This document shows, in pieces, positions 1-64,000 of a stretch of 64,000 bases of DNA. This stretch comes from Candidatus Eremiobacterota bacterium. GTDB lineage: Bacteria; Vulcanimicrobiota; Vulcanimicrobiia; Vulcanimicrobiales; Vulcanimicrobiaceae. How positions within the stretch are numbered: the stretch's first letter is position 1; the number at the start of each line of letters is the position of its first letter. Where the stretch lies: assembly GCA_019240525.1 (NCBI GenBank), contig JAFAYE010000001.1, forward strand, positions 2,515,300 to 2,579,299, read 5' to 3'. Under the pieces are notes generated by a model, which searched no databases, had not been told where the DNA came from, and saw nothing but the letters and a program-made list of their open reading frames with translations. Both the position numbers and the translations under genes were made by a program.

Positions 1-138
1 CGAATCGAGGGAGATGGTTTGCTAGCGCAGTGCATGCAGCACGAAGTCGACCATCTGGACGGCACGCTCTACATCGATCGCGCGAAGAACCTGCGCCCAG
101 TCGCCGGCGAAGAGGAGAAAGAAACCGCCGAAGCTTGA
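1..138 (+). CDS. def: Peptide deformylase, C-terminal fragment
   Basis: The gene enters from the left edge, so only the last 45 residues are visible. They contain HEVDHLDG, the third deformylase motif, whose HExxH supplies two metal-ligand histidines and the catalytic glutamate. The enzyme removes the N-terminal formyl group from nascent proteins in the cytoplasm. The acidic lysine-containing tail (EEEKETAEA) is a normal end for the family. It lies 10 bases before fmt, the gene that puts the formyl group on initiator tRNA, and def-fmt pairs are a very common operon. The metal-binding Cys motif and the start lie outside the window. Confidence 0.93.
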
Positions 139-148
139 GGCGGCTGCC

Positions 149-985
149 GTGAAGACGCTCTTCTTTGGTACCAGTGCCTTCGCGGTGCCGAGCCTCCGCG
201 TTACCGCTGCGCGCACTCACCTCGCGGGCGTCGTCACGCAGCCCGATCGCCCTGCCGGACGGGGCCAACGTCTGCGGGCCAGCGCCGTTAAGACCGCGGC
301 GAACGAGATGGGCTTACGCGTATTCGAGCCGCCGCAACTCCGCCGGTTTGCGCAAGAAATGGCTGCGGAAAGCTTCGATCTCTTCGTGCTCGCGTCGTAC
401 GGCCGAATTCTTCCCAAAGAACTCTTGGATCTGCCGCGTCTGGGGGCGCTGAACGTTCACCCGTCGCTCTTGCCACTCTACCGTGGGGCGACGCCGATTC
501 AGAGTGCGATCGCCAACGGGGACCACGAAACCGGCGTAAGCATCATGCTCATGGATTCGGGCCTCGATACCGGCGATGTCGTGTTGCAGGAGAAGACGGA
601 AATCGAGATTGGCGAGACGTTCGGTCAACTGCACGAGCGCCTCGCCCGCTGCGGTGCAACGCTGCTCGACAAGGCACTCGAGATGGCCTTGCGTGGCCGG
701 CTCGTCGGACATCCTCAAACCGGCGAAGCGAGCGTGACGCGCCCGTTCACGAAGGCGGATCTGGTCGTCGACATGAGTCGTTCGCCCGAGCGCATCGTCG
801 ACTTCGTGCGCGCCTTTTCACCGCAGCCCGCGGCGCGCGCAATGCTCGGCGGTCAGATGGTCAAACTACTGCGCGCCCACGTTTCGCCTGATGGCACGCT
901 CGAAATCGACGAGCTGATCGCACCGAATCGCGGCAGGATGAGCGGCGCGCAGTACTTCGCCCTTCGCCGCGGCTTGGAAGATTGA
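149..985 (+). CDS. fmt: Methionyl-tRNA formyltransferase
   Basis: Transfers a formyl group from 10-formyltetrahydrofolate to Met-tRNAfMet for translation initiation. The N-terminal Rossmann domain has LFFGTSAFAVPSL at the start and the signature NVHPSLLPLYRGATPIQ with the catalytic Asn-His, followed by GVSIMLMDSGLDTGD. At 278 residues it is about 30 shorter than typical Fmt; the C-terminal tRNA-binding domain is present (KLLRAHVSPDG) but compact. The start is GTG at 149, ten bases after the def stop. The stop overlaps the rsmB start by one base (TGATG), so def-fmt-rsmB looks like one transcript. Confidence 0.96.
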   Translation: MKTLFFGTSAFAVPSLRVTAARTHLAGVVTQPDRPAGRGQRLRASAVKTAANEMGLRVFEPPQLRRFAQEMAAESFDLFVLASYGRILPKELLDLPRLGALNVHPSLLPLYRGATPIQSAIANGDHETGVSIMLMDSGLDTGDVVLQEKTEIEIGETFGQLHERLARCGATLLDKALEMALRGRLVGHPQTGEASVTRPFTKADLVVDMSRSPERIVDFVRAFSPQPAARAMLGGQMVKLLRAHVSPDGTLEIDELIAPNRGRMSGAQYFALRRGLED

Positions 986-2307
986 TGAACGCGCGTGAAC
1001 TTGCGCTTTGCGTCGTCCGCGACGTCTTTCCGCCGCCGGGCGTAGCCACGCCGGGGCGAGCCGCTCAGGCGTCGTTCGATTATCGGGCGCGACGAGCGCA
1101 GCTCGACGCCCGCGATCGTGCCTTTGCCGCCGAACTCGCGTACGGCGCGATCAAGATGCGTCGCGCTATCGATTGGCACCTCGCGCCATTTATGACTCAT
1201 GCGTCGCTCCCGCCGGCGATTCACGAGATTTTGCGTTTAGCGGCTTACGAGCTTGTTTATACCAGGGCCGACGCGCATGCTACCGTCTTCGAATTCGTCA
1301 ATCTCGCTAAGCGTTTTGGGCATCGCGGTCTGGCGAATCTCGTCAATGCGGTTTTGCGCTCGCTGCTCCGCGCCGGGCCACAGGAACCGCAACGTGGTAG
1401 CTTTGAGAGCGACGACGAGTATCTGGGCACGCGCTTTTCCCTACCGACGTGGCTGGTGCGGCAGTGGCGCCCGCTCTTCGGCGATGCTTTGGAATCCATT
1501 TGCGCCGCGGTCAACGAACCGGCGGCGCCCGCTATTGTCGTCAATACGCTGGCCGGTACGACCAACGATGTGATCGCGGTTTTGCAGGCGCATGGCGTCG
1601 AGGCAATACACTCCGCTTTTGTTGCGGAGGCGCTTCTCATCGAACGCGGCCCTCCGGTGGGCGCGACCGACGATGGAACCTGGTGGCCGCAATCGGAAAG
1701 TTCGGCAATGGTCGTCGACGTGCTGGGACCGCAGCCGGGAGAGGCGATCCTCGACGTCTGCAGTGGTCGCGGAAATAAAGCGTTGCAAATCGGTGCGCGT
1801 CTCGCTAACCAGGGGACTCTCTGCTGCATCGAACGTGACGAAGGCCGCGCCGCTATCTTGGAGGGGCGATTGAAGGAATGCGGCATTATTGCTTCACTGA
1901 TCGTCGGCGATGCTACCCAGGAGATCTTACCGGAAGGTCAACGATTCGATCGCGTCCTGGTCGACGCGCCGTGTTCCGGCGTCGGCGTCGTCGGCCGGCA
2001 TCCGGAAGCGCGATGGAAGAAGCAACAAGGCGACGGCGAACGGCTTGCGCGGACGCAGCGAGCCATTCTCGAACAGATGGCGCGTCACGTCTACCCCGGC
2101 GGAGCGATGGTGTATGCGGTGTGTTCGACCGATCCTCGCGAGACGACAGAAGTGATCGATTGGTTTTTGTTGCGGCAGAACTTCGAGCGCGGCCTCGTGC
2201 CGGCCGCGTACGCTTCGTTCATCACGCCGCAGGGCGACGTTTTGGTGCCGCCGGGCATCGAGGGCCGCGACGGTTTTTACATTGCGCGCGTCGAGCGGCG
2301 GCCGTGA
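985..2307 (+). CDS. rsmB: 16S rRNA (cytosine-5) methyltransferase RsmB
   Basis: Methylates a cytosine of 16S rRNA (C967 in E. coli numbering) using S-adenosylmethionine. An N-terminal NusB-like RNA-binding domain (about residues 1-140) is followed by the methyltransferase fold, with SAM motif LDVCSGRGNKALQ. The two characteristic cysteines are present: Cys330 in VDAPCSGVGVVG (motif IV) and Cys380 in YAVCSTDPRE (motif VI, the nucleophile in the family). The length of 440 is normal. ATG at 985 is chosen because it overlaps the fmt stop; a TTG three bases earlier is possible. The 3' end overlaps the next gene by four bases (GTGA). Confidence 0.95.
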   Translation: MNARELALCVVRDVFPPPGVATPGRAAQASFDYRARRAQLDARDRAFAAELAYGAIKMRRAIDWHLAPFMTHASLPPAIHEILRLAAYELVYTRADAHATVFEFVNLAKRFGHRGLANLVNAVLRSLLRAGPQEPQRGSFESDDEYLGTRFSLPTWLVRQWRPLFGDALESICAAVNEPAAPAIVVNTLAGTTNDVIAVLQAHGVEAIHSAFVAEALLIERGPPVGATDDGTWWPQSESSAMVVDVLGPQPGEAILDVCSGRGNKALQIGARLANQGTLCCIERDEGRAAILEGRLKECGIIASLIVGDATQEILPEGQRFDRVLVDAPCSGVGVVGRHPEARWKKQQGDGERLARTQRAILEQMARHVYPGGAMVYAVCSTDPRETTEVIDWFLLRQNFERGLVPAAYASFITPQGDVLVPPGIEGRDGFYIARVERRP

Positions 2308-2969
2308 GCTTTCTGGCGAAAATCGAGCACTTCTGCTCGGCGTTGATCGAGCGCGCGTTTGCTAAAACATTTCCCAGCGACCTCGAGCCTGCTCAGATCG
2401 CGCGCAAACTCGTCGCGACCATGGAAGCGCAAACGCGTGACGACGAAGGGCGCCTTCACGCCCCGGGATCGTACGGCGTCTACGTAAGCCCCCCGGACTT
2501 CGAGCGCCTGGCCGAACATCAAACGTATCTCGAACGCGCATGGGCCGATCTTTTGCGCAATCTGGCGAAAAAGGTTGGGATCGCGTTCGACGAGGGCAAA
2601 GCGACGGTTACGATGTCGGCCCGTTCGACGGTGCCGTTGGGAGCCATCGAGATTACCCTCGCGGGCGAGGCCGAGACATCACGAAGGTACCGTCTGCGCA
2701 CGCTCGAGGGGGTTCCGCCCGACGGGCTGTATTCGATCGAGCGCATAGCACGCATCGGGCGAAGCGAAGAGAGCGAGATTCTGCTGTTCGATCCCGGCGT
2801 TTCACGCGCGCACGCTGTCGTCGAAGTTACGGCCGGTCAAGCGATCGTGCGCGATCTTGGCTCGACGAATGGAACGTTCGTGAATGGACGCCGCGTGGAG
2901 ACTCGGCAGTTACGCGATGGCGACGAGCTTCGGTTCGGCAGCACGCTGATGCGATTCGAGACGCGATGA
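2304..2969 (+). CDS. FhaA-like protein: DUF3662 domain plus FHA domain
   Basis: A 221-residue cytoplasmic adaptor. The N-terminal part (about 1-115, beginning SFLAKIEHFCSALIERAF) matches the DUF3662 module of actinobacterial FhaA. The C-terminal FHA domain (about 145-220) shows RIGRSEESEI, SRAHAVVEV and LGSTNGTFVNG, the phosphothreonine-binding loops. In Actinobacteria FhaA binds phosphorylated peptidoglycan-synthesis factors such as MviN, so a role in regulated wall growth is likely. The GTG at 2304 overlaps the rsmB stop; the open frame extends upstream but only inside rsmB. It is followed with a four-base overlap by a second FHA gene. No Ser/Thr kinase gene is in the cluster. Confidence 0.9.
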   Translation: MSFLAKIEHFCSALIERAFAKTFPSDLEPAQIARKLVATMEAQTRDDEGRLHAPGSYGVYVSPPDFERLAEHQTYLERAWADLLRNLAKKVGIAFDEGKATVTMSARSTVPLGAIEITLAGEAETSRRYRLRTLEGVPPDGLYSIERIARIGRSEESEILLFDPGVSRAHAVVEVTAGQAIVRDLGSTNGTFVNGRRVETRQLRDGDELRFGSTLMRFETR

Positions 2970-3409
2970 GCGCTCTGCTGAGCGTAGCGGCGGACTTCGA
3001 CCGGCAGATGCGGATCGGAACGTTGGAAATCACGGCAGCTCTCGCGCTTGTGGCACTGCTGGCGGCCCGGCCCCGCATTCGCACCGCCGCGGACATTGGT
3101 GCATTAACGCCGATGCTCGTGCATTTGGAGGTCATCGAGCGAGGGGGGCGCCGCACACAGCAGCTTCGCTCTCCCTTCGAGCTGGGCCGCGCGCGTGACG
3201 CGGAAGTCTTCCTGCACGACTCCGAGGTCAGCCGTCGCCACGCGCGTTTCGAGAGCCATAACGGCGCGATCTATGTCGAAGATTTGGGAAGCCGCAATGG
3301 AACGTTCTTGAATGGACGGCGCATCGACGAAGCGATCGAGATTCGGGTAGGCGACGAGATCGATATCGGCACGACCCGGCTGGTCGTGCGATCGGTGCGG
3401 CCGGCGTGA
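2966..3409 (+). CDS. FhaB/FipA-like membrane-anchored FHA protein
   Basis: A 147-residue protein with one N-terminal transmembrane segment (about residues 16-36, IGTLEITAALALVALLAARP) and a C-terminal FHA domain (about 60-145: ELGRARDAEVFL, VSRRHARFE, LGSRNGTFLNG). This is the layout of actinobacterial FhaB/FipA, a phosphothreonine reader that links serine/threonine kinase signalling to division and elongation. The ATG at 2966 overlaps the upstream stop (ATGA) and the gene overlaps the SEDS gene by four bases. The order FhaA-FhaB-SEDS copies the actinobacterial cluster, but pstP, pbpA and pknB are not seen here. Confidence 0.88.
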   Translation: MSALLSVAADFDRQMRIGTLEITAALALVALLAARPRIRTAADIGALTPMLVHLEVIERGGRRTQQLRSPFELGRARDAEVFLHDSEVSRRHARFESHNGAIYVEDLGSRNGTFLNGRRIDEAIEIRVGDEIDIGTTRLVVRSVRPA

Positions 3410-4647
3410 TCGCACTGACGTTTCGCCGCCTCGCGCCGATGATCGGCGCGCTCGCGATCGCAGCGCTCATTCTTCACTTCGCCCCGCCGCGCGCGATTGG
3501 GCCGCCGTGGATGCTGATACTTCTCGGCGCACTGGCCATCGTTTGGGTACTCTGGCAACCGCCGACGATGGTCCGCGACGACTTCTTACCCGCGCTTGCC
3601 GTCGTGCTGGCAACGCTCGGTCTGGCGATGGTCGCCCGTTTGTCACCGGCACTGGCGCAGCGACAGCAACTGTGGATTCTCGTTTCTCTGGCGCTCGCAA
3701 TCGCGGTTGCGCCGGTGTTCTCGCAATTCCGGCGCTTTGCCGCGTACAAATATTTGTGGGTCGTAGCGTCGCTGGCATTGTTCGCGTTGCTTTTGGTGCT
3801 TGGAGAAGAAGTCAATGGCGCCAGGCTGTGGATTCGGTTAGGCCCGATTCAATACGAACCGATCGAGCTCATCAAACTCTTCATCGTGCTCTTCTTGGCT
3901 GCATATCTTGCCGAAACGGCGGACGTCATCGCCAAGGCCCGTCCCTGGTCGTTGCGCGCGAACGTCAAATACCTCGGGCCGCTCTTCATCGGCTGGGGGG
4001 CGTCGATGGCGATTCTGGTCGTCCAGCGCGATCTCGGCATGGCGACCCTGCTGCTCGCTACTTTTGCTACGCTACTCTTTGTCGCAACGCGCCGGATCGA
4101 TATCGTGCTCTTCGGAGCGTTGCTCTTCGCGCTCGGCGCGTTTTGGGCAGTGCATCATTATCCATACGTTCAGACTCGCATCGCCGTTTGGCGCAATCCA
4201 TTCGCCGATCCGTTCGGCGGCGGGTATCAGTCGTCGCAGGCCTATTATTCACTCGCTGCCGGCGGTTTGGTTGGAAGCGGGTACCGGCTTGGCCATCCCG
4301 AATTCATCCCGGACGTTGCGACCGATTACGTCTACGCAGCCTTCTCCGAGGAGTTCGGATTGATCGGCGCGCTGATCGTCTTGGCCATTTTTCTCGACGT
4401 GGTACGCCGGATGTTCGTCACTGGTCTCGAGCAACCCGACCTGTACACCAAGCTGCTGGCCGCAGGACTCGGCGCAACGCTCGGATTTCAGGTAGTGATC
4501 ATCGTTGCGGGTGTAATCGGATTGCTTCCGCTGACGGGAATCACGCTGCCGTTCATGTCGTACGGCGGCAGTTCGCTCGTTGCAAATTTCTTGCTCGTCG
4601 CGCTCGTGTGGGCGATGAGCGCTCGACCACGGAGAAGTTCGCCATGA
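3406..4647 (+). CDS. FtsW/RodA/SpoVE-family SEDS peptidoglycan glycosyltransferase
   Basis: A polytopic inner-membrane protein of 413 residues with about ten hydrophobic segments. Family signatures are GARLWIRLGPIQYEPIELIK in the middle, then YQSSQAYYSLAAGGLVGSGY and VATDYVYAAFSEEFGLIGAL, and LTGITLPFMSYGGSSL near the end. SEDS proteins polymerise lipid II into glycan strands, usually with a partner class B PBP. Whether it serves elongation (RodA) or division (FtsW) cannot be decided from the sequence; the FHA neighbours favour RodA. The GTG at 3406 overlaps the previous stop. No class B PBP gene follows, which is unusual. Confidence 0.93.
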   Translation: MIALTFRRLAPMIGALAIAALILHFAPPRAIGPPWMLILLGALAIVWVLWQPPTMVRDDFLPALAVVLATLGLAMVARLSPALAQRQQLWILVSLALAIAVAPVFSQFRRFAAYKYLWVVASLALFALLLVLGEEVNGARLWIRLGPIQYEPIELIKLFIVLFLAAYLAETADVIAKARPWSLRANVKYLGPLFIGWGASMAILVVQRDLGMATLLLATFATLLFVATRRIDIVLFGALLFALGAFWAVHHYPYVQTRIAVWRNPFADPFGGGYQSSQAYYSLAAGGLVGSGYRLGHPEFIPDVATDYVYAAFSEEFGLIGALIVLAIFLDVVRRMFVTGLEQPDLYTKLLAAGLGATLGFQVVIIVAGVIGLLPLTGITLPFMSYGGSSLVANFLLVALVWAMSARPRRSSP

Positions 4648-5075
4648 GATTCGCAATGCTCGTTATCATCGCTCTGTGCTTCGTTGGCTGCGCGAAAGGT
4701 TCGTCGAGTTCGACGGCGGCCTCGGCGTCAGCCGCGGCGGTAAGAAATCCGGCATCGGCGAGCGATGGCGCCGTCGTCTACGCCGCGAATTGCTCGAGCT
4801 GCCATCAGGCGAACGGTGAGGGCGTGCCCGGGGCCTTTCCGCCGCTGGCTGGGAATTCAACCGTTACCGGAAATCCGGCGGCGGTCATCACGATCGTCAG
4901 CGACGGACTCGAAGGGCGCCTCGTCGTCGACGGACAGGCCTACAGCGGAATAATGCCGCGCTGGAAAGGTTTGCTGTCGGACGAGCAGCTCGCATCGGTA
5001 ATTAGCTACATTCGCAGCGCGTGGAGGAACAACGCGCCCGGCGTCAGCGTTGCGGACGTGCGCGGATTGAAGTAA
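4644..5075 (+). CDS. Lipoprotein monohaem cytochrome c
   Basis: A 143-residue class I cytochrome c. The signal peptide ends in a lipobox at Cys16 (ALCFVGC), a Ser/Ala-rich linker follows, and the haem attachment site is C50-S-S-C53-H54. The likely distal ligand is Met104 in GIMPRW, and the C-terminal helix reads LASVISYIRSAW, as in small c555/cytochrome-oxidase-type domains. It probably carries electrons in the periplasm while anchored to a membrane. ATG 4644 overlaps the SEDS stop (ATGA), so it is co-transcribed with the wall genes. Its redox partner is not visible here. Confidence 0.9.
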   Translation: MRFAMLVIIALCFVGCAKGSSSSTAASASAAAVRNPASASDGAVVYAANCSSCHQANGEGVPGAFPPLAGNSTVTGNPAAVITIVSDGLEGRLVVDGQAYSGIMPRWKGLLSDEQLASVISYIRSAWRNNAPGVSVADVRGLK

Positions 5076-5096
5076 CGCTCCGCGCAGCATTTTATT

Positions 5097-5158
5097 GTCA
5101 TCCTGAGCGTGTCGAAGGATGAGCCGCCGTTGTCATCCTGAGCTTGTCGAAGGATGAC
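5097..5158. repeat. Two copies of the dispersed palindromic repeat
   Basis: Copies at 5097-5122 and 5132-5158, in the orientation GTCATCCTGAGC...GTCGAAGGATGA. The unit is 27 bp with eight-base inverted ends GTCATCCT/AGGATGAC, so it can form a hairpin in RNA or DNA. It fills most of the gap between the cytochrome gene and the GIY-YIG gene. Similar elements recur at 5492, 6197-6476, 22443, 42497 and 63248. Confidence 0.9.
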
Positions 5159-5184
5159 TTGCTAGTATATCTAGCTCTACGCGG

Positions 5185-5460
5185 ATGATGCGCCAGTATG
5201 CGATGGTGAAGAACTATTTCGTGTACATGTTACTCTGCAGCGACGACTCGTTTTACGTGGGCATCACGAATGATGCCGACGCTCGTGTCGTGCAGCACAA
5301 TTTGGGGACGAACCCGCGGTCTTACACCTACACACGTCGACCGGTCAAGCTCGTCCACGTTTCTCTCTTTTATGACGTCAACAATGCAATCCGATGGGAA
5401 AAGCAATTGAAGGGGTGGTCGCGTGCGAAAAAATCAGCCTTGATAAAAGACGATTGGTAG
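5185..5460 (+). CDS. GIY-YIG domain protein (UPF0213/YhbQ type)
   Basis: A 91-residue single-domain GIY-YIG protein. YFVYMLLCSDDSFYVGIT is the GIY-YIG core, RVVQHNLG carries the conserved Arg and HN, and RWEKQLKGWSRAKKSALI is the C-terminal block with the conserved glutamate. Members are presumed small nucleases; the cellular role of most is unknown. Starts at 5185, 5188 or 5203 (MVKNYFVYM) are all in frame; the last fits the family length best. It is flanked on both sides by the dispersed repeat. The nearby AT-rich leader (AGTATATCTAG) may hold a promoter. Confidence 0.87.
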   Translation: MMRQYAMVKNYFVYMLLCSDDSFYVGITNDADARVVQHNLGTNPRSYTYTRRPVKLVHVSLFYDVNNAIRWEKQLKGWSRAKKSALIKDDW

Positions 5461-5491
5461 ACAATAGTAATGCTGTCGAACCTCAAGGCGA

Positions 5492-5518
5492 GTCATCCTT
5501 CGACGGGCTCAGGATGAC
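5492..5518. repeat. Dispersed palindromic repeat, single copy
   Basis: A 27-bp copy with intact GTCATCCT and AGGATGAC ends around TCGACGGGCTC. It lies 31 bases after the GIY-YIG gene and directly downstream of the decayed peptidase 3' end that follows, so it may mark the breakpoint of a local duplication. Confidence 0.9.
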
Positions 5519-5535
5519 AAGTGGCCGGAGGCGGA

Positions 5536-5650
5536 TTAGATAGCGACGACCAGTCTCTGCTTCAAGGCGTTGACTGAGTTCACGTTGGAAAAGGAGCTCG
5601 GTGTATTGGCGCATTCCAGGATGGGCGTGAGGCAAGCGAGTGCGAGTTGG
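5536..5650 (-). pseudogene. Relic of the 3' end of the HExxH peptidase gene at 6489-7097
   Basis: Read on the minus strand, this stretch encodes TRTRLPHAHPGM then RQYTELLFQRELSQ, ending in a TAA at 5536-5538. The intact gene at 6489-7097 ends TRTRLRHADPGM then HEFIELLFQREFGQ. The bases align along the whole stretch (CGGATTAGATAG at both 3' ends; GCAAGCGAGTGCGAGTTG at both left limits), with many substitutions. No upstream coding part, catalytic motif or start is present, so this is a non-functional remnant of a duplication. The exact left limit, near 5650-5662, is uncertain. Confidence 0.65.
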
Positions 5651-5673
5651 TGGCGTTGGGCGCTGAAGATCGC

Positions 5674-6132
5674 CTAGCGACGCGTGCAGACGGCAGAGCC
5701 TAAGTTATGCATCACCCCTGCGTGGGTTACGTTGTACACCTGGGTGAATGTCGTCGGCGAAATGCGGCGCCAAGTCTGCGGACCCTCAGTGGGGTTCATG
5801 TGAACCTGGTCGTCGGTGTCGAACCAGCGCCAATTGCCGGCGGCGTCGGGTGCGCGCGAGAGGTCGCGGTAGAAATGCCCATCGTCCCAATAATCGTCAT
5901 AGATCCACATCGGCGATCCTTCAAAACGTCCCACCAAGGCCGTGCCGCTGCGCCGCGGCTCGCTCCAGCGCACCTGCGCCCACTGACCACCCGGGAGCGC
6001 CGCAATGCGCATCGATTCAGTGAACTGCTTCGCGGGACCGTACGCGCTTTCGGGCAGTTTGACGGCGCACGACCACGCACCGCCGAACGCGTGGAGAAAT
6101 AGCTGCGAGGCGAGCACGACGGCAATGGTCAT
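5674..6132 (-). CDS. Exported protein of unknown function
   Basis: A 152-residue protein with an N-terminal hydrophobic segment (IAVVLASQLFLHAFGGAWSCAV) typical of a signal peptide. The rest is rich in aromatic residues (MWIYDDYWDD, NWRWFDTDD) and ends with a Cys-containing tail (GSAVCTRR); with the Cys after the signal region a disulphide is possible. No family was recognised. GGAGG lies only one base before the ATG at 6132, which is too close, so initiation may be slightly downstream (GTG near 6117). It sits between the decayed peptidase copy and the repeat array. Confidence 0.6.
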   Translation of the reverse strand: MTIAVVLASQLFLHAFGGAWSCAVKLPESAYGPAKQFTESMRIAALPGGQWAQVRWSEPRRSGTALVGRFEGSPMWIYDDYWDDGHFYRDLSRAPDAAGNWRWFDTDDQVHMNPTEGPQTWRRISPTTFTQVYNVTHAGVMHNLGSAVCTRR

Positions 6133-6188
6133 TCCTCCTACTTTTGGGACTTGAATCTTACGCCCTATGGCAAGGCACGCCGGCTCAA

Positions 6189-6476
6189 AGACACGCCATC
6201 CTTCGACGGGCTCAGGATGACAAAGGGGCGGTCATCCTTCGACAGGCTCAGGATGAAAAATGCGAGTCATCCTTCGACGGGCTCAGGATGACAAAGATCC
6301 TTCGACGGGCTCAGGATGACAATGGCGCGGCATCCTTCGACGAGCTCAGGATGAAAAATGCGAGTCATCCTTCGACGGGCTCAGGATGACACAGGCGAGG
6401 GATCCTTCGACAGGCTCAGGATGACACAGGCGGGGCATCCTTCGACGGGCTCATCCTTCGACAAGCTCAGGATGAC
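6189..6476. repeat. Array of about nine dispersed palindromic repeats
   Basis: Copies begin near 6197, 6231, 6266, 6296, 6331, 6364, 6401, 6436 (truncated and fused to the next) and 6452, all in the CATCCTTCGACGGGCTCAGG orientation. Spacers are 6-20 bases and themselves partly repeated (ATGCGAG, GGCG). Centres vary (CGACGGG, CGACAGG, CGACGAG, CGACAAG). It fills the gap between the two convergent-looking minus-strand genes' borders at 6133-6488; nothing else is seen in that gap. Spacers are too short and too similar for CRISPR. Confidence 0.93.
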
Positions 6477-6488
6477 AAAGGGCGCGGA

Positions 6489-7097
6489 TTAGATAGAGAC
6501 GACGGTGGCTGCTGCAGGGAGTTGGCCAAACTCACGTTGGAAGAGGAGCTCAATAAATTCGTGCATCCCTGGATCGGCGTGACGCAAGCGAGTGCGAGTT
6601 GCCCGCGGCCAGGGCGAGGCAGCATCGTTCGCTTCGACGTACGCACGAAGTGATTCGGCGAAGTATTCGTCGACGCCAGTCGCGGCATATGGTGTGACGA
6701 AGTTCGTCGCATTAGCGAAAAGCGCGCGAACCTGCGGATCGATGCCGCTGCGGTAAACGCCGCCGCCGAGCGCGCAGTCCAGCGCATGTCCAAATTCGTG
6801 GGCGACGGTCATCGGGCTGCGGGAGCGTAGGTACAGGGTGCGCTCTTCCACCACGAAGAGGCCGGCCGGGGGTGCAGGCCACGCGTCGACGTCGATGCCC
6901 AGGCGCGCCAAGGTGCGCGAGGCATCCCGATAGAGCTCGCTCTTGCGCAGCAGCACGATGCGAATTCGGCTTCGCGCCGCGTACGCGAGCGCTCCGCGGC
7001 CGAAAAGAAGCAGGGTTTCGATCACGGGTTGTTCGGCCAGGCGCCCTTTGTCGGGCACGAAGAGCCGGCGCGCGGTGGCAATGCCGTCGTGTTGCAC
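6489..7097 (-). CDS. Putative zinc metallopeptidase (HExxH...EYFAE)
   Basis: A 202-residue protein with H100-E-F-G-H104 and, 40 residues on, DEYFAES (Glu144/Glu148), which together look like a gluzincin zinc site; HEFGHALD followed by YFAE resembles ATLF-like/Pro-Pro endopeptidase domains. No signal peptide is evident, and the N-terminal half is unassigned. A duplicated and decayed copy of its last 38 codons lies at 5536-5650. The start at 7097 reads MQHDGIATARRLF. The substrate is unknown. Confidence 0.75.
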   Translation of the reverse strand: MQHDGIATARRLFVPDKGRLAEQPVIETLLLFGRGALAYAARSRIRIVLLRKSELYRDASRTLARLGIDVDAWPAPPAGLFVVEERTLYLRSRSPMTVAHEFGHALDCALGGGVYRSGIDPQVRALFANATNFVTPYAATGVDEYFAESLRAYVEANDAASPWPRATRTRLRHADPGMHEFIELLFQREFGQLPAAATVVSI

Positions 7098-7209
7098 CGC
7101 GCCATCGTGGCGCGCTGACGTTTCGGCCGCGTCGCGGCGGTGTTTTCAGAATTTTTTCATACGGCCGCCGTAAGGTTGGAAGAACCTCGCTCACTCCTCG
7201 GAGGCTCTG

Positions 7210-8355
7210 ATGTTGAATTTCCTTAGCTCCCGGCCCGCTGCCGTGTCGGCGATCGCAGCAGTCGCCATTGCCGGATGCTCGCATAGCGGCGGCGCGCTCC
7301 CTCCGCAGACGACCGTTTCGACGGTGCAGTCGCAGGCGCACTCGCAGTCGCAGCCTGACGTCAACTTCTCGATTCTAAAACTGCTGACCAAAGAGGGCGT
7401 TATCGGTTCGACGGTCGATCCCAAGCTGCATCAACTCAACCCGTACGGCTTAGCGGTTGCGCCCTCGACCAACGGACTCTTCGAAAAGGGCGACTTAGTG
7501 GTCTGCAACTTCAACGCGAGCAGCAACGTCCAGGGAACCGGCTATACGATCGTTGCGCTCCATCCTCGTCCCCGCGCGCAGCCGCTGTTGGTCTCCGACA
7601 GCAAGACCCTGCTCGGATGCGCCGCGCTCGCGCTCGGTCCGGCTGACGATATCTGGGCAGCGGCGTTCAAAGCTAACGACAATCCGGTCATATCGGCGAC
7701 TGGACAGCTGGAAGCCAATATCAAAGGCAAGCCGTTCCATCATCCGTTCGGTCAAATTTTCGCGCCGCATGGCGGCGCGTCAGGCGCACCGGCGTTTTAT
7801 GAGAGCAATGCTCGCGATGGCGGCACGGTCGTGCGCATCAACCTGGGCTCCGGCTTTACTTACGACGTAATTGCAAACGGCTTCGCGATCAATCGCGGCC
7901 AGCCAGGAAGCATTCTCGGGCCCTCAGGTCTGGCGTACGATAACAAGAACGATACGCTGTACGTCGTCGATGGCGCGAACAATACGGTCGTTGCGTTCGA
8001 CAGAGTCAGCACCATTCCAGCCGGCGGGGTTACGGTTGGTAAAGACGGCATGACCTTTAGCGGTCCCTCGGCCAGCCAGGCGCGCCTGGTCTTTGCGGGA
8101 CGTCCGCTCGACGCACCGATAAGCTCGGCGCTGCTTTACAACGGCAACCTCGTTATCGGAAATACCGGCAATCCGAACGGTCGTAATATCATGGTCGAAA
8201 TGACGCCGCACGGGCGCATCCTCGCTACGCGCAACGTCGATCGCGGTGCCGCGGGATCCATTTTCGGTATGGTCGCAACCGGCAACAACGTCGAGGACGC
8301 CCGGATCTACTTCAACGACGACAACCACAACGATCTTCGCGTGCTCGAGCGGTAG
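7210..8355 (+). CDS. Beta-propeller (NHL/SMP-30-like) lipoprotein
   Basis: A 381-residue exported lipoprotein with its lipobox at Cys23 (VAIAGC) and a Gln/Ser-rich linker after it. The body has propeller-like blades such as GPSGLAYDNKNDTLYVVDG and LVIGNTGNPNGRNIMV, a pattern of NHL/TIGR03118-type surface proteins. The function is not known; many such proteins bind sugars or act as lactonases. A strong ribosome site GGAGG lies at 7200-7204, six bases before the ATG. The upstream 112-base gap contains an AT-rich stretch (CAGAATTTTTTCATA) that could be promoter. Confidence 0.78.
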   Translation: MLNFLSSRPAAVSAIAAVAIAGCSHSGGALPPQTTVSTVQSQAHSQSQPDVNFSILKLLTKEGVIGSTVDPKLHQLNPYGLAVAPSTNGLFEKGDLVVCNFNASSNVQGTGYTIVALHPRPRAQPLLVSDSKTLLGCAALALGPADDIWAAAFKANDNPVISATGQLEANIKGKPFHHPFGQIFAPHGGASGAPAFYESNARDGGTVVRINLGSGFTYDVIANGFAINRGQPGSILGPSGLAYDNKNDTLYVVDGANNTVVAFDRVSTIPAGGVTVGKDGMTFSGPSASQARLVFAGRPLDAPISSALLYNGNLVIGNTGNPNGRNIMVEMTPHGRILATRNVDRGAAGSIFGMVATGNNVEDARIYFNDDNHNDLRVLER

Positions 8356-8384
8356 ACCGGGGAGGTTCGGCAAATCCTCATGGC

Positions 8385-10151
8385 GTGAAAAGGTTCGCGG
8401 CGTTTCTCCTCGCATTCATCGTGCCGGCGGTAACGATGGCGACAACGAACGATCGGGGCTCTGCGTCTGTGGACGATCTCGCGCAGCGGTACTGGCAGCA
8501 CCAGCTGCAGTCGGATTACTTCTTGCGTTCGCAAATCGGTCTGCCGGTCGAGACGATACGGCCGGTCACCGTCGAGGCCGCCGATGAAGACGCGAAGTTC
8601 GCGGGCGGGATTCTCGAGGCGCTGGGGACGATCGATTCTCAGCGCCTCGACCACGATCGTTGGCTGACCTATCGGACGCTGCGTTTTCTCGCCTCGAACG
8701 TGGTGGCGCAGCGGAAATACTTCTGGCTGGCGCAGCAAACCACGCCCTACGCGGGCGGCGGACAACTGGGCGCCATCACGACCTTGCTGGCGAACTTCAA
8801 GTTTACCGATACCGCCGATGCGCGCCGGTATATTTCGCTGCTCGATCAGTATGCCGGATTCGTCCGTTCGCTGCGGGCGTTTCTCGAGGGTCAGCATGCG
8901 CGCGGCATCGTTCTGCCCGACGTCGAAAACGATGCCTCGGAAGCGGTCTTTCGGGGTTACGCTGCGCCGGCGCAGAGCGAGGTTCTCGTTCCGGCCGAAG
9001 CACGCCTGAGCGGGCTCTCAGCCGCCGAGCGTACTGCCGTGCGCGCGCGGGCGGCCAAAGTCGTGGCCGGCGAGCTCGTTCCCGCATTTGAAAGCGTCGC
9101 GCAGTATCTGGCCGGCCCGTATCGTCGCGGTGCTCCGTCGAACGTCGGCCTTTGGCAGTACCCGCAAGGACGCGAATACTATCAATATCTCATCGAGGCA
9201 AACACGACGCTCACTATTGCCCCGGAGAAGCTTCACGCCCTCGGCTTGGAGGAAGTGGCCCGGCTCAACGCGGCGCTCGAAGAAATTCGAGGTGAGGTCG
9301 GCTTCACGGGGACGGTGGCAGAGTTCAAGCACTTCTTGGCGCGCGATCCGCAGTTCTTTGCGAAAACGACCCCCGAGTTCGGCCAGCGTCTCGAAATCTA
9401 CGTTGCGCGCGCGGCGGCTGCCGTTCCGCGTTTTTTCTTGCATACACCAACCGCGCCGTACGGCGTCGCGCCGCTGCCCGAGGCGCTCGCGGCGTCGCAA
9501 ACGTTCGGTTACTACGATCAGCCGACCGCAGAAAAACCACGGGGAACCTACCTGTACAATGCGTGGCATCCAGAGCGCACGTCGAGCTTGGGAGCGGGCG
9601 CGCTCATCTGCCACGAATTGATACCGGGTCATCATTTCCAAATCGCGCTGCAGCAGGAGAATGCGGCGTTACCAAACGTGCGGCGCTACGATTTCAGCGA
9701 AACCGGATTCGTCGAAGGCTGGGGCGAGTACGCATCCCAGCTTTGTTGGGACATGGGCGTCTATCAATCGCCGTACGATAAGGCCGGCCGTATCATGCAG
9801 GACTTAATGGTCTCCACTCGCCTGGTCGTCGACACCGGCATGAACGCGATGGGCTGGAGCCGGGAGCGCGCAATGGCATTCATGCGCGAAAATCTGACGC
9901 TCAGCGATGCCCAAATTGCGACCGAATCGCTGCGATACTCAACGGACATTCCCGGTCAGGCACTCGCCTACAAGACCGGCGAGCTAACGATGCTGCAATT
10001 ACGCGACGAGGCCAAGCGGCGGCTGGGCGCCGACTTCGATATCCGGCGCTTCCACTCGTGGATTATCGATAGCGGTTCGATGACGCTCGATACGCTGCGC
10101 GCCCACGTCGATTACGAAATTCAAGCCTCGGGTTCGCACCCCAGTCGGTAA
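8385..10151 (+). CDS. DUF885-family exported metallopeptidase-like protein
   Basis: A 588-residue protein with a signal peptide (MKRFAAFLLAFIVPAVTMA) and the DUF885 hallmark H410-E-L-I-P-G-H416-H417, a HExxxGHH zinc site, followed by GFVEGWGEYASQL, which supplies the conserved downstream glutamate. Family members are thought to be M32/M3-like carboxy- or oligopeptidases, but few have been tested. The start is GTG 8385; GGGAGG at 8360-8365 is somewhat far away. It follows the propeller lipoprotein by 29 bases and precedes the MFS gene by 15, so the three probably share a transcript and may supply and import peptides. Confidence 0.88.
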   Translation: MKRFAAFLLAFIVPAVTMATTNDRGSASVDDLAQRYWQHQLQSDYFLRSQIGLPVETIRPVTVEAADEDAKFAGGILEALGTIDSQRLDHDRWLTYRTLRFLASNVVAQRKYFWLAQQTTPYAGGGQLGAITTLLANFKFTDTADARRYISLLDQYAGFVRSLRAFLEGQHARGIVLPDVENDASEAVFRGYAAPAQSEVLVPAEARLSGLSAAERTAVRARAAKVVAGELVPAFESVAQYLAGPYRRGAPSNVGLWQYPQGREYYQYLIEANTTLTIAPEKLHALGLEEVARLNAALEEIRGEVGFTGTVAEFKHFLARDPQFFAKTTPEFGQRLEIYVARAAAAVPRFFLHTPTAPYGVAPLPEALAASQTFGYYDQPTAEKPRGTYLYNAWHPERTSSLGAGALICHELIPGHHFQIALQQENAALPNVRRYDFSETGFVEGWGEYASQLCWDMGVYQSPYDKAGRIMQDLMVSTRLVVDTGMNAMGWSRERAMAFMRENLTLSDAQIATESLRYSTDIPGQALAYKTGELTMLQLRDEAKRRLGADFDIRRFHSWIIDSGSMTLDTLRAHVDYEIQASGSHPSR

Positions 10152-10166
10152 GCCCGGCCCCGAGGC

Positions 10167-11354
10167 ATGATGCGCCGCGCGCCGCTGCTCGTTTATGCGA
10201 ACGCGGGCCTCTTTTGCGATGGCTACATTTTGAGCAGCATCGGCCTCGCGCTGGTGACGCTCGGCCCGCAGTTCGGACTGAACGCGGCCATGACGGGCCT
10301 AATCGGCGCTACGACGCTCTTGGGAATTCTCATCGGCGCGCCGATCTTCGGGCGCGTAACCGACCGTTATGGCCGGCGGACGATCATGATCGCCGACTTG
10401 GCGCTCTTCGCGATCGCGTCCATCGCGCACGTGTTCGTTACGAACGTCGGAGAGTTAATCGCCGTCCGCTTTGTCTTGGGAGTAGCGATCGGCGCCGATT
10501 ATCCGATTGCCGGCGCGTTGATCGCCGAGCATATGCCGCCGCGTGTCCGGGGTGCGGCCCTCAATAGCATGCAAGTCGCTTGGTTCTTAGGAGCGGCCGT
10601 TGCCTACGTCGTCGGATACGCACTGTTGTCGACCGGGAGCGAAAGCTGGCGCTGGATTCTTGCAAGCCCGGCGCCGTTCGCTGCGGTGGGACTGCTGTTG
10701 CGCGCCAGCGCGCCGGAGTCGCCGCTCTGGCTCGCATCAAGCGAAGCGGGAGAGATCGGGAGCGCGTCTTTTGCCCAGATCTTTGCGTCCGAGCGCCGCG
10801 GCCCGCTGGCCTTCGTTTCGAGTATGTGGCTCCTGCAAGTCATTCCGCTCTTTGCCATCTACACGTTTGCTCCGCTCGTGCTCGCGGCGCTGGGGCTTGG
10901 CCACTCATCGTCACCGGCCGGCAGCGTCGCGATTACTTCAGCCTTTCTCGCTGGTTCGCTGATCGCGCTGCCGCTCGTTGAGTCGTGGGGACGTCGTCCG
11001 CTCTGCATTGCGGGATTCGGCATCGGCGTCGTCGCTTTTGGATTGTTGCTGCTCGGCAACCCCGCATTGGTGCTTTGGTGTTTCGTCGCTTACGCGATCG
11101 GAATCGGTGCCGCCGCGGGGTTGGAGCTGACGTATCCCAACGAACTCTTCCCGACGCCTATACGCGCGACGGCAACGGGGTTCGCGGCAGCGGTAAGCCG
11201 CGTCGGCGCATTCGTCGGTACGTTTGCGTTGCCGTGGTTGCTTGGCAAATTCGGCACGACGCTCGTCGTCGGCTTGTCGTGCGCGCTCTGCGCGCTAGGG
11301 CTGATCCTCGCGCTTCGCTGGGCGCCCGAGACCAAAGGCAGATTACTCACGTAA
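10167..11354 (+). CDS. Major facilitator superfamily transporter
   Basis: A 395-residue inner-membrane carrier with about 12 hydrophobic segments. The loop 2-3 signature GRVTDRYGRRT is clear, and the second half has SWGRRPLCIAGF. GLELTYPNELFPTPIRATATGF resembles the sugar-porter/metabolite-H+ symporter branch. The substrate cannot be read from sequence; the neighbouring peptidase suggests a breakdown product. Start ATG 10167 or 10170. The 3' end overlaps the convergent pbpC stop region by 12 bases. Confidence 0.92.
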   Translation: MMRRAPLLVYANAGLFCDGYILSSIGLALVTLGPQFGLNAAMTGLIGATTLLGILIGAPIFGRVTDRYGRRTIMIADLALFAIASIAHVFVTNVGELIAVRFVLGVAIGADYPIAGALIAEHMPPRVRGAALNSMQVAWFLGAAVAYVVGYALLSTGSESWRWILASPAPFAAVGLLLRASAPESPLWLASSEAGEIGSASFAQIFASERRGPLAFVSSMWLLQVIPLFAIYTFAPLVLAALGLGHSSSPAGSVAITSAFLAGSLIALPLVESWGRRPLCIAGFGIGVVAFGLLLLGNPALVLWCFVAYAIGIGAAAGLELTYPNELFPTPIRATATGFAAAVSRVGAFVGTFALPWLLGKFGTTLVVGLSCALCALGLILALRWAPETKGRLLT

Positions 11355-13583
11355 AAGCGTAAATCCGGGCCGTAGCTGCCGCGGTGACGGCACGACGCGA
11401 ATCGTTACGCTATCGCGCTGCGACCCGTCGTCCGCGATGATTCGCCACGTCCCCAGACGTAACGGCCAGAAGGCATTGCCGTCGCGATCGAGGGGGATGG
11501 CCGAACCCTCGATGCTCCAGCGAATGCGAGCGTGGGCGCCCGTTGCGCGCAACACGAGCTGTTGCTCGCGCGCCTCGAGCGTGCCCGTCGTACGATTTTG
11601 CACGAAAATGTCGCCGCTGCGCGGGAAGACGATCCGGAAGACCGGCGCGCCATCGCGATGCCGCAGCCTTGCAAGGTCGCGCGGCAAGATCCATTCTTGC
11701 ACGATGCCGGGGCAATTCGGTCCGGGCGAGTGACCGGTCGTCGCGCAGAGCGCGCGGCGAACGAAGCCTCGCGGCGGCGGAAAGGACGGCGGCTCTGCGG
11801 TGGGTTCATAGAGATGGAGCATGATGCGATTCCAAAGCGGGCCGGCTCCGGTCACGCCGGAGACGCCGCGCATCGGGCTGCCGTCGAAGTTTCCGACCCA
11901 CGTGCCGACGGTGTAGTCGCGCGTAAATCCGATCGTCCACGTATCGCGAAAATCGGACGAGGTTCCGGTCTTGACGGCCGCTGGGAAGGGCATCTGCAGC
12001 ACCGAGCCGATGCCGAAGGCTTTCGCGCGGGCCTGCGGGTCGGCGAGCATGTCGGTGACCAGCTGCCAATACGCGGCTTGGCCGACAACGCGCGCGGCCG
12101 GAGCGTCGCCGGCAACCAGACGCAGCGGAATGACGCTGCCCGCGCGCGCAATCGCGCAATAGGCCTGGACGAGCTCCCAGAGACTCACCTCTCCGCTTCC
12201 CAAGGTCAAGCCGAGGCCGTAATACGACGCCGGTCGATCGAGATGCGCAAAGCCGAGCTCGTGCAGCCGGTCGAGCAGTTCGCCAACGCCGAGCGTGGAG
12301 AGCACCTGCACCGCCGGCGCGTTCAGCGAGTTTGCCAGCGCAACCCGGACGCGGACCGGGCCGCTGAAACGCCCGCTGTAATCGGTTGGCTGATAGAGTT
12401 TCCCGGCGGAGATCGCGTACGAGACGGGGGCGTCGTCGAGGATCGTGGTGGAACGAATCGCGCCGCGTTCCAAAGCCAACTCGTACGTAAACGGTTTGAG
12501 CGACGAACCGGGCTGTCGCAGCGCCTGAACGCCGTCGTTGCGACCGAGAACTTCGTTGGAAAAATAATCAGGGGAACCAACGTACGCCAAAACGTCGCCG
12601 CTGCGGTTGTCGACCACCAATGCGGCGGCGTCGGCCACCCGATAGCGCGCAAGCGCAGCCACAACATCTTCCGCCTGGGCCTGAACGAAGCGTTGCAGGC
12701 TCAGCTCGATGGTTGTGCGAGTACGACCGCCATGCGGCGGTGCGTTGCGCGCCAAGAAGAAGAGAGCGTGCGCGGCATCGGCGATCCCCGAATCGTTTCG
12801 CCGAAAATGCAGCGTTTCGCGACCGGCGAACTCGGCCTGTGCCGCCGTCACGAAGCCGAGCTCGACCATGCGGCGAAGAACGAAGCGCTGGCGTTCGCGC
12901 AGCCACGTCCAATCGGTTCCATCGGGCCCAAGCCGGGACGGATCGTTGGGAATTGCAGCGAGCACGGCTGCCTGCGCGAGATCGAGATCGCTGGCGGGTT
13001 CGCCGAAATAGGTCCGGGCGGCCGCCTCGACGCCGTAGACGTTTCCGCCCATCGGCACGCGATTGATGTAGGCTTCGAGAATTGCGCGCTTCTCCGAGGC
13101 GATCGCGATTCGCTGCGCGCCCCAGATTTGTAAAATCTTGGCACCTAGCTGCGCGCCGATACCCGCATCGATCCCGCTCGGCGCAACGGTTTCCCCGGTG
13201 AGTCTCGCGAGCTGCATTGCGATCGTGGAACCGCCGCTGTGCGCTTGCCCGTAGATCGCCAAATCGCGAGACGCGCGTGCGAGAGCAAATAGATCGATCG
13301 CGCCGTGCTGCCAAAAACGCCCGTCCTCCGCGGCAACGATAGCATCGAGGAATGCGGGCGAAACGTCGTTGAGCGTCACCTCGGCAGCGCGCGCGGAATC
13401 CGCGCCAAGCACCGTGCCTAGAACCTCGCCGTTGCGATCGGTGTACGTCATCGACCCTTGCGGCAACGGCAACTCCGTCACATCGACTCCGCCGGCACGC
13501 AATGCAAGCAATGCGACGAGCGCGATCGCGGGAACCAGCCAAGCAAAGAGTTTCGTTGGCACTGGGACGAAGCTACGACGCAC
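11343..13583 (-). CDS. pbpC: Penicillin-binding protein 1C (bifunctional transglycosylase/transpeptidase)
   Basis: A 746-residue class A PBP. The N-terminal transmembrane anchor covers about 11-30. The GT51 transglycosylase domain carries the catalytic Glu86 in AAEDGRFWQHG and GGSTIAMQLARLT. The transpeptidase domain has the nucleophile Ser360 (SSLKPF), SLN in ANSLNAP, and Lys538 in KTGTSSDFRDTW. The C-terminal PBP1C extension (about 650-746) has an RATGAHARIRW-type fold. It acts in the periplasm on lipid II. The start is GTG at 13583, and the divergent alpha-2-macroglobulin start is only three bases away, the same gene pair as pbpC-yfhM in Enterobacteria. Confidence 0.94.
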   Translation of the reverse strand: MRRSFVPVPTKLFAWLVPAIALVALLALRAGGVDVTELPLPQGSMTYTDRNGEVLGTVLGADSARAAEVTLNDVSPAFLDAIVAAEDGRFWQHGAIDLFALARASRDLAIYGQAHSGGSTIAMQLARLTGETVAPSGIDAGIGAQLGAKILQIWGAQRIAIASEKRAILEAYINRVPMGGNVYGVEAAARTYFGEPASDLDLAQAAVLAAIPNDPSRLGPDGTDWTWLRERQRFVLRRMVELGFVTAAQAEFAGRETLHFRRNDSGIADAAHALFFLARNAPPHGGRTRTTIELSLQRFVQAQAEDVVAALARYRVADAAALVVDNRSGDVLAYVGSPDYFSNEVLGRNDGVQALRQPGSSLKPFTYELALERGAIRSTTILDDAPVSYAISAGKLYQPTDYSGRFSGPVRVRVALANSLNAPAVQVLSTLGVGELLDRLHELGFAHLDRPASYYGLGLTLGSGEVSLWELVQAYCAIARAGSVIPLRLVAGDAPAARVVGQAAYWQLVTDMLADPQARAKAFGIGSVLQMPFPAAVKTGTSSDFRDTWTIGFTRDYTVGTWVGNFDGSPMRGVSGVTGAGPLWNRIMLHLYEPTAEPPSFPPPRGFVRRALCATTGHSPGPNCPGIVQEWILPRDLARLRHRDGAPVFRIVFPRSGDIFVQNRTTGTLEAREQQLVLRATGAHARIRWSIEGSAIPLDRDGNAFWPLRLGTWRIIADDGSQRDSVTIRVVPSPRQLRPGFTLLRE

Positions 13584-13586
13584 GGA

Positions 13587-16500
13587 ATGAAAGTTTCTGC
13601 TGCAGTTGCGGCTATCGCATTGGTTTCGTGCGCCGGCCCGTCGTCAAACGCGGCGAAACTTGCGCCGGTCGCCGCGTTGGCGAAGCCGTCCCTGCCGGCG
13701 TGGATCGCTTCGATTTCGCCACTGGGCAAAGCCGATGCGCTCGCACAAATTCGCGTGATCTTTGCCAAACCCGTGACCCCGGTGACCGCGCTCTCCGGCG
13801 ACGGTCCGCGCGCCGTACTCGACCGCGTGCGGATCGATCCGGCACTGCGCGGACATTTTACCGTGCTGACGCCGCGGATGATCGGTTTCGTCGCCGATCA
13901 AGCACTACCGGTCGGAACGCGCGTGCGCATCACCTTGCTGGCCGGACTTCGCGACCTTGCAGGCGACGTGCTCGACCGTGACGTGGCGTGGACGTTCCAA
14001 ACCGAGCCACTGGCCTTGCGCGGGCTGCCTTCGCCTGGAGCTCAGGATGAAGAAACGCCGCCGCCGGCCGGATTGCGCCCGACGATTGCGGTTACGGCGA
14101 ACGCTGCCGTCGATGCGACCTCGTTGGCGTCGCGCGCGTCGCTCTCGGGCGGCGGCGAAAGCGTGCCGCTGACGGCCGTACTGGAAGCGCAGCCGACACC
14201 CCAGCCGGGGACGAATGCGCAGGCGCTCTTCGATCCTTCGCTCGATGACTGGGTGTACAATCTGCGTCCGGCACGCGATCTGCGGCGTGGAACGACGTAC
14301 CGCCTTCGCATCGATCCCGGCGTTGCGCCGACGTATGGCAATCTTGAAACGAGCCGGGCGTTTGAAGGCGAAATTCACACCTACGCCGCGCTGGAGATCG
14401 TACCGACGCCGATGCCGAGCAGCGGCGAGGAGGGGCGCTTCGCCGGCGGCGACCCGGTCGTCGCGTTCAACAATCCGCTCGTTCCCGCGTCGATTGCCCG
14501 CGCGGTCACGATTGCTCCATCTGCAAACGCGGTCAAGACCTTGGCAACCGTGCCTGACTACCGCACCGATGTCATTGCAATCGATCCCTACGCCCTCGAT
14601 CAGGATCGGACGTATACGGTCACGATTGCGGGAACGGTGAAGGATGTCTTCGGTCAACAGTTGGGTTCGCAACGGCAGGTGACCATCCGCACCGGCGCAT
14701 TCGCGCCGGGAGCGTGGGCGCCGAGCGGAGCGAACGTCTTTCCGGCCGGTGCGCCCATCGCGCTCAATTTCTATGCGACCAACTTGCCCGGCGACCGATA
14801 TCAATCGGCGTTCGCACGCGTAGCGCCAACCGCGCTCCTCGGCGGCGCGGGAGCCCTCGCGGCGCTTCCGCCGTATCGGACCTGGCCAGCGCGCACGTTG
14901 AGCGCGCGGCGTAACGAGCAAGGAATCGTGCGCGTGCCGATTCAGAATGAGCTTGGCGGCCGCTATGGTGCGCTCGCATATGGATTTCGCACCGCTCTCG
15001 ATTCGGGTGACTCCGACCCCGCCAATACGGGCGTGGTGCAGCTGACCAACCTCGGGGTCTTTACGCAGTGGTTCCCGTCGCACGGCATCGTCATGGTGCA
15101 GCACCTCAGCGACGGCGCTCCCGTCAGCGGTGCGGTCGTTTCAGTCTACCGCGTCGACGAATCGAATACATTGGCACCGCAACAATGTGCAGCGGGTCGC
15201 ACCGGCGCAAACGGCGAGCTCGATCTCTACGGCGTGGATGTCGAACGCTGTTCGACCGCCGCCGCGTCGAATCAGGCGCCGAACCTTGGCGTCGTTGTGA
15301 CGGAAGGCGCGGACGTCGCGACCGTGACTGCCTGGAACTACAGCGGCATCTATCGATACGAAGTCTTGGGCGGATGGATGACCGGGGCGCCGCTCTCGCG
15401 CGGCACGATCTTCAGCGATCGGCAGATGTATCAGCCCGGCGAGCTCGGCCGGCTTACCGGAATCGCGTATTACGTCAAAGGCGCAGCGGTCGTCGCCGAT
15501 ACTAATGCACGCTATACGGTAACGATCACCGATCCGAGTAACGATACGACGAGGCTCGGGAGCGTGCGAACCGATGATTTCGGCGTCTTCTCGATGCCGC
15601 TCACTTTTTCAAAGCAGCAGCCTTTGGGCTACTACACCGTCGAAGCGAAAGGTTCTAACGGCAACGACATTAACGGTTCGTTGCGCGTTGCGCAGTTTAA
15701 GCCGCCGAACTTTAAGCTGAGCTTGGCGCTCGGCACAAACGCGGTGCCGGCCGGTTCCAGCGTGGGGGCTCACGTTACGGCCGCTTACCTCTTTGGCGCG
15801 CCGCTGCAGGGCGGCATCGCACACGCCTACGTCACGCGCGACGTTGCATCGCTCGCTCCTAAGGGATGGGACGATTTCTCCTTCGGGCCGCAATGGTATT
15901 GGCCCGAGGAGACGCCGTCGTTCTCGACCGACGTCCTGCAGCGAGACCTTCGCCTCGACGCCGACGGAACGGGTTCGTTCGACGTGGGCGTTCCGCGGGA
16001 TTTACCGTTTCCGATGGCCTACCGCGTTGACGTCGAGGCCAGCGACGTGTCGAACCTCTCGGTTGCCGACTCGCAGAAGTTTCTTGCTTTGCCATCCGAT
16101 GCAATGATCGGACTGGCAAGCGACTCTGTCGTCAAGGCGGGAACGCCCCTCGTTGTACGTACGATCGTCACCGACGCCGCTGGGGCGCCGATTTCGGGAC
16201 GTGCCGTGCATCTCGAGCTGCAAAAGATGAACTATGTTTCGGCGACGCAAGAGATTGAAGGCGGCGAAACGGCTGTTCAGGCGATCAAGTACGAGACTGT
16301 TGCGAGTGAGGACGTCACCTCCGGGGACCAGCCGGTAACGGCGCAGCTCGTTCCGACCGATGCTGGACCGTATCGCCTCTTCGCCAATTTTGGCGGAGCG
16401 CCGAACGCCGCTAGCAATAGCAGCGTTCAGATTTTCGCCTTTGGTGGCGGTGAAGCCGACTGGGGCTCGAGCGATCCCAACTCGGTCGCGGTCAAGCTCG

Positions 16501-19190
16501 ACAAGAAGGAGTACGCGATCGGCGACTTCGCCGGCGCAATGATCGCTTCGCCGTACGAGCACGCCGACGTCTACTTTGCGGTCGTGCGTAATGACGTGAT
16601 TTACCGCACAACAATGCGCAACGTCAGCGGTGCCGTGCACGTGAGCTTTCGGGTTACGCAGCAAATGTTGCCGAATGCGGCGGTCGAAGCCGTCGTCGTA
16701 CGACGATCGAACGAAACCCGAACGCCGGAAAATCAGAAGCTGTCGCTGACCGGTATGGCGCCTCTGGCAGTCGATCTCAGCGGTCGTTACCTCAAACTCG
16801 CCGTCACGCCGCAACAGACGACGGTCCATCCTGGCGGCGCGCAGCGTGTAGCGTTCAGCTTGACGAAGCGAGATGGTGCGCCCGGGCAGGGCGAGATCGT
16901 TGCAATGGTCGTGAACGACGCGATTTTGCAACTCTCGGATTACCGGCTGCCCGATCTCGTGGCAACCATCTTCGCGCAACAGCCGATTTCGACGATCTTT
17001 GCCGACAATCGCGAAAACGTTACCCTGAAAACGCTGACCCCGCCGCTCGAGAAAGGCTTCGGCTACGGCGGTGGTTATTTGGCCGGCGCGGCGAGCACGC
17101 GAGTGCGCGCGAACTTTCGCCCGATGGCGTACTACGGCGTCCTACGAACCGATGCCGCCGGCCGGGCCGTTGCCGACTTCACGATGCCCGACGATCTCAC
17201 GACGTGGCGTGTCATGGCGGTGGCACTCGATCGCGACGGCGGGCACTTTGCAACGGCGGATACGACCTTTGTCTCGAATCAGCCGCTGATCGCCAATCCG
17301 ATTCTGCCGCAATTCGCTCGCCCGGGCGACGGCTTCGATTTGGGCATTTCGGTCGCCAATCAAACCGGTGCGGGTGGCGCGCTCGACTTCGTGTTGAAAC
17401 TCACTGGGTCGCTGAGCTTCACGCATGGCGACCCAAAAACGGAGCGCGCCAGCGAGCAAATTTCCGCGGGCGTGCAAGCCTTGCGCTTTCCGGTTGCTGT
17501 CGGCACGCCCGCGCCGACGCAGGTCGAAGCGACGGCGAATTTGGGTGCGCACAGCGATGCGTTCCGCGTACCGTTTGAATCGAGCCTCCGGGACAGCACC
17601 GACTCGGTGATCGAGAGCGGTACGGCGCGCGGGCACATCACGGTACCGATCGCGCTCACCTCCGGCGGAACGTTGCAGGTCACGCTGGCCAATACGGTCG
17701 TCCCGCAGTTCGTGACCCCCGCGGAGCGCGTGATGGCGACGGACGCGTTCCCGCTGACCGACGAGGTCGCGTCGCGGCTGACGATTGCTAGCGCCTTGCA
17801 GAAGTTGCGAGGACCTTATGGTTTGAAGCTTACATTCGATCCGGTCGTTGCCGGCGCGGCGAACCGGGCGCAACTACGCTCGCTGCAGCGGGGCGACGGC
17901 GGCTTTGCAGCCTATAGCGGCGCTGGGGCAAGCGATCCGTTCGCGACTGCCGCCGCACTGAACGCGCTCGCATTCGCCCAACTTGACGGCGCGCCGCGCG
18001 ACTCGAGCGCCGTCGCCGATGCTGTGGCCTACATGACGCGGGTTCTGGCCAATCCGGGCATCTTTGCCTGGTGTAGCGGCGAAGCGTGCAAGACGCGACT
18101 TCGCTTTGAGGCGCTGTGGGCGTTGCGCGGTCACGGTGCCGTGCGCACCGAGTTCCTTTCCGACATCGTCGCGCGGTCGAGCGATTTCGACAGCGCGACG
18201 CAGATTCGTGTCGCACGCTACCTGCTCGGTGCTCCGGGATGGCAAAGCAAAGGCGCGGCGATGGCAGACGCTTTGGAACAGCGGCTGTATGTCACCGGGC
18301 GCTACGCCGTGATGAACTTGAACGGCCCGGGCGGCTGGCTGGGCTCAGGCGTGCAGGCGCAAGCGCAGATGCTGGAACTCTTGCTCGATCGTCACGCGCC
18401 CGCGGACCGGCTCGACGGTGCAATCCGCTCGCTGATCGCACAGCGCTGCCGCTGCGGGTGGCCGACGACAGACGACACGGCTGCGGCGCTCGTTGCGCTC
18501 CAGGCGTACGCTGCGGGCGAACGTCTTGCGCCGGCAACGGTGAGCGCCAAGGTGGGAGATCGGACGATCGGAACCGCTCGTTTCGGCGCCACCGCATCGT
18601 CGCAAACCTTTTCCGTTGCGGCCGATTCACTCCAAGGCGGAACGCTCGCAATCGTTCCAACCGCTGGGACGGTGTACTACGTGGTTCTCTACACCTATCC
18701 CGTGGCTGCGAATTCGCCCGGGGAACTTGCGGCTTTTCGCGTCATTCGCACGCTCGCCGATCCAAGTTCGACGTCGTCGAAGGGCGCGGCGTTGGCTGAA
18801 ATGGACGTAGCCGCGGCTCTGCCCGTTTCGGTTGCCGCGGGACGCGTCTTCGATATCGGAGTGCGCGCGATCGTCGATCATTCCGTCGATCGGCTCGTCA
18901 TTGACGATCCACTACCAGCCGGATTTGAAGCGGTCGACACGACCTTCCGCACGGCGCTTCAGTCGATCGTTGCGCAAAGCGATAGCTGGCAGATCGACGC
19001 GAGCCAAATCTATCGCGACCGCGTGATCGCCTACGCGCAGCATCTCGATCCTGGCGTCTACGAACTGCACTACCTCGTGCGCTCGGTGACCCCCGGAACC
19101 TTTGCTTGGCCCGGCGCCCGCGTCTATCTGCAGGATGCGCCCGAAGAGTTCGGCCGCAGCGCCGGCACGACGCTGCGCGTCACGCCGTAA
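13587..19190 (+). CDS. Bacterial alpha-2-macroglobulin lipoprotein without thioester
   Basis: An 1867-residue secreted protease-trap protein. The signal peptide ends in a lipobox at Cys14 (ALVSC). N-terminal Ig-like MG domains with SISPLGKADALAQIRV follow, then the alpha-2-macroglobulin core (SDRQMYQPGELGRL; MPDDLTTWRVMAVALDRDG), a toroid (YSGAGASDPFATAAALNALA) and a C-terminal bundle. The usual C-[LG]-E-Q thioester following YPYG is replaced near residue 1388 by FPLTDEVASR, so covalent trapping is lost, as in MagD-type homologues. With PBP1C it is thought to protect the envelope from attacking proteases. ATG 13587 fits the signal peptide. Confidence 0.92.
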   Translation: MKVSAAVAAIALVSCAGPSSNAAKLAPVAALAKPSLPAWIASISPLGKADALAQIRVIFAKPVTPVTALSGDGPRAVLDRVRIDPALRGHFTVLTPRMIGFVADQALPVGTRVRITLLAGLRDLAGDVLDRDVAWTFQTEPLALRGLPSPGAQDEETPPPAGLRPTIAVTANAAVDATSLASRASLSGGGESVPLTAVLEAQPTPQPGTNAQALFDPSLDDWVYNLRPARDLRRGTTYRLRIDPGVAPTYGNLETSRAFEGEIHTYAALEIVPTPMPSSGEEGRFAGGDPVVAFNNPLVPASIARAVTIAPSANAVKTLATVPDYRTDVIAIDPYALDQDRTYTVTIAGTVKDVFGQQLGSQRQVTIRTGAFAPGAWAPSGANVFPAGAPIALNFYATNLPGDRYQSAFARVAPTALLGGAGALAALPPYRTWPARTLSARRNEQGIVRVPIQNELGGRYGALAYGFRTALDSGDSDPANTGVVQLTNLGVFTQWFPSHGIVMVQHLSDGAPVSGAVVSVYRVDESNTLAPQQCAAGRTGANGELDLYGVDVERCSTAAASNQAPNLGVVVTEGADVATVTAWNYSGIYRYEVLGGWMTGAPLSRGTIFSDRQMYQPGELGRLTGIAYYVKGAAVVADTNARYTVTITDPSNDTTRLGSVRTDDFGVFSMPLTFSKQQPLGYYTVEAKGSNGNDINGSLRVAQFKPPNFKLSLALGTNAVPAGSSVGAHVTAAYLFGAPLQGGIAHAYVTRDVASLAPKGWDDFSFGPQWYWPEETPSFSTDVLQRDLRLDADGTGSFDVGVPRDLPFPMAYRVDVEASDVSNLSVADSQKFLALPSDAMIGLASDSVVKAGTPLVVRTIVTDAAGAPISGRAVHLELQKMNYVSATQEIEGGETAVQAIKYETVASEDVTSGDQPVTAQLVPTDAGPYRLFANFGGAPNAASNSSVQIFAFGGGEADWGSSDPNSVAVKLDKKEYAIGDFAGAMIASPYEHADVYFAVVRNDVIYRTTMRNVSGAVHVSFRVTQQMLPNAAVEAVVVRRSNETRTPENQKLSLTGMAPLAVDLSGRYLKLAVTPQQTTVHPGGAQRVAFSLTKRDGAPGQGEIVAMVVNDAILQLSDYRLPDLVATIFAQQPISTIFADNRENVTLKTLTPPLEKGFGYGGGYLAGAASTRVRANFRPMAYYGVLRTDAAGRAVADFTMPDDLTTWRVMAVALDRDGGHFATADTTFVSNQPLIANPILPQFARPGDGFDLGISVANQTGAGGALDFVLKLTGSLSFTHGDPKTERASEQISAGVQALRFPVAVGTPAPTQVEATANLGAHSDAFRVPFESSLRDSTDSVIESGTARGHITVPIALTSGGTLQVTLANTVVPQFVTPAERVMATDAFPLTDEVASRLTIASALQKLRGPYGLKLTFDPVVAGAANRAQLRSLQRGDGGFAAYSGAGASDPFATAAALNALAFAQLDGAPRDSSAVADAVAYMTRVLANPGIFAWCSGEACKTRLRFEALWALRGHGAVRTEFLSDIVARSSDFDSATQIRVARYLLGAPGWQSKGAAMADALEQRLYVTGRYAVMNLNGPGGWLGSGVQAQAQMLELLLDRHAPADRLDGAIRSLIAQRCRCGWPTTDDTAAALVALQAYAAGERLAPATVSAKVGDRTIGTARFGATASSQTFSVAADSLQGGTLAIVPTAGTVYYVVLYTYPVAANSPGELAAFRVIRTLADPSSTSSKGAALAEMDVAAALPVSVAAGRVFDIGVRAIVDHSVDRLVIDDPLPAGFEAVDTTFRTALQSIVAQSDSWQIDASQIYRDRVIAYAQHLDPGVYELHYLVRSVTPGTFAWPGARVYLQDAPEEFGRSAGTTLRVTP

Positions 19191-19221
19191 TTGCGGCCGT
19201 AATTGTGTCTGCGCAGCGAGG

Positions 19222-19563
19222 TTACGGACAGTAGTATTTGGCCATCGCGCCGCTGCCCGCGATGCTGATATTCTTATTCGTAGCGTTGACCCAGTAGATG
19301 TAGACCGTGCTGCCGCCCGAGCCTGTTTGCGTGACGTCGATTGTCAGCGGCGTTCCACCATTGGTTTTGTTCCAGAAGTTGTTGACGAAACAACCGTTGC
19401 GATTCACCGGGAGCGTCGCGGAAGCGCAGATGTCACCAGACTTGCAGGTGGCATCGCCGCTGAGGGCGCGCGCTGTGATATAACCCTCGATTGGCGCTCC
19501 TTGGTGGGTTGCGCCCGCCGGAGCGAAGGTAATCGCGGATAGAAGTACTGAGAGTAGAAACAT
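19222..19563 (-). CDS. Small exported protein of unknown function
   Basis: 113 residues starting at ATG 19563: a signal peptide (MFLLSVLLSAITFAPAGA) followed by a small domain with five cysteines (ATCKSGDICAS, NGCFVNN, KYYCP). Good disulphide potential and GSGGSTVYIYWVN suggest a compact beta-rich fold. A ribosome site AAGGAG on the minus strand (19577-19585) supports this start rather than an upstream one that would add 39 residues without a signal. No family recognised. It lies convergent to the end of the alpha-2-macroglobulin gene. Confidence 0.65.
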   Translation of the reverse strand: MFLLSVLLSAITFAPAGATHQGAPIEGYITARALSGDATCKSGDICASATLPVNRNGCFVNNFWNKTNGGTPLTIDVTQTGSGGSTVYIYWVNATNKNISIAGSGAMAKYYCP

Positions 19564-19716
19564 CGTTTTCGTGTCTTCTCCTTGACGATGGTGTGCGATG
19601 TGTACGAGTAGAATACGCTGTGATGCCGCAGTTGCTCGCAAGCAGGCACCCAGTTTTGTACGTATTTTAATTCCCGGCAACCGCTGAAGCTGGACATTTC
19701 AATGCGCGGCACGAAC

Positions 19717-19733
19717 TATTATTTTTAATAATA
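19717..19733. promoter_or_regulatory. AT-only palindrome upstream of the beta-oxidation operon
   Basis: TATTATT-TTT-AATAATA is a perfect seven-base inverted repeat made only of A and T, in a strongly GC-rich background, 55 bases upstream of the acyl-CoA dehydrogenase start. It lies in the divergent promoter gap 19564-19787. It could be a repressor operator, an UP-like element or part of a promoter (ATATATGATTTATCA follows). The role is inferred from position only. Confidence 0.4.
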
Positions 19734-19787
19734 TATGATTTATCAGGCGCTCGGCAGCATGGAGCAGTGGCGCTTGGAGGAGGTCCC

Positions 19788-21611
19788 ATGAGTCCCTATC
19801 GTGCCCCCCTGCGAGATATGCAGTTTGCGTTGCGGGAACTGGCCGGAATCGACGGGGTCGGCGCGCTGCCGGGCTGCGAGGATACGCTCGACGTGCTCGA
19901 TTCCGTGCTCGAGGAGGCGGCAGCGTTTGCGGCGGGCGTGCTCGATCCGCTCAATCGGAGCGGCGACAAATCCGGCTGCACCTGGAAAGCGGGCGACGTC
20001 ACGACTCCCCCCGGCTTCAAGGAGGCGTACCGAAAATTTGCCGATGCCGGATGGATCGGCTTGCCGGTCCCGCCCGAATACGGCGGCCAGGGGCTGCCCC
20101 AGATTCTTTTGGGCCCGACCTTAGAGATGTGGAATGCCGCGAATATTGGCTTTGCCAACGGGCCCCTGCTCAATCAGGGCGCGATCGAGGCGATCGAGCT
20201 GGTCGGGTCGGCGGAGCAGAAGAAGCGTTTCATTCCGAATTTGGTATCGGGCAAGTGGACCGGCACGATGTGCTTGACCGAACCGCAAGCCGGCTCCGAT
20301 CTCGCCCAAGTTCGCGCCCGTGCCGTTCCCGAAGGCGATCGTTACCGCATCAGCGGCACGAAGATCTTCATTACTTTCGGCGAGCACGACATGGCGGAGA
20401 ATATCATTCATTTGGTGCTCGCCCGTCTGCCCGACGCGCCGGAAGGCACGAAGGGTATCTCGCTCTTCATCGTGCCGAAGTTTCTGGTGAACGACGACGG
20501 GAGCTCCGGCGAGCGAAACGACGTGGTTTGCGCCAGCATCGAACATAAACTCGGCATCAATGCCAACCCCACGTGCACGCTCAACTACGGCGAAAAGGGT
20601 GAGGGTGCCGTTGGCTACCTTGTCGGCGAGCCGAATCGCGGCCTGGAATACATGTTCATCATGATGAACGCCGCACGCTTTTCGGTCGGCGTTCAAGGGA
20701 TCGCATTGGCCGACCGCGCTTATCAGAGCGCGCTCGAGTACGCGAAGGAGCGCGTACAGGGCCGAGATCTGCGTCCAGGCTCGCGGACGCCCGAAGCGAT
20801 CGTCAAACATCCCGACGTCCGGCGAATGCTCATGCTGCAAAAGGCGACAATCGAGGCCATGCGCGGGCTTGCCTACGTCACGGCGGCATCGCTGGATTAC
20901 GCGCAGCGTCATCCGGACGAGCGCGTACGCCGCGAGCACAAAGCTTTCGTCGAACTCATGATTCCGGTCGTGAAAGGCTGGTGCACCGAAAGCGCGGTCG
21001 AACTCTGTTCCACCGCGCTCCAAGTCTTTGGCGGCATGGGCTATATCGAAGAGACCGGCATCGCGCAGCAGTATCGCGACGTGCGCATCATCACGATCTA
21101 CGAAGGCACCACCGGCATTCAATCGCTCGACTTGGTCGGGCGTAAGTTATTGCGAGACATGGGTGCGACCGCGATGAACGTCGGACGCAAGATCGAGGAC
21201 GTTGCAAAGGCATGCGCCGCGCATTCGGATGCGACCGTCGCGCGCATCGGCGCGGCCTTGACCGAAGCGCTGGCGGAGTTGAACGGTGCCTCGCAGTGGA
21301 TCGGAATGAATGCAATGGGCAACTTGCAGCAGGCGTTTGCGTGTTCGGTTCCCTATCTGCGTTTGTGGGGCACGGTCGCCGGCGGTTGGCAGATGGCACG
21401 CGCTGCTCAAATCTCGGCCGAGCGAATCGCAAGCGGCGATATCGAGGCCGAGTTTTACCGGGCCAAACTCGCAACGGCCGCATTCTACGCCAGCCACGTG
21501 CTTTCGCAGGCGACATGGCTCAAGCGTCAGATCGTCGACGGCTCGGCTGACGTTTCTCGGGTAACCGACCTACAGTTCGAGCTTGATCGAAAAATGGCGG
21601 TAACGGCGTAA
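19788..21611 (+). CDS. Acyl-CoA dehydrogenase (long DmdC/PA0508-like type)
   Basis: A 607-residue FAD-dependent acyl-CoA dehydrogenase, the first step of beta-oxidation. Signatures: TMCLTEPQAGSDLAQVR (FAD/substrate loop), GTKIFITFGEHDM, QVFGGMGYIEETGIAQQYRD and IYEGTTGIQSLDLVGRK, then an extra C-terminal domain (about 470-600, as in PF12806) that distinguishes this branch from 380-residue enzymes. Chain-length preference cannot be told. GGAGG at 19776-19780 sets ATG 19788. The stop is one base before the hydratase/dehydrogenase GTG, so the two are co-translated. Confidence 0.94.
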   Translation: MSPYRAPLRDMQFALRELAGIDGVGALPGCEDTLDVLDSVLEEAAAFAAGVLDPLNRSGDKSGCTWKAGDVTTPPGFKEAYRKFADAGWIGLPVPPEYGGQGLPQILLGPTLEMWNAANIGFANGPLLNQGAIEAIELVGSAEQKKRFIPNLVSGKWTGTMCLTEPQAGSDLAQVRARAVPEGDRYRISGTKIFITFGEHDMAENIIHLVLARLPDAPEGTKGISLFIVPKFLVNDDGSSGERNDVVCASIEHKLGINANPTCTLNYGEKGEGAVGYLVGEPNRGLEYMFIMMNAARFSVGVQGIALADRAYQSALEYAKERVQGRDLRPGSRTPEAIVKHPDVRRMLMLQKATIEAMRGLAYVTAASLDYAQRHPDERVRREHKAFVELMIPVVKGWCTESAVELCSTALQVFGGMGYIEETGIAQQYRDVRIITIYEGTTGIQSLDLVGRKLLRDMGATAMNVGRKIEDVAKACAAHSDATVARIGAALTEALAELNGASQWIGMNAMGNLQQAFACSVPYLRLWGTVAGGWQMARAAQISAERIASGDIEAEFYRAKLATAAFYASHVLSQATWLKRQIVDGSADVSRVTDLQFELDRKMAVTA

Positions 21612-21612
21612 C

Positions 21613-23634
21613 GTGTCTTCGGTTCGAGTCGTCACCTTGGACAATCCGCCGGTCAATGCGCTGTCGTTTGCATACTGCGCGGGCTTGTTGGCACAGCTCC
21701 AGGCCGCATGGACCGACGACGCCGTTTGCGCGATCGTGCTGACCGGCGCGAACGGACTCTTCAGCGCGGGTGCCGACGTCAACGACTTCAACGCGAACAT
21801 GCCGGCAGACGCGATAACGATACGCGATGTGATCGCCGCAATCGAAGGGAGCGACAAAGTCCACGTCGCCGCGATCGACGGTACGTGTCTGGGCGGTGGA
21901 TTCGAACTCGCGCTTGTCTGCGACTACCGCATCGCAAGCGTCGGCGCAAAACTCGGTCTGCCCGAGATTCGGCTCGGGCTGCTGCCGGGTGCCGGCGGCA
22001 CGCAACGCCTTCCCCGCCTCATCGGCGCGCGGGCGGCGCTCGAGTTCATGCTCAAAGGTTCGTCGATCTCGGCGCAACGCGCGCTCGAGTTAGGGATGAT
22101 CGACGAGGTGACCGCGGCTCCGGTGGTCGAACGCGCCGCGGAGCTCGCCAAGGGAGAAAAACGGCGGATCTCGGCTCGAACGGCGATCATCGCAAAAGAC
22201 GTCCCCGCGCAAGCCGGGCCCTACGTCGTCGCACAAGCACACAAGATGGTGCCGCGCGAAGAGAGCGGCGGACTCGCCGCGCACAAGCTCATCGACGCCG
22301 TGCAAGCGTCAATCGAGTTGCCGTTCGCATTCGGCATTGCCCGCGAGGCTCGCCTATTCGACGAGCTGGTTCGCTCGAAACCATCGCAGGCGCTGCGCCA
22401 TCTGTTCTTCGCCGAACGGGAACTGAGTAAGATTCCGGGAGAGTCATCCTTCGACGGGGCTCAGGATGACAGAGAGCGAGCTGGCGAGTCATCCTTCGAC
22501 GGGGCTCAGGATGACAAGGGGCGGGCTCAGGATGACAAAGATGTGCGAAAGGCGGGTGTTGTCGGGGCGGGGACGATGGGAAGCGGAATCGCAATTGCGT
22601 TCGCGCAGGCGGGGCTTCCGGTCGTCGTCGTCGACAGTAACGACGCTGCGGTCGATTCGGCGCGTCAGACCGTTTTAGGCATGTTCATGTATCAGGTGCA
22701 GCAGGGCAAGCTCACTCAGGAAGAAGCCTGGAAGCGCGCTCAGTCCATTCGCTTTACCGACGATTGGAGCGAGCTCGGCGACGCCGATCTGATCGTCGAG
22801 GCAGTCTTTGAGAATCTCGCGGTGAAGCAAGACGTGTTTCGTCGGCTCGATGCCGTCGCCAAGCCCGGCGCGATCCTCGCATCCAATACGTCAACGCTCG
22901 ACATCGACAAGCTCGCTGAAGCGACGCAGCGTCCCGATCGCGTCGTGGGCCTGCACTTTTTCGTTCCGGCGAACATCATGCCGCTTCTCGAGATCGTGCG
23001 CGGTCAAAAAACCTCCACGCAGACCTTGGCGACGGCCTTCAAGTTGGCCAAGACGCTGCGCAAGAAGGGCGTGCTCTCCGGCAACGCGTTTGGCTTTATC
23101 GGCAATAGGATGATCTTCGACTACGTGCGCGAGGCCAATGCGTTGGCGGAGGAAGGCAACGCGCCCGCGCGCATCGACGACGTGATGAAGCGTTTCGGAT
23201 TTCCGATGGGGCCGTTCGCGATGAGCGATCTCTCGGGGCTCGACATTGGCTTGGCGGTGCAAAAAGCCGCCGGCGGACAGAGACTCGGTAGAACCAACGT
23301 GCTCGAACGGCTCGTTGGGATGAATCGCCTTGGGCAAAAGACGCTGGCCGGCTTCTTTCGATACGACAAGAGCGTCGGCAAAGGTCGCGAGCCGATTCGT
23401 GATCCGATCGTCGAGGAAATGTTCGCTGAGGAAGCGCGAACGGCGGGAATCGCTCCCCGCGAGGCCAGCGCCGAAGAGATCCGCACGCGTCTTCTCGGTG
23501 CCTTGGCCGCGCGCGGTCAAAAGCTCGTCGAGGAGGGCGTCGCCTTGCGTCCCGGCGACATCGACATCGTCTACGTCTACGGCTACGGGTTCCCGCCGCA
23601 TCACGGCGGACCGATGTGGTATAGCCATGCGTGA
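21613..23634 (+). CDS. Enoyl-CoA hydratase / 3-hydroxyacyl-CoA dehydrogenase fusion (FadB/FadJ-like)
   Basis: A 673-residue bifunctional beta-oxidation enzyme. Residues 1-270 form the crotonase domain ([37 protein letters not shown]). From about 314 comes the NAD-binding dehydrogenase domain ([19 protein letters not shown]) with [16 protein letters not shown] and a C-terminal helical domain ending [18 protein letters not shown]. The linker (about 277-308) is encoded by two in-frame copies of the dispersed palindromic repeat, translated [10 protein letters not shown] twice, then AQDD once more. Start GTG 21613. The last eight bases overlap the thiolase start. Confidence 0.94.
22443..22536. repeat. 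Dispersed repeat translated in frame inside the beta-oxidation fusion gene
   Basis: Two 28-bp copies at 22443-22470 and 22488-22515 and a truncated third at 22523-22536. Copy starts are 45 bases apart, so each period adds exactly 15 codons. Both full copies have one more G in the centre (CGACGGGGCTC) than the intergenic copies (CGACGGGCTC). They encode the hydrophilic, acidic linker between two catalytic domains, where an insertion would be tolerated. Confidence 0.93.
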
Positions 23635-24814
23635 AGCGGTCATCGTTGCGGCGGCGCGCACGCCGATCGGGCGGGCGTTTCGAGGCGCCTTCAATCAAAC
23701 GCCGGGCGCTACCCTGGCGGGACACGTTGTAAAACTGGCGATGGAGCGCGCCGGGATCGATCCGGCGGAGGTCGACGACGTCATTATCGGCTGCGGGCTA
23801 CCGGAGGGGGCAACCGGGAACAACATCGGGCGAACGGCGGCGCTGCGCGCGGGTTGTCCGGTAACCGTGCCGGGGCAGACCGTCAGCCGCTTTTGCGCCT
23901 CCGGACTCGATGCGATTTCGGCAGGCGCCCAGCGCGTCATGGCCGGCAGCGCGCAGACCATCATTGCCGGCGGGGTCGAGTCGATCAGCATGGTGCAGAA
24001 CGACATGAACTTACGGTTTTTCACCGAGGAGTGGCTGCTTCGGCACGTTCCCGATCTCTACACGCCGATGCTGTTTACCGCCGATTTCGTCGCCAAGAAA
24101 TTCGGCGTGTCGCGGGAGAGCCAGGATCAATATGCGTTGCAGAGCCAGCAGCGCACGGCGGCGGCGCAGGGCGCGGGCCGTTTCGACGATGAGATCGTTG
24201 CGCTCCCGTCGTGGAAGTACGAGCAAAACAAAGAGTCCGGCGCCGTGATCGAACGGCAGGTCGAGCTCGCGAAGGACGAGGGAAATCGGCCGGAAACCAC
24301 GCTGGCGGGACTGGCGTCGCTCGGAAGCGCAGTGCCGGGCGTGGCGGACTCGACCGTGACGGCGGGCAACTCGTCGCAGCTCAGCGACGGCGCGGCCGCA
24401 GTTGCCATCGTCGAGGCAGACGCGGCGCAGCGGCGCAACCTCACTCCGCTCGGATTGTACCGCGGCTATGCGGTGGCGGGTTGCGAGCCCGGCGAGATGG
24501 GAATCGCGCCGGTCTACGCCGTGCCGAAGTTGCTCAAACAGCACGGTTTAACGGTCGACGACATCGGCCTTTGGGAGCTCAACGAAGCCTTTGCCGTTCA
24601 AACCGTGTACTGCCGCGATCGACTCGGCATATCCAACGACCGCTTCAATGTCGACGGCGGCGCCATTGCGATCGGCCATCCGTACGGTATGAGCGGTGCG
24701 CGAATGACGATGCACGCGCTGATCGAGGGGAAACGCCGCGGCGAGAAATACGTCGTCGTTACGATGTGCGTTGCAGGGGGCATCGGCGCCGCGGCCCTCT
24801 TTGAAGTCGTCTAA
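23627..24814 (+). CDS. Acetyl-CoA acyltransferase (thiolase)
   Basis: A 395-residue thiolase that cleaves 3-ketoacyl-CoA to acetyl-CoA. Active-site Cys90 lies in [11 protein letters not shown], the NEAF motif in [11 protein letters not shown], the His in [12 protein letters not shown], and the second Cys in [15 protein letters not shown]. The start ATG 23627 overlaps the previous gene by eight bases; the open frame extends further upstream only inside that gene. It completes a three-gene set for all four beta-oxidation steps. A role in a biosynthetic condensation is possible but less likely in this operon. Confidence 0.95.
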
Positions 24815-24823
24815 GGGGGAACG

Positions 24824-25108
24824 TCAGGCTTTTTTCGGTTGCCAGGCGGTGCACCAGCCATTGGGGCTGATGGACCCGTCGACGAGCTTGCAGCTCCCGT
24901 TCGCCGACGGCGAGCTGCCCGCAACGTAGAACGTGCACTGCGAACACTTATGCCCGTTGCTGGGCGAGTTCTGATACTTGAACTGTGCTTTGGTGCCTTT
25001 TGCTTGCGCGGTTGCGGTTTCGGCGAGAAGCAGACCGGCGAGCGCCGGAAGAACCACGGCGTTGGCTACGAACGTACGGCGAGTCATCGAGCTCCGGAAC
25101 TTCGTCAT
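24824..25108 (-). CDS. High-potential iron-sulfur protein (HiPIP)
   Basis: 94 residues with a Tat signal (MTRRTFVANAVVLPALAGLLLA) and the HiPIP ligand pattern C55-x2-C58 ... C73 ... GWC86, in KCSQCTFYV, NGSCKLVDG and NGWCTAW. HiPIPs hold one 4Fe-4S cluster at high potential and carry electrons in the periplasm; the Tat signal fits export with the cluster folded. GGAGG eleven bases upstream supports ATG 25108. It lies convergent to the thiolase gene and divergent from the DUF6600 gene. The partner oxidase or reductase is not in the window. Confidence 0.9.
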   Translation of the reverse strand: MTKFRSSMTRRTFVANAVVLPALAGLLLAETATAQAKGTKAQFKYQNSPSNGHKCSQCTFYVAGSSPSANGSCKLVDGSISPNGWCTAWQPKKA

Positions 25109-25246
25109 GTCGGCGTATTACCTCCAGCGGCATGGTTGGCGCAGCGGCGTGACGAGACCCTCTCACTCGGGCTTAATGGTAAGCTAATCGTGATTCGATG
25201 CTTTGCCTGTCGCGTTCGGTTTCAATGGGTGCGAGGGGAATTTGCA

Positions 25247-27376
25247 ATGATGAGATGGATCACGAGCCTGATTTCGGGAGTCGCCCTAATGGGGGTGACG
25301 CTTTCCAGTGCGCTGCCGGCTCCGGCCGAGCAGGCGCCCGATAAGAACGGGCCCGGCGTAACTCGGGTGAGCATAGTTCAAGGTTCGGTCGTCGTTCAGC
25401 GCGGCGATAGCAATAAGCAGGTTTCGGCAACCGTGAACGCGCCGCTCTTGCCGGGCGACTATATTTCAACCGGCGCGACGTCGCGCGGCGAGCTGCAATT
25501 CGACGGCTCGACGGCTGTGCGACTGGGCGGCAGCGTGCAAGCGCGAATTACCAACGACAATCCGAACAATCGGCAGTTGCAGCTCGCTGACGGCACGATT
25601 GAGCTCGGCTTGGTGCGCAATGCCGGCACGGTACGGGTCGACACGCCGTCGGTGACGGTCCGCGGCCGGGGCGCCGGCGACTATCGCATTTCCATCGATC
25701 ACGACGGCTCGACCTGGATCACGGCTCGCCGGGGTACCGTCGACATCGTCTCGCCGCAGCGTACGTACACCTTGGAATCGGGACGAACGCTCGTCGCACG
25801 TGGCTCAGCCTCAGATCCCTCGATCACCTATACGCAAGAAGTCGGCTACGACACGTTCGACGACTTCAACGCGAAACGCGACCAATCATTAGTGGCCGCG
25901 CTCAACGCGAGCCCGAACCTCAATCCCGATATTGCGGGCTACGACGATTTGGGTGCGTACGGTCAGTGGCAAGACGTGGCCGGCTACGGACAAGCCTGGG
26001 TCCCCCAGCAGACGTCCAACTGGGCTCCGTATAGCGACGGATCCTGGACGTGGGAAGACGGTTATGGCTGGACGTGGGTCGCGGCCGAGCCCTGGGGATG
26101 GGCGCCGTATCACTACGGACGCTGGTTCTACGCGAACGGTTATGGCTGGGCGTGGTATCCGCCGGCCTACAATGCTTATCCGGCGTGGTCACCGGCGCTC
26201 GTCGGATTCTTCGGATTCGGTGTCGGCGGCCCAGGCTGGGACGTATCGGTCGGTTTCGGCTACCCCTACATCGGCTGGTATCCCCTCGCGCCGTACGCAC
26301 CGTATTATCCGTGGTATCCCGGTTGGTCGTGGCTTGGTTTCGGCTGGGGCTGGGGTGGTGGCGGCTGGGGCTGCTGCGGCGGGGGATGGGGCCAGAACGT
26401 CTACGTGACCCGCGTAACGAACGTGTACCGCTACTTCCCGCACGGCGGCGTGCACGGAACGCTCGTCGGAAACTTCCAGCACGGAACGTTCTCCGGGCAC
26501 ATCACGCCGGTCAACGAGCGTAACATTGGCAGTCGCGTGGGAGTGGTGCACGGAGCGCTGCCGATCGCGCCAACCCGCGACAGCCTCGGCTTCGGTGGCC
26601 ATTCCATCGGATCGCCGGTCTCGCTCTCGAGGGCTTTTGAGTCGCCGCGTTTCTCGGCCGCGAATCGGACGCTCGCCGGGCGCACGTCGTTCGATCAACA
26701 GGAGCGGTCAATGTCGCGGGCGTTTCAGGCGCACACCACGACGAACCGCGTCGATGCCCAAGAGCGGCCGTCTTCCGGCTCGTGGCAGCGTTTCAACGAG
26801 AATCGCGACGAGAATCAGAATCGCGACGAGAATCAGAATCGCGACGAGAATCGCGACAACCAATCTCGCGGCGGCGTATCGACAGCGCAGCGCAGCGATT
26901 CGTGGGGGCGGTTCTCAAGCTCGCGTGGCGAGACGTACTCGCGCAATGATACGTACTCGCGCAGCGAGTCATACGGAGGATCGAGCGAGCGCAATCCGAC
27001 AGCGAGTGGATCCTACGAGCGAAGCAATCCGTACGCACGAAGCAGCTCGTATGGCTCGTACTCGCGTAGCTCATATCCGTCATACGCACGCGGATCGTAT
27101 GGTTCGCCGTCGTACTCGCGCGGATCGTATGGCTCGCCGTCGTACTCGCGCGGATCGTATGGTTCGCCGTCGTACTCGCGCGGATCGTATGGCTCACCGG
27201 CGTACTCCCGCGGATCGTACGGCTCGCCGCCGTACTCCCGCGGATCGTATGGCTCGGCTCCATCGTACTCGCATGGTGCCGCGCCAGCGTACCACGGGGG
27301 CTACTCTGCGCCGCATTCCTCGGAGAGTCGAGGTAACAATAGCGGCTCGCACGGCAACGGACGCCCACCGCAGTAA
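25247..27376 (+). CDS. Exported FecR/DUF6600-type protein with low-complexity repeat tail
   Basis: A 709-residue surface protein. Signal peptide about 1-27. A FecR-like domain follows (about 40-190: GSVVVQRGDSNKQVSA, TVRGRGAGDYRI), then a DUF6600 segment built of aromatic W/Y/G repeats (YSDGSWTWEDGYGWTWVA; GWAPYHYGRWFYANGYGWAW), then a Gly/Trp stretch. The C-terminal third is Ser/Arg/Tyr-rich, with NQNRDE repeats and at least five perfect decapeptides (RGSYGSPSYS type). It is probably cell-envelope associated. The ATG pair at 25247/25250 follows GAGGGG. The long open frame upstream is not used. Confidence 0.82.
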   Translation: MMRWITSLISGVALMGVTLSSALPAPAEQAPDKNGPGVTRVSIVQGSVVVQRGDSNKQVSATVNAPLLPGDYISTGATSRGELQFDGSTAVRLGGSVQARITNDNPNNRQLQLADGTIELGLVRNAGTVRVDTPSVTVRGRGAGDYRISIDHDGSTWITARRGTVDIVSPQRTYTLESGRTLVARGSASDPSITYTQEVGYDTFDDFNAKRDQSLVAALNASPNLNPDIAGYDDLGAYGQWQDVAGYGQAWVPQQTSNWAPYSDGSWTWEDGYGWTWVAAEPWGWAPYHYGRWFYANGYGWAWYPPAYNAYPAWSPALVGFFGFGVGGPGWDVSVGFGYPYIGWYPLAPYAPYYPWYPGWSWLGFGWGWGGGGWGCCGGGWGQNVYVTRVTNVYRYFPHGGVHGTLVGNFQHGTFSGHITPVNERNIGSRVGVVHGALPIAPTRDSLGFGGHSIGSPVSLSRAFESPRFSAANRTLAGRTSFDQQERSMSRAFQAHTTTNRVDAQERPSSGSWQRFNENRDENQNRDENQNRDENRDNQSRGGVSTAQRSDSWGRFSSSRGETYSRNDTYSRSESYGGSSERNPTASGSYERSNPYARSSSYGSYSRSSYPSYARGSYGSPSYSRGSYGSPSYSRGSYGSPSYSRGSYGSPAYSRGSYGSPPYSRGSYGSAPSYSHGAAPAYHGGYSAPHSSESRGNNSGSHGNGRPPQ
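27091..27258 (+). repeat. 30-bp in-frame tandem repeat in the DUF6600 gene
   Basis: Five full 30-bp units start at 27091, 27121, 27151, 27181 and 27211 (each CGGATCGTATGG... ending in TACTCGCG or TACTCCCG), plus a partial unit at 27241. Each unit codes for the decapeptide GSYGSPSYSR with few changes. Near-identical units suggest recent slippage or recombination, so copy number probably differs between strains. Confidence 0.95.
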
Positions 27377-27399
27377 TCGTTCCGGTTTTCCCCCTGCAC

Positions 27400-27463
27400 G
27401 GGCGGCGCCAAGGCGCCGCCCCCTCTCTTGCAGAAAAAGCGGCACTAACCGCTCGGCTTTTTC
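27400..27463 (+). terminator. Two stem-loops after the DUF6600 gene
   Basis: The first is a perfect ten-base stem (GGGCGGCGCC / GGCGCCGCCC, 27400-27409 and 27412-27421) with a two-base loop. The second is GAAAAAGC / GCTTTTTC at 27433-27440 and 27456-27463, giving a run of T after the stem as in a Rho-independent terminator. Together they separate the DUF6600 gene from the next gene, whose AAGGAG starts at 27466. Confidence 0.6.
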
Positions 27464-27483
27464 ATAAGGAGTCAGGAATACCA

Positions 27484-28044
27484 ATGGAACGAAAACGCTT
27501 CTGGTCAGGCGTTGCTGCGTTGTGCCTTCTCAGTGCCGCGCCGGCACTGGCGCAAACCCAGATGGGCATGAAGGCGCCGCACGTCACCATGTCGCATCCG
27601 ATCAGCGTCAATAAATGCAATCCGCAGCGTAACGTCTACATGTCTGCCGGGTACACGCCGGCCTTTTATCCCGGCGGATACGGTTACGGCGGTCGCTATT
27701 GGGGTTGGCCTTCGGTGTACGGTCCGACGTACTACCAGTATCCGGTTCAAGGCAATCCGACGCTTTCGATTGACTACGTCAACGCGACGAACGTCGTTAT
27801 GAAAGACATCGAATTCGGCTTGGTCGTTAACCGCAACTTGGTCGCCGAGGTGCGCGACGTCGGAACGTTTTCGCCCGGCGCAGAGATCAAGCATCAGTTC
27901 GGCGTGAGCTCGAACATCTTTCCGATCCAGACAAGCTTCGCGGAATGCGTGCCGTTGAAGATTACGTTCGCCGACGGCACGAAGTGGAAAAATCCGCATC
28001 TGCCGGCGCTGCGCCGCTCGATCTACGGAAAACCACCGCACTAA
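27484..28044 (+). CDS. Exported protein of unknown function
   Basis: A 186-residue protein with a clear signal peptide (RFWSGVAALCLLSAAPALA). A Gly/Tyr-rich stretch (YPGGYGYGGRYWGW) is followed by a beta-rich domain with two cysteines (NKCNPQ, AECVPL) and TNVVMKDIEFGLVVN, possibly an immunoglobulin-like fold. AAGGAG at 27466-27471 precedes ATG 27484. No family recognised. The Gly/Tyr style resembles the preceding DUF6600 protein, so both may be envelope or matrix proteins. Confidence 0.68.
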   Translation: MERKRFWSGVAALCLLSAAPALAQTQMGMKAPHVTMSHPISVNKCNPQRNVYMSAGYTPAFYPGGYGYGGRYWGWPSVYGPTYYQYPVQGNPTLSIDYVNATNVVMKDIEFGLVVNRNLVAEVRDVGTFSPGAEIKHQFGVSSNIFPIQTSFAECVPLKITFADGTKWKNPHLPALRRSIYGKPPH

Positions 28045-28051
28045 CTGGGCC

Positions 28052-28095
28052 GACCCGTGTCGTCTCTCGCGTTTTCGCTCGGGATGACACGGGTC
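28052..28095. terminator. Stem-loop between the exported protein gene and gdhA
   Basis: Perfect ten-base inverted repeat GACCCGTGTC (28052-28061) and GACACGGGTC (28086-28095) with a 24-base loop, followed by TTTCTCC. It fits a transcription terminator. The inner right arm also contains GGGATGACAC, which resembles a diverged relative of the dispersed GGATGAC repeat. Confidence 0.5.
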
Positions 28096-28148
28096 TTTCT
28101 CCAAAGGGAAGCGGGGAGTTTCCCCAGATGGAGCGGTATTAAGAGAAC

Positions 28149-29406
<1,258 letters not shown>

Positions 29407-29423
<17 letters not shown>

Positions 29424-30018
29424 GCCCCGGACAGGCTCGACGCAACTCGGATTCTTCGGCGGCGGGAGCCGCACGCTCGTCGACGACGAGTCCGGCAGGA
29501 TCGTGTACATGCCCGCTTTCGGCGACGGCCCGACCGCGCAACGATGGTTCGAGGCGCTGCGGCAAGGTGTTGCGTGGCAGAGCGAGCGGCGGCGTATGTA
29601 CGATCGCGATGTCGACGTGCCGCGTTTGACCGCAGCGTATCGGCTCTCCGACAAGGACGTGCCGCCGACGCTCGCCGAGGCGGCCGTTCGCGCCGCCAAG
29701 GCCGCGCGGACGCCGTTTAACAGCGCCGGGTTGAACCTTTATCGCGACGGGCGCGACAGCGTCGCTCCGCACAACGATCATCTCTACGAAATCGTGGCCG
29801 GTTACCCGATTGCTCTGATCTCGCTGGGGGCGACGCGCCTGATGACGATTCGCAGTAAAGTGAAACCACGCCGAGTCTTCGACATCGATTTAGAGGAAGG
29901 CAGCCTGCTGCTGATGAGCTACGAGACGCAGCTGCATTACGATCACGGCATTCCTAAGACCCGGGCAGCAGTCGGTCCGCGCCTCAGCATTGCGTTGCGC
30001 GTGCGCCCGCCGCTCTAG
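29407..30018 (+). CDS. AlkB-like 2-oxoglutarate/Fe(II) dioxygenase
   Basis: A 203-residue protein of the AlkB family, which oxidatively removes alkyl groups from DNA or RNA bases. Iron ligands H122-x-D124 lie in VAPHNDH and H180 in LHYDHGIPKT; the 2-oxoglutarate-binding arginines are R192 and R198 in GPRLSIALRVRP. NLYRDGRDSVAPH corresponds to the conserved N-Y-Y-x-D-G block. Start GTG 29407 lies inside the end of gdhA, and its stop overlaps the next GTG by one base, so three unrelated genes are translationally packed. The substrate (DNA, tRNA or protein) is unknown. Confidence 0.9.
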
Positions 30019-31592
30019 TGCGCCAACGCGCCGCGCTGCTTGCGCTCGTGATGCTGGGCGCGTGTTCGAAAGGCGGAAGCACGCCGGCGCAGGCACACGT
30101 CTTGCGAATCGCCGACAACGTCGATCCAACGTCGCTGAATCCGCTGCTCGCGCACGATCAAGATACCATCGGCTACGATTTGCTGGTAACCCAAACGCTG
30201 GTGGGTCTCTCGGCAGAAAACAAGCTCGTGCCCGTGCTCGTCACCCGCATCCCGAGCCGACGCAACGGCGACATTTCCGCCGACGGTACGCGCATCGTCT
30301 ATCACCTGCGACGCGGCGTACGCTTCGCCGACGGGCGCGAGCTGACGTCGGCCGACGTGGCCTTTACCTTTCGGGCGATCATGGACCCGCGAAATCCGGT
30401 CGAATCGGAAGATGCGTATCGGCGAGTCGTTAGGTTGCAGACGCCGGACGCGCATACCGTCGTCGTTCGCCTAAGGCATCGCTGGAACGCCGCGGTTGCC
30501 GAACTTTTCGCCCAGGCAGATTTTGCCTTTGGGATTCTCCCCGCGCACGCGTTCGCGTCGACCGACGTGACCAAAGCTGGGTGGAACGAGCGGCCGTTCG
30601 GAACCGGTCCCTTTCGTGTCGTCGATTGGGAACGCGCGAACCGCATCGTTCTCGAAGCGAATCCGTATTATTCCCCACGGCCGAAGCTGCGCCGAATCGT
30701 CTTCAATTTGATTCCAACGACGCAAGCGTCCCTACTGGCGCTGCGCGCTCGAGACGTCGACCTTACCGCGATCAGTCCGGATCAGCTTCCCGACGCCCGC
30801 GGCCTCGCGGGCATTCACATCGCCGTCACTCGCGTCAATGGAGAGTATTTTTTGATGCTCCAGTCTGCGGCTGCGCCCACCGACGACGTTCACGTTCGGC
30901 GCGCAATCGCGGCCGCGCTCGATCGAGGAGCGATCGTGCGGGCTCGTTATGGCGTACTGAGCGCCGCCGATTCGTTCTTGCCGCCGGTTTATTCGTGGTA
31001 CGATCCGGCGCCGCAAACGACGGGAAACGATTCCGCGAAGGTTGAGCGCGAGCTCACGGCAGCCGGCTGGCGCCGCGACCGGGGCATGTGGATGAAACAG
31101 GGCCGCACGTTGAACGTAACGATCGCGTATGCGCCCGAGCGCGGCACGTGGATGGAGGTCATCGAACAGGAGCAGCTGCGGCGCGCGGGGATCGACGCAT
31201 CATTGAAGCCGTACCCTGCCGCGTTGTTTAACGCGCCCGGTGGACCGTTGCGGACCGGCAACTTCACGCTCGCGGCCGCGCAGTGGATCGGCGCCGCCGA
31301 TCCCGAACAATCGGTCCTTTTTTCATGCAGTCAGCGTGGACCGAACGGCAACAACTCAATGAACTACTGCAACCGGCGCTTCGATGCGCTTTTTGACGAT
31401 CAGAGCGTGACCTCCGACGACCGACGACGCCGCCGCGATTTCATCGAAATGCAGCGAATCGTGCGAAACGACGCACCCGTCGTTCCGGTTGCCTTTGAGT
31501 CAAGTGTGGACGCGGTCAGCAATCGCGTGCGCGGCTTCCGGCGGAACATGCTGATGTATCCGGTCGGCGCCGAGAACTGGGACGTTCGTTAA
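30018..31592 (+). CDS. ABC transporter substrate-binding lipoprotein (family 5, peptide/nickel type)
   Basis: A 524-residue extracytoplasmic binding protein. Lipobox at Cys16 (VMLGACSKG). Solute-binding family 5 features: LRIADNVDPTSLNPLL at the start, YHLRRGVRFADGRELTSADVAFT, and FGTGPFRVVDWE with NRIVLEANPYY. Such proteins deliver peptides, opines or metal chelates to an ABC permease. No permease or ATPase genes are nearby, so it is an orphan; the permease may be elsewhere. Start GTG 30018 overlaps the TAG of the AlkB-like gene. Confidence 0.92.
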   Translation: MRQRAALLALVMLGACSKGGSTPAQAHVLRIADNVDPTSLNPLLAHDQDTIGYDLLVTQTLVGLSAENKLVPVLVTRIPSRRNGDISADGTRIVYHLRRGVRFADGRELTSADVAFTFRAIMDPRNPVESEDAYRRVVRLQTPDAHTVVVRLRHRWNAAVAELFAQADFAFGILPAHAFASTDVTKAGWNERPFGTGPFRVVDWERANRIVLEANPYYSPRPKLRRIVFNLIPTTQASLLALRARDVDLTAISPDQLPDARGLAGIHIAVTRVNGEYFLMLQSAAAPTDDVHVRRAIAAALDRGAIVRARYGVLSAADSFLPPVYSWYDPAPQTTGNDSAKVERELTAAGWRRDRGMWMKQGRTLNVTIAYAPERGTWMEVIEQEQLRRAGIDASLKPYPAALFNAPGGPLRTGNFTLAAAQWIGAADPEQSVLFSCSQRGPNGNNSMNYCNRRFDALFDDQSVTSDDRRRRRDFIEMQRIVRNDAPVVPVAFESSVDAVSNRVRGFRRNMLMYPVGAENWDVR

Positions 31593-31599
31593 GCGCGAT

Positions 31600-31959
31600 T
31601 CAGGGAGAAGCTGCCGGCGACGGCGTGGGACCGTAGAGGGCTTCCGCAGCGGTGCAGATGGTTGCCGAACCCAAATTAAAATCGACCAGCTGTTCGCCTT
31701 GGGCCGTGACCGCAGTTCCGCGGGGGGTGACGTTCGCGCCGGCAGGCAGCGCGATGCGGTTGTAAAGCAGATCGGTTTGGCGGGTCAGCGCTGCGATTGA
31801 CCGATCGGTCGCGTCGTCGTCGAACCATTTGCACGTGTCCGCCGCGCCGCCGCGCAGGCCGGTGAAGGTATAGAGAATCGTCTGCGGCGAGGCGGTCCCT
31901 CCGGCCACGGCGATGGCAGTCAAAGCGAACGCGGCTGCGGCCGCCGTGGGGCGTTTCAT
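31600..31959 (-). CDS. Small exported protein of unknown function
   Basis: 119 residues: signal peptide (MKRPTAAAAAFALTAIAVAGG), then a short domain with two cysteines (DTCKWFDDD, ATICTAAEAL) and a Pro/Ala tail. No family recognised. Its start overlaps the stop of the phosphoribosyltransferase gene upstream by four bases, so the two are co-translated. It is convergent with the substrate-binding-protein gene. Confidence 0.6.
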   Translation of the reverse strand: MKRPTAAAAAFALTAIAVAGGTASPQTILYTFTGLRGGAADTCKWFDDDATDRSIAALTRQTDLLYNRIALPAGANVTPRGTAVTAQGEQLVDFNLGSATICTAAEALYGPTPSPAASP

Positions 31960-32609
31960 AGTTCGGTAGTACTACGCGATAAGAGACGGCGAACCTCGTC
32001 GTCGCCGGTCTGCTCGAAGTCTCGATAGTAAAGGCCGACGGCGTGAAACGGATCGGGCGTGTGAACGCAGACGACGCGATCGACAACGCGCTCGAGGCTT
32101 GCGCACGTTCGCGGTGCGGCGACGGGTACGCCCGCGACGATCGCGGTCGGTCGCTGAGCGCGCAACGCCGTCGCCGCAGCGCGCATCGAGGCGCCGGTGG
32201 CTAAGCCGTCGTCAACGACGATGACGAGCTTCCCCGCGATCTCGATGCTCGGCCGCGCGTGGCCGTATGCATTCTCGCGGCGGCGCAGTTCCTCGAGTTC
32301 TCGTTGCACCACCTCATCGAGCTCGCTTTCGTCGATGCGGAGCGCCCTAATCAGATCGTCGTCGACGACGCAGGTTCCGTCGCTCGCCAGCGCGCCCATT
32401 GCCAACTCCTCATGACCGGGAACGCCGAGCTTGCGGACAATGTAAACGTCGAGCGGCGCCTCTAGGTGCCGGGCGACCTCATAGCCGATCGGAACCCCGC
32501 CGCGCGGAAGCGCGAGGACGATGACAGCGGGGTTGCGTGCATAGCTCGAGAGCGCTTGGGCGAGCTGTCGTCCCGCGTCGGCACGGTCGGCAAAGAGCTG
32601 CATGCGCAA
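31956..32609 (-). CDS. Type I phosphoribosyltransferase-fold protein
   Basis: 217 residues with the PRPP-binding loop VIVVDDGLATGASMRAA (about 130-146) and an N-terminal ALPRGGVPIGYEVARHL. This matches the stand-alone Rv0571-like predicted phosphoribosyltransferases often annotated simply as phosphoribosyltransferase. The acceptor base is unknown and no nucleotide-pathway neighbour is present. Starts at 32609 or 32603 are possible. It is divergent from the phosphoesterase gene, with a 167-base gap between them that probably holds both promoters. Confidence 0.88.
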   Translation of the reverse strand: MRMQLFADRADAGRQLAQALSSYARNPAVIVLALPRGGVPIGYEVARHLEAPLDVYIVRKLGVPGHEELAMGALASDGTCVVDDDLIRALRIDESELDEVVQRELEELRRRENAYGHARPSIEIAGKLVIVVDDGLATGASMRAAATALRAQRPTAIVAGVPVAAPRTCASLERVVDRVVCVHTPDPFHAVGLYYRDFEQTGDDEVRRLLSRSTTEL

Positions 32610-32776
32610 TCGTATTTCACGACGATGCTAAAACTGCATCTATCGTTCGACGAAGGAAAAGTGAAAAATCTTGTCGCAGCCTGTATGCAGTAGAAAAACT
32701 AAGCAAGAACGCGTTTTTCATCGATTGCGGCGATGACCTTGGTTACCGCCCTGACTGCAACGACCGAGAGGTGGAC

Positions 32777-34216
32777 GTGAAGTTTTCGAAGATACTCGGC
32801 GCAATTGGCCTGCTCGTATTGACGGCTGCATGCAGCGGTTCGGTCGGCACGACGCCGGCGCCCGGTCCCAGCCAGTCGGGCGCGCCGCCGGCCAGCCCTA
32901 TTCAGCATATCGTGGTGCTGATGCAAGAGAATCGAAGTTTTGACAACATTTTCGCCGGATTCCCCGGGGCGGACACCACGTTGGTCGGTAAGTGTCTACC
33001 TGCTCCCGACTGCAAGGGCTCACGCATCCGGCTTCATTCAGTTCCTCTCGAGAGCACAGGTGCGCCGAATCGAGGAACTGACATCGATCACAGCCATCAT
33101 GGCTTTGAAATCGAGTGCGACGCAAATGCCTCGCACGTCTGTCAGATGGATGGCTTCAATCAAATCCGTTTTGGCGAATCGGGCACCCAGGGCAAGGCAC
33201 ACAGCTACCCATATGCGTATGCCGAGCGAAGCGAGACAAAACCCTATTGGGATCTTGCGAAGCAGTACACGCTGGCCGACGAGATGTTCTTCACCGAGAC
33301 GGCGTCGAGCTTCATCGCGCACCAAATGATCATCTCCGGCACCGTGCAGCTCAAGAAAGGGGAGTGGGTTACCGATCAGCCGCTAGCGGGTCCGCCGTGG
33401 GGTTGCTTCTCGGCGCCCGGCAACAACGCGCCGATTCTCTTTGCGAACGGCACCGTGAAAGGATATCCGGGTGTCTTCCCATGCTTTAAATGGGCGACGA
33501 TCGCCGATCTGCTCGATGCAAAGGGTGTCTCCTGGCTCGATTACGTTGACAGTGGAGGAAAGATCGCCGGAGGGCCCCCGGGGGCGTTCGATTTCTCGGG
33601 CGGTGTTTGGAGCGGTTTCGGCGCGATCCGCAAGATCTATCACGGCCCGGATTGGAAGCGAAACATCACCTTCGCGAACGATCAGATTTTCTCGGATCTC
33701 ACCGCGAAAAAGCTTCCCGCGGTATCGTGGGTCATACCGACGCTCTACGATTCCGACCACCCCGCCAGCGGATGCAACGGTGGACCGTGGTGGGTGACGA
33801 AGGTCGTCGACGCGATCGGCGAGAGCTCGTACTGGAACAGCACCGCAGTCATTATCATTTGGGACGATTGGGGCGGCTGGTATGACAACGCGCCGCCGAA
33901 GTATTTCAACCCCAGCACTCTCGGCTTCCGCGTCGGAATGATCGTCATCTCTCCGTACGCGCGTGCCGGAACCGTTGTGCACACGCAATATGACTTTGGC
34001 AGCATCCTGAAGTTCCAGGAGCAAACCTTTAACCTCGGGTCGCTCGGCACAACCGACGCATCGGCGGCGTCGATGCAAGACGCCTTCGACTTCACCCAGA
34101 CGCCGCTAAAGTTCAAGCCGGAGCCGTTGCCCTCGGCGATGGCATGCAAGGACAAAATCACGAATCCCAACGATTCCGACGAGATTATCAAAAATGCCGG
34201 GGGCGTTCCAGAATAA
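32777..34216 (+). CDS. Phosphoesterase-family lipoprotein (phospholipase C / acid phosphatase type)
   Basis: A 479-residue exported enzyme of the PF04185 family. Lipobox at Cys19 (VLTAACSG), Pro/Ser linker, then the signature IQHIVVLMQENRSFDNIFAGFPG with its metal-binding Glu-Asn, and IIWDDWGGWYDNAPP plus GFRVGMIVISPYA near the end. The family hydrolyses phosphate esters including phospholipids. Start GTG 32777, preceded by GAGAGG. A paralogue with the same blocks lies at 61884-63245. It is followed 51 bases later by an S53 peptidase gene. Confidence 0.9.
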   Translation: MKFSKILGAIGLLVLTAACSGSVGTTPAPGPSQSGAPPASPIQHIVVLMQENRSFDNIFAGFPGADTTLVGKCLPAPDCKGSRIRLHSVPLESTGAPNRGTDIDHSHHGFEIECDANASHVCQMDGFNQIRFGESGTQGKAHSYPYAYAERSETKPYWDLAKQYTLADEMFFTETASSFIAHQMIISGTVQLKKGEWVTDQPLAGPPWGCFSAPGNNAPILFANGTVKGYPGVFPCFKWATIADLLDAKGVSWLDYVDSGGKIAGGPPGAFDFSGGVWSGFGAIRKIYHGPDWKRNITFANDQIFSDLTAKKLPAVSWVIPTLYDSDHPASGCNGGPWWVTKVVDAIGESSYWNSTAVIIIWDDWGGWYDNAPPKYFNPSTLGFRVGMIVISPYARAGTVVHTQYDFGSILKFQEQTFNLGSLGTTDASAASMQDAFDFTQTPLKFKPEPLPSAMACKDKITNPNDSDEIIKNAGGVPE

Positions 34217-34267
34217 TGACTTGTGGGTCGATGACCTACGCATTCCGATAGGAGGAACTCAGAACAG

Positions 34268-35494
34268 ATGCGATTCTCACAAATTGCTGCCGCTACTCTC
34301 ATTGCAGCGTTGGCGGGATGTAACGGCGCGGGCATGAACAGCGTGCCGCCGAATTCCACTGCGAACACCAACGCGGAACGATCGATCCAAACGCAGACGA
34401 CGGTCCATCAGCCAACGGCCGCCGAACTCGGTCTCTGGCCGCGGCCCGGGCCAGCCATCCGGGTCTGCGGAGCGGTTCCGCAGGGCTATGCGCGCTGTCA
34501 GGCGTGGATCCGCACCGACATTCGCGGTTTGGCGCGCCCGAATACGCCAAGCGGCTACGGCCCCAGCGACCTGCAGACGGCATACGGTTTGACCTCGTTT
34601 AGCAGCAGCAACGGCGGCGGCGAGACGGTCGCGATTGTGGACGCATACGACGATCCGAACGCCGCGTCGGACCTGGCGGTGTATCGCAAGCAATACGGTT
34701 TGCCGGCATGCTCGGCGTCGAGTGGTTGCTTTACGAAGCAAAAACTCGGCACCGCGACCAATACGGGTTGGGGCGAGGAAGAGTCGCTCGATGTGGATAT
34801 GGCCTCGGCGATCTGCCCGAACTGCAAGATTCTGCTAGTAGAAGCGAAGACCGCCAGTCTTGCTGCGTTGGTCAAAGCCGAACAATATGCCACCGCGCAT
34901 GCCGATTACGTCAGCAACAGCTGGAGCGGCAACGAGGGAAGCACGACCGACGACAAGTTCTTCAACGTCAGCGGCGTGGCGATCACCGCGGCTACTGGCG
35001 ATAGCGGATACAATTCGACCGCGCAGTGGCCGGCGATTCTGCCGACCGTCGTCGGCGTTGGCGGGACGAGTCTGACGTCGGTCAATCCGCGCACCGAAAC
35101 GGCGTGGACGGACGCCGGCAGCGGATGCAGCAAAATCTATGCGACGCCGAGCTTCCAGAAAGGCATCACGACCGGCTGTTCGAAGCGCGCGCAAGCCGAT
35201 TCGTCGGCTGACGCCGATCCGTACACCGGTGTCGCCGTCTACGATACGTTCCACCAGTCGGGATGGGAAGTCTTCGGCGGAACCTCGGTCGCAACGCCGA
35301 TTACGGCATCCGTCTTCGCGCTTGCGGGAAACACCGCGACGAACAATCCCGGCAATCTGTACGCGCACACCAGCGACTTGAACGACATTACCGTTGGATC
35401 CAACGGCACGTGCGGTAAGCCGCTCTGCATTGCCGGTCCGGGCTGGGATGGACCGACCGGCCTGGGAACGCCAAACGGCATTGGAGCGTTCTAG
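34268..35494 (+). CDS. S53 (sedolisin/kumamolisin) family serine-carboxyl peptidase
   Basis: A 408-residue exported lipoprotein (lipobox Cys18, AALAGC). The catalytic set is visible: E171 and D175 in EEESLDVDMA, and the nucleophile Ser340 in FGGTSVATP; TGDSGYNSTAQWPA carries the oxyanion Asp. The long activation pro-domain of classical sedolisins is missing; only about 80 residues precede the catalytic domain. Sedolisins work at acidic pH, which fits secretion into an acidic habitat. Preceded by TAGGAGGAAC before ATG 34268. The 3' end overlaps the next gene. Confidence 0.9.
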   Translation: MRFSQIAAATLIAALAGCNGAGMNSVPPNSTANTNAERSIQTQTTVHQPTAAELGLWPRPGPAIRVCGAVPQGYARCQAWIRTDIRGLARPNTPSGYGPSDLQTAYGLTSFSSSNGGGETVAIVDAYDDPNAASDLAVYRKQYGLPACSASSGCFTKQKLGTATNTGWGEEESLDVDMASAICPNCKILLVEAKTASLAALVKAEQYATAHADYVSNSWSGNEGSTTDDKFFNVSGVAITAATGDSGYNSTAQWPAILPTVVGVGGTSLTSVNPRTETAWTDAGSGCSKIYATPSFQKGITTGCSKRAQADSSADADPYTGVAVYDTFHQSGWEVFGGTSVATPITASVFALAGNTATNNPGNLYAHTSDLNDITVGSNGTCGKPLCIAGPGWDGPTGLGTPNGIGAF

Positions 35495-36317
35495 CTCTCG
35501 AATCTGGGCCGCGGCCGCGCTCGTGCTGGCATGCAGCATCGCGCGGCCGGCGGCCGCCGTCGAAACGATTCCCTTTACCGACGTCAACGGCGGCCTGATC
35601 GAAGTTCAGGGTTCGGTCGACGGCGCGGCGCCGGTGCCAATGCTCGTCAATCTCGGTGCCGGAGTCGACGTCCTCTCGACGGCTTTAGGACGTCGATTCG
35701 TCGCTGTCGACGGAAAATACGTCAGCCTTCGGCTTACCGGCACGCGCGTCGATCTTCCGATCGGCAAAGTGCTGACGTTGGCGCTCGGCGGCGTTCGAGT
35801 TGATGCGCCACGCATCGGGATCTGGGACGGCCTCGACGGCAGCGGCGTGGACGGCCTGATCTCCGCGACGGCCTTTCGCAACGTCACCACGACGTTCGAC
35901 TTCCGCAATCACCAAATGATTATCGAAGATGCGCAAACGTTCCCCGAGCGCGTTCGTCCGGCGATCAAGGTGCCGCTGATGCTCCAAGACGACTTGGGCA
36001 TTGCGCTCGCGCTCTTTGCTCGTTTCGACTTCGGCGGCGGCAAGAGCGGGCTCTGCGAGATCGATACCGGTTCGCAAGGCATCACCATCGATAAGACGTT
36101 TGCGATGTCCCAGGGTCTCGACCCGGGCGGTGCTGCGGCGGGGCGGCTGGCAACCGTCGGCATTGCCGGCGCACCGGCGACGGCGATCGCCGGAGCCCCG
36201 GTTCGCTTCGCGGACCTGATCTACGATTGCGACGTCGGGAACTCGTTTTGGACGGGGCGCACGTTCACGCTCGACCTGCCGAATCGGTTCATGTACGTTA
36301 ATATAAATCCAACGTAA
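35481..36317 (+). CDS. Retropepsin-like aspartyl-protease-fold exported protein
   Basis: About 278 residues. The signal peptide region is IWAAAALVLACSIARPAAA. Two pepsin-like half-repeats follow: the first has LVNLGAGVDVLS where a D-T/S-G triad is expected, and the second keeps LCEIDTGSQGITID. Such proteins usually work as DTG-containing dimers or tandem lobes; loss of the first Asp suggests altered or no activity. The start is unclear: TTG 35481 overlaps the S53 gene by 14 bases and gives a good signal peptide; a longer form from 35394 would lie inside the S53 gene. Co-expression with the S53 peptidase is likely. Confidence 0.7.
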   Translation: MERSSSRIWAAAALVLACSIARPAAAVETIPFTDVNGGLIEVQGSVDGAAPVPMLVNLGAGVDVLSTALGRRFVAVDGKYVSLRLTGTRVDLPIGKVLTLALGGVRVDAPRIGIWDGLDGSGVDGLISATAFRNVTTTFDFRNHQMIIEDAQTFPERVRPAIKVPLMLQDDLGIALALFARFDFGGGKSGLCEIDTGSQGITIDKTFAMSQGLDPGGAAAGRLATVGIAGAPATAIAGAPVRFADLIYDCDVGNSFWTGRTFTLDLPNRFMYVNINPT

Positions 36318-36368
36318 AGTAGCCGAACGGCCGGTTAAAGCGCGCCGCAGCGCGGGTAACAGGCAGCC

Positions 36369-36725
36369 ATGAGATTTTATGCGGCTATGACTTCACTTGC
36401 GGCGTCGCTGCTGATTCTCGGCGGCGCCATGACGGCGCTCCCCGCAGCGGCGCAGGACGACATGCCGTCGTACACGACGTGGCAGGCGGGGTGGGATCAA
36501 TATCAATACGACCGCCATCACGTGATTTTGGGTCGCGTTACGGCGTTCGCTCCCTATCGGCTTACGGTCATGCGGCGCAACGGTGACGTGCAGACTGTCG
36601 ATCTGAAGCACGGAACCATCATTTATCCCACCGGTGCGACACCCGGACCGGGGGAACGCGTAGCCTTGGTTGGCTATTACAGCAACGGAACGTTTATCGC
36701 CAACCGAGTCATCCTGCGTCCCTAG
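36369..36725 (+). CDS. Small exported protein of unknown function
   Basis: 118 residues with a signal peptide (AAMTSLAASLLILGGAMTALPAAAQ) and a short beta-rich domain: VILGRVTAFAPYRLTVMRRN then GTIIYPTGATPGPGERVALVGYY, which has the look of an OB- or DUF5666-like barrel. Start ATG 36369 or 36387. Ten bases before the next gene, so probably co-transcribed with it. Confidence 0.68.
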   Translation: MRFYAAMTSLAASLLILGGAMTALPAAAQDDMPSYTTWQAGWDQYQYDRHHVILGRVTAFAPYRLTVMRRNGDVQTVDLKHGTIIYPTGATPGPGERVALVGYYSNGTFIANRVILRP

Positions 36726-36734
36726 GGGCGCAGG

Positions 36735-37379
36735 ATGGTACCCGCCAATGCGCCGCCGGCCTTAGTGGAGGTGGCGCAGCGGTATGCTCAGACGTCTCGA
36801 GGCGTCGTTACGTTTCAGATGCACCGCGTCTTCGACGCTCACGCCGGTTTTGCGAAACGTCACGAAGACCTCGTCTTGAACGGAGTCTACGACGACGGAG
36901 CGCTGGTGCGCGTTCGCGTCCTGAGTTATAGCCTTGACGGAAAGGTCGCAAGCGCAACCGACATCGCGAACGTCGAAGCTTCGTGGAATCACCCGAACCC
37001 CAGCGACGTGTTTGCGCCGCCTTTCGATGCGAGAAACTTCGACGCGTACCAGTACCGAAGCGACGGGCCGTCGACCATCGACTTCTTTTCGACCGTGCAC
37101 GATGCGGGCCACGGCAATGGAAGCTTCATGTACGACGCGCAAGATAACGTGGTCTCGTATACCTACCAACCCAACGTCATGCCGCCGCACGCCAGCAGCG
37201 GCGAAATCACGGACCGGCTGGCCGAGATGCTACCTGGATACTGGGCGGCGGCGCACGAGGTTCAAGAGTATCACGGCAGCGTCGGGCCTTTTGGCGGATC
37301 GGGCACGATTGAAATAGCGTACTCGGATTTCCGCCGCTTTGCCGATCTGGAAAGCGCATTGCGAGCCCTTGCCTTGTAG
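36735..37379 (+). CDS. Protein of unknown function
   Basis: 214 residues with no clear signal peptide. It has features of a lipid- or substrate-binding beta fold (GVVTFQMHRVFDAHAGFAKR, HEDLVLNGVYDDGALVRVRV) reminiscent of LolA/outer-membrane lipoprotein-sorting folds, but the match is weak. It ends in IEIAYSDFRRFADLESAL. The start may be further downstream. It sits between the small exported protein gene and hpnJ. Confidence 0.58.
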   Translation: MVPANAPPALVEVAQRYAQTSRGVVTFQMHRVFDAHAGFAKRHEDLVLNGVYDDGALVRVRVLSYSLDGKVASATDIANVEASWNHPNPSDVFAPPFDARNFDAYQYRSDGPSTIDFFSTVHDAGHGNGSFMYDAQDNVVSYTYQPNVMPPHASSGEITDRLAEMLPGYWAAAHEVQEYHGSVGPFGGSGTIEIAYSDFRRFADLESALRALAL

Positions 37380-37407
37380 CGTCGCCACCGGATAAGAAGG
37401 CTTTGCG

Positions 37408-38883
37408 ATGCCTGCAGAAAACCCGAAGAGAGCTATGACCGACTTCCTAAAGACTCTGTTCGTGAATCCGCCGACGTTTGAGGGCTACGACGGCGGCGCG
37501 GGCTCGCGATATCAGTGTCGTCGGGAGGTGCGTTCATTCTGGTATCCGACATGGCTCGCGCAGCCGGCGGCAATGGTGCCGGGCAGCAAGCTGATCGATG
37601 CGCCGCCCGATGATTTGACCGTAGAACAGGTCGCGGCGCAAGCGAAAGGGTACGATCGAATCGTCATCCATACGAGCGCTCCGTCGTTTAATAACGACGC
37701 GCGGTTCGCGGCGCGTTTGAAGCAAGATAATCCGAATGTCGTCGTGGGCATGGTCGGCGCTCACGTGAGCGTGCTTCCCAACGAATCGCTCAACGGCGCT
37801 CCCGCCGTCGACTGGGTGAGCGTCGGCGAGTTCGACTATACCTGCGTGGACGTCGCGGCCGGCAAACCGCTGAGCGAAATCGACGGATTGGCCTACCGAC
37901 GCAATGGAGAAATCGTTCACACGCCCGAGCGTCCGACGATCACCGATATGGATGCGTTTCCATCGGTGCTCGACGTGTATCGGCGCGATCTCACCATACC
38001 GAATTACTTCAACGGCTACTTGCAGCACCCGTATCTCTCGCTCTATACCGGGCGCGGATGCAAATCGAAATGCACGTTCTGCCTTTGGCCCCAGACGATC
38101 GGCGGCCATCTGTACCGCGTGCGAAGCGTCGAGAGCGTCGAGGCGGAAATGGCGCGCGCAAAAGCGATGTTTCCCGAGGTCAAGGAGTTCTTTTTCGATG
38201 ACGACACCTTGACCGACAACGTGGCGCGGGTGGAAGAGATCGCTCGCCGTTTGGGCCGCTTGGGCATCACGTGGTCGTGCAACGCCAAGCCGAACGTCCC
38301 TCGCGCGACGCTTGAAATCTTGAGAGCGAACGGCCTACGCCTGCTGCTGGTCGGCTATGAATCGGGAAACCAGCAGGTGCTCAACAACATGAAGAAAGGC
38401 ACGCGCATCGATATCATTCGCCGCTTCTCCAAAGACTGCCGCGAGTTGGGCATCAAAGTCCACGGGACGTTCATCTTGGGCATGCCGGGCGAAACGGCGG
38501 AGACGATCCGTGAAACGGTCAACTTCGCTTGCGAGATGGATCCCGAAACCATTCAAGTCTCGCTTGCGGCGCCGTACCCGGGCACCTACCTCTACAAGCA
38601 GGCGCAGGAGAACGGCTGGCTCGAGGTTACCGAGGGATTAGTCGACAGTCACGGAGTTCAGCACGCGGCTCTCAACTATCCAGGCCTCACGTCGACAATG
38701 ATGTTCGAGTCGGTTGACGAGTTTTATCGGCGCTTTTACTTCCGGCCGCGCAAGATGTTCTCGTTGCTCGGCGGAATGATCGGCGACCGCCAGGTGATGA
38801 AGCGCCGCTTGCGTGAAGGCGTGGAGTTCTTTCAGTTCTTGCGCGAGCGCCGGCGCGAGCAGCGAGCTTCACTTCAAAACTAG
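37408..38883 (+). CDS. hpnJ: Hopanoid-associated B12-binding radical SAM protein HpnJ
   Basis: 491 residues. The N-terminus (KTLFVNPPTFEGYDGGAGSR, then REVRSFWYPTWLAQPAAMVP) is the diagnostic HpnJ block. A cobalamin-binding-like Rossmann domain (about 1-180) is followed by the radical SAM cluster motif C218-KSK-C222-TF-C225 and the usual barrel (LLLVGYESGNQQVLNNMKKG; GTFILGMPGETAETI). HpnJ is linked to formation of the cyclitol ether head group of bacteriohopanetetrol in the inner membrane. AAGAAGG precedes ATG 37408; ATG 37435 also possible. No other hopanoid gene is in the window. Confidence 0.9.
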   Translation: MPAENPKRAMTDFLKTLFVNPPTFEGYDGGAGSRYQCRREVRSFWYPTWLAQPAAMVPGSKLIDAPPDDLTVEQVAAQAKGYDRIVIHTSAPSFNNDARFAARLKQDNPNVVVGMVGAHVSVLPNESLNGAPAVDWVSVGEFDYTCVDVAAGKPLSEIDGLAYRRNGEIVHTPERPTITDMDAFPSVLDVYRRDLTIPNYFNGYLQHPYLSLYTGRGCKSKCTFCLWPQTIGGHLYRVRSVESVEAEMARAKAMFPEVKEFFFDDDTLTDNVARVEEIARRLGRLGITWSCNAKPNVPRATLEILRANGLRLLLVGYESGNQQVLNNMKKGTRIDIIRRFSKDCRELGIKVHGTFILGMPGETAETIRETVNFACEMDPETIQVSLAAPYPGTYLYKQAQENGWLEVTEGLVDSHGVQHAALNYPGLTSTMMFESVDEFYRRFYFRPRKMFSLLGGMIGDRQVMKRRLREGVEFFQFLRERRREQRASLQN

Positions 38884-40383
38884 CGTCGAGAGGCTATAGG
38901 GCGGCAAGGTCAGCGGTACGGTCGTTCCGACGCGGCCGAGGTCCTTTTGCACGGGTCCAACCCATTTGTTCCTTTTCGACTCGTCGTACTGAACTTTTCC
39001 GTAGGTCGTCAGCGTGCCGGCGAAGCCCGTCTCGGCGGAATGTTGCACGCCGGCTTCAACGTTGAGCGCGGAGAGCGTGTTGTTGAAGATCGCTAGCGCG
39101 TAACCGCCATTGTGTGCGAAACCGTAGGCGCGCAGGTTGTCGCCCAACGACCCGGGCACGTTAACTTGGCGCACCTGCGAGCCGTCGGGAATTTCTTTGG
39201 CCATCAGCGCCATGACGCGCGCAGTCGGGAACGGCGTGCCGCCGCGTATCACCGGAGTATCCGCGCAACCGTACGAGTTGGGCAAGTCGTCCGAGAACAT
39301 GGCTTCGCTGCCGAAGTTTTGCCAGCCATAAAGCTTTTTTGAGAAATCGCCGTTTTCATCGCAGCTTCCATACGCCAGCCAGAACGTGGCGCGCGGTACG
39401 CCGGCGTTCTGAAGCGTGCCGATCATCTGACCGACATAGAGCCCGTTCACGATGGAGACCGATTGCTTTCCTTCGTTGCCCGCATCGTTGTTATACTCGC
39501 CCAGATAAATTGGCATGCTCTTGGAGAGATGCGCCGCGTTCATCTGTGCGCGAAGCCCGCTCAAATCCTGGGCGAAGGCATCAACGGCCGTGCCCAATAG
39601 AAACTTATCGTTGTCGTTATTGTACTCGGGATAGTAGTGAACTTCGACGAAATCGAACGGCTTGGCCTCGCGCAAGACGACGTCGTTCCAAGCCGTGTCG
39701 CTGGGCAAGTCGACGACGATGCCGACCTGGGCCTGCGAGTCGGCCTTTTTCATTTGAGGATAGTAGCCCGTGCGAAAAGCGCGCGAGTAGGTATGCGGAT
39801 CGTGGGCATGGGCGTGGAGATCGTACTCCCAGGAGCCGTAGACTTCGTTGCCGACAGTCCAATAGGAAACGTGATAGCCCTTGTTCTTGGCGTACGCGGC
39901 CCATGCCGCCGCTTCGCTCGGCTCGCCGCCACCGTCGCAGGCGCGATTGCTTCCATAGTTGAGCGTAATCGCGATGTCGATTTTCAGGGGCTCGGCGACC
40001 CCGCGCATCAAGTGATCGAAGGTGGCGGGCGGCGTGATGTAACCTTGCTTGTCGCAGAGCGACCCGCCCTTCTCCCAATGATAGGCATCGGATTCGGATC
40101 CGCCGGGAAAACGCACGAGATGAATGCCGGTCTCGTGCAACGACGGGTTGACGAAGCCACGCCGAAAATCGTACCAAGTGTCGAGCGACGCGCCGTAGAC
40201 GTCAGAAGATACGCTCGGCCCGCTCGATCGGGCATCGAGCGCGATACGAGGCGCACCCGCGGGAGTGCCGTGAAATTCGCGTGTTGCCTCGGAGGACGTT
40301 GCCGCGGGAAGAGTGCGGTTGGCCGTGCAACCGGCGGCAAACACGAGCATCACGCCGGTCGCGGCGATTGCCTTGCATCGCAT
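38869..40383 (-). CDS. Exported clan GH-A-like glycoside hydrolase
   Basis: A 504-residue lipoprotein (lipobox Cys19, MLVFAAGC). Residues about 50-400 look like a TIM-barrel glycosidase: HLVRFPGGSESDAYHW, then VSYWTVGNEVYGSWEY with the Asn-Glu acid/base of clan GH-A, and IYLGEYNNDAGNEGK as likely nucleophile strand. A C-terminal beta domain follows (NLRAYGFAHNGGYALAIFNN). The layout resembles GH51/GH39-type arabinofuranosidases, but the exact family and sugar are not determined. The 3' end overlaps hpnJ by 15 bases; its promoter shares the gap with ftsY. Confidence 0.78.
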   Translation of the reverse strand: MRCKAIAATGVMLVFAAGCTANRTLPAATSSEATREFHGTPAGAPRIALDARSSGPSVSSDVYGASLDTWYDFRRGFVNPSLHETGIHLVRFPGGSESDAYHWEKGGSLCDKQGYITPPATFDHLMRGVAEPLKIDIAITLNYGSNRACDGGGEPSEAAAWAAYAKNKGYHVSYWTVGNEVYGSWEYDLHAHAHDPHTYSRAFRTGYYPQMKKADSQAQVGIVVDLPSDTAWNDVVLREAKPFDFVEVHYYPEYNNDNDKFLLGTAVDAFAQDLSGLRAQMNAAHLSKSMPIYLGEYNNDAGNEGKQSVSIVNGLYVGQMIGTLQNAGVPRATFWLAYGSCDENGDFSKKLYGWQNFGSEAMFSDDLPNSYGCADTPVIRGGTPFPTARVMALMAKEIPDGSQVRQVNVPGSLGDNLRAYGFAHNGGYALAIFNNTLSALNVEAGVQHSAETGFAGTLTTYGKVQYDESKRNKWVGPVQKDLGRVGTTVPLTLPPYSLSTLVLK

Positions 40384-40420
40384 CGAAAGAGCCCTCCTCG
40401 AGGCGAGTATAGCGCATTGA

Positions 40421-40450
40421 TTGACCGAACGTACGTTCGCATGATAGAGT
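40421..40450 (+). promoter_or_regulatory. SOS promoter with LexA box upstream of ftsY-recA-recX
   Basis: CGAACGTACGTTCG at 40426-40439 is a perfect 14-base palindrome and matches the Gram-positive-type LexA operator CGAAC-N4-GTTCG. It lies between a -35-like TTGACC (40421-40426) and a -10-like TAGAGT (40445-40450) spaced 18 bases apart, the ideal place for repression. The transcript would start about 20 bases before the ftsY ATG (GTGAGGA ribosome site at 40464). Confidence 0.78.
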
Positions 40451-40477
40451 CGTTACCGTGGTTGTGAGGAGCGCGCG

Positions 40478-41431
40478 ATGAGTTGGCTGTCGCGTCTGCG
40501 CTCCTCCCTCGGCCGGGCGCGCGAGAGCTTTGCTTCCGTCACCCGGCTCGGCCGAGCCGAACGTCCGCTGACGCCTGAGTTTTGGGACGAGCTCGAAGAA
40601 ACGCTGATTCTCGCCGACTTTGGCGTGCCGGCAACTCAAAAGATCGTCACCGGGCTTCAGACCGTTGCCCGCCAAGAGGAGTGGACGACAGCCGATCGAC
40701 CGATCGCGCGATTCCGCAAGGACGTCGGACGATTTCTAACCTTGCCCGACGCCGAACTGAAGTTGGACCGAATGCCCGCGGTGATCATGATCGTAGGCGT
40801 CAACGGCAGCGGAAAGACGACCACGATCGGCAAGCTGGCAATGCGATTGCGCCAAGAAGGCAAGCGCGTCTTGCTCGTTGCCGCCGATACGTTTCGCGCA
40901 GCGGCCGCCGAACAGCTCACGATCTGGGCCGAACGCAGCGGTAGCGCGATCGTGCGCGGCGCCGAAGGCGCCGATCCCGCCTCGGTTGTTTTCGACGGCG
41001 TGCGCGCCGCAAAGGCGAGGGGCGCCGACGTGGTGCTCGTGGATACCGCCGGACGGCTTCAGACCAAGACGAACCTCATGGAAGAGCTGAAGAAGATGCG
41101 TCGCGTGATCGAGCGAGAGCTTGGCGAGCCGCCGATCGAAACGCTGCTGGTGGTTGATGGAACTAACGGGCAAAACGCAATCTCGCAAGCAAAGCTCTTT
41201 CACGCCGCTACGAAGCTGACCGGAATCGTGATCACCAAGCTCGACTCGACCGCGAAAGGCGGCGTGCTCGTCGCCATCGTCGACGAGCTTGAAGTCCCGA
41301 TCAAGTTTGTCGGGCTCGGGGAGGGGCTCGACGACCTGCGCCCGTTCGTGCCCGCGCAGTTTATCGATGCCCTTTTTGATGACGAGCAAAATGCCATACC
41401 CTTGGCACAGAGCCGTGAGAGTGTGATATAA
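40478..41431 (+). CDS. ftsY: Signal recognition particle receptor FtsY
   Basis: A 317-residue SRP GTPase that docks ribosome-nascent-chain-SRP complexes at the inner membrane. NG domain: helical N part (about 1-90), P-loop [46 protein letters not shown], and the FtsY-type end [19 protein letters not shown]. The acidic A domain of enterobacterial FtsY is missing, as in many phyla. Start ATG 40478 follows GAGGA. It is unusual to find it at the head of a putative SOS operon with recA 24 bases downstream. Confidence 0.95.
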
Positions 41432-41455
41432 GAACCGACGAAGAAAGGAACGAAC

Positions 41456-42493
41456 ATGGCAGCAGAAGACGAACGGCAACTCGCCCTTACCAACGCGCTC
41501 GCCCAGATCGAGCGGCAGTTTGGCAAAGGGTCGATCATGCGCATGGGTGACTTCCAGGAGCGCATGGCCTTCGAAATTATCCCAAGCGGTTCGATCGCGC
41601 TCGATCTGGCGTTGGGAGTCGGTGGGTTTCCGCGCGGGCGCATCGTTGAAATTTACGGTCCGGAGTCGAGCGGCAAAACGACTTTGGCGCTTCACGCGAT
41701 TGCCGAGGCGCAAAAGACCGGCGGAACGGCCGCCTTCATCGATGTCGAGCACGCCCTCGATCCCAACTATGCGGCGGCGCTCGGCGTCGATCTCGATAAT
41801 CTGCTTGTGTCCCAGCCCGATACCGGCGAACAAGCATTGGAGATCGCCGAGATGCTGACACGCAGCAATGCGGTCGACGTGGTGGTCGTCGACTCGGTTG
41901 CCGCGCTCGTGACGCGCGCGGAGCTCGAAGGCGATATGGGCGACGCCCATGTCGGTTTACAGGCGCGCTTGATGTCGCAGGCACTTCGTAAGCTGACGGC
42001 AGCGATCTCACGCAGCAAGACGGTCATGGTTTTCATCAACCAGCTGCGTGAAAAAGTCGGTGTTATGTTCGGCAATCCCGAAACGACCTCGGGCGGCCGT
42101 GCGCTCAAGTTTTATGCGTCGGTGCGGCTTGACGTGCGAAAGCTCGAGACGATCAAGATCGGCCAGGACGTGGTCGGAACGCGCACTCGCGTCAAGGTCG
42201 TCAAGAATAAGGTCGCGCCGCCGTTCCGGCAGGCCGAGTTCGACATCACATACGGCCACGGCATCTCGAAAATGGGATCGATTCTGGACGTCGCACTCGA
42301 TCAGAACATCGTCGGCAAGAGCGGTTCGTGGTATACGTACGGCGAGCAGCGAATCGGCCAAGGACGCGAGAACGCGAAGGCGTTCCTGGAAGAGCATAGT
42401 GACGTCGCCACGGAGATCGAATCGAAACTTCGCGAAGCCTTGGGCAAGACCGCGTCGAGCAACGGCAAGGCCCCCGCTCCCATTGTCGACTGA
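41456..42493 (+). CDS. recA: Recombinase RecA
   Basis: A 345-residue DNA-strand-exchange ATPase that also triggers LexA self-cleavage. Walker [21 protein letters not shown], Walker [13 protein letters not shown], the loop-2 region [19 protein letters not shown], and the acidic/helical C-terminal domain. AAGGA at 41442-41446 precedes ATG 41456. It is only 24 bases from ftsY, and the 26-base gap to recX is almost all dispersed repeat, so ftsY-recA-recX should be one SOS-controlled unit. Confidence 0.98.
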
Positions 42494-42496
42494 CCG

Positions 42497-42519
42497 CCCT
42501 TCGACAGGCTCAGGATGAC
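42497..42519. repeat. Dispersed repeat filling the recA-recX gap
   Basis: CCCTTCGACAGGCTCAGGAT followed by GAC is a slightly truncated copy of the 27-bp element. It takes up almost the whole gap between the recA stop and the recX ATG at 42520. Its AGGATGAC end places AGGA four bases before the ATG, so the element doubles as the recX ribosome-binding site. Its left GTCATCCT arm is degraded. Confidence 0.88.
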
Positions 42520-42993
42520 ATGAGGGCATATTCTGCGGCGTTGGCGTTCTTGGCGAAGCAACGCTGTACCGAAGCGCGGCTTTGGCAACACTTAGAGCGT
42601 AAAGGGTTCGATGATGACGCGGCGCGAGTCGCGATCGAGCGCTGCAGAAGGGAAGGATTTCTCGACGACCGTCTCTATGCCCGGCTATACGTGGAGAAGA
42701 AGCGCAAACCAGTCGGCAACGAGCGCCTCGTCGGCGAGCTGATCCGCAAAGGTATTGGGGGCGAGGCGGCGGCAGAAGCTGTCGCCTCGCTCGAAAATGA
42801 CGAAGGCTCGCGCTGCAATGCGGCCTTCGAACGATTGCTCAAGAACGGCGCGGTCGAATATCCGTCCGCTGCGCGGCGCCTCGAGCGCTTGGGCTTTCCC
42901 GCTTCAACGATCTACCGCGTGCTGCGCACTCACGCTGCCCGCTTTGGCCCGCTCGCCGAGCTCGCTTCGGCAGAGCCGAATTCAGGAGCCTAA
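42520..42993 (+). CDS. recX: RecA regulator RecX
   Basis: A 157-residue all-helical protein with RecX three-helix repeats: [40 protein letters not shown] and [23 protein letters not shown], plus a third repeat ([19 protein letters not shown]). RecX binds RecA filaments and limits them; it typically sits next to recA. Translation seems to rely on the repeat-derived AGGA. Four-base convergent overlap with the gene at 42990-43247. Confidence 0.92.
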
Positions 42994-43247
42994 TCCTCTA
43001 AGCGATCGTCGCTAAGCGGCTCCTCCACTGCCCGGACCCATTCGACATTCTCGGCAGACGAGATGCCACGGTAGCTGGGCTGCGGCGGACCTAAAGACGG
43101 GTTTGGGACCATGATTTCTATGGCGTAAGGCGCTTCTACGAACGCGCTCTGGCCGTATATCAACTTTCCGGTGAGCACTTCATTATCGTTCTTAAGCTTT
43201 AGCTCGACGTACTGATCGCAAAATTCTTCTAGTTCTTTGTCGGTCAT
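42990..43247 (-). CDS. Small acidic protein of unknown function
   Basis: 85 residues, rich in Glu and Asp, with no signal peptide or membrane segment. A short beta-like core [20 protein letters not shown] resembles an Sm/SH3-like barrel strand pair, but no family is recognised. Convergent with recX (four-base overlap) and divergent from the response-regulator gene. Codon use looks normal. Confidence 0.55.
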
Positions 43248-43318
43248 AGGCGGCTGATGTACCCAATCGAAGCAGATTTTACGTGTGGATACGGTGCCTG
43301 TCTCAAGACCGCGGATTG

Positions 43319-44026
43319 ATGGGCACTCCCAGCGCTATGCCGGCGCCGACGATTCTGATTGCCGAAGACGATCGAGCGACGCGCGAGTTGCTTGCGCATC
43401 ACCTCGAGCGTGAAGGCTTCGGAGTGATCAGCGTCGGCGACGGGCACGCTGCGTTGCGCCACGCTCGAAGCGCGGCCGACTTACTGCTGCTCGACATTGG
43501 GCTGCCCGGCGTCGACGGCTACGACGTAATGCGCACCTTGCGGCGCGAAGAACGAACCATTCCGATCGTCGTGCTTACGGCGCGCACCGAAGAGATCGAT
43601 CGCGTTCTCGGCTTCGAGTTGGGCGCCGATGATTATATCTGCAAGCCTTTTTCTCCCCGCGAAATCGTCGCGAGGGTAAAATCGATCGTGCGCCGCAACG
43701 GGCGCGCGGTTCCTAAAGCGGAGCCGGTCTTGCAGTTTGGCCGTCTGGAAATTGACGCACGCGCGCGCGAAGCTCGCGTCGACGGCACCGACGTCAAACT
43801 CAAACCGCGCGAATTCGCGCTGCTCATGGAACTGGCCAGCAACCCCGGCGTGGCACTCTCGCGCGATTGGCTCTTGCAGCGCGTCTGGGGATTCGACTTT
43901 GGCGGAGACGAGCGCACGATCGACGTGCATGTCCACCGGCTGCGCGCGAAGATCGAAGAGCCCTGGCAGCTTCCACCGATTGTGCGAACCGTTCATGGAT
44001 TCGGATACAAATTCGTGCGCGGGTGA
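43319..44026 (+). CDS. OmpR/PhoB-family response regulator
   Basis: 235 residues: receiver domain with acidic pocket EDD (residues 16-18), phosphoacceptor Asp59 in LLLLDIGLPG, Thr in VVLTARTEE and Lys in YICKPFSP; then a C-terminal winged helix (LKPREFALLMELASNPGVAL; RTIDVHVHRLRAKIE; VRTVHGFGYKF). It works as a DNA-binding transcription factor when phosphorylated. Start ATG 43319 or 43337; an upstream extension to 43283 is less likely. It overlaps the kinase gene by 32 bases. Confidence 0.94.
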   Translation: MGTPSAMPAPTILIAEDDRATRELLAHHLEREGFGVISVGDGHAALRHARSAADLLLLDIGLPGVDGYDVMRTLRREERTIPIVVLTARTEEIDRVLGFELGADDYICKPFSPREIVARVKSIVRRNGRAVPKAEPVLQFGRLEIDARAREARVDGTDVKLKPREFALLMELASNPGVALSRDWLLQRVWGFDFGGDERTIDVHVHRLRAKIEEPWQLPPIVRTVHGFGYKFVRG

Positions 44027-44720
44027 TCCCGCACGCGAAGAGCCGCGCTCGGTGCTCGCCACGATCGGGCACGAACTGCGCACGCCGTTAAGCTCCATCC
44101 GCGGCTATCTCGAAACGCTTCTCGACGGCGAGCTCGATCCATCGACCGCGCGCCGCTTTCTCGAGACGGCTCGGCGCGAAACACTGCGACTCGGTCGGCT
44201 GGTGGACGGCATGCTGGAATTTTCACCGCTCCATCTCTCGAACGGCAGCGGCCGTGGGGCTTGTGATGCGGTCGAGCAGATACGCGCGACGATCGAGATG
44301 CTGGCACCCATGGCTGCGGCGAGGCAGGTCGCCCTCCATGCAAAACTTCCGGTAGCGGCTTTCGCCCGCATCGACGGCGACTCGTGCGTCCACGCCGTGC
44401 GCAATCTCGTCGAAAACGCGATCAAGCACGGCAGCGAAAGCGGCACGGTCGTCGTATCGTGCGCGTACGAAGGTCCGTTCATTGCGATCGTCGTCGACGA
44501 CGATGGGCACGGCGTCGCACCCGCCATTCGCGATGCAATCTTTGCGATGGGCGCGCGCGGCGAGGATGCCCGTGCGCGATCCGGACGCGGCATCGGTCTT
44601 TCAGTCGTCAAGGCCATCGCCGATCGCGCCGGCGGGGATATCTGCGTTAAGGCTTCGACGCTCGGCGGTGCGCGGTTCGTCTTGCGTTTTTGGAGGGATA
44701 ACCTGCCCATCGCGTCGTAG
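43995..44720 (+). CDS. Sensor-less soluble histidine kinase
   Basis: A 241-residue kinase core: phosphoacceptor His26 in TIGHELRTPLSSIRGYLE (dimerisation domain), then HATPase with NLVENAIKHG (N box), VVDDDGHGV (G1) and GRGIGLSVVKAIADRAGG (G2). No transmembrane segment or sensory domain precedes it; translation from ATG 43995 starts only 25 residues before the His. It must take its signal in the cytoplasm or through a partner. Overlap with the response-regulator gene makes the pair cognate. The family resembles the PhoR/KinB catalytic core. Confidence 0.9.
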   Translation: MDSDTNSCAGDPAREEPRSVLATIGHELRTPLSSIRGYLETLLDGELDPSTARRFLETARRETLRLGRLVDGMLEFSPLHLSNGSGRGACDAVEQIRATIEMLAPMAAARQVALHAKLPVAAFARIDGDSCVHAVRNLVENAIKHGSESGTVVVSCAYEGPFIAIVVDDDGHGVAPAIRDAIFAMGARGEDARARSGRGIGLSVVKAIADRAGGDICVKASTLGGARFVLRFWRDNLPIAS

Positions 44721-44736
44721 ATACCAGCCCGTGGCT

Positions 44737-45060
44737 ATGTCCCGGGCACCCTTCGCGCATGCGAGCGAAGCCGAGCTGGCGCGAGTCTTCGACTTCTACC
44801 GGATCCGCTGGCAATACGAACCCCGCAGTTTCCCCATCGCTTGGAACGAGCAGGGCCGCCCTGTAAAGTTTTTCACACCGGATTTTTATCTGCCGGAATA
44901 CGACGTCTATATCGAGCTCACCGTCGCGAAGCCGGTTCGAAATACGCGAAAGAACCGAAAGTTGCGCTTGATGCGCTCGCACCATCCCCGAGTCAATGTC
45001 AAGCTCTTTACTCGTCGCGACGTCGAACGGGTGTTTTCTCGCCTGAAACGCGCCTCGTGA
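44737..45060 (+). CDS. Small PD-(D/E)XK nuclease-like protein
   Basis: 107 residues. A helix-rich N-terminus (FAHASEAELARVFDFYRIRW) is followed by a minimal PD-(D/E)XK core: TPDFYL (Asp) and YIELTVAK (Glu-x-Thr-x-Ala-Lys), then RLMRSHHPRVNVKLFTRRD. This places it with small Vsr/DUF559-like or predicted restriction-type nuclease folds. Function unknown. Its stop overlaps the hpt start (GTGA), and similar proteins do occur beside hpt in other bacteria, but I cannot verify that here. GTG 44731 is an alternative start. Confidence 0.68.
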   Translation: MSRAPFAHASEAELARVFDFYRIRWQYEPRSFPIAWNEQGRPVKFFTPDFYLPEYDVYIELTVAKPVRNTRKNRKLRLMRSHHPRVNVKLFTRRDVERVFSRLKRAS

Positions 45061-45569
45061 TCGGCGACCCGCTCTTCGACACGGCGTCGATAGCGGGACG
45101 CGTTGCTGCCATCGCGGCGGATATTTCCAACGACTACCTGGGGCGCACGCCGCTGATGATCGGCCTCTCGACCGGGGCAGTTCCTTTCCATGCCGACCTG
45201 GCGAGTGCCGTGACCATTCCGCGCGAGCTGGATTACCTGGCGGTGACCAACTATGGCGACGGCGACGGCATCGCGCTCGATAAGGACGTCACGACTCCGA
45301 TTGAGGGCCGCCACGTGATCCTGGTCGACGACAGCGTCGATACCGGGCTGACCTTGCAGTACGTCGTCAAGCGGCTGCTGGAACGGGCGCCCGCCTCGCT
45401 GGCCGTCTGCACGCTGCTCGATCGGCCACACAGGAGAATTGCCGACGTTGAAATCAAGTACAGAGCGTTCGAAGCCCCCGACGTATACCTCGTCGGCTAT
45501 GGCCTCGATTATCTAGGACGTTATCGGGAGTTGCCCGCGTTGTACGCACATGGAACCTGGCCTCAATGA
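45057..45569 (+). CDS. hpt: Hypoxanthine-guanine phosphoribosyltransferase
   Basis: 170 residues. PRPP-binding loop in VILVDDSVDTGLTLQYVVK (about 84-101), GLSTGAVPFHADLA for the first loop, and C-terminal LVGYGLDYLGRYRELPALY typical of Hpt. Salvages hypoxanthine and guanine to IMP and GMP in the cytoplasm. Start GTG 45057 overlaps the previous gene stop; the 3' end overlaps the GH125 gene by four bases. purA lies one gene further, so the region carries two purine-metabolism genes. Confidence 0.9.
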   Translation: MIGDPLFDTASIAGRVAAIAADISNDYLGRTPLMIGLSTGAVPFHADLASAVTIPRELDYLAVTNYGDGDGIALDKDVTTPIEGRHVILVDDSVDTGLTLQYVVKRLLERAPASLAVCTLLDRPHRRIADVEIKYRAFEAPDVYLVGYGLDYLGRYRELPALYAHGTWPQ

Positions 45570-46891
45570 CGGGCCGATTTTTTGCCTGGAGCGCGCTCGT
45601 CGCAGCGTTGCTCACGATCTCGACGGTAATGCGGCCTTCGGCGGCGCTGGCGTTGGAGTTGAGGTCGATCGAACAAGCCGCGGCCGACTACCGGAGCCCA
45701 AACTCGCATCTCGAGGAAATGTTTCGAGCGGCACTTCTCGATACGAGCCGCCTCGCCCAATACGCGCCGGACGGCACGGCCTATATCATGACTGGGGACA
45801 TCCCAGCGGAATGGCTGCGCGACGCTAGCGCGCAAGCGCGCCCGTATCTCTTCTTTTCCAAGGACGACGCGGAAGTGCGTGGATTGCTGCGCGCGATCAT
45901 CGCGCGTATGGCGAAGTATGCGCAGATCGACCCCTACGCGAACGCGTACACGCTGGATTACCGCGTGTGGGAGCAAAAGTACGAGCTCGACTCCCTCGCG
46001 TATCCCACAGCGCTCGCCTGGAGCTACTGGAAAAAGACCGGCGACGCATCGATCTTTACCGGCGATTTTTCGGCGATGCTCGACAAGGTTCTGGCAACGA
46101 TGGAGCGCGAGCAGAACCATCCGCGCGACTCGCGTTACACGCACAAAGAGCTGCCGAACAACGGCGCCGGAAATCCGGTCGGATATACCGGGATGATTTG
46201 GACCGGCTTTCGTCCATCGGACGATGCCTGCGAATATAACTTCTTGATTCCTTCAGAAATGTTCGCGGTGGTCGCCCTCGGGGACATGGCCGACATCGAG
46301 CTCAACGTCTACCATAACGTCATCAAGTCTCACGAGGCGAAAGCTCTGCGCGATGAGGTTCAGCGCGGCATTCAGACGTACGGTCTCGTGCTCGTGCCCA
46401 AGTACGGCTACATTTACGCCTATGAGGTTGACGGGCTAGGTCACGCGATTCTGACCGACGACGCGAATATTCCCAGTCTGCTCGCCTCACCGTATTTCGG
46501 ATATACGGCGCCGAACGATCGCTATTACGAAAACACGCGCCGGTTCTTACTATCGCAAGACAATCCGTCTTTCTATCAGGGGCACCTGGCCAGGGGCATC
46601 GGCAGCTATCACACCCCCGACCATTGGGTTTGGCCGCTCGCATTGATCGTCGAGGGCTTGACGGCAACGACCGGTGCGGAAAAGCAAGACGTTCTCGGAC
46701 AACTTCTGGCGAGCGACCCGGGCGATCATCTTTTGCACGAGTCCTTCAATCCAGATAATCCGCAACAGTACACACGCCGCAACTTCGGCTGGCCGAACGC
46801 CCTGTTCTCCGAGTTCGTCATGACGCAGCTCGAGGGCGTCGCTCCGATTCCGATGGGCGACACCAGCGACCTCGAGTTCAGTACGGAGTAA
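45566..46891 (+). CDS. Glycoside hydrolase family 125 (exo-alpha-1,6-mannosidase)
   Basis: A 441-residue exported enzyme with signal peptide (AWSALVAALLTISTVMRPSAA). GH125 (former DUF1237) marks are TGDIPAEWLRDASAQARPYL, DSLAYPTALAWSYWKKTGD, TGMIWTGFRPSDDACEYNFL and FGWPNALFSEFVM; the invariant acidic residues lie in EWLRD and the C-terminal half. It removes terminal alpha-1,6-linked mannose by inversion. Start ATG 45566 overlaps hpt. Its stop TAA overlaps the presumed N-terminal codons of purA. Confidence 0.92.
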   Translation: MTGRFFAWSALVAALLTISTVMRPSAALALELRSIEQAAADYRSPNSHLEEMFRAALLDTSRLAQYAPDGTAYIMTGDIPAEWLRDASAQARPYLFFSKDDAEVRGLLRAIIARMAKYAQIDPYANAYTLDYRVWEQKYELDSLAYPTALAWSYWKKTGDASIFTGDFSAMLDKVLATMEREQNHPRDSRYTHKELPNNGAGNPVGYTGMIWTGFRPSDDACEYNFLIPSEMFAVVALGDMADIELNVYHNVIKSHEAKALRDEVQRGIQTYGLVLVPKYGYIYAYEVDGLGHAILTDDANIPSLLASPYFGYTAPNDRYYENTRRFLLSQDNPSFYQGHLARGIGSYHTPDHWVWPLALIVEGLTATTGAEKQDVLGQLLASDPGDHLLHESFNPDNPQQYTRRNFGWPNALFSEFVMTQLEGVAPIPMGDTSDLEFSTE

Positions 46892-46923
46892 ACGCCGCGT
46901 CGAAGGCGGACATCATCGTCGGG

Positions 46924-48084
46924 TTGCAGTGGGGCGACGAGGGCAAGGGCCGCGTCGTCGATCTTTATGCGGCCGACTACGACGTCGTCGCTCGATTCGC
47001 GGGAGGCGATAACGCCGGGCACTCGATCGTCGTCGGCGACCGGGAGCTGGCGCTTCGGATCGTTCCATCGGGAGTCATGCACCCGCACGTCGAGCTTTTT
47101 ATCGGCGGAGGAACGGTTGTCAATTTGCAAACGCTCCTTGAAGAGCTCGATGCGTTGGCGGCCATCGGCATCGACACATCGCGAGTGAAGATCTCGGATC
47201 GCGCCCACGTCGTCTTCCCGCATCACGCGCAGCGCGACAAGGCGAGCGAAGCGCAACGCGACACGGCAATCGGGACGACGGGTCGCGGCATCGGGCCCGC
47301 CTACGTCGATCGGGTTGCGCGGACCGGCATACGGTTTGCGGACTTGATGCGAGAGTCGTCCGTCGTCTCCGTTCCAGAGGATACAGAAACGCTCGCTTCG
47401 ATGCGCCGGTTGCGGCCGCACGTCGTCGACGGCGTCGAATATATCCACGACCATTTCGCACGCGGAAAGCGCGTGCTGATCGAGGGCGCGCAAGGCTCGT
47501 TGCTCGACATTGGTTACGGCACGTATCCGTACGTCACCAGCTCGCACACCATTGCGGGCGGTGCCTGCACGGGCTTGGGCATCGGTCCCGGTGCCGTCGG
47601 TCGAGTGATCGGAGTGCTCAAAGCCTACTGCACTCGCGTCGGCGCGGGACCCTTTCCATCTGAGCTGAGCGACGAGAAGGGCGAGCGGCTTCGTGCTCAG
47701 GGAGGCGAATACGGCACGGTAACGGGACGGCCCCGACGCTGCGGCTGGTTTGATGCCGTGGCGGCGCGCTACGCGGCTGCGCTCAACGGTGTGACCAGTG
47801 CGATTATTACCAAGCTCGACGTGCTCACGGGTTTCGAATCGATCGGCATCGTGACCGGTTATCGTCTGGACGGAAAGACGGCCGGTTTCATCGACGCCGC
47901 CGAGCCAAATCTGGAGCTGCGGATCGAGGAGCATCAGGGCTGGGAGGAATCGATTGAATCCTGCCGGCGAATTGCCGACCTCCCGCGAGCCGCGCGCGAA
48001 TACGTCGAACGCCTGCGCGAACTCGTCGCAGTGCCGATCGAGATGGTTTCGGTCGGGCGCGAGCGTTCGCAGTTGGCTCGGTGA
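46924..48084 (+). CDS. purA: Adenylosuccinate synthetase, start codon unclear
   Basis: Makes adenylosuccinate from IMP, GTP and aspartate, a step to AMP. Catalytic Asp and His equivalents are in QWGDEGKG and GGDNAGHS; GTTGRGIGPAYVD, GAQGSLLDIGYGTYPYVTSS, GAGPFPSEL and TGRPRRCGWFDAV follow. The sequence IIVGLQWGDEGKG, needed for the first strand, is encoded from about 46912, but no ATG, GTG or TTG lies in frame upstream of the TTG at 46924. Either a non-standard start (ATC 46912 or 46915) is used, or the N-terminus is shortened, or there is a base error. The 386 residues are short against about 430. Confidence 0.9.
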   Translation: MQWGDEGKGRVVDLYAADYDVVARFAGGDNAGHSIVVGDRELALRIVPSGVMHPHVELFIGGGTVVNLQTLLEELDALAAIGIDTSRVKISDRAHVVFPHHAQRDKASEAQRDTAIGTTGRGIGPAYVDRVARTGIRFADLMRESSVVSVPEDTETLASMRRLRPHVVDGVEYIHDHFARGKRVLIEGAQGSLLDIGYGTYPYVTSSHTIAGGACTGLGIGPGAVGRVIGVLKAYCTRVGAGPFPSELSDEKGERLRAQGGEYGTVTGRPRRCGWFDAVAARYAAALNGVTSAIITKLDVLTGFESIGIVTGYRLDGKTAGFIDAAEPNLELRIEEHQGWEESIESCRRIADLPRAAREYVERLRELVAVPIEMVSVGRERSQLAR

Positions 48085-48110
48085 ACCAGGCATACGGGAG
48101 TTCTTTGTAG

Positions 48111-48596
48111 GTGGCGGCACGGTTTCGATTTCGCCTTCAACCCCTGCTCGATTGGCGCGAGCGCATCGAAACTGAAAAGCAGCGTGCTTTTGCCGCCAGC
48201 CGCCGCGCTGTCGAAGCGTCGGCATGCGAGCTGGAGCGGCTCGCGCAAGCGCAGCAACGCTGCGCAAAAGAGATGGTCGCGGCAGCGCGGTGGGAAGACG
48301 CAGCGACGCTTCGTTCGCGCGATGGCTATTGGCGCGCGCTCCAATCGGCGATGGGCGACGAGCGAGCCCGCCGTGCCGAGCTGCAATCGGCCTACGATCG
48401 TGCCCGCGATGCATTGCTCGCGGCCAATCGCGAGCGCCGCGCAATCGAAAAGCTCAAGCAGCGGCGTCAGCGTGCATTCGAAGCAGAAGAAGCCCGTCGG
48501 GACGAGCTGGAGCTCGACGAGTCCAACGCCCAACGGTTTGCGCGCGTCGTTCGCCAAAGGCTCGCAATCTCGCGGCCCGGAAATGCCGCTCCGTGA
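48111..48596 (+). CDS. fliJ: Flagellar export chaperone FliJ-like
   Basis: A 161-residue, almost wholly helical, charged coiled-coil protein. FRFRLQPLLDWRERIETEKQ is the FliJ N-terminal signature, followed by heptads rich in Arg/Ala/Glu throughout. FliJ is a stalk-like part of the flagellar type III export ATPase (FliI). Start GTG 48111. Its last four bases overlap flbD (GTGA). The usual partner genes fliI, fliH and fliG are not in the window. Confidence 0.82.
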   Translation: MAARFRFRLQPLLDWRERIETEKQRAFAASRRAVEASACELERLAQAQQRCAKEMVAAARWEDAATLRSRDGYWRALQSAMGDERARRAELQSAYDRARDALLAANRERRAIEKLKQRRQRAFEAEEARRDELELDESNAQRFARVVRQRLAISRPGNAAP

Positions 48597-48802
48597 TCGT
48601 GCTGACCCGCCTTAACGGCCATCCGGTCATGCTGAACTGCGATTTGATCGAATCGATCGAATGCGATCCTGAGACGATCATCACCTTGACCACGGGAAAT
48701 GCGGTCGTCGTGCGCGAGCCGCTCGAGGAGATCGAGCGCCGAGTCGTCGCCTTCAAGCGGAAGATTTACGGGCGCGAACCGTTCGACGATTCGTCGCGAT
48801 GA
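48593..48802 (+). CDS. flbD: Flagellar protein FlbD
   Basis: 69 residues. IVLTRLNGHPVMLNCDLIES and ETIITLTTGNAVVVREPLEE match the short FlbD (PF06289) family found in flagellar operons of many phyla; its exact job is not settled. Start GTG 48593 overlaps the fliJ stop and its stop overlaps the next ATG, so three genes are coupled. The open frame continues upstream within fliJ but that is a shadow. Confidence 0.85.
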   Translation: MIVLTRLNGHPVMLNCDLIESIECDPETIITLTTGNAVVVREPLEEIERRVVAFKRKIYGREPFDDSSR

Positions 48803-49083
48803 CGTGGTCGTTTTGGTTGAACTATCTCGAGCGGTTAGCGATCGTCGCCGTCGTGCTCGTGGCGCTCTACGTCATCGCGCGCAAGCTTCGCGAGCTTCGC
48901 ATTTTCGCGCCCGGACGTCGCATCACCGTGCTCGAATCCGCAATGCTGGCGCCCAACGCCGCACTGCACGTGGTGCGGGTCGAATCGCGATATTTCTTGA
49001 TTGCCAGCGGAAGCGCGACGTCGTTGGCGGAGTTAGCTCCGCCAACGGAGTTACAGTGTAGCGCGGATTCCCTTAAACGTTGA
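48799..49083 (+). CDS. fliO: Flagellar biosynthesis protein FliO-like
   Basis: 94 residues with one N-terminal transmembrane helix (LAIVAVVLVALYVIARKL) and a short cytoplasmic domain GRRITVLESAMLAPNAALHV then VESRYFLIASGS, which matches FliO's LGPKRSLLLVRVGDRYLLVG-like block. FliO helps assemble the FliP core of the export gate. Start ATG 48799 overlaps flbD. The gene ends in an eleven-base convergent overlap with the propeller lipoprotein gene; fliP and the rest are absent here. Confidence 0.78.
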   Translation: MTWSFWLNYLERLAIVAVVLVALYVIARKLRELRIFAPGRRITVLESAMLAPNAALHVVRVESRYFLIASGSATSLAELAPPTELQCSADSLKR

Positions 49084-50128
49084 AGTAACGGAACTGCCCG
49101 ACCTTGTTGCCGGCGGTTTCCACGAAGTAGATTTGACTGTCCGAGCCCAACGTGAGCGCCGTGGGCTGCGAGCTCGCGGTCGGGATCGGATAAAAGTTCA
49201 CGTGGTGGCTCTTGAAAAAGAACTGCCCGATTTTGTTGAGCGCGGTGTCGGTAAAGTAAAAGTTGCCGTCGACCCCCTGAATGATCCAGTCCGGCGTCAT
49301 GGCGCCGGCGATGGGGTATTCGGCCGTAACCTTGCCCGTCGTCGAGATGCGGCCGATTTGGTCTGCCTTCGATTCGGTGAACCAGAGCGCGTTATCGGTC
49401 CCTGCCGCGATGCCCGCCAGGCCGGCGTTACCGGTCGGGATCTTGTACTCGCGCAGAGGGCTGCCGCTGATGGGCAAGCGTCCGACGCGATTGGTCCCGG
49501 GCTCGGTGAACCAGAGCGCACCATCGGGCCCGTTCGTGATGATGAAGGGTTGAGCGTTGCCCGTGAGCTTGAACTGCGTGAATTTCACGTGCGGCTTGGG
49601 CTTGAGTTGCTGAATGCGCCAGATCGAGTTCGTTCCCGGATCGGTGCACCAGATGTTACCGTCGGATCCCAGCGCCATGTTCAGCGGCGTGGCGGCCGAG
49701 TTGGGCAGCGTGTATTCGATGTATGGCGGGCCCGACGTGGTAATTTGCGCGACGCGAGCGAGGGCATTCTCGGTGAACCATACGTTGAGCGCCGGTCCTG
49801 GGCCCGACGCGATCCCGATTGGATTCGAGTGTCGCGACGGCGTGACGTTTTCGGTGATCTTCCCGTTGCTCGTCAAGGTCCCAATCTTGCTCGCCGCCGA
49901 CTCGGTGATCCAAAGATTGCCGTCGCTGCCGAGCGCGATGCCCATGGGCTTGCTCGAGGCCGTGGGAATAGTGTATTGGCTGGTCACCTCGGGCGTCGGG
50001 GTCGGTCCCGGGGTGGGTGTGCCGCTGGTAATCGGTGTGCCTTTACCGCACGCGGCGAGAAAGCCGGCCGCGGCAAATGCGAGCGCGACGCGCGCTAGTC
50101 GCAACAAATGCATCTCCTTGGGGTACAT
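49073..50128 (-). CDS. Virginiamycin B lyase-like beta-propeller lipoprotein
   Basis: A 351-residue exported lipoprotein (lipobox Cys27, AAGFLAACGKG; Thr/Pro-rich linker). At least six repeats of the Vgb/streptogramin-lyase blade such as MGIALGSDGNLWITES, IITNGPDGALWFTEP and GIAAGTDNALWFTESKADQIG are visible. Vgb itself opens a streptogramin ring, but most relatives have no known substrate. Start 50128 is preceded at 17 bases by GGGAGG; a second ATG at 50113 has AGGAG directly before it. Its promoter shares the gap with the blaI system. Confidence 0.85.
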   Translation of the reverse strand: MYPKEMHLLRLARVALAFAAAGFLAACGKGTPITSGTPTPGPTPTPEVTSQYTIPTASSKPMGIALGSDGNLWITESAASKIGTLTSNGKITENVTPSRHSNPIGIASGPGPALNVWFTENALARVAQITTSGPPYIEYTLPNSAATPLNMALGSDGNIWCTDPGTNSIWRIQQLKPKPHVKFTQFKLTGNAQPFIITNGPDGALWFTEPGTNRVGRLPISGSPLREYKIPTGNAGLAGIAAGTDNALWFTESKADQIGRISTTGKVTAEYPIAGAMTPDWIIQGVDGNFYFTDTALNKIGQFFFKSHHVNFYPIPTASSQPTALTLGSDSQIYFVETAGNKVGQFRYFNV

Positions 50129-50218
50129 GGGGCGATGAATCAGCCTCCCTTATTGGCAGACCGGTCCGCCATTCCCTTACGGGAGCCGCAGCATGAGCGG
50201 CTCGAGCCGTTCTTTTAA

Positions 50219-50280
50219 TACTAAATTCTTAGTTGACAACGGCTGCGACTCGCAGTATCATTCAACTAAACATTTAGTAG
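50219..50280 (+). promoter_or_regulatory. Strong promoter with two BlaI-like operators
   Basis: TTGACA (50233-50238) and TATCAT (50256-50261) are spaced exactly 17 bases, a near-consensus sigma-70 promoter. It is flanked by two palindromes: ACTAAATTCTTAGT (50220-50233, touching the -35) and ACTAAACATTTAGT (50265-50278, just after the -10, over the start point). Their ACTA/TAGT half-sites resemble BlaI/MecI operators. Placement over both promoter edges fits repression by the BlaI-family gene downstream. Confidence 0.75.
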
Positions 50281-50296
50281 CACAGTGGAGGCCAGA

Positions 50297-50422
50297 ATGA
50301 CCCATCGCCCAGATTCCCCAACGTTCGAGTTGCCGTTCGCGGCGCGTACGCGAGTCCGACTCCCAGAAAGCATGGCGGCCGGCCGGATATTTCACGGCTG
50401 GGGCCCCAACTTGGGCCGCTAG
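50297..50422 (+). CDS. Possible 41-residue leader peptide
   Basis: An ATG at 50297 preceded by GGAGG (spacing about seven) opens a 41-codon frame ending in TAG at 50420-50422, one base before the blaI ATG. The blaI gene has no ribosome site of its own, so translation through this frame could be needed for blaI expression. The peptide (MTHRPDSPTFELPFAARTRV at its start) matches nothing I know. It may be just a coupling device. The rest of the 295-base gap 50129-50423 holds only the promoter above. Confidence 0.45.
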   Translation: MTHRPDSPTFELPFAARTRVRLPESMAAGRIFHGWGPNLGR

Positions 50423-50423
50423 A

Positions 50424-50810
50424 ATGGCGCGACGACGCTCGAGTACCCTCACCGAAGCGGAGCTGCGCCTCATGGACGTGCTCTGGCAGAAGGGGGAAGC
50501 GACGGTCGCTGAGGTGACCTCCGCGCTTCCCCCACCGCCGATCGCCTATAACAGCGTTCTCACGACCATGCGCATTCTCGAGCGCAAGGGCTACGTCGCT
50601 CACGTCGAGGCAGGACGCGCGTACCTCTACCGACCGGTGGTCGCGCGGGAAGAAGCGGCCGGGCACGCCGTCGGCCATCTTCTTTCAAAGTTCTTTGACA
50701 ACAGCGCCGGGACACTGGCGCTACGCTTGATCGAAACCGAGCGGCCATCGGACGACGAGCTGCAACGACTCAAAGCGCTCATCGAACAATATGAGGAGCC
50801 CACGACGTGA
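50424..50810 (+). CDS. BlaI/MecI/CopY-family transcriptional repressor
   Basis: 128 residues. The N-terminal winged helix reads LTEAELRLMDVLWQKGEATV and AYNSVLTTMRILERKGYVAH, the DNA-contact region of penicillinase repressors; the C-terminal helices (LSKFFDNSAGTLALRLIE) form the dimer interface that BlaR1-type proteases cut or loosen. It should bind the two palindromes at 50219-50280. Start ATG 50424 lies one base after a leader ORF stop. It overlaps the membrane protease gene by four bases (ATGA-type GTGA), the classic blaI-blaR1 arrangement. Confidence 0.92.
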   Translation: MARRRSSTLTEAELRLMDVLWQKGEATVAEVTSALPPPPIAYNSVLTTMRILERKGYVAHVEAGRAYLYRPVVAREEAAGHAVGHLLSKFFDNSAGTLALRLIETERPSDDELQRLKALIEQYEEPTT

Positions 50811-52816
50811 CCGGCTTGGAATCACAGATCGTCACCTTCGCGAGCGCGCTCTCGGCCATCGTGCTCAACGCGCTCTGGCAAGACGCGCTCATCGTCCTGA
50901 GCGTGTGGCTACTCTTGAAAGTGTGGCCCAAGATCAACGCGGCGACGCGATACGTCGTTTGGAGTGCCACGCTCGCGGCGGCATTTCTCGTTCCGGTGGC
51001 GACGACGCTTGCGTTTTTCACGCCGGCCCATGTCGAATCGGTAAGCGGAACGCCGACGTCTTGGAGCACACCGGCGCAAACCGCCGCTGCAAGCCGGCAT
51101 CAACCGCTCGCGCCAAGCCTCCCTGGGCAATCGCTTCGACCGGAGCGCTTGCGCATCACGCTCTCGGCACCGCTCGCGGTGACGATCTTTGTGCTCTGGC
51201 TACTGCTCGCAACGTTCGCGTTGCTCCGGCTCGCGATCGGTCTGCTGCGCTTAGAGCAGCTCAAGCGTGACGCCTTACCGCTTCCAGTCGAATATCGCGA
51301 CGCAATGCCGCAGTGGCTGCGCGCCAGTAAGGGTTCGCGCGACGTTCGCCTCTGCGTGAGCGACGAGACCGACGTGCCGGTGGCGGTCGGGCTCTTCGAC
51401 GCAATGATTTTGGTGCCGCATTCACTGCTCGAGCGTCTCTCTGAGCCGGAAGTGGATCAGATCTGCCTGCACGAGCTTGCGCACCTTCGCCGGGCGGACG
51501 ATTGGACGAACGGCGTGCAGCGCGTCATCAACGGACTCTTGGGCTGGAATCCGGCGGCGCAGTTCATCGGTCAGCAGCTCGATCTCGAACGGGAAGTCGC
51601 CTGCGACGATTGGGTGCTTTCGTTCGTCGGGCAGGTGCGCCCATACGCGCTCTGCCTTACGAAAATGGCCGAGAGCGCCGCGTGGCCGCGCCATACCATA
51701 CCGGCGCCCGGTGTTTTTGCAACGCGCAAACACATTTCGCTGCGTATCGAACGCTTACTCGGCGCCGGGCGTAACATTGCAACGAACCTGGCGGTTGCGC
51801 CGGCGGCGGCAGCCATCACTATGGTTGCGGCGATCGCCCTGGTTATTGGCCTGGTCGCGCCGTCGATTGCGGCAGCGCCCATGGTGACGCCGGCGAAGCC
51901 CGCGGTGGCGGCTCGGCCCGCCGTGGCGGCGAAGCCCGCGGTGGCGGCGACAGCGCCACGACGACAAGTGACGCGCTTCGTTCGCGTTGCGGTATTCGTG
52001 ACACCGTCGCCGGCGGCGACACGCGTTTCGAACATCCACGTTGAAATCCCGGCGACGCACGTCGAGGAGCCGCCGATTCACGTCGACATCCCGAAAACCG
52101 ACGTCAACGTTCCCAAGATGAGCATCGACGTGCCGATGCCGGGCTTCGACGCAAAGGGCTTGGCGAACAAGATTCAAGCGGGCGTTACAGCGGGACTCAT
52201 GCGCGGACTTCACGGCACATCGGTGGCGCAAGGCAATGCGTGCGTTGGCTGCGACTACAGCGGCGTCAACTGGAGCGGTCGCGACATGCACGGCGTAACG
52301 TATAACGGCGTCGACTTCTCAAAGGCGAACCTTTCGGGCGTCAATTTCAGCGGAAGCGCGATGAATGGCGCGGATTTCGGCGGTGCGAATCTGGCCAACG
52401 CATCATTTCGCAACGCGCATTTAACCGGCTGCGATTTCAGCAATGCAAATCTCAGTGGTGTTGACTTCACAAACGCTTGGCTGTCGGGATGCCAGTTCAC
52501 GGGGGCTCGACTCGGCTCGTCGCAGCTTCGCGAAGTTTTACACGGCTGTAAGGGCTGCGATTTCAGCCGAGCCGACCTCTCGGGTCTCGATCTGCACGGC
52601 GTCCAGACCAACGGTGACGACTTTTCCGGCGCCGATTTGCGCAACGTCAACTTCGCCGGAGCGCAGCTGCTCGCAACCGATTTCAGCGATGCGAAGCTCG
52701 ACGGTGCCGACTTCACCGGCGCAACGCTCAACGGGTGTGACTTGAGCGGCGTGGATTTGCATCGAGTCGATTTGTCAAAAGCAAAACTGATCGGTACGGA
52801 TTTGGAAGAACGCTGA
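50807..52816 (+). CDS. BlaR1-type M56 membrane metalloprotease with pentapeptide-repeat sensor domain
   Basis: 669 residues. Transmembrane segments about 17-40, 47-71, 121-147 and 326-357. Between the last two lies the cytoplasmic zinc protease: H222-E-L-A-H226 in CLHELAHLRRADD and E263 in LEREVACDDWV, as in BlaR1/MecR1. After TM4, where BlaR1 carries a class D beta-lactamase-like sensor, comes a PAVAAK/PAVAAR linker, HVEIP/HVDIP strand repeats, and about 185 residues of pentapeptide repeats (A/N-D/N-L-S/F-G type). Two C-x-G-C-D-(Y/F)-S motifs (C479/C482, C581/C584) open its two modules. Likely role: sense an envelope signal and inactivate the repressor. Confidence 0.9.
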   Translation: MTGLESQIVTFASALSAIVLNALWQDALIVLSVWLLLKVWPKINAATRYVVWSATLAAAFLVPVATTLAFFTPAHVESVSGTPTSWSTPAQTAAASRHQPLAPSLPGQSLRPERLRITLSAPLAVTIFVLWLLLATFALLRLAIGLLRLEQLKRDALPLPVEYRDAMPQWLRASKGSRDVRLCVSDETDVPVAVGLFDAMILVPHSLLERLSEPEVDQICLHELAHLRRADDWTNGVQRVINGLLGWNPAAQFIGQQLDLEREVACDDWVLSFVGQVRPYALCLTKMAESAAWPRHTIPAPGVFATRKHISLRIERLLGAGRNIATNLAVAPAAAAITMVAAIALVIGLVAPSIAAAPMVTPAKPAVAARPAVAAKPAVAATAPRRQVTRFVRVAVFVTPSPAATRVSNIHVEIPATHVEEPPIHVDIPKTDVNVPKMSIDVPMPGFDAKGLANKIQAGVTAGLMRGLHGTSVAQGNACVGCDYSGVNWSGRDMHGVTYNGVDFSKANLSGVNFSGSAMNGADFGGANLANASFRNAHLTGCDFSNANLSGVDFTNAWLSGCQFTGARLGSSQLREVLHGCKGCDFSRADLSGLDLHGVQTNGDDFSGADLRNVNFAGAQLLATDFSDAKLDGADFTGATLNGCDLSGVDLHRVDLSKAKLIGTDLEER

Positions 52817-52921
52817 CCCGGGCATAGCGCCCTAGAGTTCCGAGGAAAAGCAGCAAAGCGTGGCCTCGCGGCATGAGGCTTGGTTCGCTGCGCCCCTTTC
52901 GCCAGAAAACAGGAGAAAAGA

Positions 52922-53602
52922 ATGATGATCGGTCTGGTCTTCGCGGCAGTGCTGGGGCTGCCGGCAAACTGCATCGGGTGTGACTTTGCCGGCCGTGACC
53001 TGCACGGCGCCAACCTCGCGAATGCTTCGTATGTTGGCGTGGATTTCGCCCGAGCGAATCTGCGCGACGCGAGCTTGCGCGAGGCAAATCTTACGGGCGT
53101 CGACTTCAAAGACGCGGATCTTCGCGGTGCCGACCTGCGTGGCGCAAATCTCACGGGCGTTGATTTAATCGGAGCGCAACTGGACGGGGTTCGGCTCGAC
53201 GGCGCAAAACTGATCGGCGCCGATTTGCGCGGCGCGAATCTCGAGGGCTTCGATTTTTCCGGCGTCTCGATGGTCGGGAGCGACCTACAATCGGTGCGCG
53301 CGCGGAATGCGCGCTTTGAGGGCGCAGAGCTCGAAGGTGTCGATTTCGCGAACGCCGACTTGCGCGAGGCAAACGTTCGCGACGCCCGGCTCTGTTCGCG
53401 CAACCGCGACAGCGACTGGGCCGGCATGGGCGTCGCCGAGCGCATTCAATGCGCCGATTTTCGCGGCGCCGACGTGCGCGGAGCGGACCTGCGGGGCGCG
53501 CTGGTTTGCCCGAGCGGTCGCCAGGTCCGAAGCTGCACGCCGATCGACGCGGCCACCCTGCGGCGCGAGAGCCGTTCCCCCCTCGAGGGAGCGCTTCTCT
53601 AA
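52922..53602 (+). CDS. Exported pentapeptide-repeat protein
   Basis: 226 residues: a short signal-like segment (MMIGLVFAAVLGLPA) followed at once by C17-I-G-C20-D-F, then about 30 pentapeptide repeats (ADLRGANLTG style) forming a right-handed quadrilateral beta helix up to residue 150, and a Cys-containing end (CSRNRD, QCADFRG, VCPSGRQVRSC). It is a close structural relative of the sensor domain of the protease gene before it, so it may compete with it, pair with it or be its ligand. AGGAGA precedes ATG 52922. Its stop overlaps the next ATG (TAATG). Confidence 0.85.
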   Translation: MMIGLVFAAVLGLPANCIGCDFAGRDLHGANLANASYVGVDFARANLRDASLREANLTGVDFKDADLRGADLRGANLTGVDLIGAQLDGVRLDGAKLIGADLRGANLEGFDFSGVSMVGSDLQSVRARNARFEGAELEGVDFANADLREANVRDARLCSRNRDSDWAGMGVAERIQCADFRGADVRGADLRGALVCPSGRQVRSCTPIDAATLRRESRSPLEGALL

Positions 53603-55734
53603 TGCATCCGCGGGCGGCGGCGATCGTCGTTGCCGCGACGATCGCGGCAACGACGGCGCACGCGGCGGCCTATCCCCAACTCGCCGTGCCGCAAGTCGCG
53701 GTACCCGAAGCGGCGAAGCTTTCTCTCGATCCAAATGCGCCCCCGAGCGCGTGGACAAATGCCGGAAGCTTACAGCTCCCCTGGGATCCGGTACGCTCGC
53801 GTCCGGCGAGCGAGTTAACGAAGGCGTGGATTGCGACCGACGGCCGCGCGCTTTACGTCCGCTTCGACGCAGCCCAGCGCGAGCCGATCATCGCGCAGCA
53901 GCATACGAACGACGTGGGTCAGGGAAGCGACGATGAAGTTTGGATCGACCTGTGGCCCAACGGCGTCAACGGCTATTTCTATCAATTCTATGCGACGCCA
54001 AACGGCACGCACTATGAATACTCGTCAGAAAATACGGCGTATTCGCCGAACTGGGAGTCGCAAGGTGCGGCCCACGGCAGCGGCTACACGGTCACGATGA
54101 AGATTCCGTTGGAGGTGATCCGAAACGCGCGCGGCGGCAGCTGGAAAGCGCAGTTCGTTCGATACGTTCGCGCGACGGGCGAGCAGCAGGTTTGGTCGTT
54201 CGATCGCGTGCAGATGCAACCCGATTCGTATGGCAATGCGGACTACGCGCACGCCGGAAGCATATCGGTTCCGCCGCTGACCATCGGCTCGTTGCGTCCC
54301 AAACCTCGTGCCGCCGTCTACGCGCTCGGCGAAGCCGCAAGCAGGACGATCGGCGGCTCGACGTCGCGGATCGGTGCCGATCTCTCGATTCCGATCACGC
54401 CGACGGCATCGTTCTACTCGACGTTTCACCCGGACTATTCGAACGTCGAGCTGGACCAGCAGAGTATTGCGCCGACCGTTTACCAACGTTACTACAGCGA
54501 AGTGCGGCCATTCTTCACGCAGGCGGCGAGCTTCTACAACGACTTCAATTGCGATGCGTGCCCGAACATTCAAGCGCTTTACACGCCCGCAATTCCGACG
54601 CCCGCGGAAGGTTATGCGGTTGAAGGAAAGCAGGGGCCGTTTGGCTTTGCCACATTCGATGCGATCGGCGACAACCGCAACGACCTTGCTAGCGCGATCG
54701 ACTATACGTCCCCGAACGCGATGTGGGGCTCGAGCATCCAGCGCGTCGCTGTCAATTTGCCCGGCTTCGTTGATACCGCTACCGAGGCCGGGGTCGCCTA
54801 TAACGACCTCAAGCACATGAGCGCGTATTTCAACTATGGGAACGATTCGGGAACGAACGTGCTCGTGCCGAGTCAGGCGCAGTACTACGATGTGGGCGGC
54901 GGCTGGGCGAACCAAACCTTTGGGTTTTTCGGTTCCACCCGAAAGGTCGGTGAATACTACAATCCGGTCGACGGATTCGTCTCGCATCCGGGTATTGCCG
55001 GTTACGCGCTGTACGCCGCAAAGATTTGGGATTTCGACAGCAACGACCAGCTCGTCTCGGCCGGCGTCGCGGGTTTCGTGGACCGGTACCAAGGCCCGAC
55101 GATGGGGCAGGCTCAGAGCGACAACCAGATCATCGTCGACCTTCTCACCAAGCACGCTCTGGACTTGCAGCTCTTCAGCGGTTCGAATTATTGGCGCTTC
55201 GGCGACGTGCTGACGCCGGTTTCGCAAAACGGCGGCTTTCAACTGACCTACGATAGCGGCTTGCAGACGAACAATCCGGGCAACTTCCCCAACCACGGCC
55301 CTTCGGCGACGCCGACGACGATCAACTACAGCACAGGACGGTATGGGCTCGGGCGCCTCGACACGTGGTTTCGCACGACAACGATTCGCGTCGGCAATCA
55401 CGGCGCCCTGACGCTTGCGCTCGATGACACGGCGCAATGGATACCGGCGCCGAATCCGAGCAACGTTCAGTGGTTCGAAAGCCTCAGCTACGCCTACCAG
55501 ATCGGCCGCAATTCGTCATTGGCGATCGGCCTGCGACGCGTGGTCGGCGATCCGCCGATTCCCAACGGCGGGGGAGACTGCATCGGCACCTGCTCGAACA
55601 TCTCGGTCGCCTATCATCTGCGCCTACGCAACAGCGAGTTTTATCTCGCCTACGGCAACCCGAACACGCTCATCACGGTGCCGCAAGCAATCTTCAAGGT
55701 GATCTTCTACGGGGGCGCAGCGAAAGGCACATGA
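53602..55734 (+). CDS. CBM9-like / DUF5916 outer-membrane-type protein
   Basis: 710 residues. Signal peptide (AAAIVVAATIAATTAHA), then a carbohydrate-binding-module-9-like domain (about 25-210: LTKAWIATDGRALYVRFDA; DDEVWIDLWPNGVNGYFYQF), then a long beta-rich C-terminal part (DUF5916; FYSTFHPDYSNVELDQQS and many paired beta hairpins) ending in a strand that closes with F-Y, typical for outer-membrane barrels. It may bind a polysaccharide or act as a porin-like channel. ATG 53602 overlaps the previous stop, and the end overlaps the S9 gene. Confidence 0.85.
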   Translation: MHPRAAAIVVAATIAATTAHAAAYPQLAVPQVAVPEAAKLSLDPNAPPSAWTNAGSLQLPWDPVRSRPASELTKAWIATDGRALYVRFDAAQREPIIAQQHTNDVGQGSDDEVWIDLWPNGVNGYFYQFYATPNGTHYEYSSENTAYSPNWESQGAAHGSGYTVTMKIPLEVIRNARGGSWKAQFVRYVRATGEQQVWSFDRVQMQPDSYGNADYAHAGSISVPPLTIGSLRPKPRAAVYALGEAASRTIGGSTSRIGADLSIPITPTASFYSTFHPDYSNVELDQQSIAPTVYQRYYSEVRPFFTQAASFYNDFNCDACPNIQALYTPAIPTPAEGYAVEGKQGPFGFATFDAIGDNRNDLASAIDYTSPNAMWGSSIQRVAVNLPGFVDTATEAGVAYNDLKHMSAYFNYGNDSGTNVLVPSQAQYYDVGGGWANQTFGFFGSTRKVGEYYNPVDGFVSHPGIAGYALYAAKIWDFDSNDQLVSAGVAGFVDRYQGPTMGQAQSDNQIIVDLLTKHALDLQLFSGSNYWRFGDVLTPVSQNGGFQLTYDSGLQTNNPGNFPNHGPSATPTTINYSTGRYGLGRLDTWFRTTTIRVGNHGALTLALDDTAQWIPAPNPSNVQWFESLSYAYQIGRNSSLAIGLRRVVGDPPIPNGGGDCIGTCSNISVAYHLRLRNSEFYLAYGNPNTLITVPQAIFKVIFYGGAAKGT

Positions 55735-57842
55735 AACCGCGGGATGCCTTGGAGGGTATGAGGGGCATGCGCTTCTTGCCTTTCATCGCATTTTTGGCAG
55801 CATTCAGTCCCGCGGCGGCCCTGGCTGGGCCGGTCGCCCCCGAGGACCTTTTTAAGCTGACGTTTTTGAACACCGCCAGCATATCGCCCGAGGGCAGCCA
55901 CGTGCTGGTCGAGGCGTCGCGAATGGACGGCCCGAAAAATGCCTACGACCGCACGATCGAGCTGGTCGACGTTTCCAGCGCAAAACTGACGCATAACGTT
56001 ACGGGCCACGTCGGCGACGGCGATTTCGCGTGGATGCCGGATGGCCGAAGCTTTGTTTTCGTACGAACGGTCGAAAAGCAGAAGCCGCAACTGTATCGCT
56101 ATACCCTTGCGACTGGCCGAATCGTGCAACTGACGCACATCAAACAGGGCGTTTCGAGCCCGGTCGTTTCACACGCGGGCGACCGCATCGCACTGGCCGT
56201 TACCGATACCGATCCGGCTCCGAATGCGCGCATCGACTTCGCCAAGGCCGGCTTCACGCCGAAGGACTCGGAGAAGAAGAGCGACATCCACACGATCACC
56301 GAGCTCTTCTTTCAAGCCAACGGACAAGGTTACGTCTATCAGGATCACCAGCACATCTGGACGATCGACGCCGACGGCTCGAACCCCAAAGCACTAACGT
56401 CGGGAAAATACTCCGAGGGCTTCGACGCGTGGTCGTCGGACGACCGAACCATTCTTTTCGATTCGCTTCGGTACGAGGCGGTCGACAGCGGACCGAGCGA
56501 TGTCTACACCATCCCTTCGACTCCCACGACTTCAGCGGCGACAGGCTCGGCGATGCAAAAAGTCACGTCGCCGCTGCCGGCAAACAACGGTTTCTTCTTT
56601 TCACACGACGGTAGGCGAGTCTATTTCCTCAGCGCCGACGTGAAAGATTCGGCGGAACGTCCGGCATTAGTGTCGGCGAACCTCGATGGCTCGGATCGCC
56701 GTACGATCGTGCCTCCGAATACCGTCGGATGGGGCGACACGCTGCTTGCCGATATGAAGGAGGGCGGCGGCCTCTGCGGCGGACCGGTCGGCGACCGAGA
56801 GACGATGCTGCTCAACGTCGACGGACCGGGCTATTCCAATCTGCGCACGCTTAATCTTACGAGCGGCTCGTTTTCCGACGTCACGCCGGCCAAAGGCGAG
56901 GCGTTCTCTTGCACCGTCACGACAGACGGCAGCCGGGTTGCATATCTCTACAGCGACTTTACCCATCCAGCCGAACTCTACATAGCGGATACATCCGGTG
57001 GTGCACCGCGCCGACTAACCGATGTCAACGCGTCCTATCTTGCCTCGGCGACGCTTTCCCAGCCGCAAGAGTTCAGCGTGAAAGATCCGGCGGGCTTCAC
57101 GGTTCAGGCGTGGTTCATGCCCGCGACGACGGGCGCCGGTTCGAAACATCCCACCTTGCTCGATATTCACGGCGGCCCCGAAACGCAGTTCGGCGACACG
57201 TTCTTTGCGGAGTTCCAACTCTACACGTCGATGGGTTACAATGTGGTTTTTTCCGATCCCGCCGGCAGCACCGGACACGGCTACCCCTTCGAAGAGGCGC
57301 TGGAAAATAATTACGGCGACGCGATGTTTGCCGACGTGCAGGCGGTCATGGATGCAGCTATCGCGCGCCCCGACGTTGACGCGACGCGCCTCGGCGTGCT
57401 CGGTGGATCTTACGGCGGGTATGCGACGCTTTGGGTTATCGCCCATACCGACCGTTACAAGGTTGCCGTCGCCGAGCGTGCGGTGAGCAATCTTCAAAGC
57501 GAGAATCTGGCAGCCGATTTTGCGGGGAAGAACGGTTTAGGCGGCGGTTACTACAACTGGGGGCCACCTTGGGATCCGGCGAGCGCCGACTATGCCAAGT
57601 TCTCTCCACTCACGTACGTCGCCGGCGTCCATACGCCGGTCATGGTTCTCCATGCCGACGAAGATACTCGCGCGCCAATCGACCAGACGCTGCAAGAGTT
57701 CACTTCGCTGAAGATCCTCGGGCGCACGGTCGAATACGTCGCGGTCCCCGACGAGAATCACGATCTCTCGCGCACCGGATCTCCCATCCATCGAGTCGAG
57801 CGTCTGCACCTCATTCTGGACTGGCTGCAACGATATATTTGA
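55731..57842 (+). CDS. Exported S9 family serine peptidase (prolyl oligopeptidase / acylaminoacyl type)
   Basis: About 703 residues from ATG 55731; a better signal peptide starts at ATG 55767 (MRFLPFIAFLAAFSPAAALA, preceded by GGAGG). N-terminal seven-bladed beta-propeller with DPP-IV/TolB-type repeats (FAWMPDGRSFVFVRT; GYVYQDHQHIWTIDADGSNP), then the alpha/beta hydrolase domain with nucleophile Ser560 (GGSYGGYATL), Asp in LHADEDTRAP and His in DENHDLSRTG. It degrades small peptides in the periplasm. Overlap with the DUF5916 gene means it is part of the same operon. Confidence 0.93.
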   Translation: MKPRDALEGMRGMRFLPFIAFLAAFSPAAALAGPVAPEDLFKLTFLNTASISPEGSHVLVEASRMDGPKNAYDRTIELVDVSSAKLTHNVTGHVGDGDFAWMPDGRSFVFVRTVEKQKPQLYRYTLATGRIVQLTHIKQGVSSPVVSHAGDRIALAVTDTDPAPNARIDFAKAGFTPKDSEKKSDIHTITELFFQANGQGYVYQDHQHIWTIDADGSNPKALTSGKYSEGFDAWSSDDRTILFDSLRYEAVDSGPSDVYTIPSTPTTSAATGSAMQKVTSPLPANNGFFFSHDGRRVYFLSADVKDSAERPALVSANLDGSDRRTIVPPNTVGWGDTLLADMKEGGGLCGGPVGDRETMLLNVDGPGYSNLRTLNLTSGSFSDVTPAKGEAFSCTVTTDGSRVAYLYSDFTHPAELYIADTSGGAPRRLTDVNASYLASATLSQPQEFSVKDPAGFTVQAWFMPATTGAGSKHPTLLDIHGGPETQFGDTFFAEFQLYTSMGYNVVFSDPAGSTGHGYPFEEALENNYGDAMFADVQAVMDAAIARPDVDATRLGVLGGSYGGYATLWVIAHTDRYKVAVAERAVSNLQSENLAADFAGKNGLGGGYYNWGPPWDPASADYAKFSPLTYVAGVHTPVMVLHADEDTRAPIDQTLQEFTSLKILGRTVEYVAVPDENHDLSRTGSPIHRVERLHLILDWLQRYI

Positions 57843-57897
57843 GCGCTCGCCGTCACTGGCAGGTCCAAGCGGGCGTTCTGACGGTAGAGAGCACGTG

Positions 57898-58719
57898 ATG
57901 CGAGTCGCCGTCGCCCTGATGGTCGCCACATTTGCGGTCGGCGCAACGCCGACCCCACCGCCGCAAATTTATCGCGTCGTCACTCGGCCGCTCTGCGCCG
58001 AGCTGCACGAGCATATCAGACCGGCGATCGGCATGATGCTTGAAAACGATACGAACATCAAGAAGGGTCCCGATCTTTTCAGTCACTACAACGAAGCCGG
58101 GCTCTACGGCGACGACGCCGGCGCGGCCGGTCAAAAGGACCCGGCGCCCGGGGATCCCGGCGGCAACTCGAACTCGTCGCAGAATCTGGCGCTCCTCGGT
58201 CTGGAAAATTTGATCCGCCCGATTGCGAACAACATCATCGCAATTCAAACGATCCTCGACACGCCGGCGCTCATGAACGGCACCGGACGCCCGGAAGACG
58301 ACCAGCATTTGCAACAGATCCGTAAGAGGCTGCTCCAAGCGCTCGCGGCGCAGAATGCATCGCTCGATCTGATCAGCGGTTTTGTCGACACGCAGCAAAT
58401 GGCGGATTTGCAGCACGCGGGGGAAGCGTATATTAGCTCGATTAGCAAACCCGACACGGGGACCGGCGGCGCGACCCCGTCGCCGCTCAATCCGCTCGCC
58501 GAGAACCCCAACTACGCCGGGCTTGCGCCGAATCCGTATACGATCGATCCGGCAACCATTCCGGGATTAACGATGGGGTACAATCCCGTCACGCGTCTGC
58601 GCGACGCGCTTCGCTGGACGATCGAACAAACCGCTGCGCGTGAAAACGAAGCGGCGAAGGACGTGATGTCGAGCGCGGAACTCTGCAGCGCGGTTCCGGC
58701 GCCGGCGCCCTCGCCGTAA
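57898..58719 (+). CDS. Exported protein of unknown function
   Basis: 273 residues from ATG 57898 (GTG 57895 also possible). Signal peptide (MRVAVALMVATFAVGA), then a mostly helical region (LHEHIRPAIGMMLENDTNI; LENLIRPIANNIIAIQTILD; LRDALRWTIEQTAARENEA) split by a Pro/Gly/Thr-rich stretch (KPDTGTGGATPSPLNPLAEN). No family recognised. Downstream of the S9 gene by 55 bases, so it could be the last gene of the BlaI-controlled transcript. Convergent with the next gene, with only 16 bases between. Confidence 0.65.
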   Translation: MRVAVALMVATFAVGATPTPPPQIYRVVTRPLCAELHEHIRPAIGMMLENDTNIKKGPDLFSHYNEAGLYGDDAGAAGQKDPAPGDPGGNSNSSQNLALLGLENLIRPIANNIIAIQTILDTPALMNGTGRPEDDQHLQQIRKRLLQALAAQNASLDLISGFVDTQQMADLQHAGEAYISSISKPDTGTGGATPSPLNPLAENPNYAGLAPNPYTIDPATIPGLTMGYNPVTRLRDALRWTIEQTAARENEAAKDVMSSAELCSAVPAPAPSP

Positions 58720-58735
58720 ACGAAGCGCTACCGAT

Positions 58736-59653
58736 TCACGGCGTGTAGGTAAAGCCCTGAACGGCCGCGGCGCCCGTCGCGCGGTTGCCCCAAACGGCCC
58801 AGATCGTGCCGGTCTTGGCATCGATCGCGTTGGTATGCATGCCTGCCGGGAGTGCGAGCGTGGCGAGAAGCTTCGGATCGGACGCACCGTCGTAGGAGTA
58901 AAGGGTAATGCCGCTGCCCGCGCATGCCAGCCAACCACGCGAAGCGTCCCAGCTGCATTGGTCGACGCGGTTGGGGTAATGTACTTGATGTAAGAGCTTG
59001 CCGTCACGATCGTAGACGGCAAAGACGTTATTTTCGCCAACCACCAGCAGCGCACGATCGCGGGCATCGTATTGTAGCGGATGATTGCTTTTGAGCATCG
59101 GCGTCGGAATCGAGCGCACGACGGTGAGCGAGTGCGGGTCGATCACGGCGATGCTACTGACCGCGGGGTCGTCGCTGGTGATGTTTTGGTAGACGTTATG
59201 CGTTTCGGGATCAACTTGGATGTATTCCGGCTTATGGCCCGGGAGCATCACCGTGGCGATTTGCTTGAATGTCGTGGTGTCGATGACAAAAATGCGGGTG
59301 CCGTCGTCTTCGTCGGCATAGATGCGATGCAACGCGGCGTCGTAGGCTATCGCATCGACCGGCCCATCCACGTTGACGGTGCGCAGGATCCGTTGCGCTT
59401 GCGGATCCACTTCACTCACCGAACGCGATCGCGAGTTTCCCGTGTACACGTGCCCGGTCTGCGGATCGACCGCCACCCCGGCCATCGGGCCGACGTTAAC
59501 GACTCCGAGTACCTTGCCGCTGTCGGCATCGGCAATCATCAGTCCGGTCGCATGTGCCGCATAGACGCGACGCCGCAGCGGGTCGACGGTGACGTAATCG
59601 AAGCCGCCCCCGGGAGTGACCGTCTGAGGAGGAGCTGCTGGAACGATCGGCAT
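58736..59653 (-). CDS. YVTN-type beta-propeller protein
   Basis: 305 residues made of YVTN/YncE-like blades: FDYVTVDPLRRRVYAAHATG, AGVAVDPQTGHVYTGNSRS, DAIAYDAALHRIYADEDDG and IQVDPETHNVYQNITSDDP. No signal peptide with these start codons (MPIVPAAPPQTVTPG), so the real start may lie upstream or the protein may be cytoplasmic. YncE-type propellers bind DNA or ligands; this one's partner is unknown. Divergent from the SDR gene by 90 bases, likely a shared promoter region. Confidence 0.8.
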   Translation of the reverse strand: MPIVPAAPPQTVTPGGGFDYVTVDPLRRRVYAAHATGLMIADADSGKVLGVVNVGPMAGVAVDPQTGHVYTGNSRSRSVSEVDPQAQRILRTVNVDGPVDAIAYDAALHRIYADEDDGTRIFVIDTTTFKQIATVMLPGHKPEYIQVDPETHNVYQNITSDDPAVSSIAVIDPHSLTVVRSIPTPMLKSNHPLQYDARDRALLVVGENNVFAVYDRDGKLLHQVHYPNRVDQCSWDASRGWLACAGSGITLYSYDGASDPKLLATLALPAGMHTNAIDAKTGTIWAVWGNRATGAAAVQGFTYTP

Positions 59654-59743
59654 GATGTGCGCGTTTTCTCACGTAGGTCGCCCGACTCCGCCCGGAGGGG
59701 CGCGTGTTTGAGGGCGTTGCCCTGCGGGAACAGGTCGGCTTTA

Positions 59744-60592
59744 ATGAGCGAAACGCTACCAGCGCAATCCCAAGAGCACCAGCCCGGCCGTCAGAGCGAG
59801 ATGGAGCCTCAGCCGCTGAGCTACCCGGTATCCGCGGGGGCCGGCAAACTGCGCGACCGAACGATCTTTATTACTGGAGGCGATAGCGGTATCGGCCGCG
59901 CCGTGGCCGTCGCGGCGGCGCACGAAGGCGCCAACGTCGCATTCGTTTATCTCGAAGAAGAAGAGGACGCGGCAGAAACATGCCGCTTGGTCAAGCAGCT
60001 CGAACGCGAGTGCCTGGCGATCCGCGGTGACGTCGGCGACGAGAACTTTTGCAGGGAAGCGGTCGAGCAAACGGTGCAGCGCTTCGAGCGGCTTGACGTG
60101 GTCGTTAACAACGCCGGCGAGCAGCACGTGCAAGAGAAACCCGAAGAGATTACCGCTGCGCAACTCGAGCGAACCTTCCGAACGAATATATTCGCGCAAT
60201 TTTTCGTCGTCAAAGCAGCGCTGCCGCACCTGAAGCAGGGTTCGGCAATCGTGAACATCGCTTCGGTCACGGCGTATCAAGGCAACCCCATGTTGGTCGA
60301 CTACTCTTCGACCAAAGGCGCAATCGTGTCGTTTACGCGAGCCCTGTCAAACTCAATCGTCGATCGCGGGATCCGCGTCAACGCGGTTGCGCCGGGGCCG
60401 ATCTGGACGCCATTGATTCCGGCGACGTTTCCCAAAGAGAAGGTTGAGAAGTTCGGTCAAGACACGCCCATGAAACGGCCGGGTCAGCCGCGCGAAGTTG
60501 CGGCGGCGGTGATCTTTTTGGCCTGCGACGACTCCTCGTACATATCGGGGCAGACCATCCATGTGAACGGTGGAGAGGTGGTCAACAGCTAG
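59744..60592 (+). CDS. SDR-family oxidoreductase (general-stress type)
   Basis: A 282-residue NAD(P)-dependent short-chain dehydrogenase: TIFITGGDSGIGRAVAV (TGxxxGIG), VNNAG in VVVNNAGEQHV, catalytic Ser in NIASVTAY and Y-x3-K in DYSSTKGAIVSFT, then NAVAPGPIWTPLI. The N-terminal extension (QSQEHQPGRQSEMEPQP) and GDSGIG are typical of the YhxC/YdaD/GSP39 subgroup of classical SDRs linked to stress. Substrate unknown. Start ATG 59744. It is followed 17 bases later by the propeller-like gene. Confidence 0.92.
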   Translation: MSETLPAQSQEHQPGRQSEMEPQPLSYPVSAGAGKLRDRTIFITGGDSGIGRAVAVAAAHEGANVAFVYLEEEEDAAETCRLVKQLERECLAIRGDVGDENFCREAVEQTVQRFERLDVVVNNAGEQHVQEKPEEITAAQLERTFRTNIFAQFFVVKAALPHLKQGSAIVNIASVTAYQGNPMLVDYSSTKGAIVSFTRALSNSIVDRGIRVNAVAPGPIWTPLIPATFPKEKVEKFGQDTPMKRPGQPREVAAAVIFLACDDSSYISGQTIHVNGGEVVNS

Positions 60593-60609
60593 CGCCGTAT
60601 GCTCCGGAC

Positions 60610-61251
60610 GTGAAAGACGTTACTGAAGCGCTGCGGCTGCCGTCGCCCGCGCCGCGCCCACAAGCGCTGGCTTTCGACGGCGACAAATTGTGGATGGGTT
60701 CGATCGCGACCGATCGGCTCTACGCGATCAACCCCCGTCAATGGACGGTCATCGAGGAGGAAAAGGTGCCGGGCAAACCGTGGGGCGCGACGGTCGTCGG
60801 CGACGAGCTTCGCGTGATCTGCGGGGTGGGCGAACAGGACGACCGCGTCATCAAGCGATTCGTTCCGGGTCATGGCTTCAAGTCCCAAGGTTCGATCGAA
60901 TGTCCCGATGCGACCGGATCCCAACTGAGCTACGACGGCAGTTGGCTTTACCTGAGCCAATGGTACAATCGTCGCATTCTCGCGCTCGACGAGACCGGCA
61001 ACATCCTGCGCGAAATCAGCGTGCCTCGCGGCATTTGCGGTCAGTGCTTCGCCGACGGACATTTCTATCTCGTGACGACCGACGACGAAGCGACCGACGA
61101 GTATTTTCTCACGCGCGCGTCGGCAAACGGCGAAACGAAAACGGAAGACCTCGCGCGCATTCCCTTTGCTGCGCGCGCACTCGCGTTTGACGGCTCGCGC
61201 TTTTGGACGAACCATCGCGACGCCAACCAAATCGTCGCGTTTGAGGCATGA
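60610..61251 (+). CDS. Small beta-propeller-like protein of unknown function
   Basis: 213 residues without signal peptide. Repeats such as QALAFDGDKLWMGSIATDRL, GSWLYLSQWYNRRILALDET and ALAFDGSRFWTNHRDANQIV mark propeller blades. Three cysteines include GICGQC, so a metal or disulphide is possible. Related proteins are sometimes called glutaminyl-cyclase- or DUF-type propellers; the function is unknown. GTG 60610 lies 18 bases after the SDR stop. It ends seven bases before tRNA-Arg. Confidence 0.72.
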   Translation: MKDVTEALRLPSPAPRPQALAFDGDKLWMGSIATDRLYAINPRQWTVIEEEKVPGKPWGATVVGDELRVICGVGEQDDRVIKRFVPGHGFKSQGSIECPDATGSQLSYDGSWLYLSQWYNRRILALDETGNILREISVPRGICGQCFADGHFYLVTTDDEATDEYFLTRASANGETKTEDLARIPFAARALAFDGSRFWTNHRDANQIVAFEA

Positions 61252-61258
61252 ACATCGC

Positions 61259-61331
61259 GCGGTCGTAGCTCAATGGATAGAGCACCAGGCTTCGAACCTG
61301 TAGGTTGGGGGTTCGAGTCCCTCCGACCGCG
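61259..61331 (+). tRNA. tRNA-Arg (anticodon TCG)
   Basis: A 73-base cloverleaf: acceptor arms GCGGTCG/CGACCGC, D-arm GCTC...GAGC, anticodon loop CTTCGAA with anticodon TCG (reads CGA and wobble), variable loop AGGTT, T-arm GGGGG-TTCGAGT-CCCTC. The first anticodon-stem pair (C-T) is mismatched. No CCA is encoded after the discriminator G, so CCA must be added. It is a single gene. Confidence 0.93.
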
Positions 61332-61366
61332 ATTTCGGTTTATCGAGCGTGCCACAGGTTGCTTCT

Positions 61367-61882
61367 TTGAGGAGCGCATATGAGCTCGACTTCCAGACGC
61401 AGCGCACAGCTTTCGAGGCCCTTCTGGCAGCGGTCGTCGTGTCATCGTGCAGCGCGCCGGGGAGTCTGGGCGTTCCACCCGGCGCCGGCGCCGAGTCGAT
61501 CACGGCGTATGGCGCCAGCGGCGGCGGATACACGAATCCAAGCTATGGATATCCGGGTGGCCTGGGAGCGGCAGTGAAAGCGACCATCCCCGTTCAACCG
61601 GGGCAGATGTTGATCGTTCTCGTCGGCAGCAAAGGCATCATCGGCGGGAAGGAAATGGCCGGAGGTGCCGGCTTCAACGGGGGCGGGGGCGCGTATCGTG
61701 GCGGATTCGGCGGCGGGGGCAGTTCCGACGTTCGCATTGCCGGGGGAACGCTGGCCGACCGCATTCTGGTTGCTGGTGGCGGCGGGGGTGGCTCGTCGTT
61801 CGTCGAGATGTCGGCAACGAACGTCCATCAGAAGACGGGCGGCGCTCCGCGCGGTGACGGTCTCATCGTCATCGTTTGGTAG
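61367..61882 (+). CDS. Glycine-rich lipoprotein, probable frameshift or odd start
   Basis: The glycine-rich body (TIPVQPGQMLIVLVGSKG; FNGGGGAYRGGFGGGG; SDVRIAGGTLADRILVAGG) resembles the glycine-rich domain PF21722 of surface lipoproteins. Its lipobox region is FEALLAAVVVSSC. In this frame only TTG 61367 or 61349 start it, which gives a poor, acidic n-region. The ATG at 61380 with a strong GAGGAG ribosome site is in another frame and would give MSSTSRRSAQ. A shift near 61405-61415 would join the two into a perfect lipoprotein signal peptide. About 172 residues in the present frame. Confidence 0.62.
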   Translation: MRSAYELDFQTQRTAFEALLAAVVVSSCSAPGSLGVPPGAGAESITAYGASGGGYTNPSYGYPGGLGAAVKATIPVQPGQMLIVLVGSKGIIGGKEMAGGAGFNGGGGAYRGGFGGGGSSDVRIAGGTLADRILVAGGGGGGSSFVEMSATNVHQKTGGAPRGDGLIVIVW

Positions 61883-61883
61883 G

Positions 61884-63245
61884 CTGAAAACGTCGACGTC
61901 CCGAGCGTTGCATTCGTGCGTGGCGACAATAACGCTCGCGGGTTGTTCGCTTGCTCCACACGACGCATTGCCTTTCATGCAGAGCGGCGCGGCATTGAGC
62001 GCATTGAACACGACTGGGGCAGGCAAGATCGAGCACGTCGTCTACATCGTGCAAGAGAACCGCAGCTTCGATAATCTTTTCCAGGGCTATCCCGGCGCGG
62101 ATACCGTAGCGAGCGGCAAGAACTCGCGCGGAAGAACGATTCAGTTGAAACCAGTGAGTCTCACTGCGCACTACGTCATCGATCACTCGGCAACGGCGAT
62201 GTTTGCGGCCTGCAATGGAACGGGCAAGCTGCCCGGAACCGGCTGCCGAATGGATGGCTTCAATCGCGAAGCGTCGTTCGACTATCCGTCGGGCCTGAAA
62301 TACCCTCAATATGTCTACGTGCCGCACGCGGAATCGAAGCCGTATTTCGACATGGCGCACCAGTGGGTTCTTGGCGACCGAATGTTCCAGTCGCAGCTCG
62401 ACGAGAGTTTCGTTGCGCACCAGTACATCATCGCGGCGCGGGCGGCGTCGAGCGTCGATCTGCCCTATGGAGCATGGGGCTGCAGCGGTGGATCGGATGA
62501 CAAGGTTGGTACGATTACCGAAAACCGCGAGTACGGTTCGCTAGAGCGGGCGTGCTTCGATTACGAAACCCTCGGCGACGAGTTAGACCACGCCAGGCTT
62601 TCATGGCGATTCTATGCCAGTTCGTACGGCAGCCATCCCAGCGACGATGGTGCGGAGTGGTCGGGCTATCAGGCCGTCAAACACATTTACCATGGCCCTG
62701 ATTGGAAGAAAGATGTCATCTCGCCGAATTGGAAGTTCATCACCGACGTGCGCGCCGGAAAGCTGGCAAACTTTACGTGGATCACGCCCGTCTGTCAGGA
62801 CTCCGATCATGTAAACTGTCCGGGAGGATACGGTCCGTCGTGGGTTTCCGCGTTGGTCAATACGGTCGGTAAAAGCAAGTTCTGGAACTCGACCGCGATC
62901 TTCGTGCAGTGGGACGATTGGGGAGGAACCTACGATCACGTTCCACCGCCGTATGAAGGCTACGACAGCTTAGGCTTCCGCGTTCCCTTATTGGTGATCT
63001 CGCCCTACGCCAAACGCAACTACGTCTCGCACGTTCAATACGAGACGGCGAGCGTGCTGCGCTTTGCCGAAGATCTCTATGGCCTCGCGCGGCTCGCTGC
63101 AGCCGATAGCCGCGCGAATTCGCCGGCATCCGATTGTTTCGACTTTTCGCAAAAGGCGCGCGCTTTCGTTCCCATCAAAGCGCCGTTTCCGCCGAGGTTC
63201 TTCATGCACCTCAATGCGGACTACTTCGCACCCGACTACGAATAG
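61884..63245 (+). CDS. Phosphoesterase-family lipoprotein, second copy, possible CTG start
   Basis: About 453 residues. Lipobox in CVATITLAGCSLAP, then EHVVYIVQENRSFDNLFQGY, QWDDWGGTYDHVPPP and GFRVPLLVISPYA: the same PF04185 blocks as the protein at 32777-34216, but with a different N-terminus and LPGTGCRMDGFNRE-type insertions. A hydrolase of phosphate esters, exported. A CTG at 61884, right after the previous stop TAG, gives the best signal peptide (MKTSTSRALHSCVATITLA); TTG 61908 or GTG 61920 are shorter alternatives. Confidence 0.82.
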   Translation: MKTSTSRALHSCVATITLAGCSLAPHDALPFMQSGAALSALNTTGAGKIEHVVYIVQENRSFDNLFQGYPGADTVASGKNSRGRTIQLKPVSLTAHYVIDHSATAMFAACNGTGKLPGTGCRMDGFNREASFDYPSGLKYPQYVYVPHAESKPYFDMAHQWVLGDRMFQSQLDESFVAHQYIIAARAASSVDLPYGAWGCSGGSDDKVGTITENREYGSLERACFDYETLGDELDHARLSWRFYASSYGSHPSDDGAEWSGYQAVKHIYHGPDWKKDVISPNWKFITDVRAGKLANFTWITPVCQDSDHVNCPGGYGPSWVSALVNTVGKSKFWNSTAIFVQWDDWGGTYDHVPPPYEGYDSLGFRVPLLVISPYAKRNYVSHVQYETASVLRFAEDLYGLARLAAADSRANSPASDCFDFSQKARAFVPIKAPFPPRFFMHLNADYFAPDYE

Positions 63246-63247
63246 CG

Positions 63248-63286
63248 CCCTTCGACAAGCTCGCCCTTCGACAGGCTCAGGGTGAC
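63248..63286. repeat. Dispersed repeat at the tsaD 3' end
   Basis: Two fused partial copies: CCCTTCGACAAGCTC (63248-63262) and GCCCTTCGACAGGCTCAGGG followed by TGAC (63263-63286). The second has GGGTGAC in place of GGATGAC. On the minus strand TCA at 63277-63279 inside the repeat is the stop codon of tsaD, and the last two codons before it (Ser, Pro) also lie in the repeat. Confidence 0.85.
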
Positions 63287-64000
63287 AGGGGGAAGGCGAG
63301 GTTTGGGTCGGCGCAGAGCGTGAGCGGATCGGCGCGGACGGCATCGCGCTGATAAAACGCGGCTGCAGCGATCATCGCGGCATTGTCGGTGCAATATTGC
63401 GGCGGCGGAATGAAGGCCGGAATATCGTTGGCTCGTGCCCACGACGCGAACGCGGCTTGCAACGCAGAGTTGGCCGCAACGCCGCCGGAGAGCGCGACCG
63501 CCTTGTATTCGGCGCGCGAGTAGGCCGCTTTCAGCCGCGCCATTAGCACGTCGACAACGGCGGCTTGAAACGACGCCGCCACGTCCTCGCGCGTAGCGTC
63601 GCCTCCCGCTTCGGACTCCAGAAAATAACGAACCGACGTTTTCAAGCCCGAAAACGAGAGGTCGAGCGAGTCTCCGGAAGGGCGATGGCGTGGAAACGCT
63701 ATCGCATCGGGATTGCCTCGTTGCGCGAGCAGATCGAGCGCCGGGCCTCCAGGATAGGGAAGCCCCAGCAACCGTGCGGTCTTATCGTAAGCTTCGCCGG
63801 CGGCATCGTCGTAGGTGCGGCCGAGGACGCTCAACTCTGTTGCCGACTCGACGCTAACCAGTTGCGAATGACCGCCGGAAACGAGCAACGTGAGAAATGG
63901 ATACGGCGGTTCTTCGACGCGATCGAGGAAGGGCGCGAAAACGTGCCCGTGCAGATGATTGACGGCGTAGAGCGGCCGCTGTGACGCAAACGCGTAGGCC
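63277..64000 (-). CDS. tsaD: tRNA N6-adenosine threonylcarbamoyltransferase TsaD, partial
   Basis: The gene runs off the right edge; about 241 C-terminal residues are present. TsaD, with TsaB and TsaE, puts threonylcarbamoyl on A37 of ANN-decoding tRNAs. Visible marks are the metal-binding HLHGH in AVNHLHGHVFAP, LLVSGGHSQLVSVE, YDDAAGEAYDKTARLLGLPY, DLSFSGLKTSV and VALSGGVAANSALQ; the C-terminal CTDNAAMIAAAAF supplies the last metal ligand. The TTG at 63886-63888 is an internal Leu, not the start. The C-terminus is set by the dispersed repeat. Confidence 0.95.
   Translation of the reverse strand, partial: AYAFASQRPLYAVNHLHGHVFAPFLDRVEEPPYPFLTLLVSGGHSQLVSVESATELSVLGRTYDDAAGEAYDKTARLLGLPYPGGPALDLLAQRGNPDAIAFPRHRPSGDSLDLSFSGLKTSVRYFLESEAGGDATREDVAASFQAAVVDVLMARLKAAYSRAEYKAVALSGGVAANSALQAAFASWARANDIPAFIPPPQYCTDNAAMIAAAAFYQRDAVRADPLTLCADPNLAFPLSP

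Follow-up and report, generated by a model that had tools for sequence, protein, structure and literature searches.

The locus analysed here raises the question of how a palindromic repeat that lies mostly between genes came to be read, in frame, between the two enzyme domains of a beta-oxidation protein. An earlier sequence-only reading of the window (the whole 64,000-nt stretch of Candidatus Eremiobacterota DNA under study) had pointed to a dispersed repeat inside the fusion gene, encoding the same peptide twice with a copy period of 45 bases that keeps the frame, and had taken it for a mobile palindrome captured as a protein linker. Our analysis leads us to consider it very probable that a REP-like selfish palindrome spreads in this Eremiobacterota genus, and that copies tolerated in frame survive as linker or loop peptides.

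The fusion enzyme and the palindromes in its linker

The fusion gene is flanked upstream by an acyl-CoA dehydrogenase-like open reading frame (ORF) and downstream by a thiolase-like one, both named from their translations rather than by family search. Its product matches the Pfam families ECH_1 (148 bits), 3HCDH_N (213 bits) and 3HCDH (94 bits, residues 494-584 of 673), and the nearest solved structure is 6ium, a bacterial multifunctional enzyme (E 3e-149). Both the Pfam matches and the 6ium alignment thus place ECH and 3HCDH domains in a single chain, as in FadB/FadJ-type proteins. Since the alignment covers both flanks, residue 276 falling on residue 282 of 6ium and residue 309 on its residue 290, the insert can be placed in the interdomain linker. 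The ECH-linker-HAD architecture is common to this enzyme and the multifunctional enzyme type 1/FadB family (PDB 6ium, 2x58, 1wdk), but here the linker is extended by palindrome-encoded sequence. In the AlphaFold2 model (mean pLDDT 87.7) most of both domains exceed 90, while pLDDT falls below 50 at residues 282-307, approximately the inserted peptide, so that this segment is predicted to be disordered.

Both palindromes in the linker are the 26-nt sequence TCATCCTTCGACGGGGCTCAGGATGA, carried on a 45-bp tandem unit whose two copies are identical at 40 of 45 positions (Table 1). The same 10-residue peptide is therefore encoded at 22441-22470 and again at 22486-22515, in frame with the ORF, which bears out the repeat, the doubled peptide and the 45-base period described earlier and adds a 3' half copy, likewise in frame. 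Two other repeats were noted elsewhere in the window: a 30-bp tandem repeat encoding RGSYGSPSYS (27047-27286) inside a large secreted-looking ORF (24839-27376), and a family of GVDF/GADL-like motifs resembling pentapeptide repeats (52307-53253).

Table 1. Features of the window, with positions counted from its first nucleotide
Feature	Position	Strand	Basis
Two palindrome copies in opposite orientation	5095..5162	-	sequence
Array of about ten ordinary 2-nt-loop copies, start-to-start distance mostly 28-36 nt	5494..6482	+	comparison set
FadJ/FadB-like bifunctional enzyme (enoyl-CoA hydratase and 3-hydroxyacyl-CoA dehydrogenase)	21613..23634	+	ORF, 673 aa
Enoyl-CoA hydratase domain (ECH_1), residues 2-195	21616..22197	+	Pfam
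Repeat-derived linker peptide, 32 residues (277-308)	22441..22536	+	orthologue comparison; AlphaFold2
Palindrome copy 1, 3-nt-loop (GGG) subtype, read SSFDGAQD	22444..22469	+	sequence
Palindrome copy 2, same GGG subtype as copy 1, 45 bp downstream	22489..22514	+	sequence
3' half copy GGGCTCAGGATGACA, read RAQDD (22522-22536)	22523..22537	+	sequence
3-hydroxyacyl-CoA dehydrogenase NAD-binding domain (3HCDH_N), residues 313-489	22549..23079	+	Pfam
Single dispersed palindrome copy	42495..42520	+	sequence
Single dispersed copy, GGGTGA stem type	63262..63287	+	sequence

A dispersed palindrome family and its loop subtypes

The family to which these copies belong has the consensus TCAYCCTTCGACARGCTCAGGRTGACA. 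In the genome from which the window comes (2.8 Mb, five contigs) the 2-nt-loop form TCATCCTTCGACNNGCTCAGGATGA occurs 112 times at up to two mismatches, and the reversed control not once. The stem is TCAYCC/GGRTGA or TCATGC/GCATGA and encloses the loop core TTCGAC(N2-3)GCTCA. We defined well-paired copies as those with at least 6 paired stem positions and found 139 in the stretches around repeat copies. Among them TCGACARGCTC is nearly invariant, and stem positions 3 and 4 co-vary (C-G/G-C 99/39 and T-A/C-G 106/32, respectively). The 3' CA tail is likewise conserved (C in 137 and A in all 139), the 5' side being variable. Copies are clustered in arrays of 2-10 at a spacing of about 26-60 nt. 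Four separate sites (L024, L078/L121, L147 and L155) share a nested composite, CTTCGACCCTTCGACARGCTCAGGGC, one palindrome of which sits inside the other's loop; such composites may thus be copied whole.

The family is present in all 18 genomes of the genus, is patchy in other genera and almost absent from other orders of the phylum. Very similar sequences of 21-25 nt are found in plasmids of distant phyla (Methylobacterium, Comamonas, Gloeothece, Hymenobacter and others), and exact element sequences in five IMG/VR contigs. An Rfam search of window positions 5000-24000 gave no match. The REP-associated Y1 transposase (Y1_Tnp, PF01797) was detected in none of the 18 genus genomes, and in 5 of 14 control genomes. 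The element is palindromic, as MITEs are; in genomes compared across species, we identified neither target duplication nor a parental transposon. The mobility suggested by the sequence-only reading comes from dispersal and repeated arrival, which lead us to infer that the element moves despite having no detectable REP-associated Y1 transposase; we saw neither a transposition event nor a transposase for it.

The same reading held that each full linker copy has an extra G compared with all intergenic copies. Both linker copies are indeed G-extended and are the only ones with a 12-base loop among the 139 well-paired copies examined, the remaining 137 having 11 bases. The window's genome nevertheless contains two more loop-extended copies, at C1:2293777 (CAG) and C1:1053233 (TTC), which with the two GGG copies in the linker make up its four 3-nt-loop elements, and this form is dispersed across the genus, with 141 copies in G007, 74 in G006 and 56 in G016. 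This genus-wide count speaks against an extra G peculiar to the fusion gene. The additional base may mark the two linker copies as members of the loop-length subtype that is frequent across the genus, or may have arisen by slippage in the G-run of a GG-loop element, ahead of the 45-bp duplication.

The 2-nt-loop element has six frames, three of them open (VILRQAQDD, SSFDRLRMT and VILSLSKDD), and the extra base joins frame b (SFD..) to frame a (AQDD), turning SFD-LRMT into SFD-AQDD. In PurA, IleRS and TrmFO of other species the 3-nt-loop form reads a 16-residue peptide or PFDFAQGD. Given the abundance of this subtype in the genus, the peptide first noticed in the window is therefore what the subtype encodes in that frame. 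Frame a (LRQAQDD), the most hydrophilic, accounts for 15 of 25 captures of the 2-nt-loop form against an expectation of one third (p = 0.006), a modest bias among captures that are not all independent.

Recurrent captures at the same loops

A search of related genomes showed palindrome-derived linkers in several frames and orientations, with element-derived DNA at the linker in 8 of the 17 genus members that have this part of the gene. In orthologues without an element, an ordinary linker spans about 75 nt between FFAERxL and VGAGTMG, as in PGLPAAEPLEIKKAG. The palindrome therefore lengthened a linker that already existed and did not create one, so that of the earlier proposal of capture as a linker we retain the dispersed palindrome lying in frame between two domains, recurrently across the genus, and not the origin of the linker itself. 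In-frame insertion between the two enzyme domains, with the frame maintained, is well supported.

The carriers are the window's genome (G000), G001, G002, G003, G004, G008, G011 and G014, and their linker peptides include PFDTAAARPAQDD and ILPFDSAQGRLAQDD. G002 and G011 have long-loop elements (PFDT...AQDD), and the orthologues in records JAMXLK010000142 and JAFAOZ010000250 are identical to these two at the linker. One element is nested in another in G003 (VILPFDSAQGRLAQDD), the element is antisense in G014 (CHPERSRR) and decayed in G001 (VTLPQTQRD), and the linkers of G004 and G008 read ALRQAQGDT and PFDKLRMTD. The inserts thus differ in frame, orientation, loop type (2 nt, 3 nt or long) and codon position, and all eight stay in frame. 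On a tree from which the linker columns were omitted, at least 6 changes are required to explain the captured state, and strong branches force 4 of them. The remaining clear palindromes seen in these FadJ ORFs are at or past the C-terminus, in several relatives (L008, L007, L025 and L024).

Isoleucyl-tRNA synthetase (IleRS) shows a similar pattern. In the window's genome (L055:3538-3681; C1 near 1985.8 kb) about 60 aa, derived from several palindromes in both orientations, occupy one loop, which aligns between residues 217 and 227 of PDB 8c9e. That loop is filled, mostly differently, in six further genus members (G003, G010, G014, G017, G004 and G006), requiring at least 5 changes within the genus, and is also filled beyond it, in further genera of the family (G026, G060, G070, G073 and G018). 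The sequence GACGTCATGCACG of the empty orthologues in G005 and G013 corresponds to GACGTCATGCTTCGACAGG in the window's genome, so that the IleRS element begins precisely at a match to its own end. This match could reflect target choice or microhomology, or be what is left of a lost copy.

A coding-potential scan of the stretches around copies in the window's genome identified captures in IleRS, an SDR and a GH1 protein. Some ORFs that the scan picked out have no Pfam support, namely L098 and L146, which we left out of the capture count, and the lipoprotein-like L093 and L105. The GH1 glycoside hydrolase ORF (L052:13982-16270) appears to be interrupted by an SBP_bac_3-like segment (residues 303-450 by Pfam), an unusual domain insertion, and the palindrome-derived peptide lies close to that segment. 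G003 and G014 have captures in TrmFO (in the same two loops), PurA, LigA, an SDR and adenosine deaminase, and further ones in a Rieske oxygenase, a PBP, a NUDIX protein and the C-terminus of Fmt. Within the stretches covered for the window's genome, genes contain only 7 of the 139 well-paired copies, a proportion consistent with strong purging of intragenic copies.

Origin of the captures and comparison with known palindromes

Several other explanations have to be weighed. Low complexity is frequent in linkers, so the linker might resemble the repeat by chance; we give this essentially no credence, and the copy counts refute it, since two exact 26-nt palindromes and a half copy match a family dispersed in more than 100 copies, against none for the reversed control. 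It is also very improbable that the assembly is at fault, with one G fewer per copy in reality, ECH and HAD encoded by separate genes and the palindrome intergenic. G homopolymers are common indel sites and the assembly has few contigs (five), yet one G fewer would bring a stop at codon 300 if both copies were changed, or 355 if one were, so that the frame would break ahead of the dehydrogenase domain or shortly after its start. All full-length relatives, by contrast, have an intact single fusion, and the linker captures seen in other assemblies all keep the frame as well.

A single capture in the ancestor of the genus, followed by losses, gene conversion from other copies and decay, would account for the clustering of several captured species (G002, G004 and G011 form one group), and arrays do grow and turn over. 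We nonetheless consider it unlikely, given that inserts differ in orientation, loop type and codon position and that the short linkers of many species are ordinary sequence, alignable codon for codon; some of the shared captures could still be one old insertion with later turnover. Somewhat less likely again is that the linker element is adaptive, a hydrophilic spacer or mRNA hairpin that tunes folding, domain spacing or translation. Repeated filling of the same site and the favouring of the hydrophilic frame would fit such a role, as would the long hairpin into which the linker mRNA can fold (MFE -36.7 kcal/mol), but this lies only 1.8 sd below shuffles, a weak excess of structure. Moreover, 9 of the 17 orthologues have no element, the inserts vary in frame, orientation, length and peptide, and loops of unrelated proteins take the same elements.

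We therefore favour the spread of a REP-like selfish palindrome whose tolerated in-frame copies persist. A family of short elements of this kind would spread in the genus while selection removes most insertions in genes, and the survivors would be those in a disordered linker or surface loop whose length and frame leave the gene open, to be translated as neutral hydrophilic spacer peptides. The element that settled in the ECH-HAD linker of the window would have been of the 3-nt-loop form, or of the 2-nt-loop form with one G added to its G-run; the 45-bp unit would then have been duplicated in tandem with the frame kept, and the half copy would have come afterwards. We infer this order of events, and neutral tolerance of the insert seems plausible by analogy with the guanylate kinase discussed below. 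More speculatively, it may be that in this Eremiobacterota family an element of about 26 nt without a classical REP transposase repeatedly re-enters the same permissive loops of essential enzymes in different species, perhaps guided by short matches to its end that were already there (GTCATG, in IleRS), supplying disordered linkers with loop length as a frame switch. Such an element would, if this is true, be a steady source of new disordered linker peptides.

Until now the best-known protein-coding palindromes have been those of the intracellular Rickettsia and Wolbachia, together with scattered intragenic REPs. Here, the genus and its outside relatives provide captures by the dozen in housekeeping enzymes, and orthologues that are empty can be compared directly with others that are filled in different ways. 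This amounts to a natural experiment on the sites at which proteins accept insertions and on the reading frames that selection retains, and it shows a route from selfish DNA to protein linker. The near-identical plasmid copies in distant phyla raise the question of how a tiny palindrome moves without a recognisable transposase.

Rickettsia palindromic elements (RPEs) are dispersed palindromes found in frame in conserved, often essential genes and also between genes, with plausible translated products and a typical length of 105-146 bp that includes their own ORF (Ogata et al., 2000, 2002, as described in PMC10969869, PMC2229807 and PMC3733652); in the one case there described as tested experimentally, an RPE-bearing guanylate kinase, the effect was close to neutral (PMC2229807). 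Like RPEs, our family is inserted in frame in conserved genes that stay open (FadJ, IleRS, PurA, TrmFO, LigA and others). It differs in being about 26 nt long, in using several frames and both orientations, in belonging to another phylum and in recurring at the same loops in different species, the distinction from the RPE sequence families being drawn on length. We have found no report of the element sequence, on either strand, or of in-frame palindromes of this kind in Eremiobacterota in the literature searched, although papers outside that search may exist.

GTAG and CGTC REPs are stem-loops of 20-40 bp with a short loop and an unpaired tail, occurring as singletons and clusters; intragenic REPs encode 20-30 aa in genes that include tRNA synthetases, DNA ligase and excinucleases, and in recB a REP occupies approximately the same site in two Xanthomonas species (PMC3733652). 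Our family resembles REPs in the broad sense in its 25-26 nt plus tail, its high copy number (112-139), its mostly intergenic location, its co-varying stem and its asymmetric unpaired 3' CA tail. It departs from GTAG-type REP/RAYT systems in the absence of the REP-associated Y1 transposase noted above. CGTC REPs, too, have no dedicated transposase, and combine a CGTC head, an 8-9 bp stem, a 4-5 nt loop and a CCA-like tail (PMC3733652), whereas our element has a stem of 6-7 bp, a CA tail, a (C)GTCA head in some copies only and a longer, sequence-invariant loop core, TTCGACARGCTCA, of 11-12 nt. In-frame palindromes are thus already known from RPEs and intragenic REPs; the present family differs in length, loop and frames and, above all, in its recurrence at the same loops in many species and in at least four genes.

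Follow-up and report, generated by a model that had tools for sequence, protein, structure and literature searches.

BlaR1 is a textbook case of membrane-metalloprotease signalling. Genomes commonly encode M56 proteins, which to our knowledge are largely uncharacterised outside resistance. A locus in a 64,000-nucleotide stretch of an Eremiobacterota genome (the window) raises the question of what such a receptor monitors when its ectodomain consists of pentapeptide repeats, and what it controls. Repressor and receptor belong to known types; for the sensor, product and regulon we found no description in the literature searched. Within that literature (subscription papers and protein databases lay outside its scope), no paper joins BlaR1 or M56 proteins to pentapeptide repeats, and the two texts in which BlaR1 and "pentapeptide repeat" occur together are reviews of resistance. 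The initial annotation knew of no characterised system of this build either. The locus represents a clade-wide BlaR1 variant in soil bacteria of a little-studied phylum, with another sensor and a likely operator and regulon, and provides a concrete gene set for asking what M56 receptors detect besides beta-lactams.

The receptor and its pentapeptide-repeat ectodomain

The receptor gene (50807–52816) starts with GTG, shares four nucleotides with the end of blaI and has a frame that is open to its stop codon. The initial annotation had described a BlaI repressor overlapping an M56 protease, and this holds: Pfam matches both proteins, with PF05569 (Peptidase_M56) covering fusion residues 19–315 (E value 1.2e-26), and the motifs HELAH (222–226) and EREVACDDW (261–269) are intact. 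Four relatives from public genomes (L001–L004) align to the fusion nearly end to end with 43–63% identity. Searches of the order and the phylum, followed by retrieval of 100 neighbourhoods, yielded 61 M56–pentapeptide fusions (window included), which belong to two families of the class Eremiobacteria, and blaI adjoins the fusion gene in 61 of the 61 loci. A frame error near 52200 joining two separate genes, against which the initial annotation had warned, is ruled out by the full-length relatives and the 61 fusion ORFs. Eleven genomes of the phylum that lie outside the class have M56 or pentapeptide matches only separately, at different places, and the best matches in a plasmid collection are pentapeptide-only or M56-only, with no fusion among them.

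When the fusion is aligned with a plasmid-borne BlaR1 from Priestia and a MecR-type protein from Macrococcus, no substitution is seen at H222, E223, H226, E263, D267 or R313. On this alignment, H222, H226 and E263 are the zinc ligands, E223 is the base, and D267 and R313 are the counterparts of BlaR1 D246 and R294 (functional residues of BlaR1 from PMC9834060; the R313 match comes from our own alignment only). Hydrophobic spans lie at approximately 18–36, 50–68, 122–140 and 333–351, together with a segment near 190–208 that resembles the re-entrant segment of BlaR1 (BlaR1 topology from PMC9834060). Since the spans are arranged as in BlaR1, the pentapeptide repeats are predicted, as previously claimed, to be probably outside the membrane like the BlaR1 sensor. 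Judged from its sequence, the overall layout is that of BlaR1 with its sensor swapped out. The fusion has no Pfam match to a transpeptidase or penicillin-binding domain and carries pentapeptide repeats in its place, which bears out the claim that a penicillin-binding sensor is absent; NCBIfam BlaR1 models reach its N-terminal half only and score far below cut-off.

Staphylococcus aureus BlaI is cut between Asn101 and Phe102. In an alignment with plasmid repressors, the residues at this site are Arg-Leu in the window BlaI; with the Phe absent, cleavage may be elsewhere or may not occur. A conserved phenylalanine of the receptor, Phe304 (APGVF), appears in the alignment near the position of the BlaR1 autocleavage residue Phe284.

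Behind the last span come a conserved VAPS-type motif and a linker of some 120 residues, which leads into the repeats. About 190 residues from C479 onwards match pentapeptide families, with PF00805 giving the best figure (Table 1), close to the 185 or so residues initially estimated. Structure prediction, which the initial annotation had asked for, gives a right-handed quadrilateral beta-helix for the ectodomain, which together with the PF00805 match fits the definition of a pentapeptide-repeat protein (at least eight contiguous repeats); the M56 half is not usable (pLDDT <50, alignment of five sequences). The modelled ectodomain matches HetL (Z 22.2), MfpA (Z 19.9) and QnrB1 (Z ∼ 19) over 171–196 residues. 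BlaR1 is absent from the fold list of the full-length model, which is uninformative because the repeat domain fills that list. The NCBIfam Qnr and MfpA models do not assign the ectodomain to either family (67 bits against a cut-off of 240, and 43.9 against 360, respectively).

Each of the two repeat blocks opens with a CxGC motif. Among 47 ectodomains chosen for having both, the motifs are exactly 102 residues apart. A further cysteine, C644, is 97% conserved. One or both motifs are missing in some other fusions (L045, L047, L048, L068 and L069 among others).

Promoter, putative operators and downstream genes

Two ACTAA-N4-TTAGT palindromes, at 50220 and 50265, stand 45 bp apart and bracket a promoter (Table 1). 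Both copies in the 2.8-Mb genome are found here, and none is expected in shuffled sequences. The palindromes overlap the promoter as BlaI-type operators do, and by analogy with the established behaviour of BlaI we take them as its putative operators. One-mismatch versions are fewer in this genome than matches to a reversed-pattern control, and we therefore claim no extra sites. The promoter is the sole promoter-like site between 50100 and 58000, where chance alone would give about 1.3 such sites; the argument for it consequently rests on position and conservation. The same layout recurs upstream of blaI in relatives, with the paired palindromes often 44–46 bp apart.

Table 1. Features of the repressor–receptor operon (window coordinates)
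Feature	Position	Strand	Evidence or remark
Putative operator 1, ACTAAATTCTTAGT, extending into the -35 hexamer	50220..50233		Two sites only in own genome; 44–46 bp pairs in many relatives
Promoter, TTGACA - 17 nt - TATCAT	50233..50261	+	11/12 consensus matches; same layout in relatives
Putative operator 2, ACTAAACATTTAGT, at the expected transcription start	50265..50278		Palindrome search
Small upstream ORF, 41 aa (...ARTRVRLP...GWGP...; MTHRPDSPTFELPFAARTRVRLPESMAAGRIFHGWGPNLGR)	50297..50422	+	Stop 1 nt before blaI start
BlaI/MecI-type repressor, 128 aa	50424..50810	+	PF03965 (Penicillinase_R), E 1.6e-29; alignment with plasmid BlaI/MecI-type repressors
M56 protease and membrane part of the fusion	50807..51955	+	HELAH 222–226, E263, D267, R313; predicted TM4 ∼ 333–351
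Pro/Ala-rich linker with VPxxHV-like repeats	51956..52240	+	Low confidence in structure model
Pentapeptide-repeat ectodomain, two blocks	52241..52816	+	PF00805, 6.4e-46; CxGC at C479/C482 and C581/C584
Predicted exported pentapeptide-repeat protein, homologous to the sensor ectodomain	52922..53602	+	Pfam, alignment, hydrophobicity
Predicted exported DUF5916-like protein, 711 aa	53599..55734	+	Weak PF19313, above cut-off in relative L107; fourth gene in most relatives
S9 prolyl-oligopeptidase-family peptidase, predicted signal peptide, fifth gene	55731..57842	+	PF00326, 1.8e-45

The small ORF between operator 2 and blaI is preceded by a GGAGG-type site. It is kept in nine loci of the genus, in which RTRVR and GWGP are constant, and its third codon positions vary most (784 versus 463 and 361). 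Other genera have a short leader instead. Rfam detects no riboswitch or known RNA in the region.

The initial annotation treated the finding as two genes. It is actually an operon with a predicted exported pentapeptide protein, two more predicted exported proteins and an upstream microprotein ORF; that annotation had overlooked the paired operators, the secreted homolog of the sensor and a sister class of receptors (below). The gene behind the receptor encodes a protein whose N terminus is hydrophobic and whose coil, of the sensor's kind, opens with PANCIGCDF. Its signal peptide in the window is short and its exact start uncertain; a hydrophobic stretch precedes CxGC in 45 of 46 testable cases. 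Identity between ectodomain and secreted protein is 34–48%, varying with register and partly reflecting repeat composition. A pentapeptide-repeat gene lies directly behind the receptor in 47 of the 61 fusion loci, and seven more pass straight to a DUF5916-like gene with no pentapeptide gene between. The fourth and fifth genes are joined to the preceding ones by 4-nt ATGA overlaps, and no convincing terminator was found between operon genes. The S9 gene also follows the DUF5916-like gene in L038, L039, L040, L048 and L052.

Five loci (L087, L088, L091, L096 and L097) have two consecutive pentapeptide-repeat genes behind the receptor. The DUF5916-like family, barely recognised by Pfam, occurs behind both receptor classes and also alone behind an operator.

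Sister receptors and the likely wider regulon

Thirteen M56 loci encode an ectodomain of alpha-helical repeats of about 23–26 residues (LKSVGVTPDYIKxMRxAG), and many of them share the operator pair. The product of the next gene, which often overlaps by 4 nt, shares these repeats and is predicted to be exported. The promoter–operator is present at 51 of 61 pentapeptide-type and 9 of 13 alpha-repeat-type loci, compared with 0 of 14 loci whose M56 protein has a TonB_C tail, which argues that it belongs to this BlaI subfamily. L006 and its relatives, the M56–TonB_C receptors encoded in these genomes, likewise combine BlaI with M56 and differ in their short tail and separate clade. L006 (C1:1364838, TonB_C tail) and L007 (C1:687716, other tail) are further BlaI–M56 loci in the window's own genome, and neither has the operator.

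In all 57 loci whose product could be scored, sensor and product carry the same repeat type. In the M56 tree, both sensor types require at least three changes on well-supported branches. This matching is striking rather than statistically proven by the phylogeny, as it provides only one or two independent contrasts and the sign test is not significant.

Across 103 genomes of the order, the pattern YTAA-N4-TTAGTTGACA is found 89 times, in 57 of them, and the reversed pattern not once. There is usually one match per genome in the window's genus and more in other genera. Behind 32 further sites we found standalone pentapeptide-repeat genes (6), DUF5916-like genes (6), an S9 peptidase gene (1), Toastrack (DUF4097) genes (2) and blaI-bearing loci (5), and 12 sites are without a clearly fitting gene. 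That the operon's own gene types recur at unlinked sites is the strongest evidence that they form one functional set. Toastrack domains partner membrane-stress systems (PMC11237479), and their presence points to the envelope.

L188 and L193 are the loci with Toastrack proteins behind the promoter–operator. A small exported protein resembling them lies between operator and blaI in L183, although Pfam does not confirm it as Toastrack. A winged-helix and TPR transcriptional regulator follows the promoter–operator in L186.

Mechanism and candidate signals

The locus shares with BlaI–BlaR1 and MecI–MecR1 of Staphylococcus and Bacillus the repressor family, a four-helix M56 gluzincin receptor (HExxH...E and the D246 and R294 equivalents) and palindromic operators around the promoter. 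The BlaR1 sensor is related to class D beta-lactamases (PMC9834060), and as in BlaR1 the sensor here is homologous to the kind of product that is regulated. Unlike BlaR1 and MecR1, the receptor has a pentapeptide beta-helix ectodomain and no beta-lactam site, its partner BlaI does not keep the cut-site Phe, and the operon yields, instead of a beta-lactamase or PBP2a, a secreted repeat protein together with a DUF5916-like protein and an S9 peptidase.

We consider it reasonably probable that the operon is a BlaR1-like, self-controlled circuit of proteolytic derepression for an envelope response. BlaI on the two operators, covering the -35 hexamer and the start site, would keep expression low. 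The receptor, a four-helix M56 protein, would hold its protease inside and its pentapeptide beta-helix outside. A change outside, most likely in the state of a ligand common to the ectodomain and the secreted homolog, or in the homolog itself, would move the ectodomain; the gluzincin domain would then cut BlaI and the operon would open. The output would be more of the secreted pentapeptide protein, the DUF5916-like protein and the secreted S9 peptidase; other genera would have a wider regulon, with more such genes and Toastrack proteins. The switch probably monitors an envelope feature other than penicillin. The earlier guess that the signal might be another pentapeptide protein gains weight, as the next gene encodes one.

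A specific form of this idea is that the ectodomain binds the secreted pentapeptide protein end-to-end, measures free coil and so holds its level constant. Product and sensor share the fold and the CxGC N-caps, repeat types are matched in both sensor classes, and there is a precedent in SV2C, whose luminal pentapeptide domain is bound via an open edge strand (PMC8145042). In SV2C, too, a pentapeptide beta-helix belongs to a membrane protein and is itself the receptor that is bound at the open edge, but SV2C is a eukaryotic transporter and has no signalling protease. The seven fusion loci that go straight to the DUF5916-like gene speak against such self-measurement, and we regard it as possible but doubtful.

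Alternatively, the thiol-disulfide or metal state of the paired CxGC motifs, and not a shared ligand, could trigger the protease, with the secreted homolog repairing or buffering. The fixed spacing of the pair in 47 ectodomains, the CxGC that starts the secreted proteins and the near-constant C644 are consistent with this. The cyanobacterial proteins Rfr23 and Rfr32 are likewise exported right-handed quadrilateral beta-helices, though standalone and without a receptor protease or BlaI; the destination of Rfr32 is the thylakoid lumen, and the C39–C42 disulfide bracket of Rfr23 is described as stabilising (PMC8145042), so CxGC may merely cap the helix. A structural role of CxGC is at least as likely as a redox role. 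Moreover, the Eremiobacterial fusions L068 and L069 are without CxxC, and the alpha-repeat sisters have the same kind of promoter–operator without CxGC motifs. Redox or metal sensing is therefore unlikely, and because of the Rfr23 disulfide and the sisters we favour a common ligand, or the secreted coil itself, as the signal.

A low probability also attaches to the reading that the locus is functionally a resistance switch whose repeats respond to a wall polymer or to damage of the wall. The shared BlaI–M56 chassis speaks for it, and the Toastrack genes of the wider regulon suggest envelope stress (PMC11237479); against it, the receptor has no penicillin-binding domain, and neither the operon nor the regulon genes that were identified include a beta-lactamase or PBP gene. 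That the repeats are cytoplasmic and act as a Qnr/MfpA-like DNA mimic or decoy for BlaI or gyrase is very improbable: the fold is that of MfpA and Qnr and the ectodomain has a net charge of -10 over 194 residues, but Qnr, MfpA and HetL are cytoplasmic proteins and not membrane receptors, whereas the topology of the fusion resembles that of BlaR1 in having one span behind the cytoplasmic protease, and the fusion also has CxGC caps, a Pro-rich linker and an exported homolog next door.

The sister class adds a third kind of sensor to BlaR1-type receptors. Tentatively, and with rather less than even confidence, BlaI–M56 may be a general platform in Eremiobacteria on which sensor and secreted product, beta-helix or alpha-repeats, are swapped together, so that the receptor would gauge its own product or a common ligand and would have no beta-lactam role. 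The functions of extracytoplasmic pentapeptide repeats are mostly unknown (PMC8145042), and the operon gives them a regulated context. Pfam gives no confident match for the alpha-repeat region of L079 and L083, and NCBIfam gives none for that of L079. GVTxxYV repeats lie on the predicted outside in L079–L084, L106, L111, L113, L140 and L145, and in most of these the next gene carries the same repeats.
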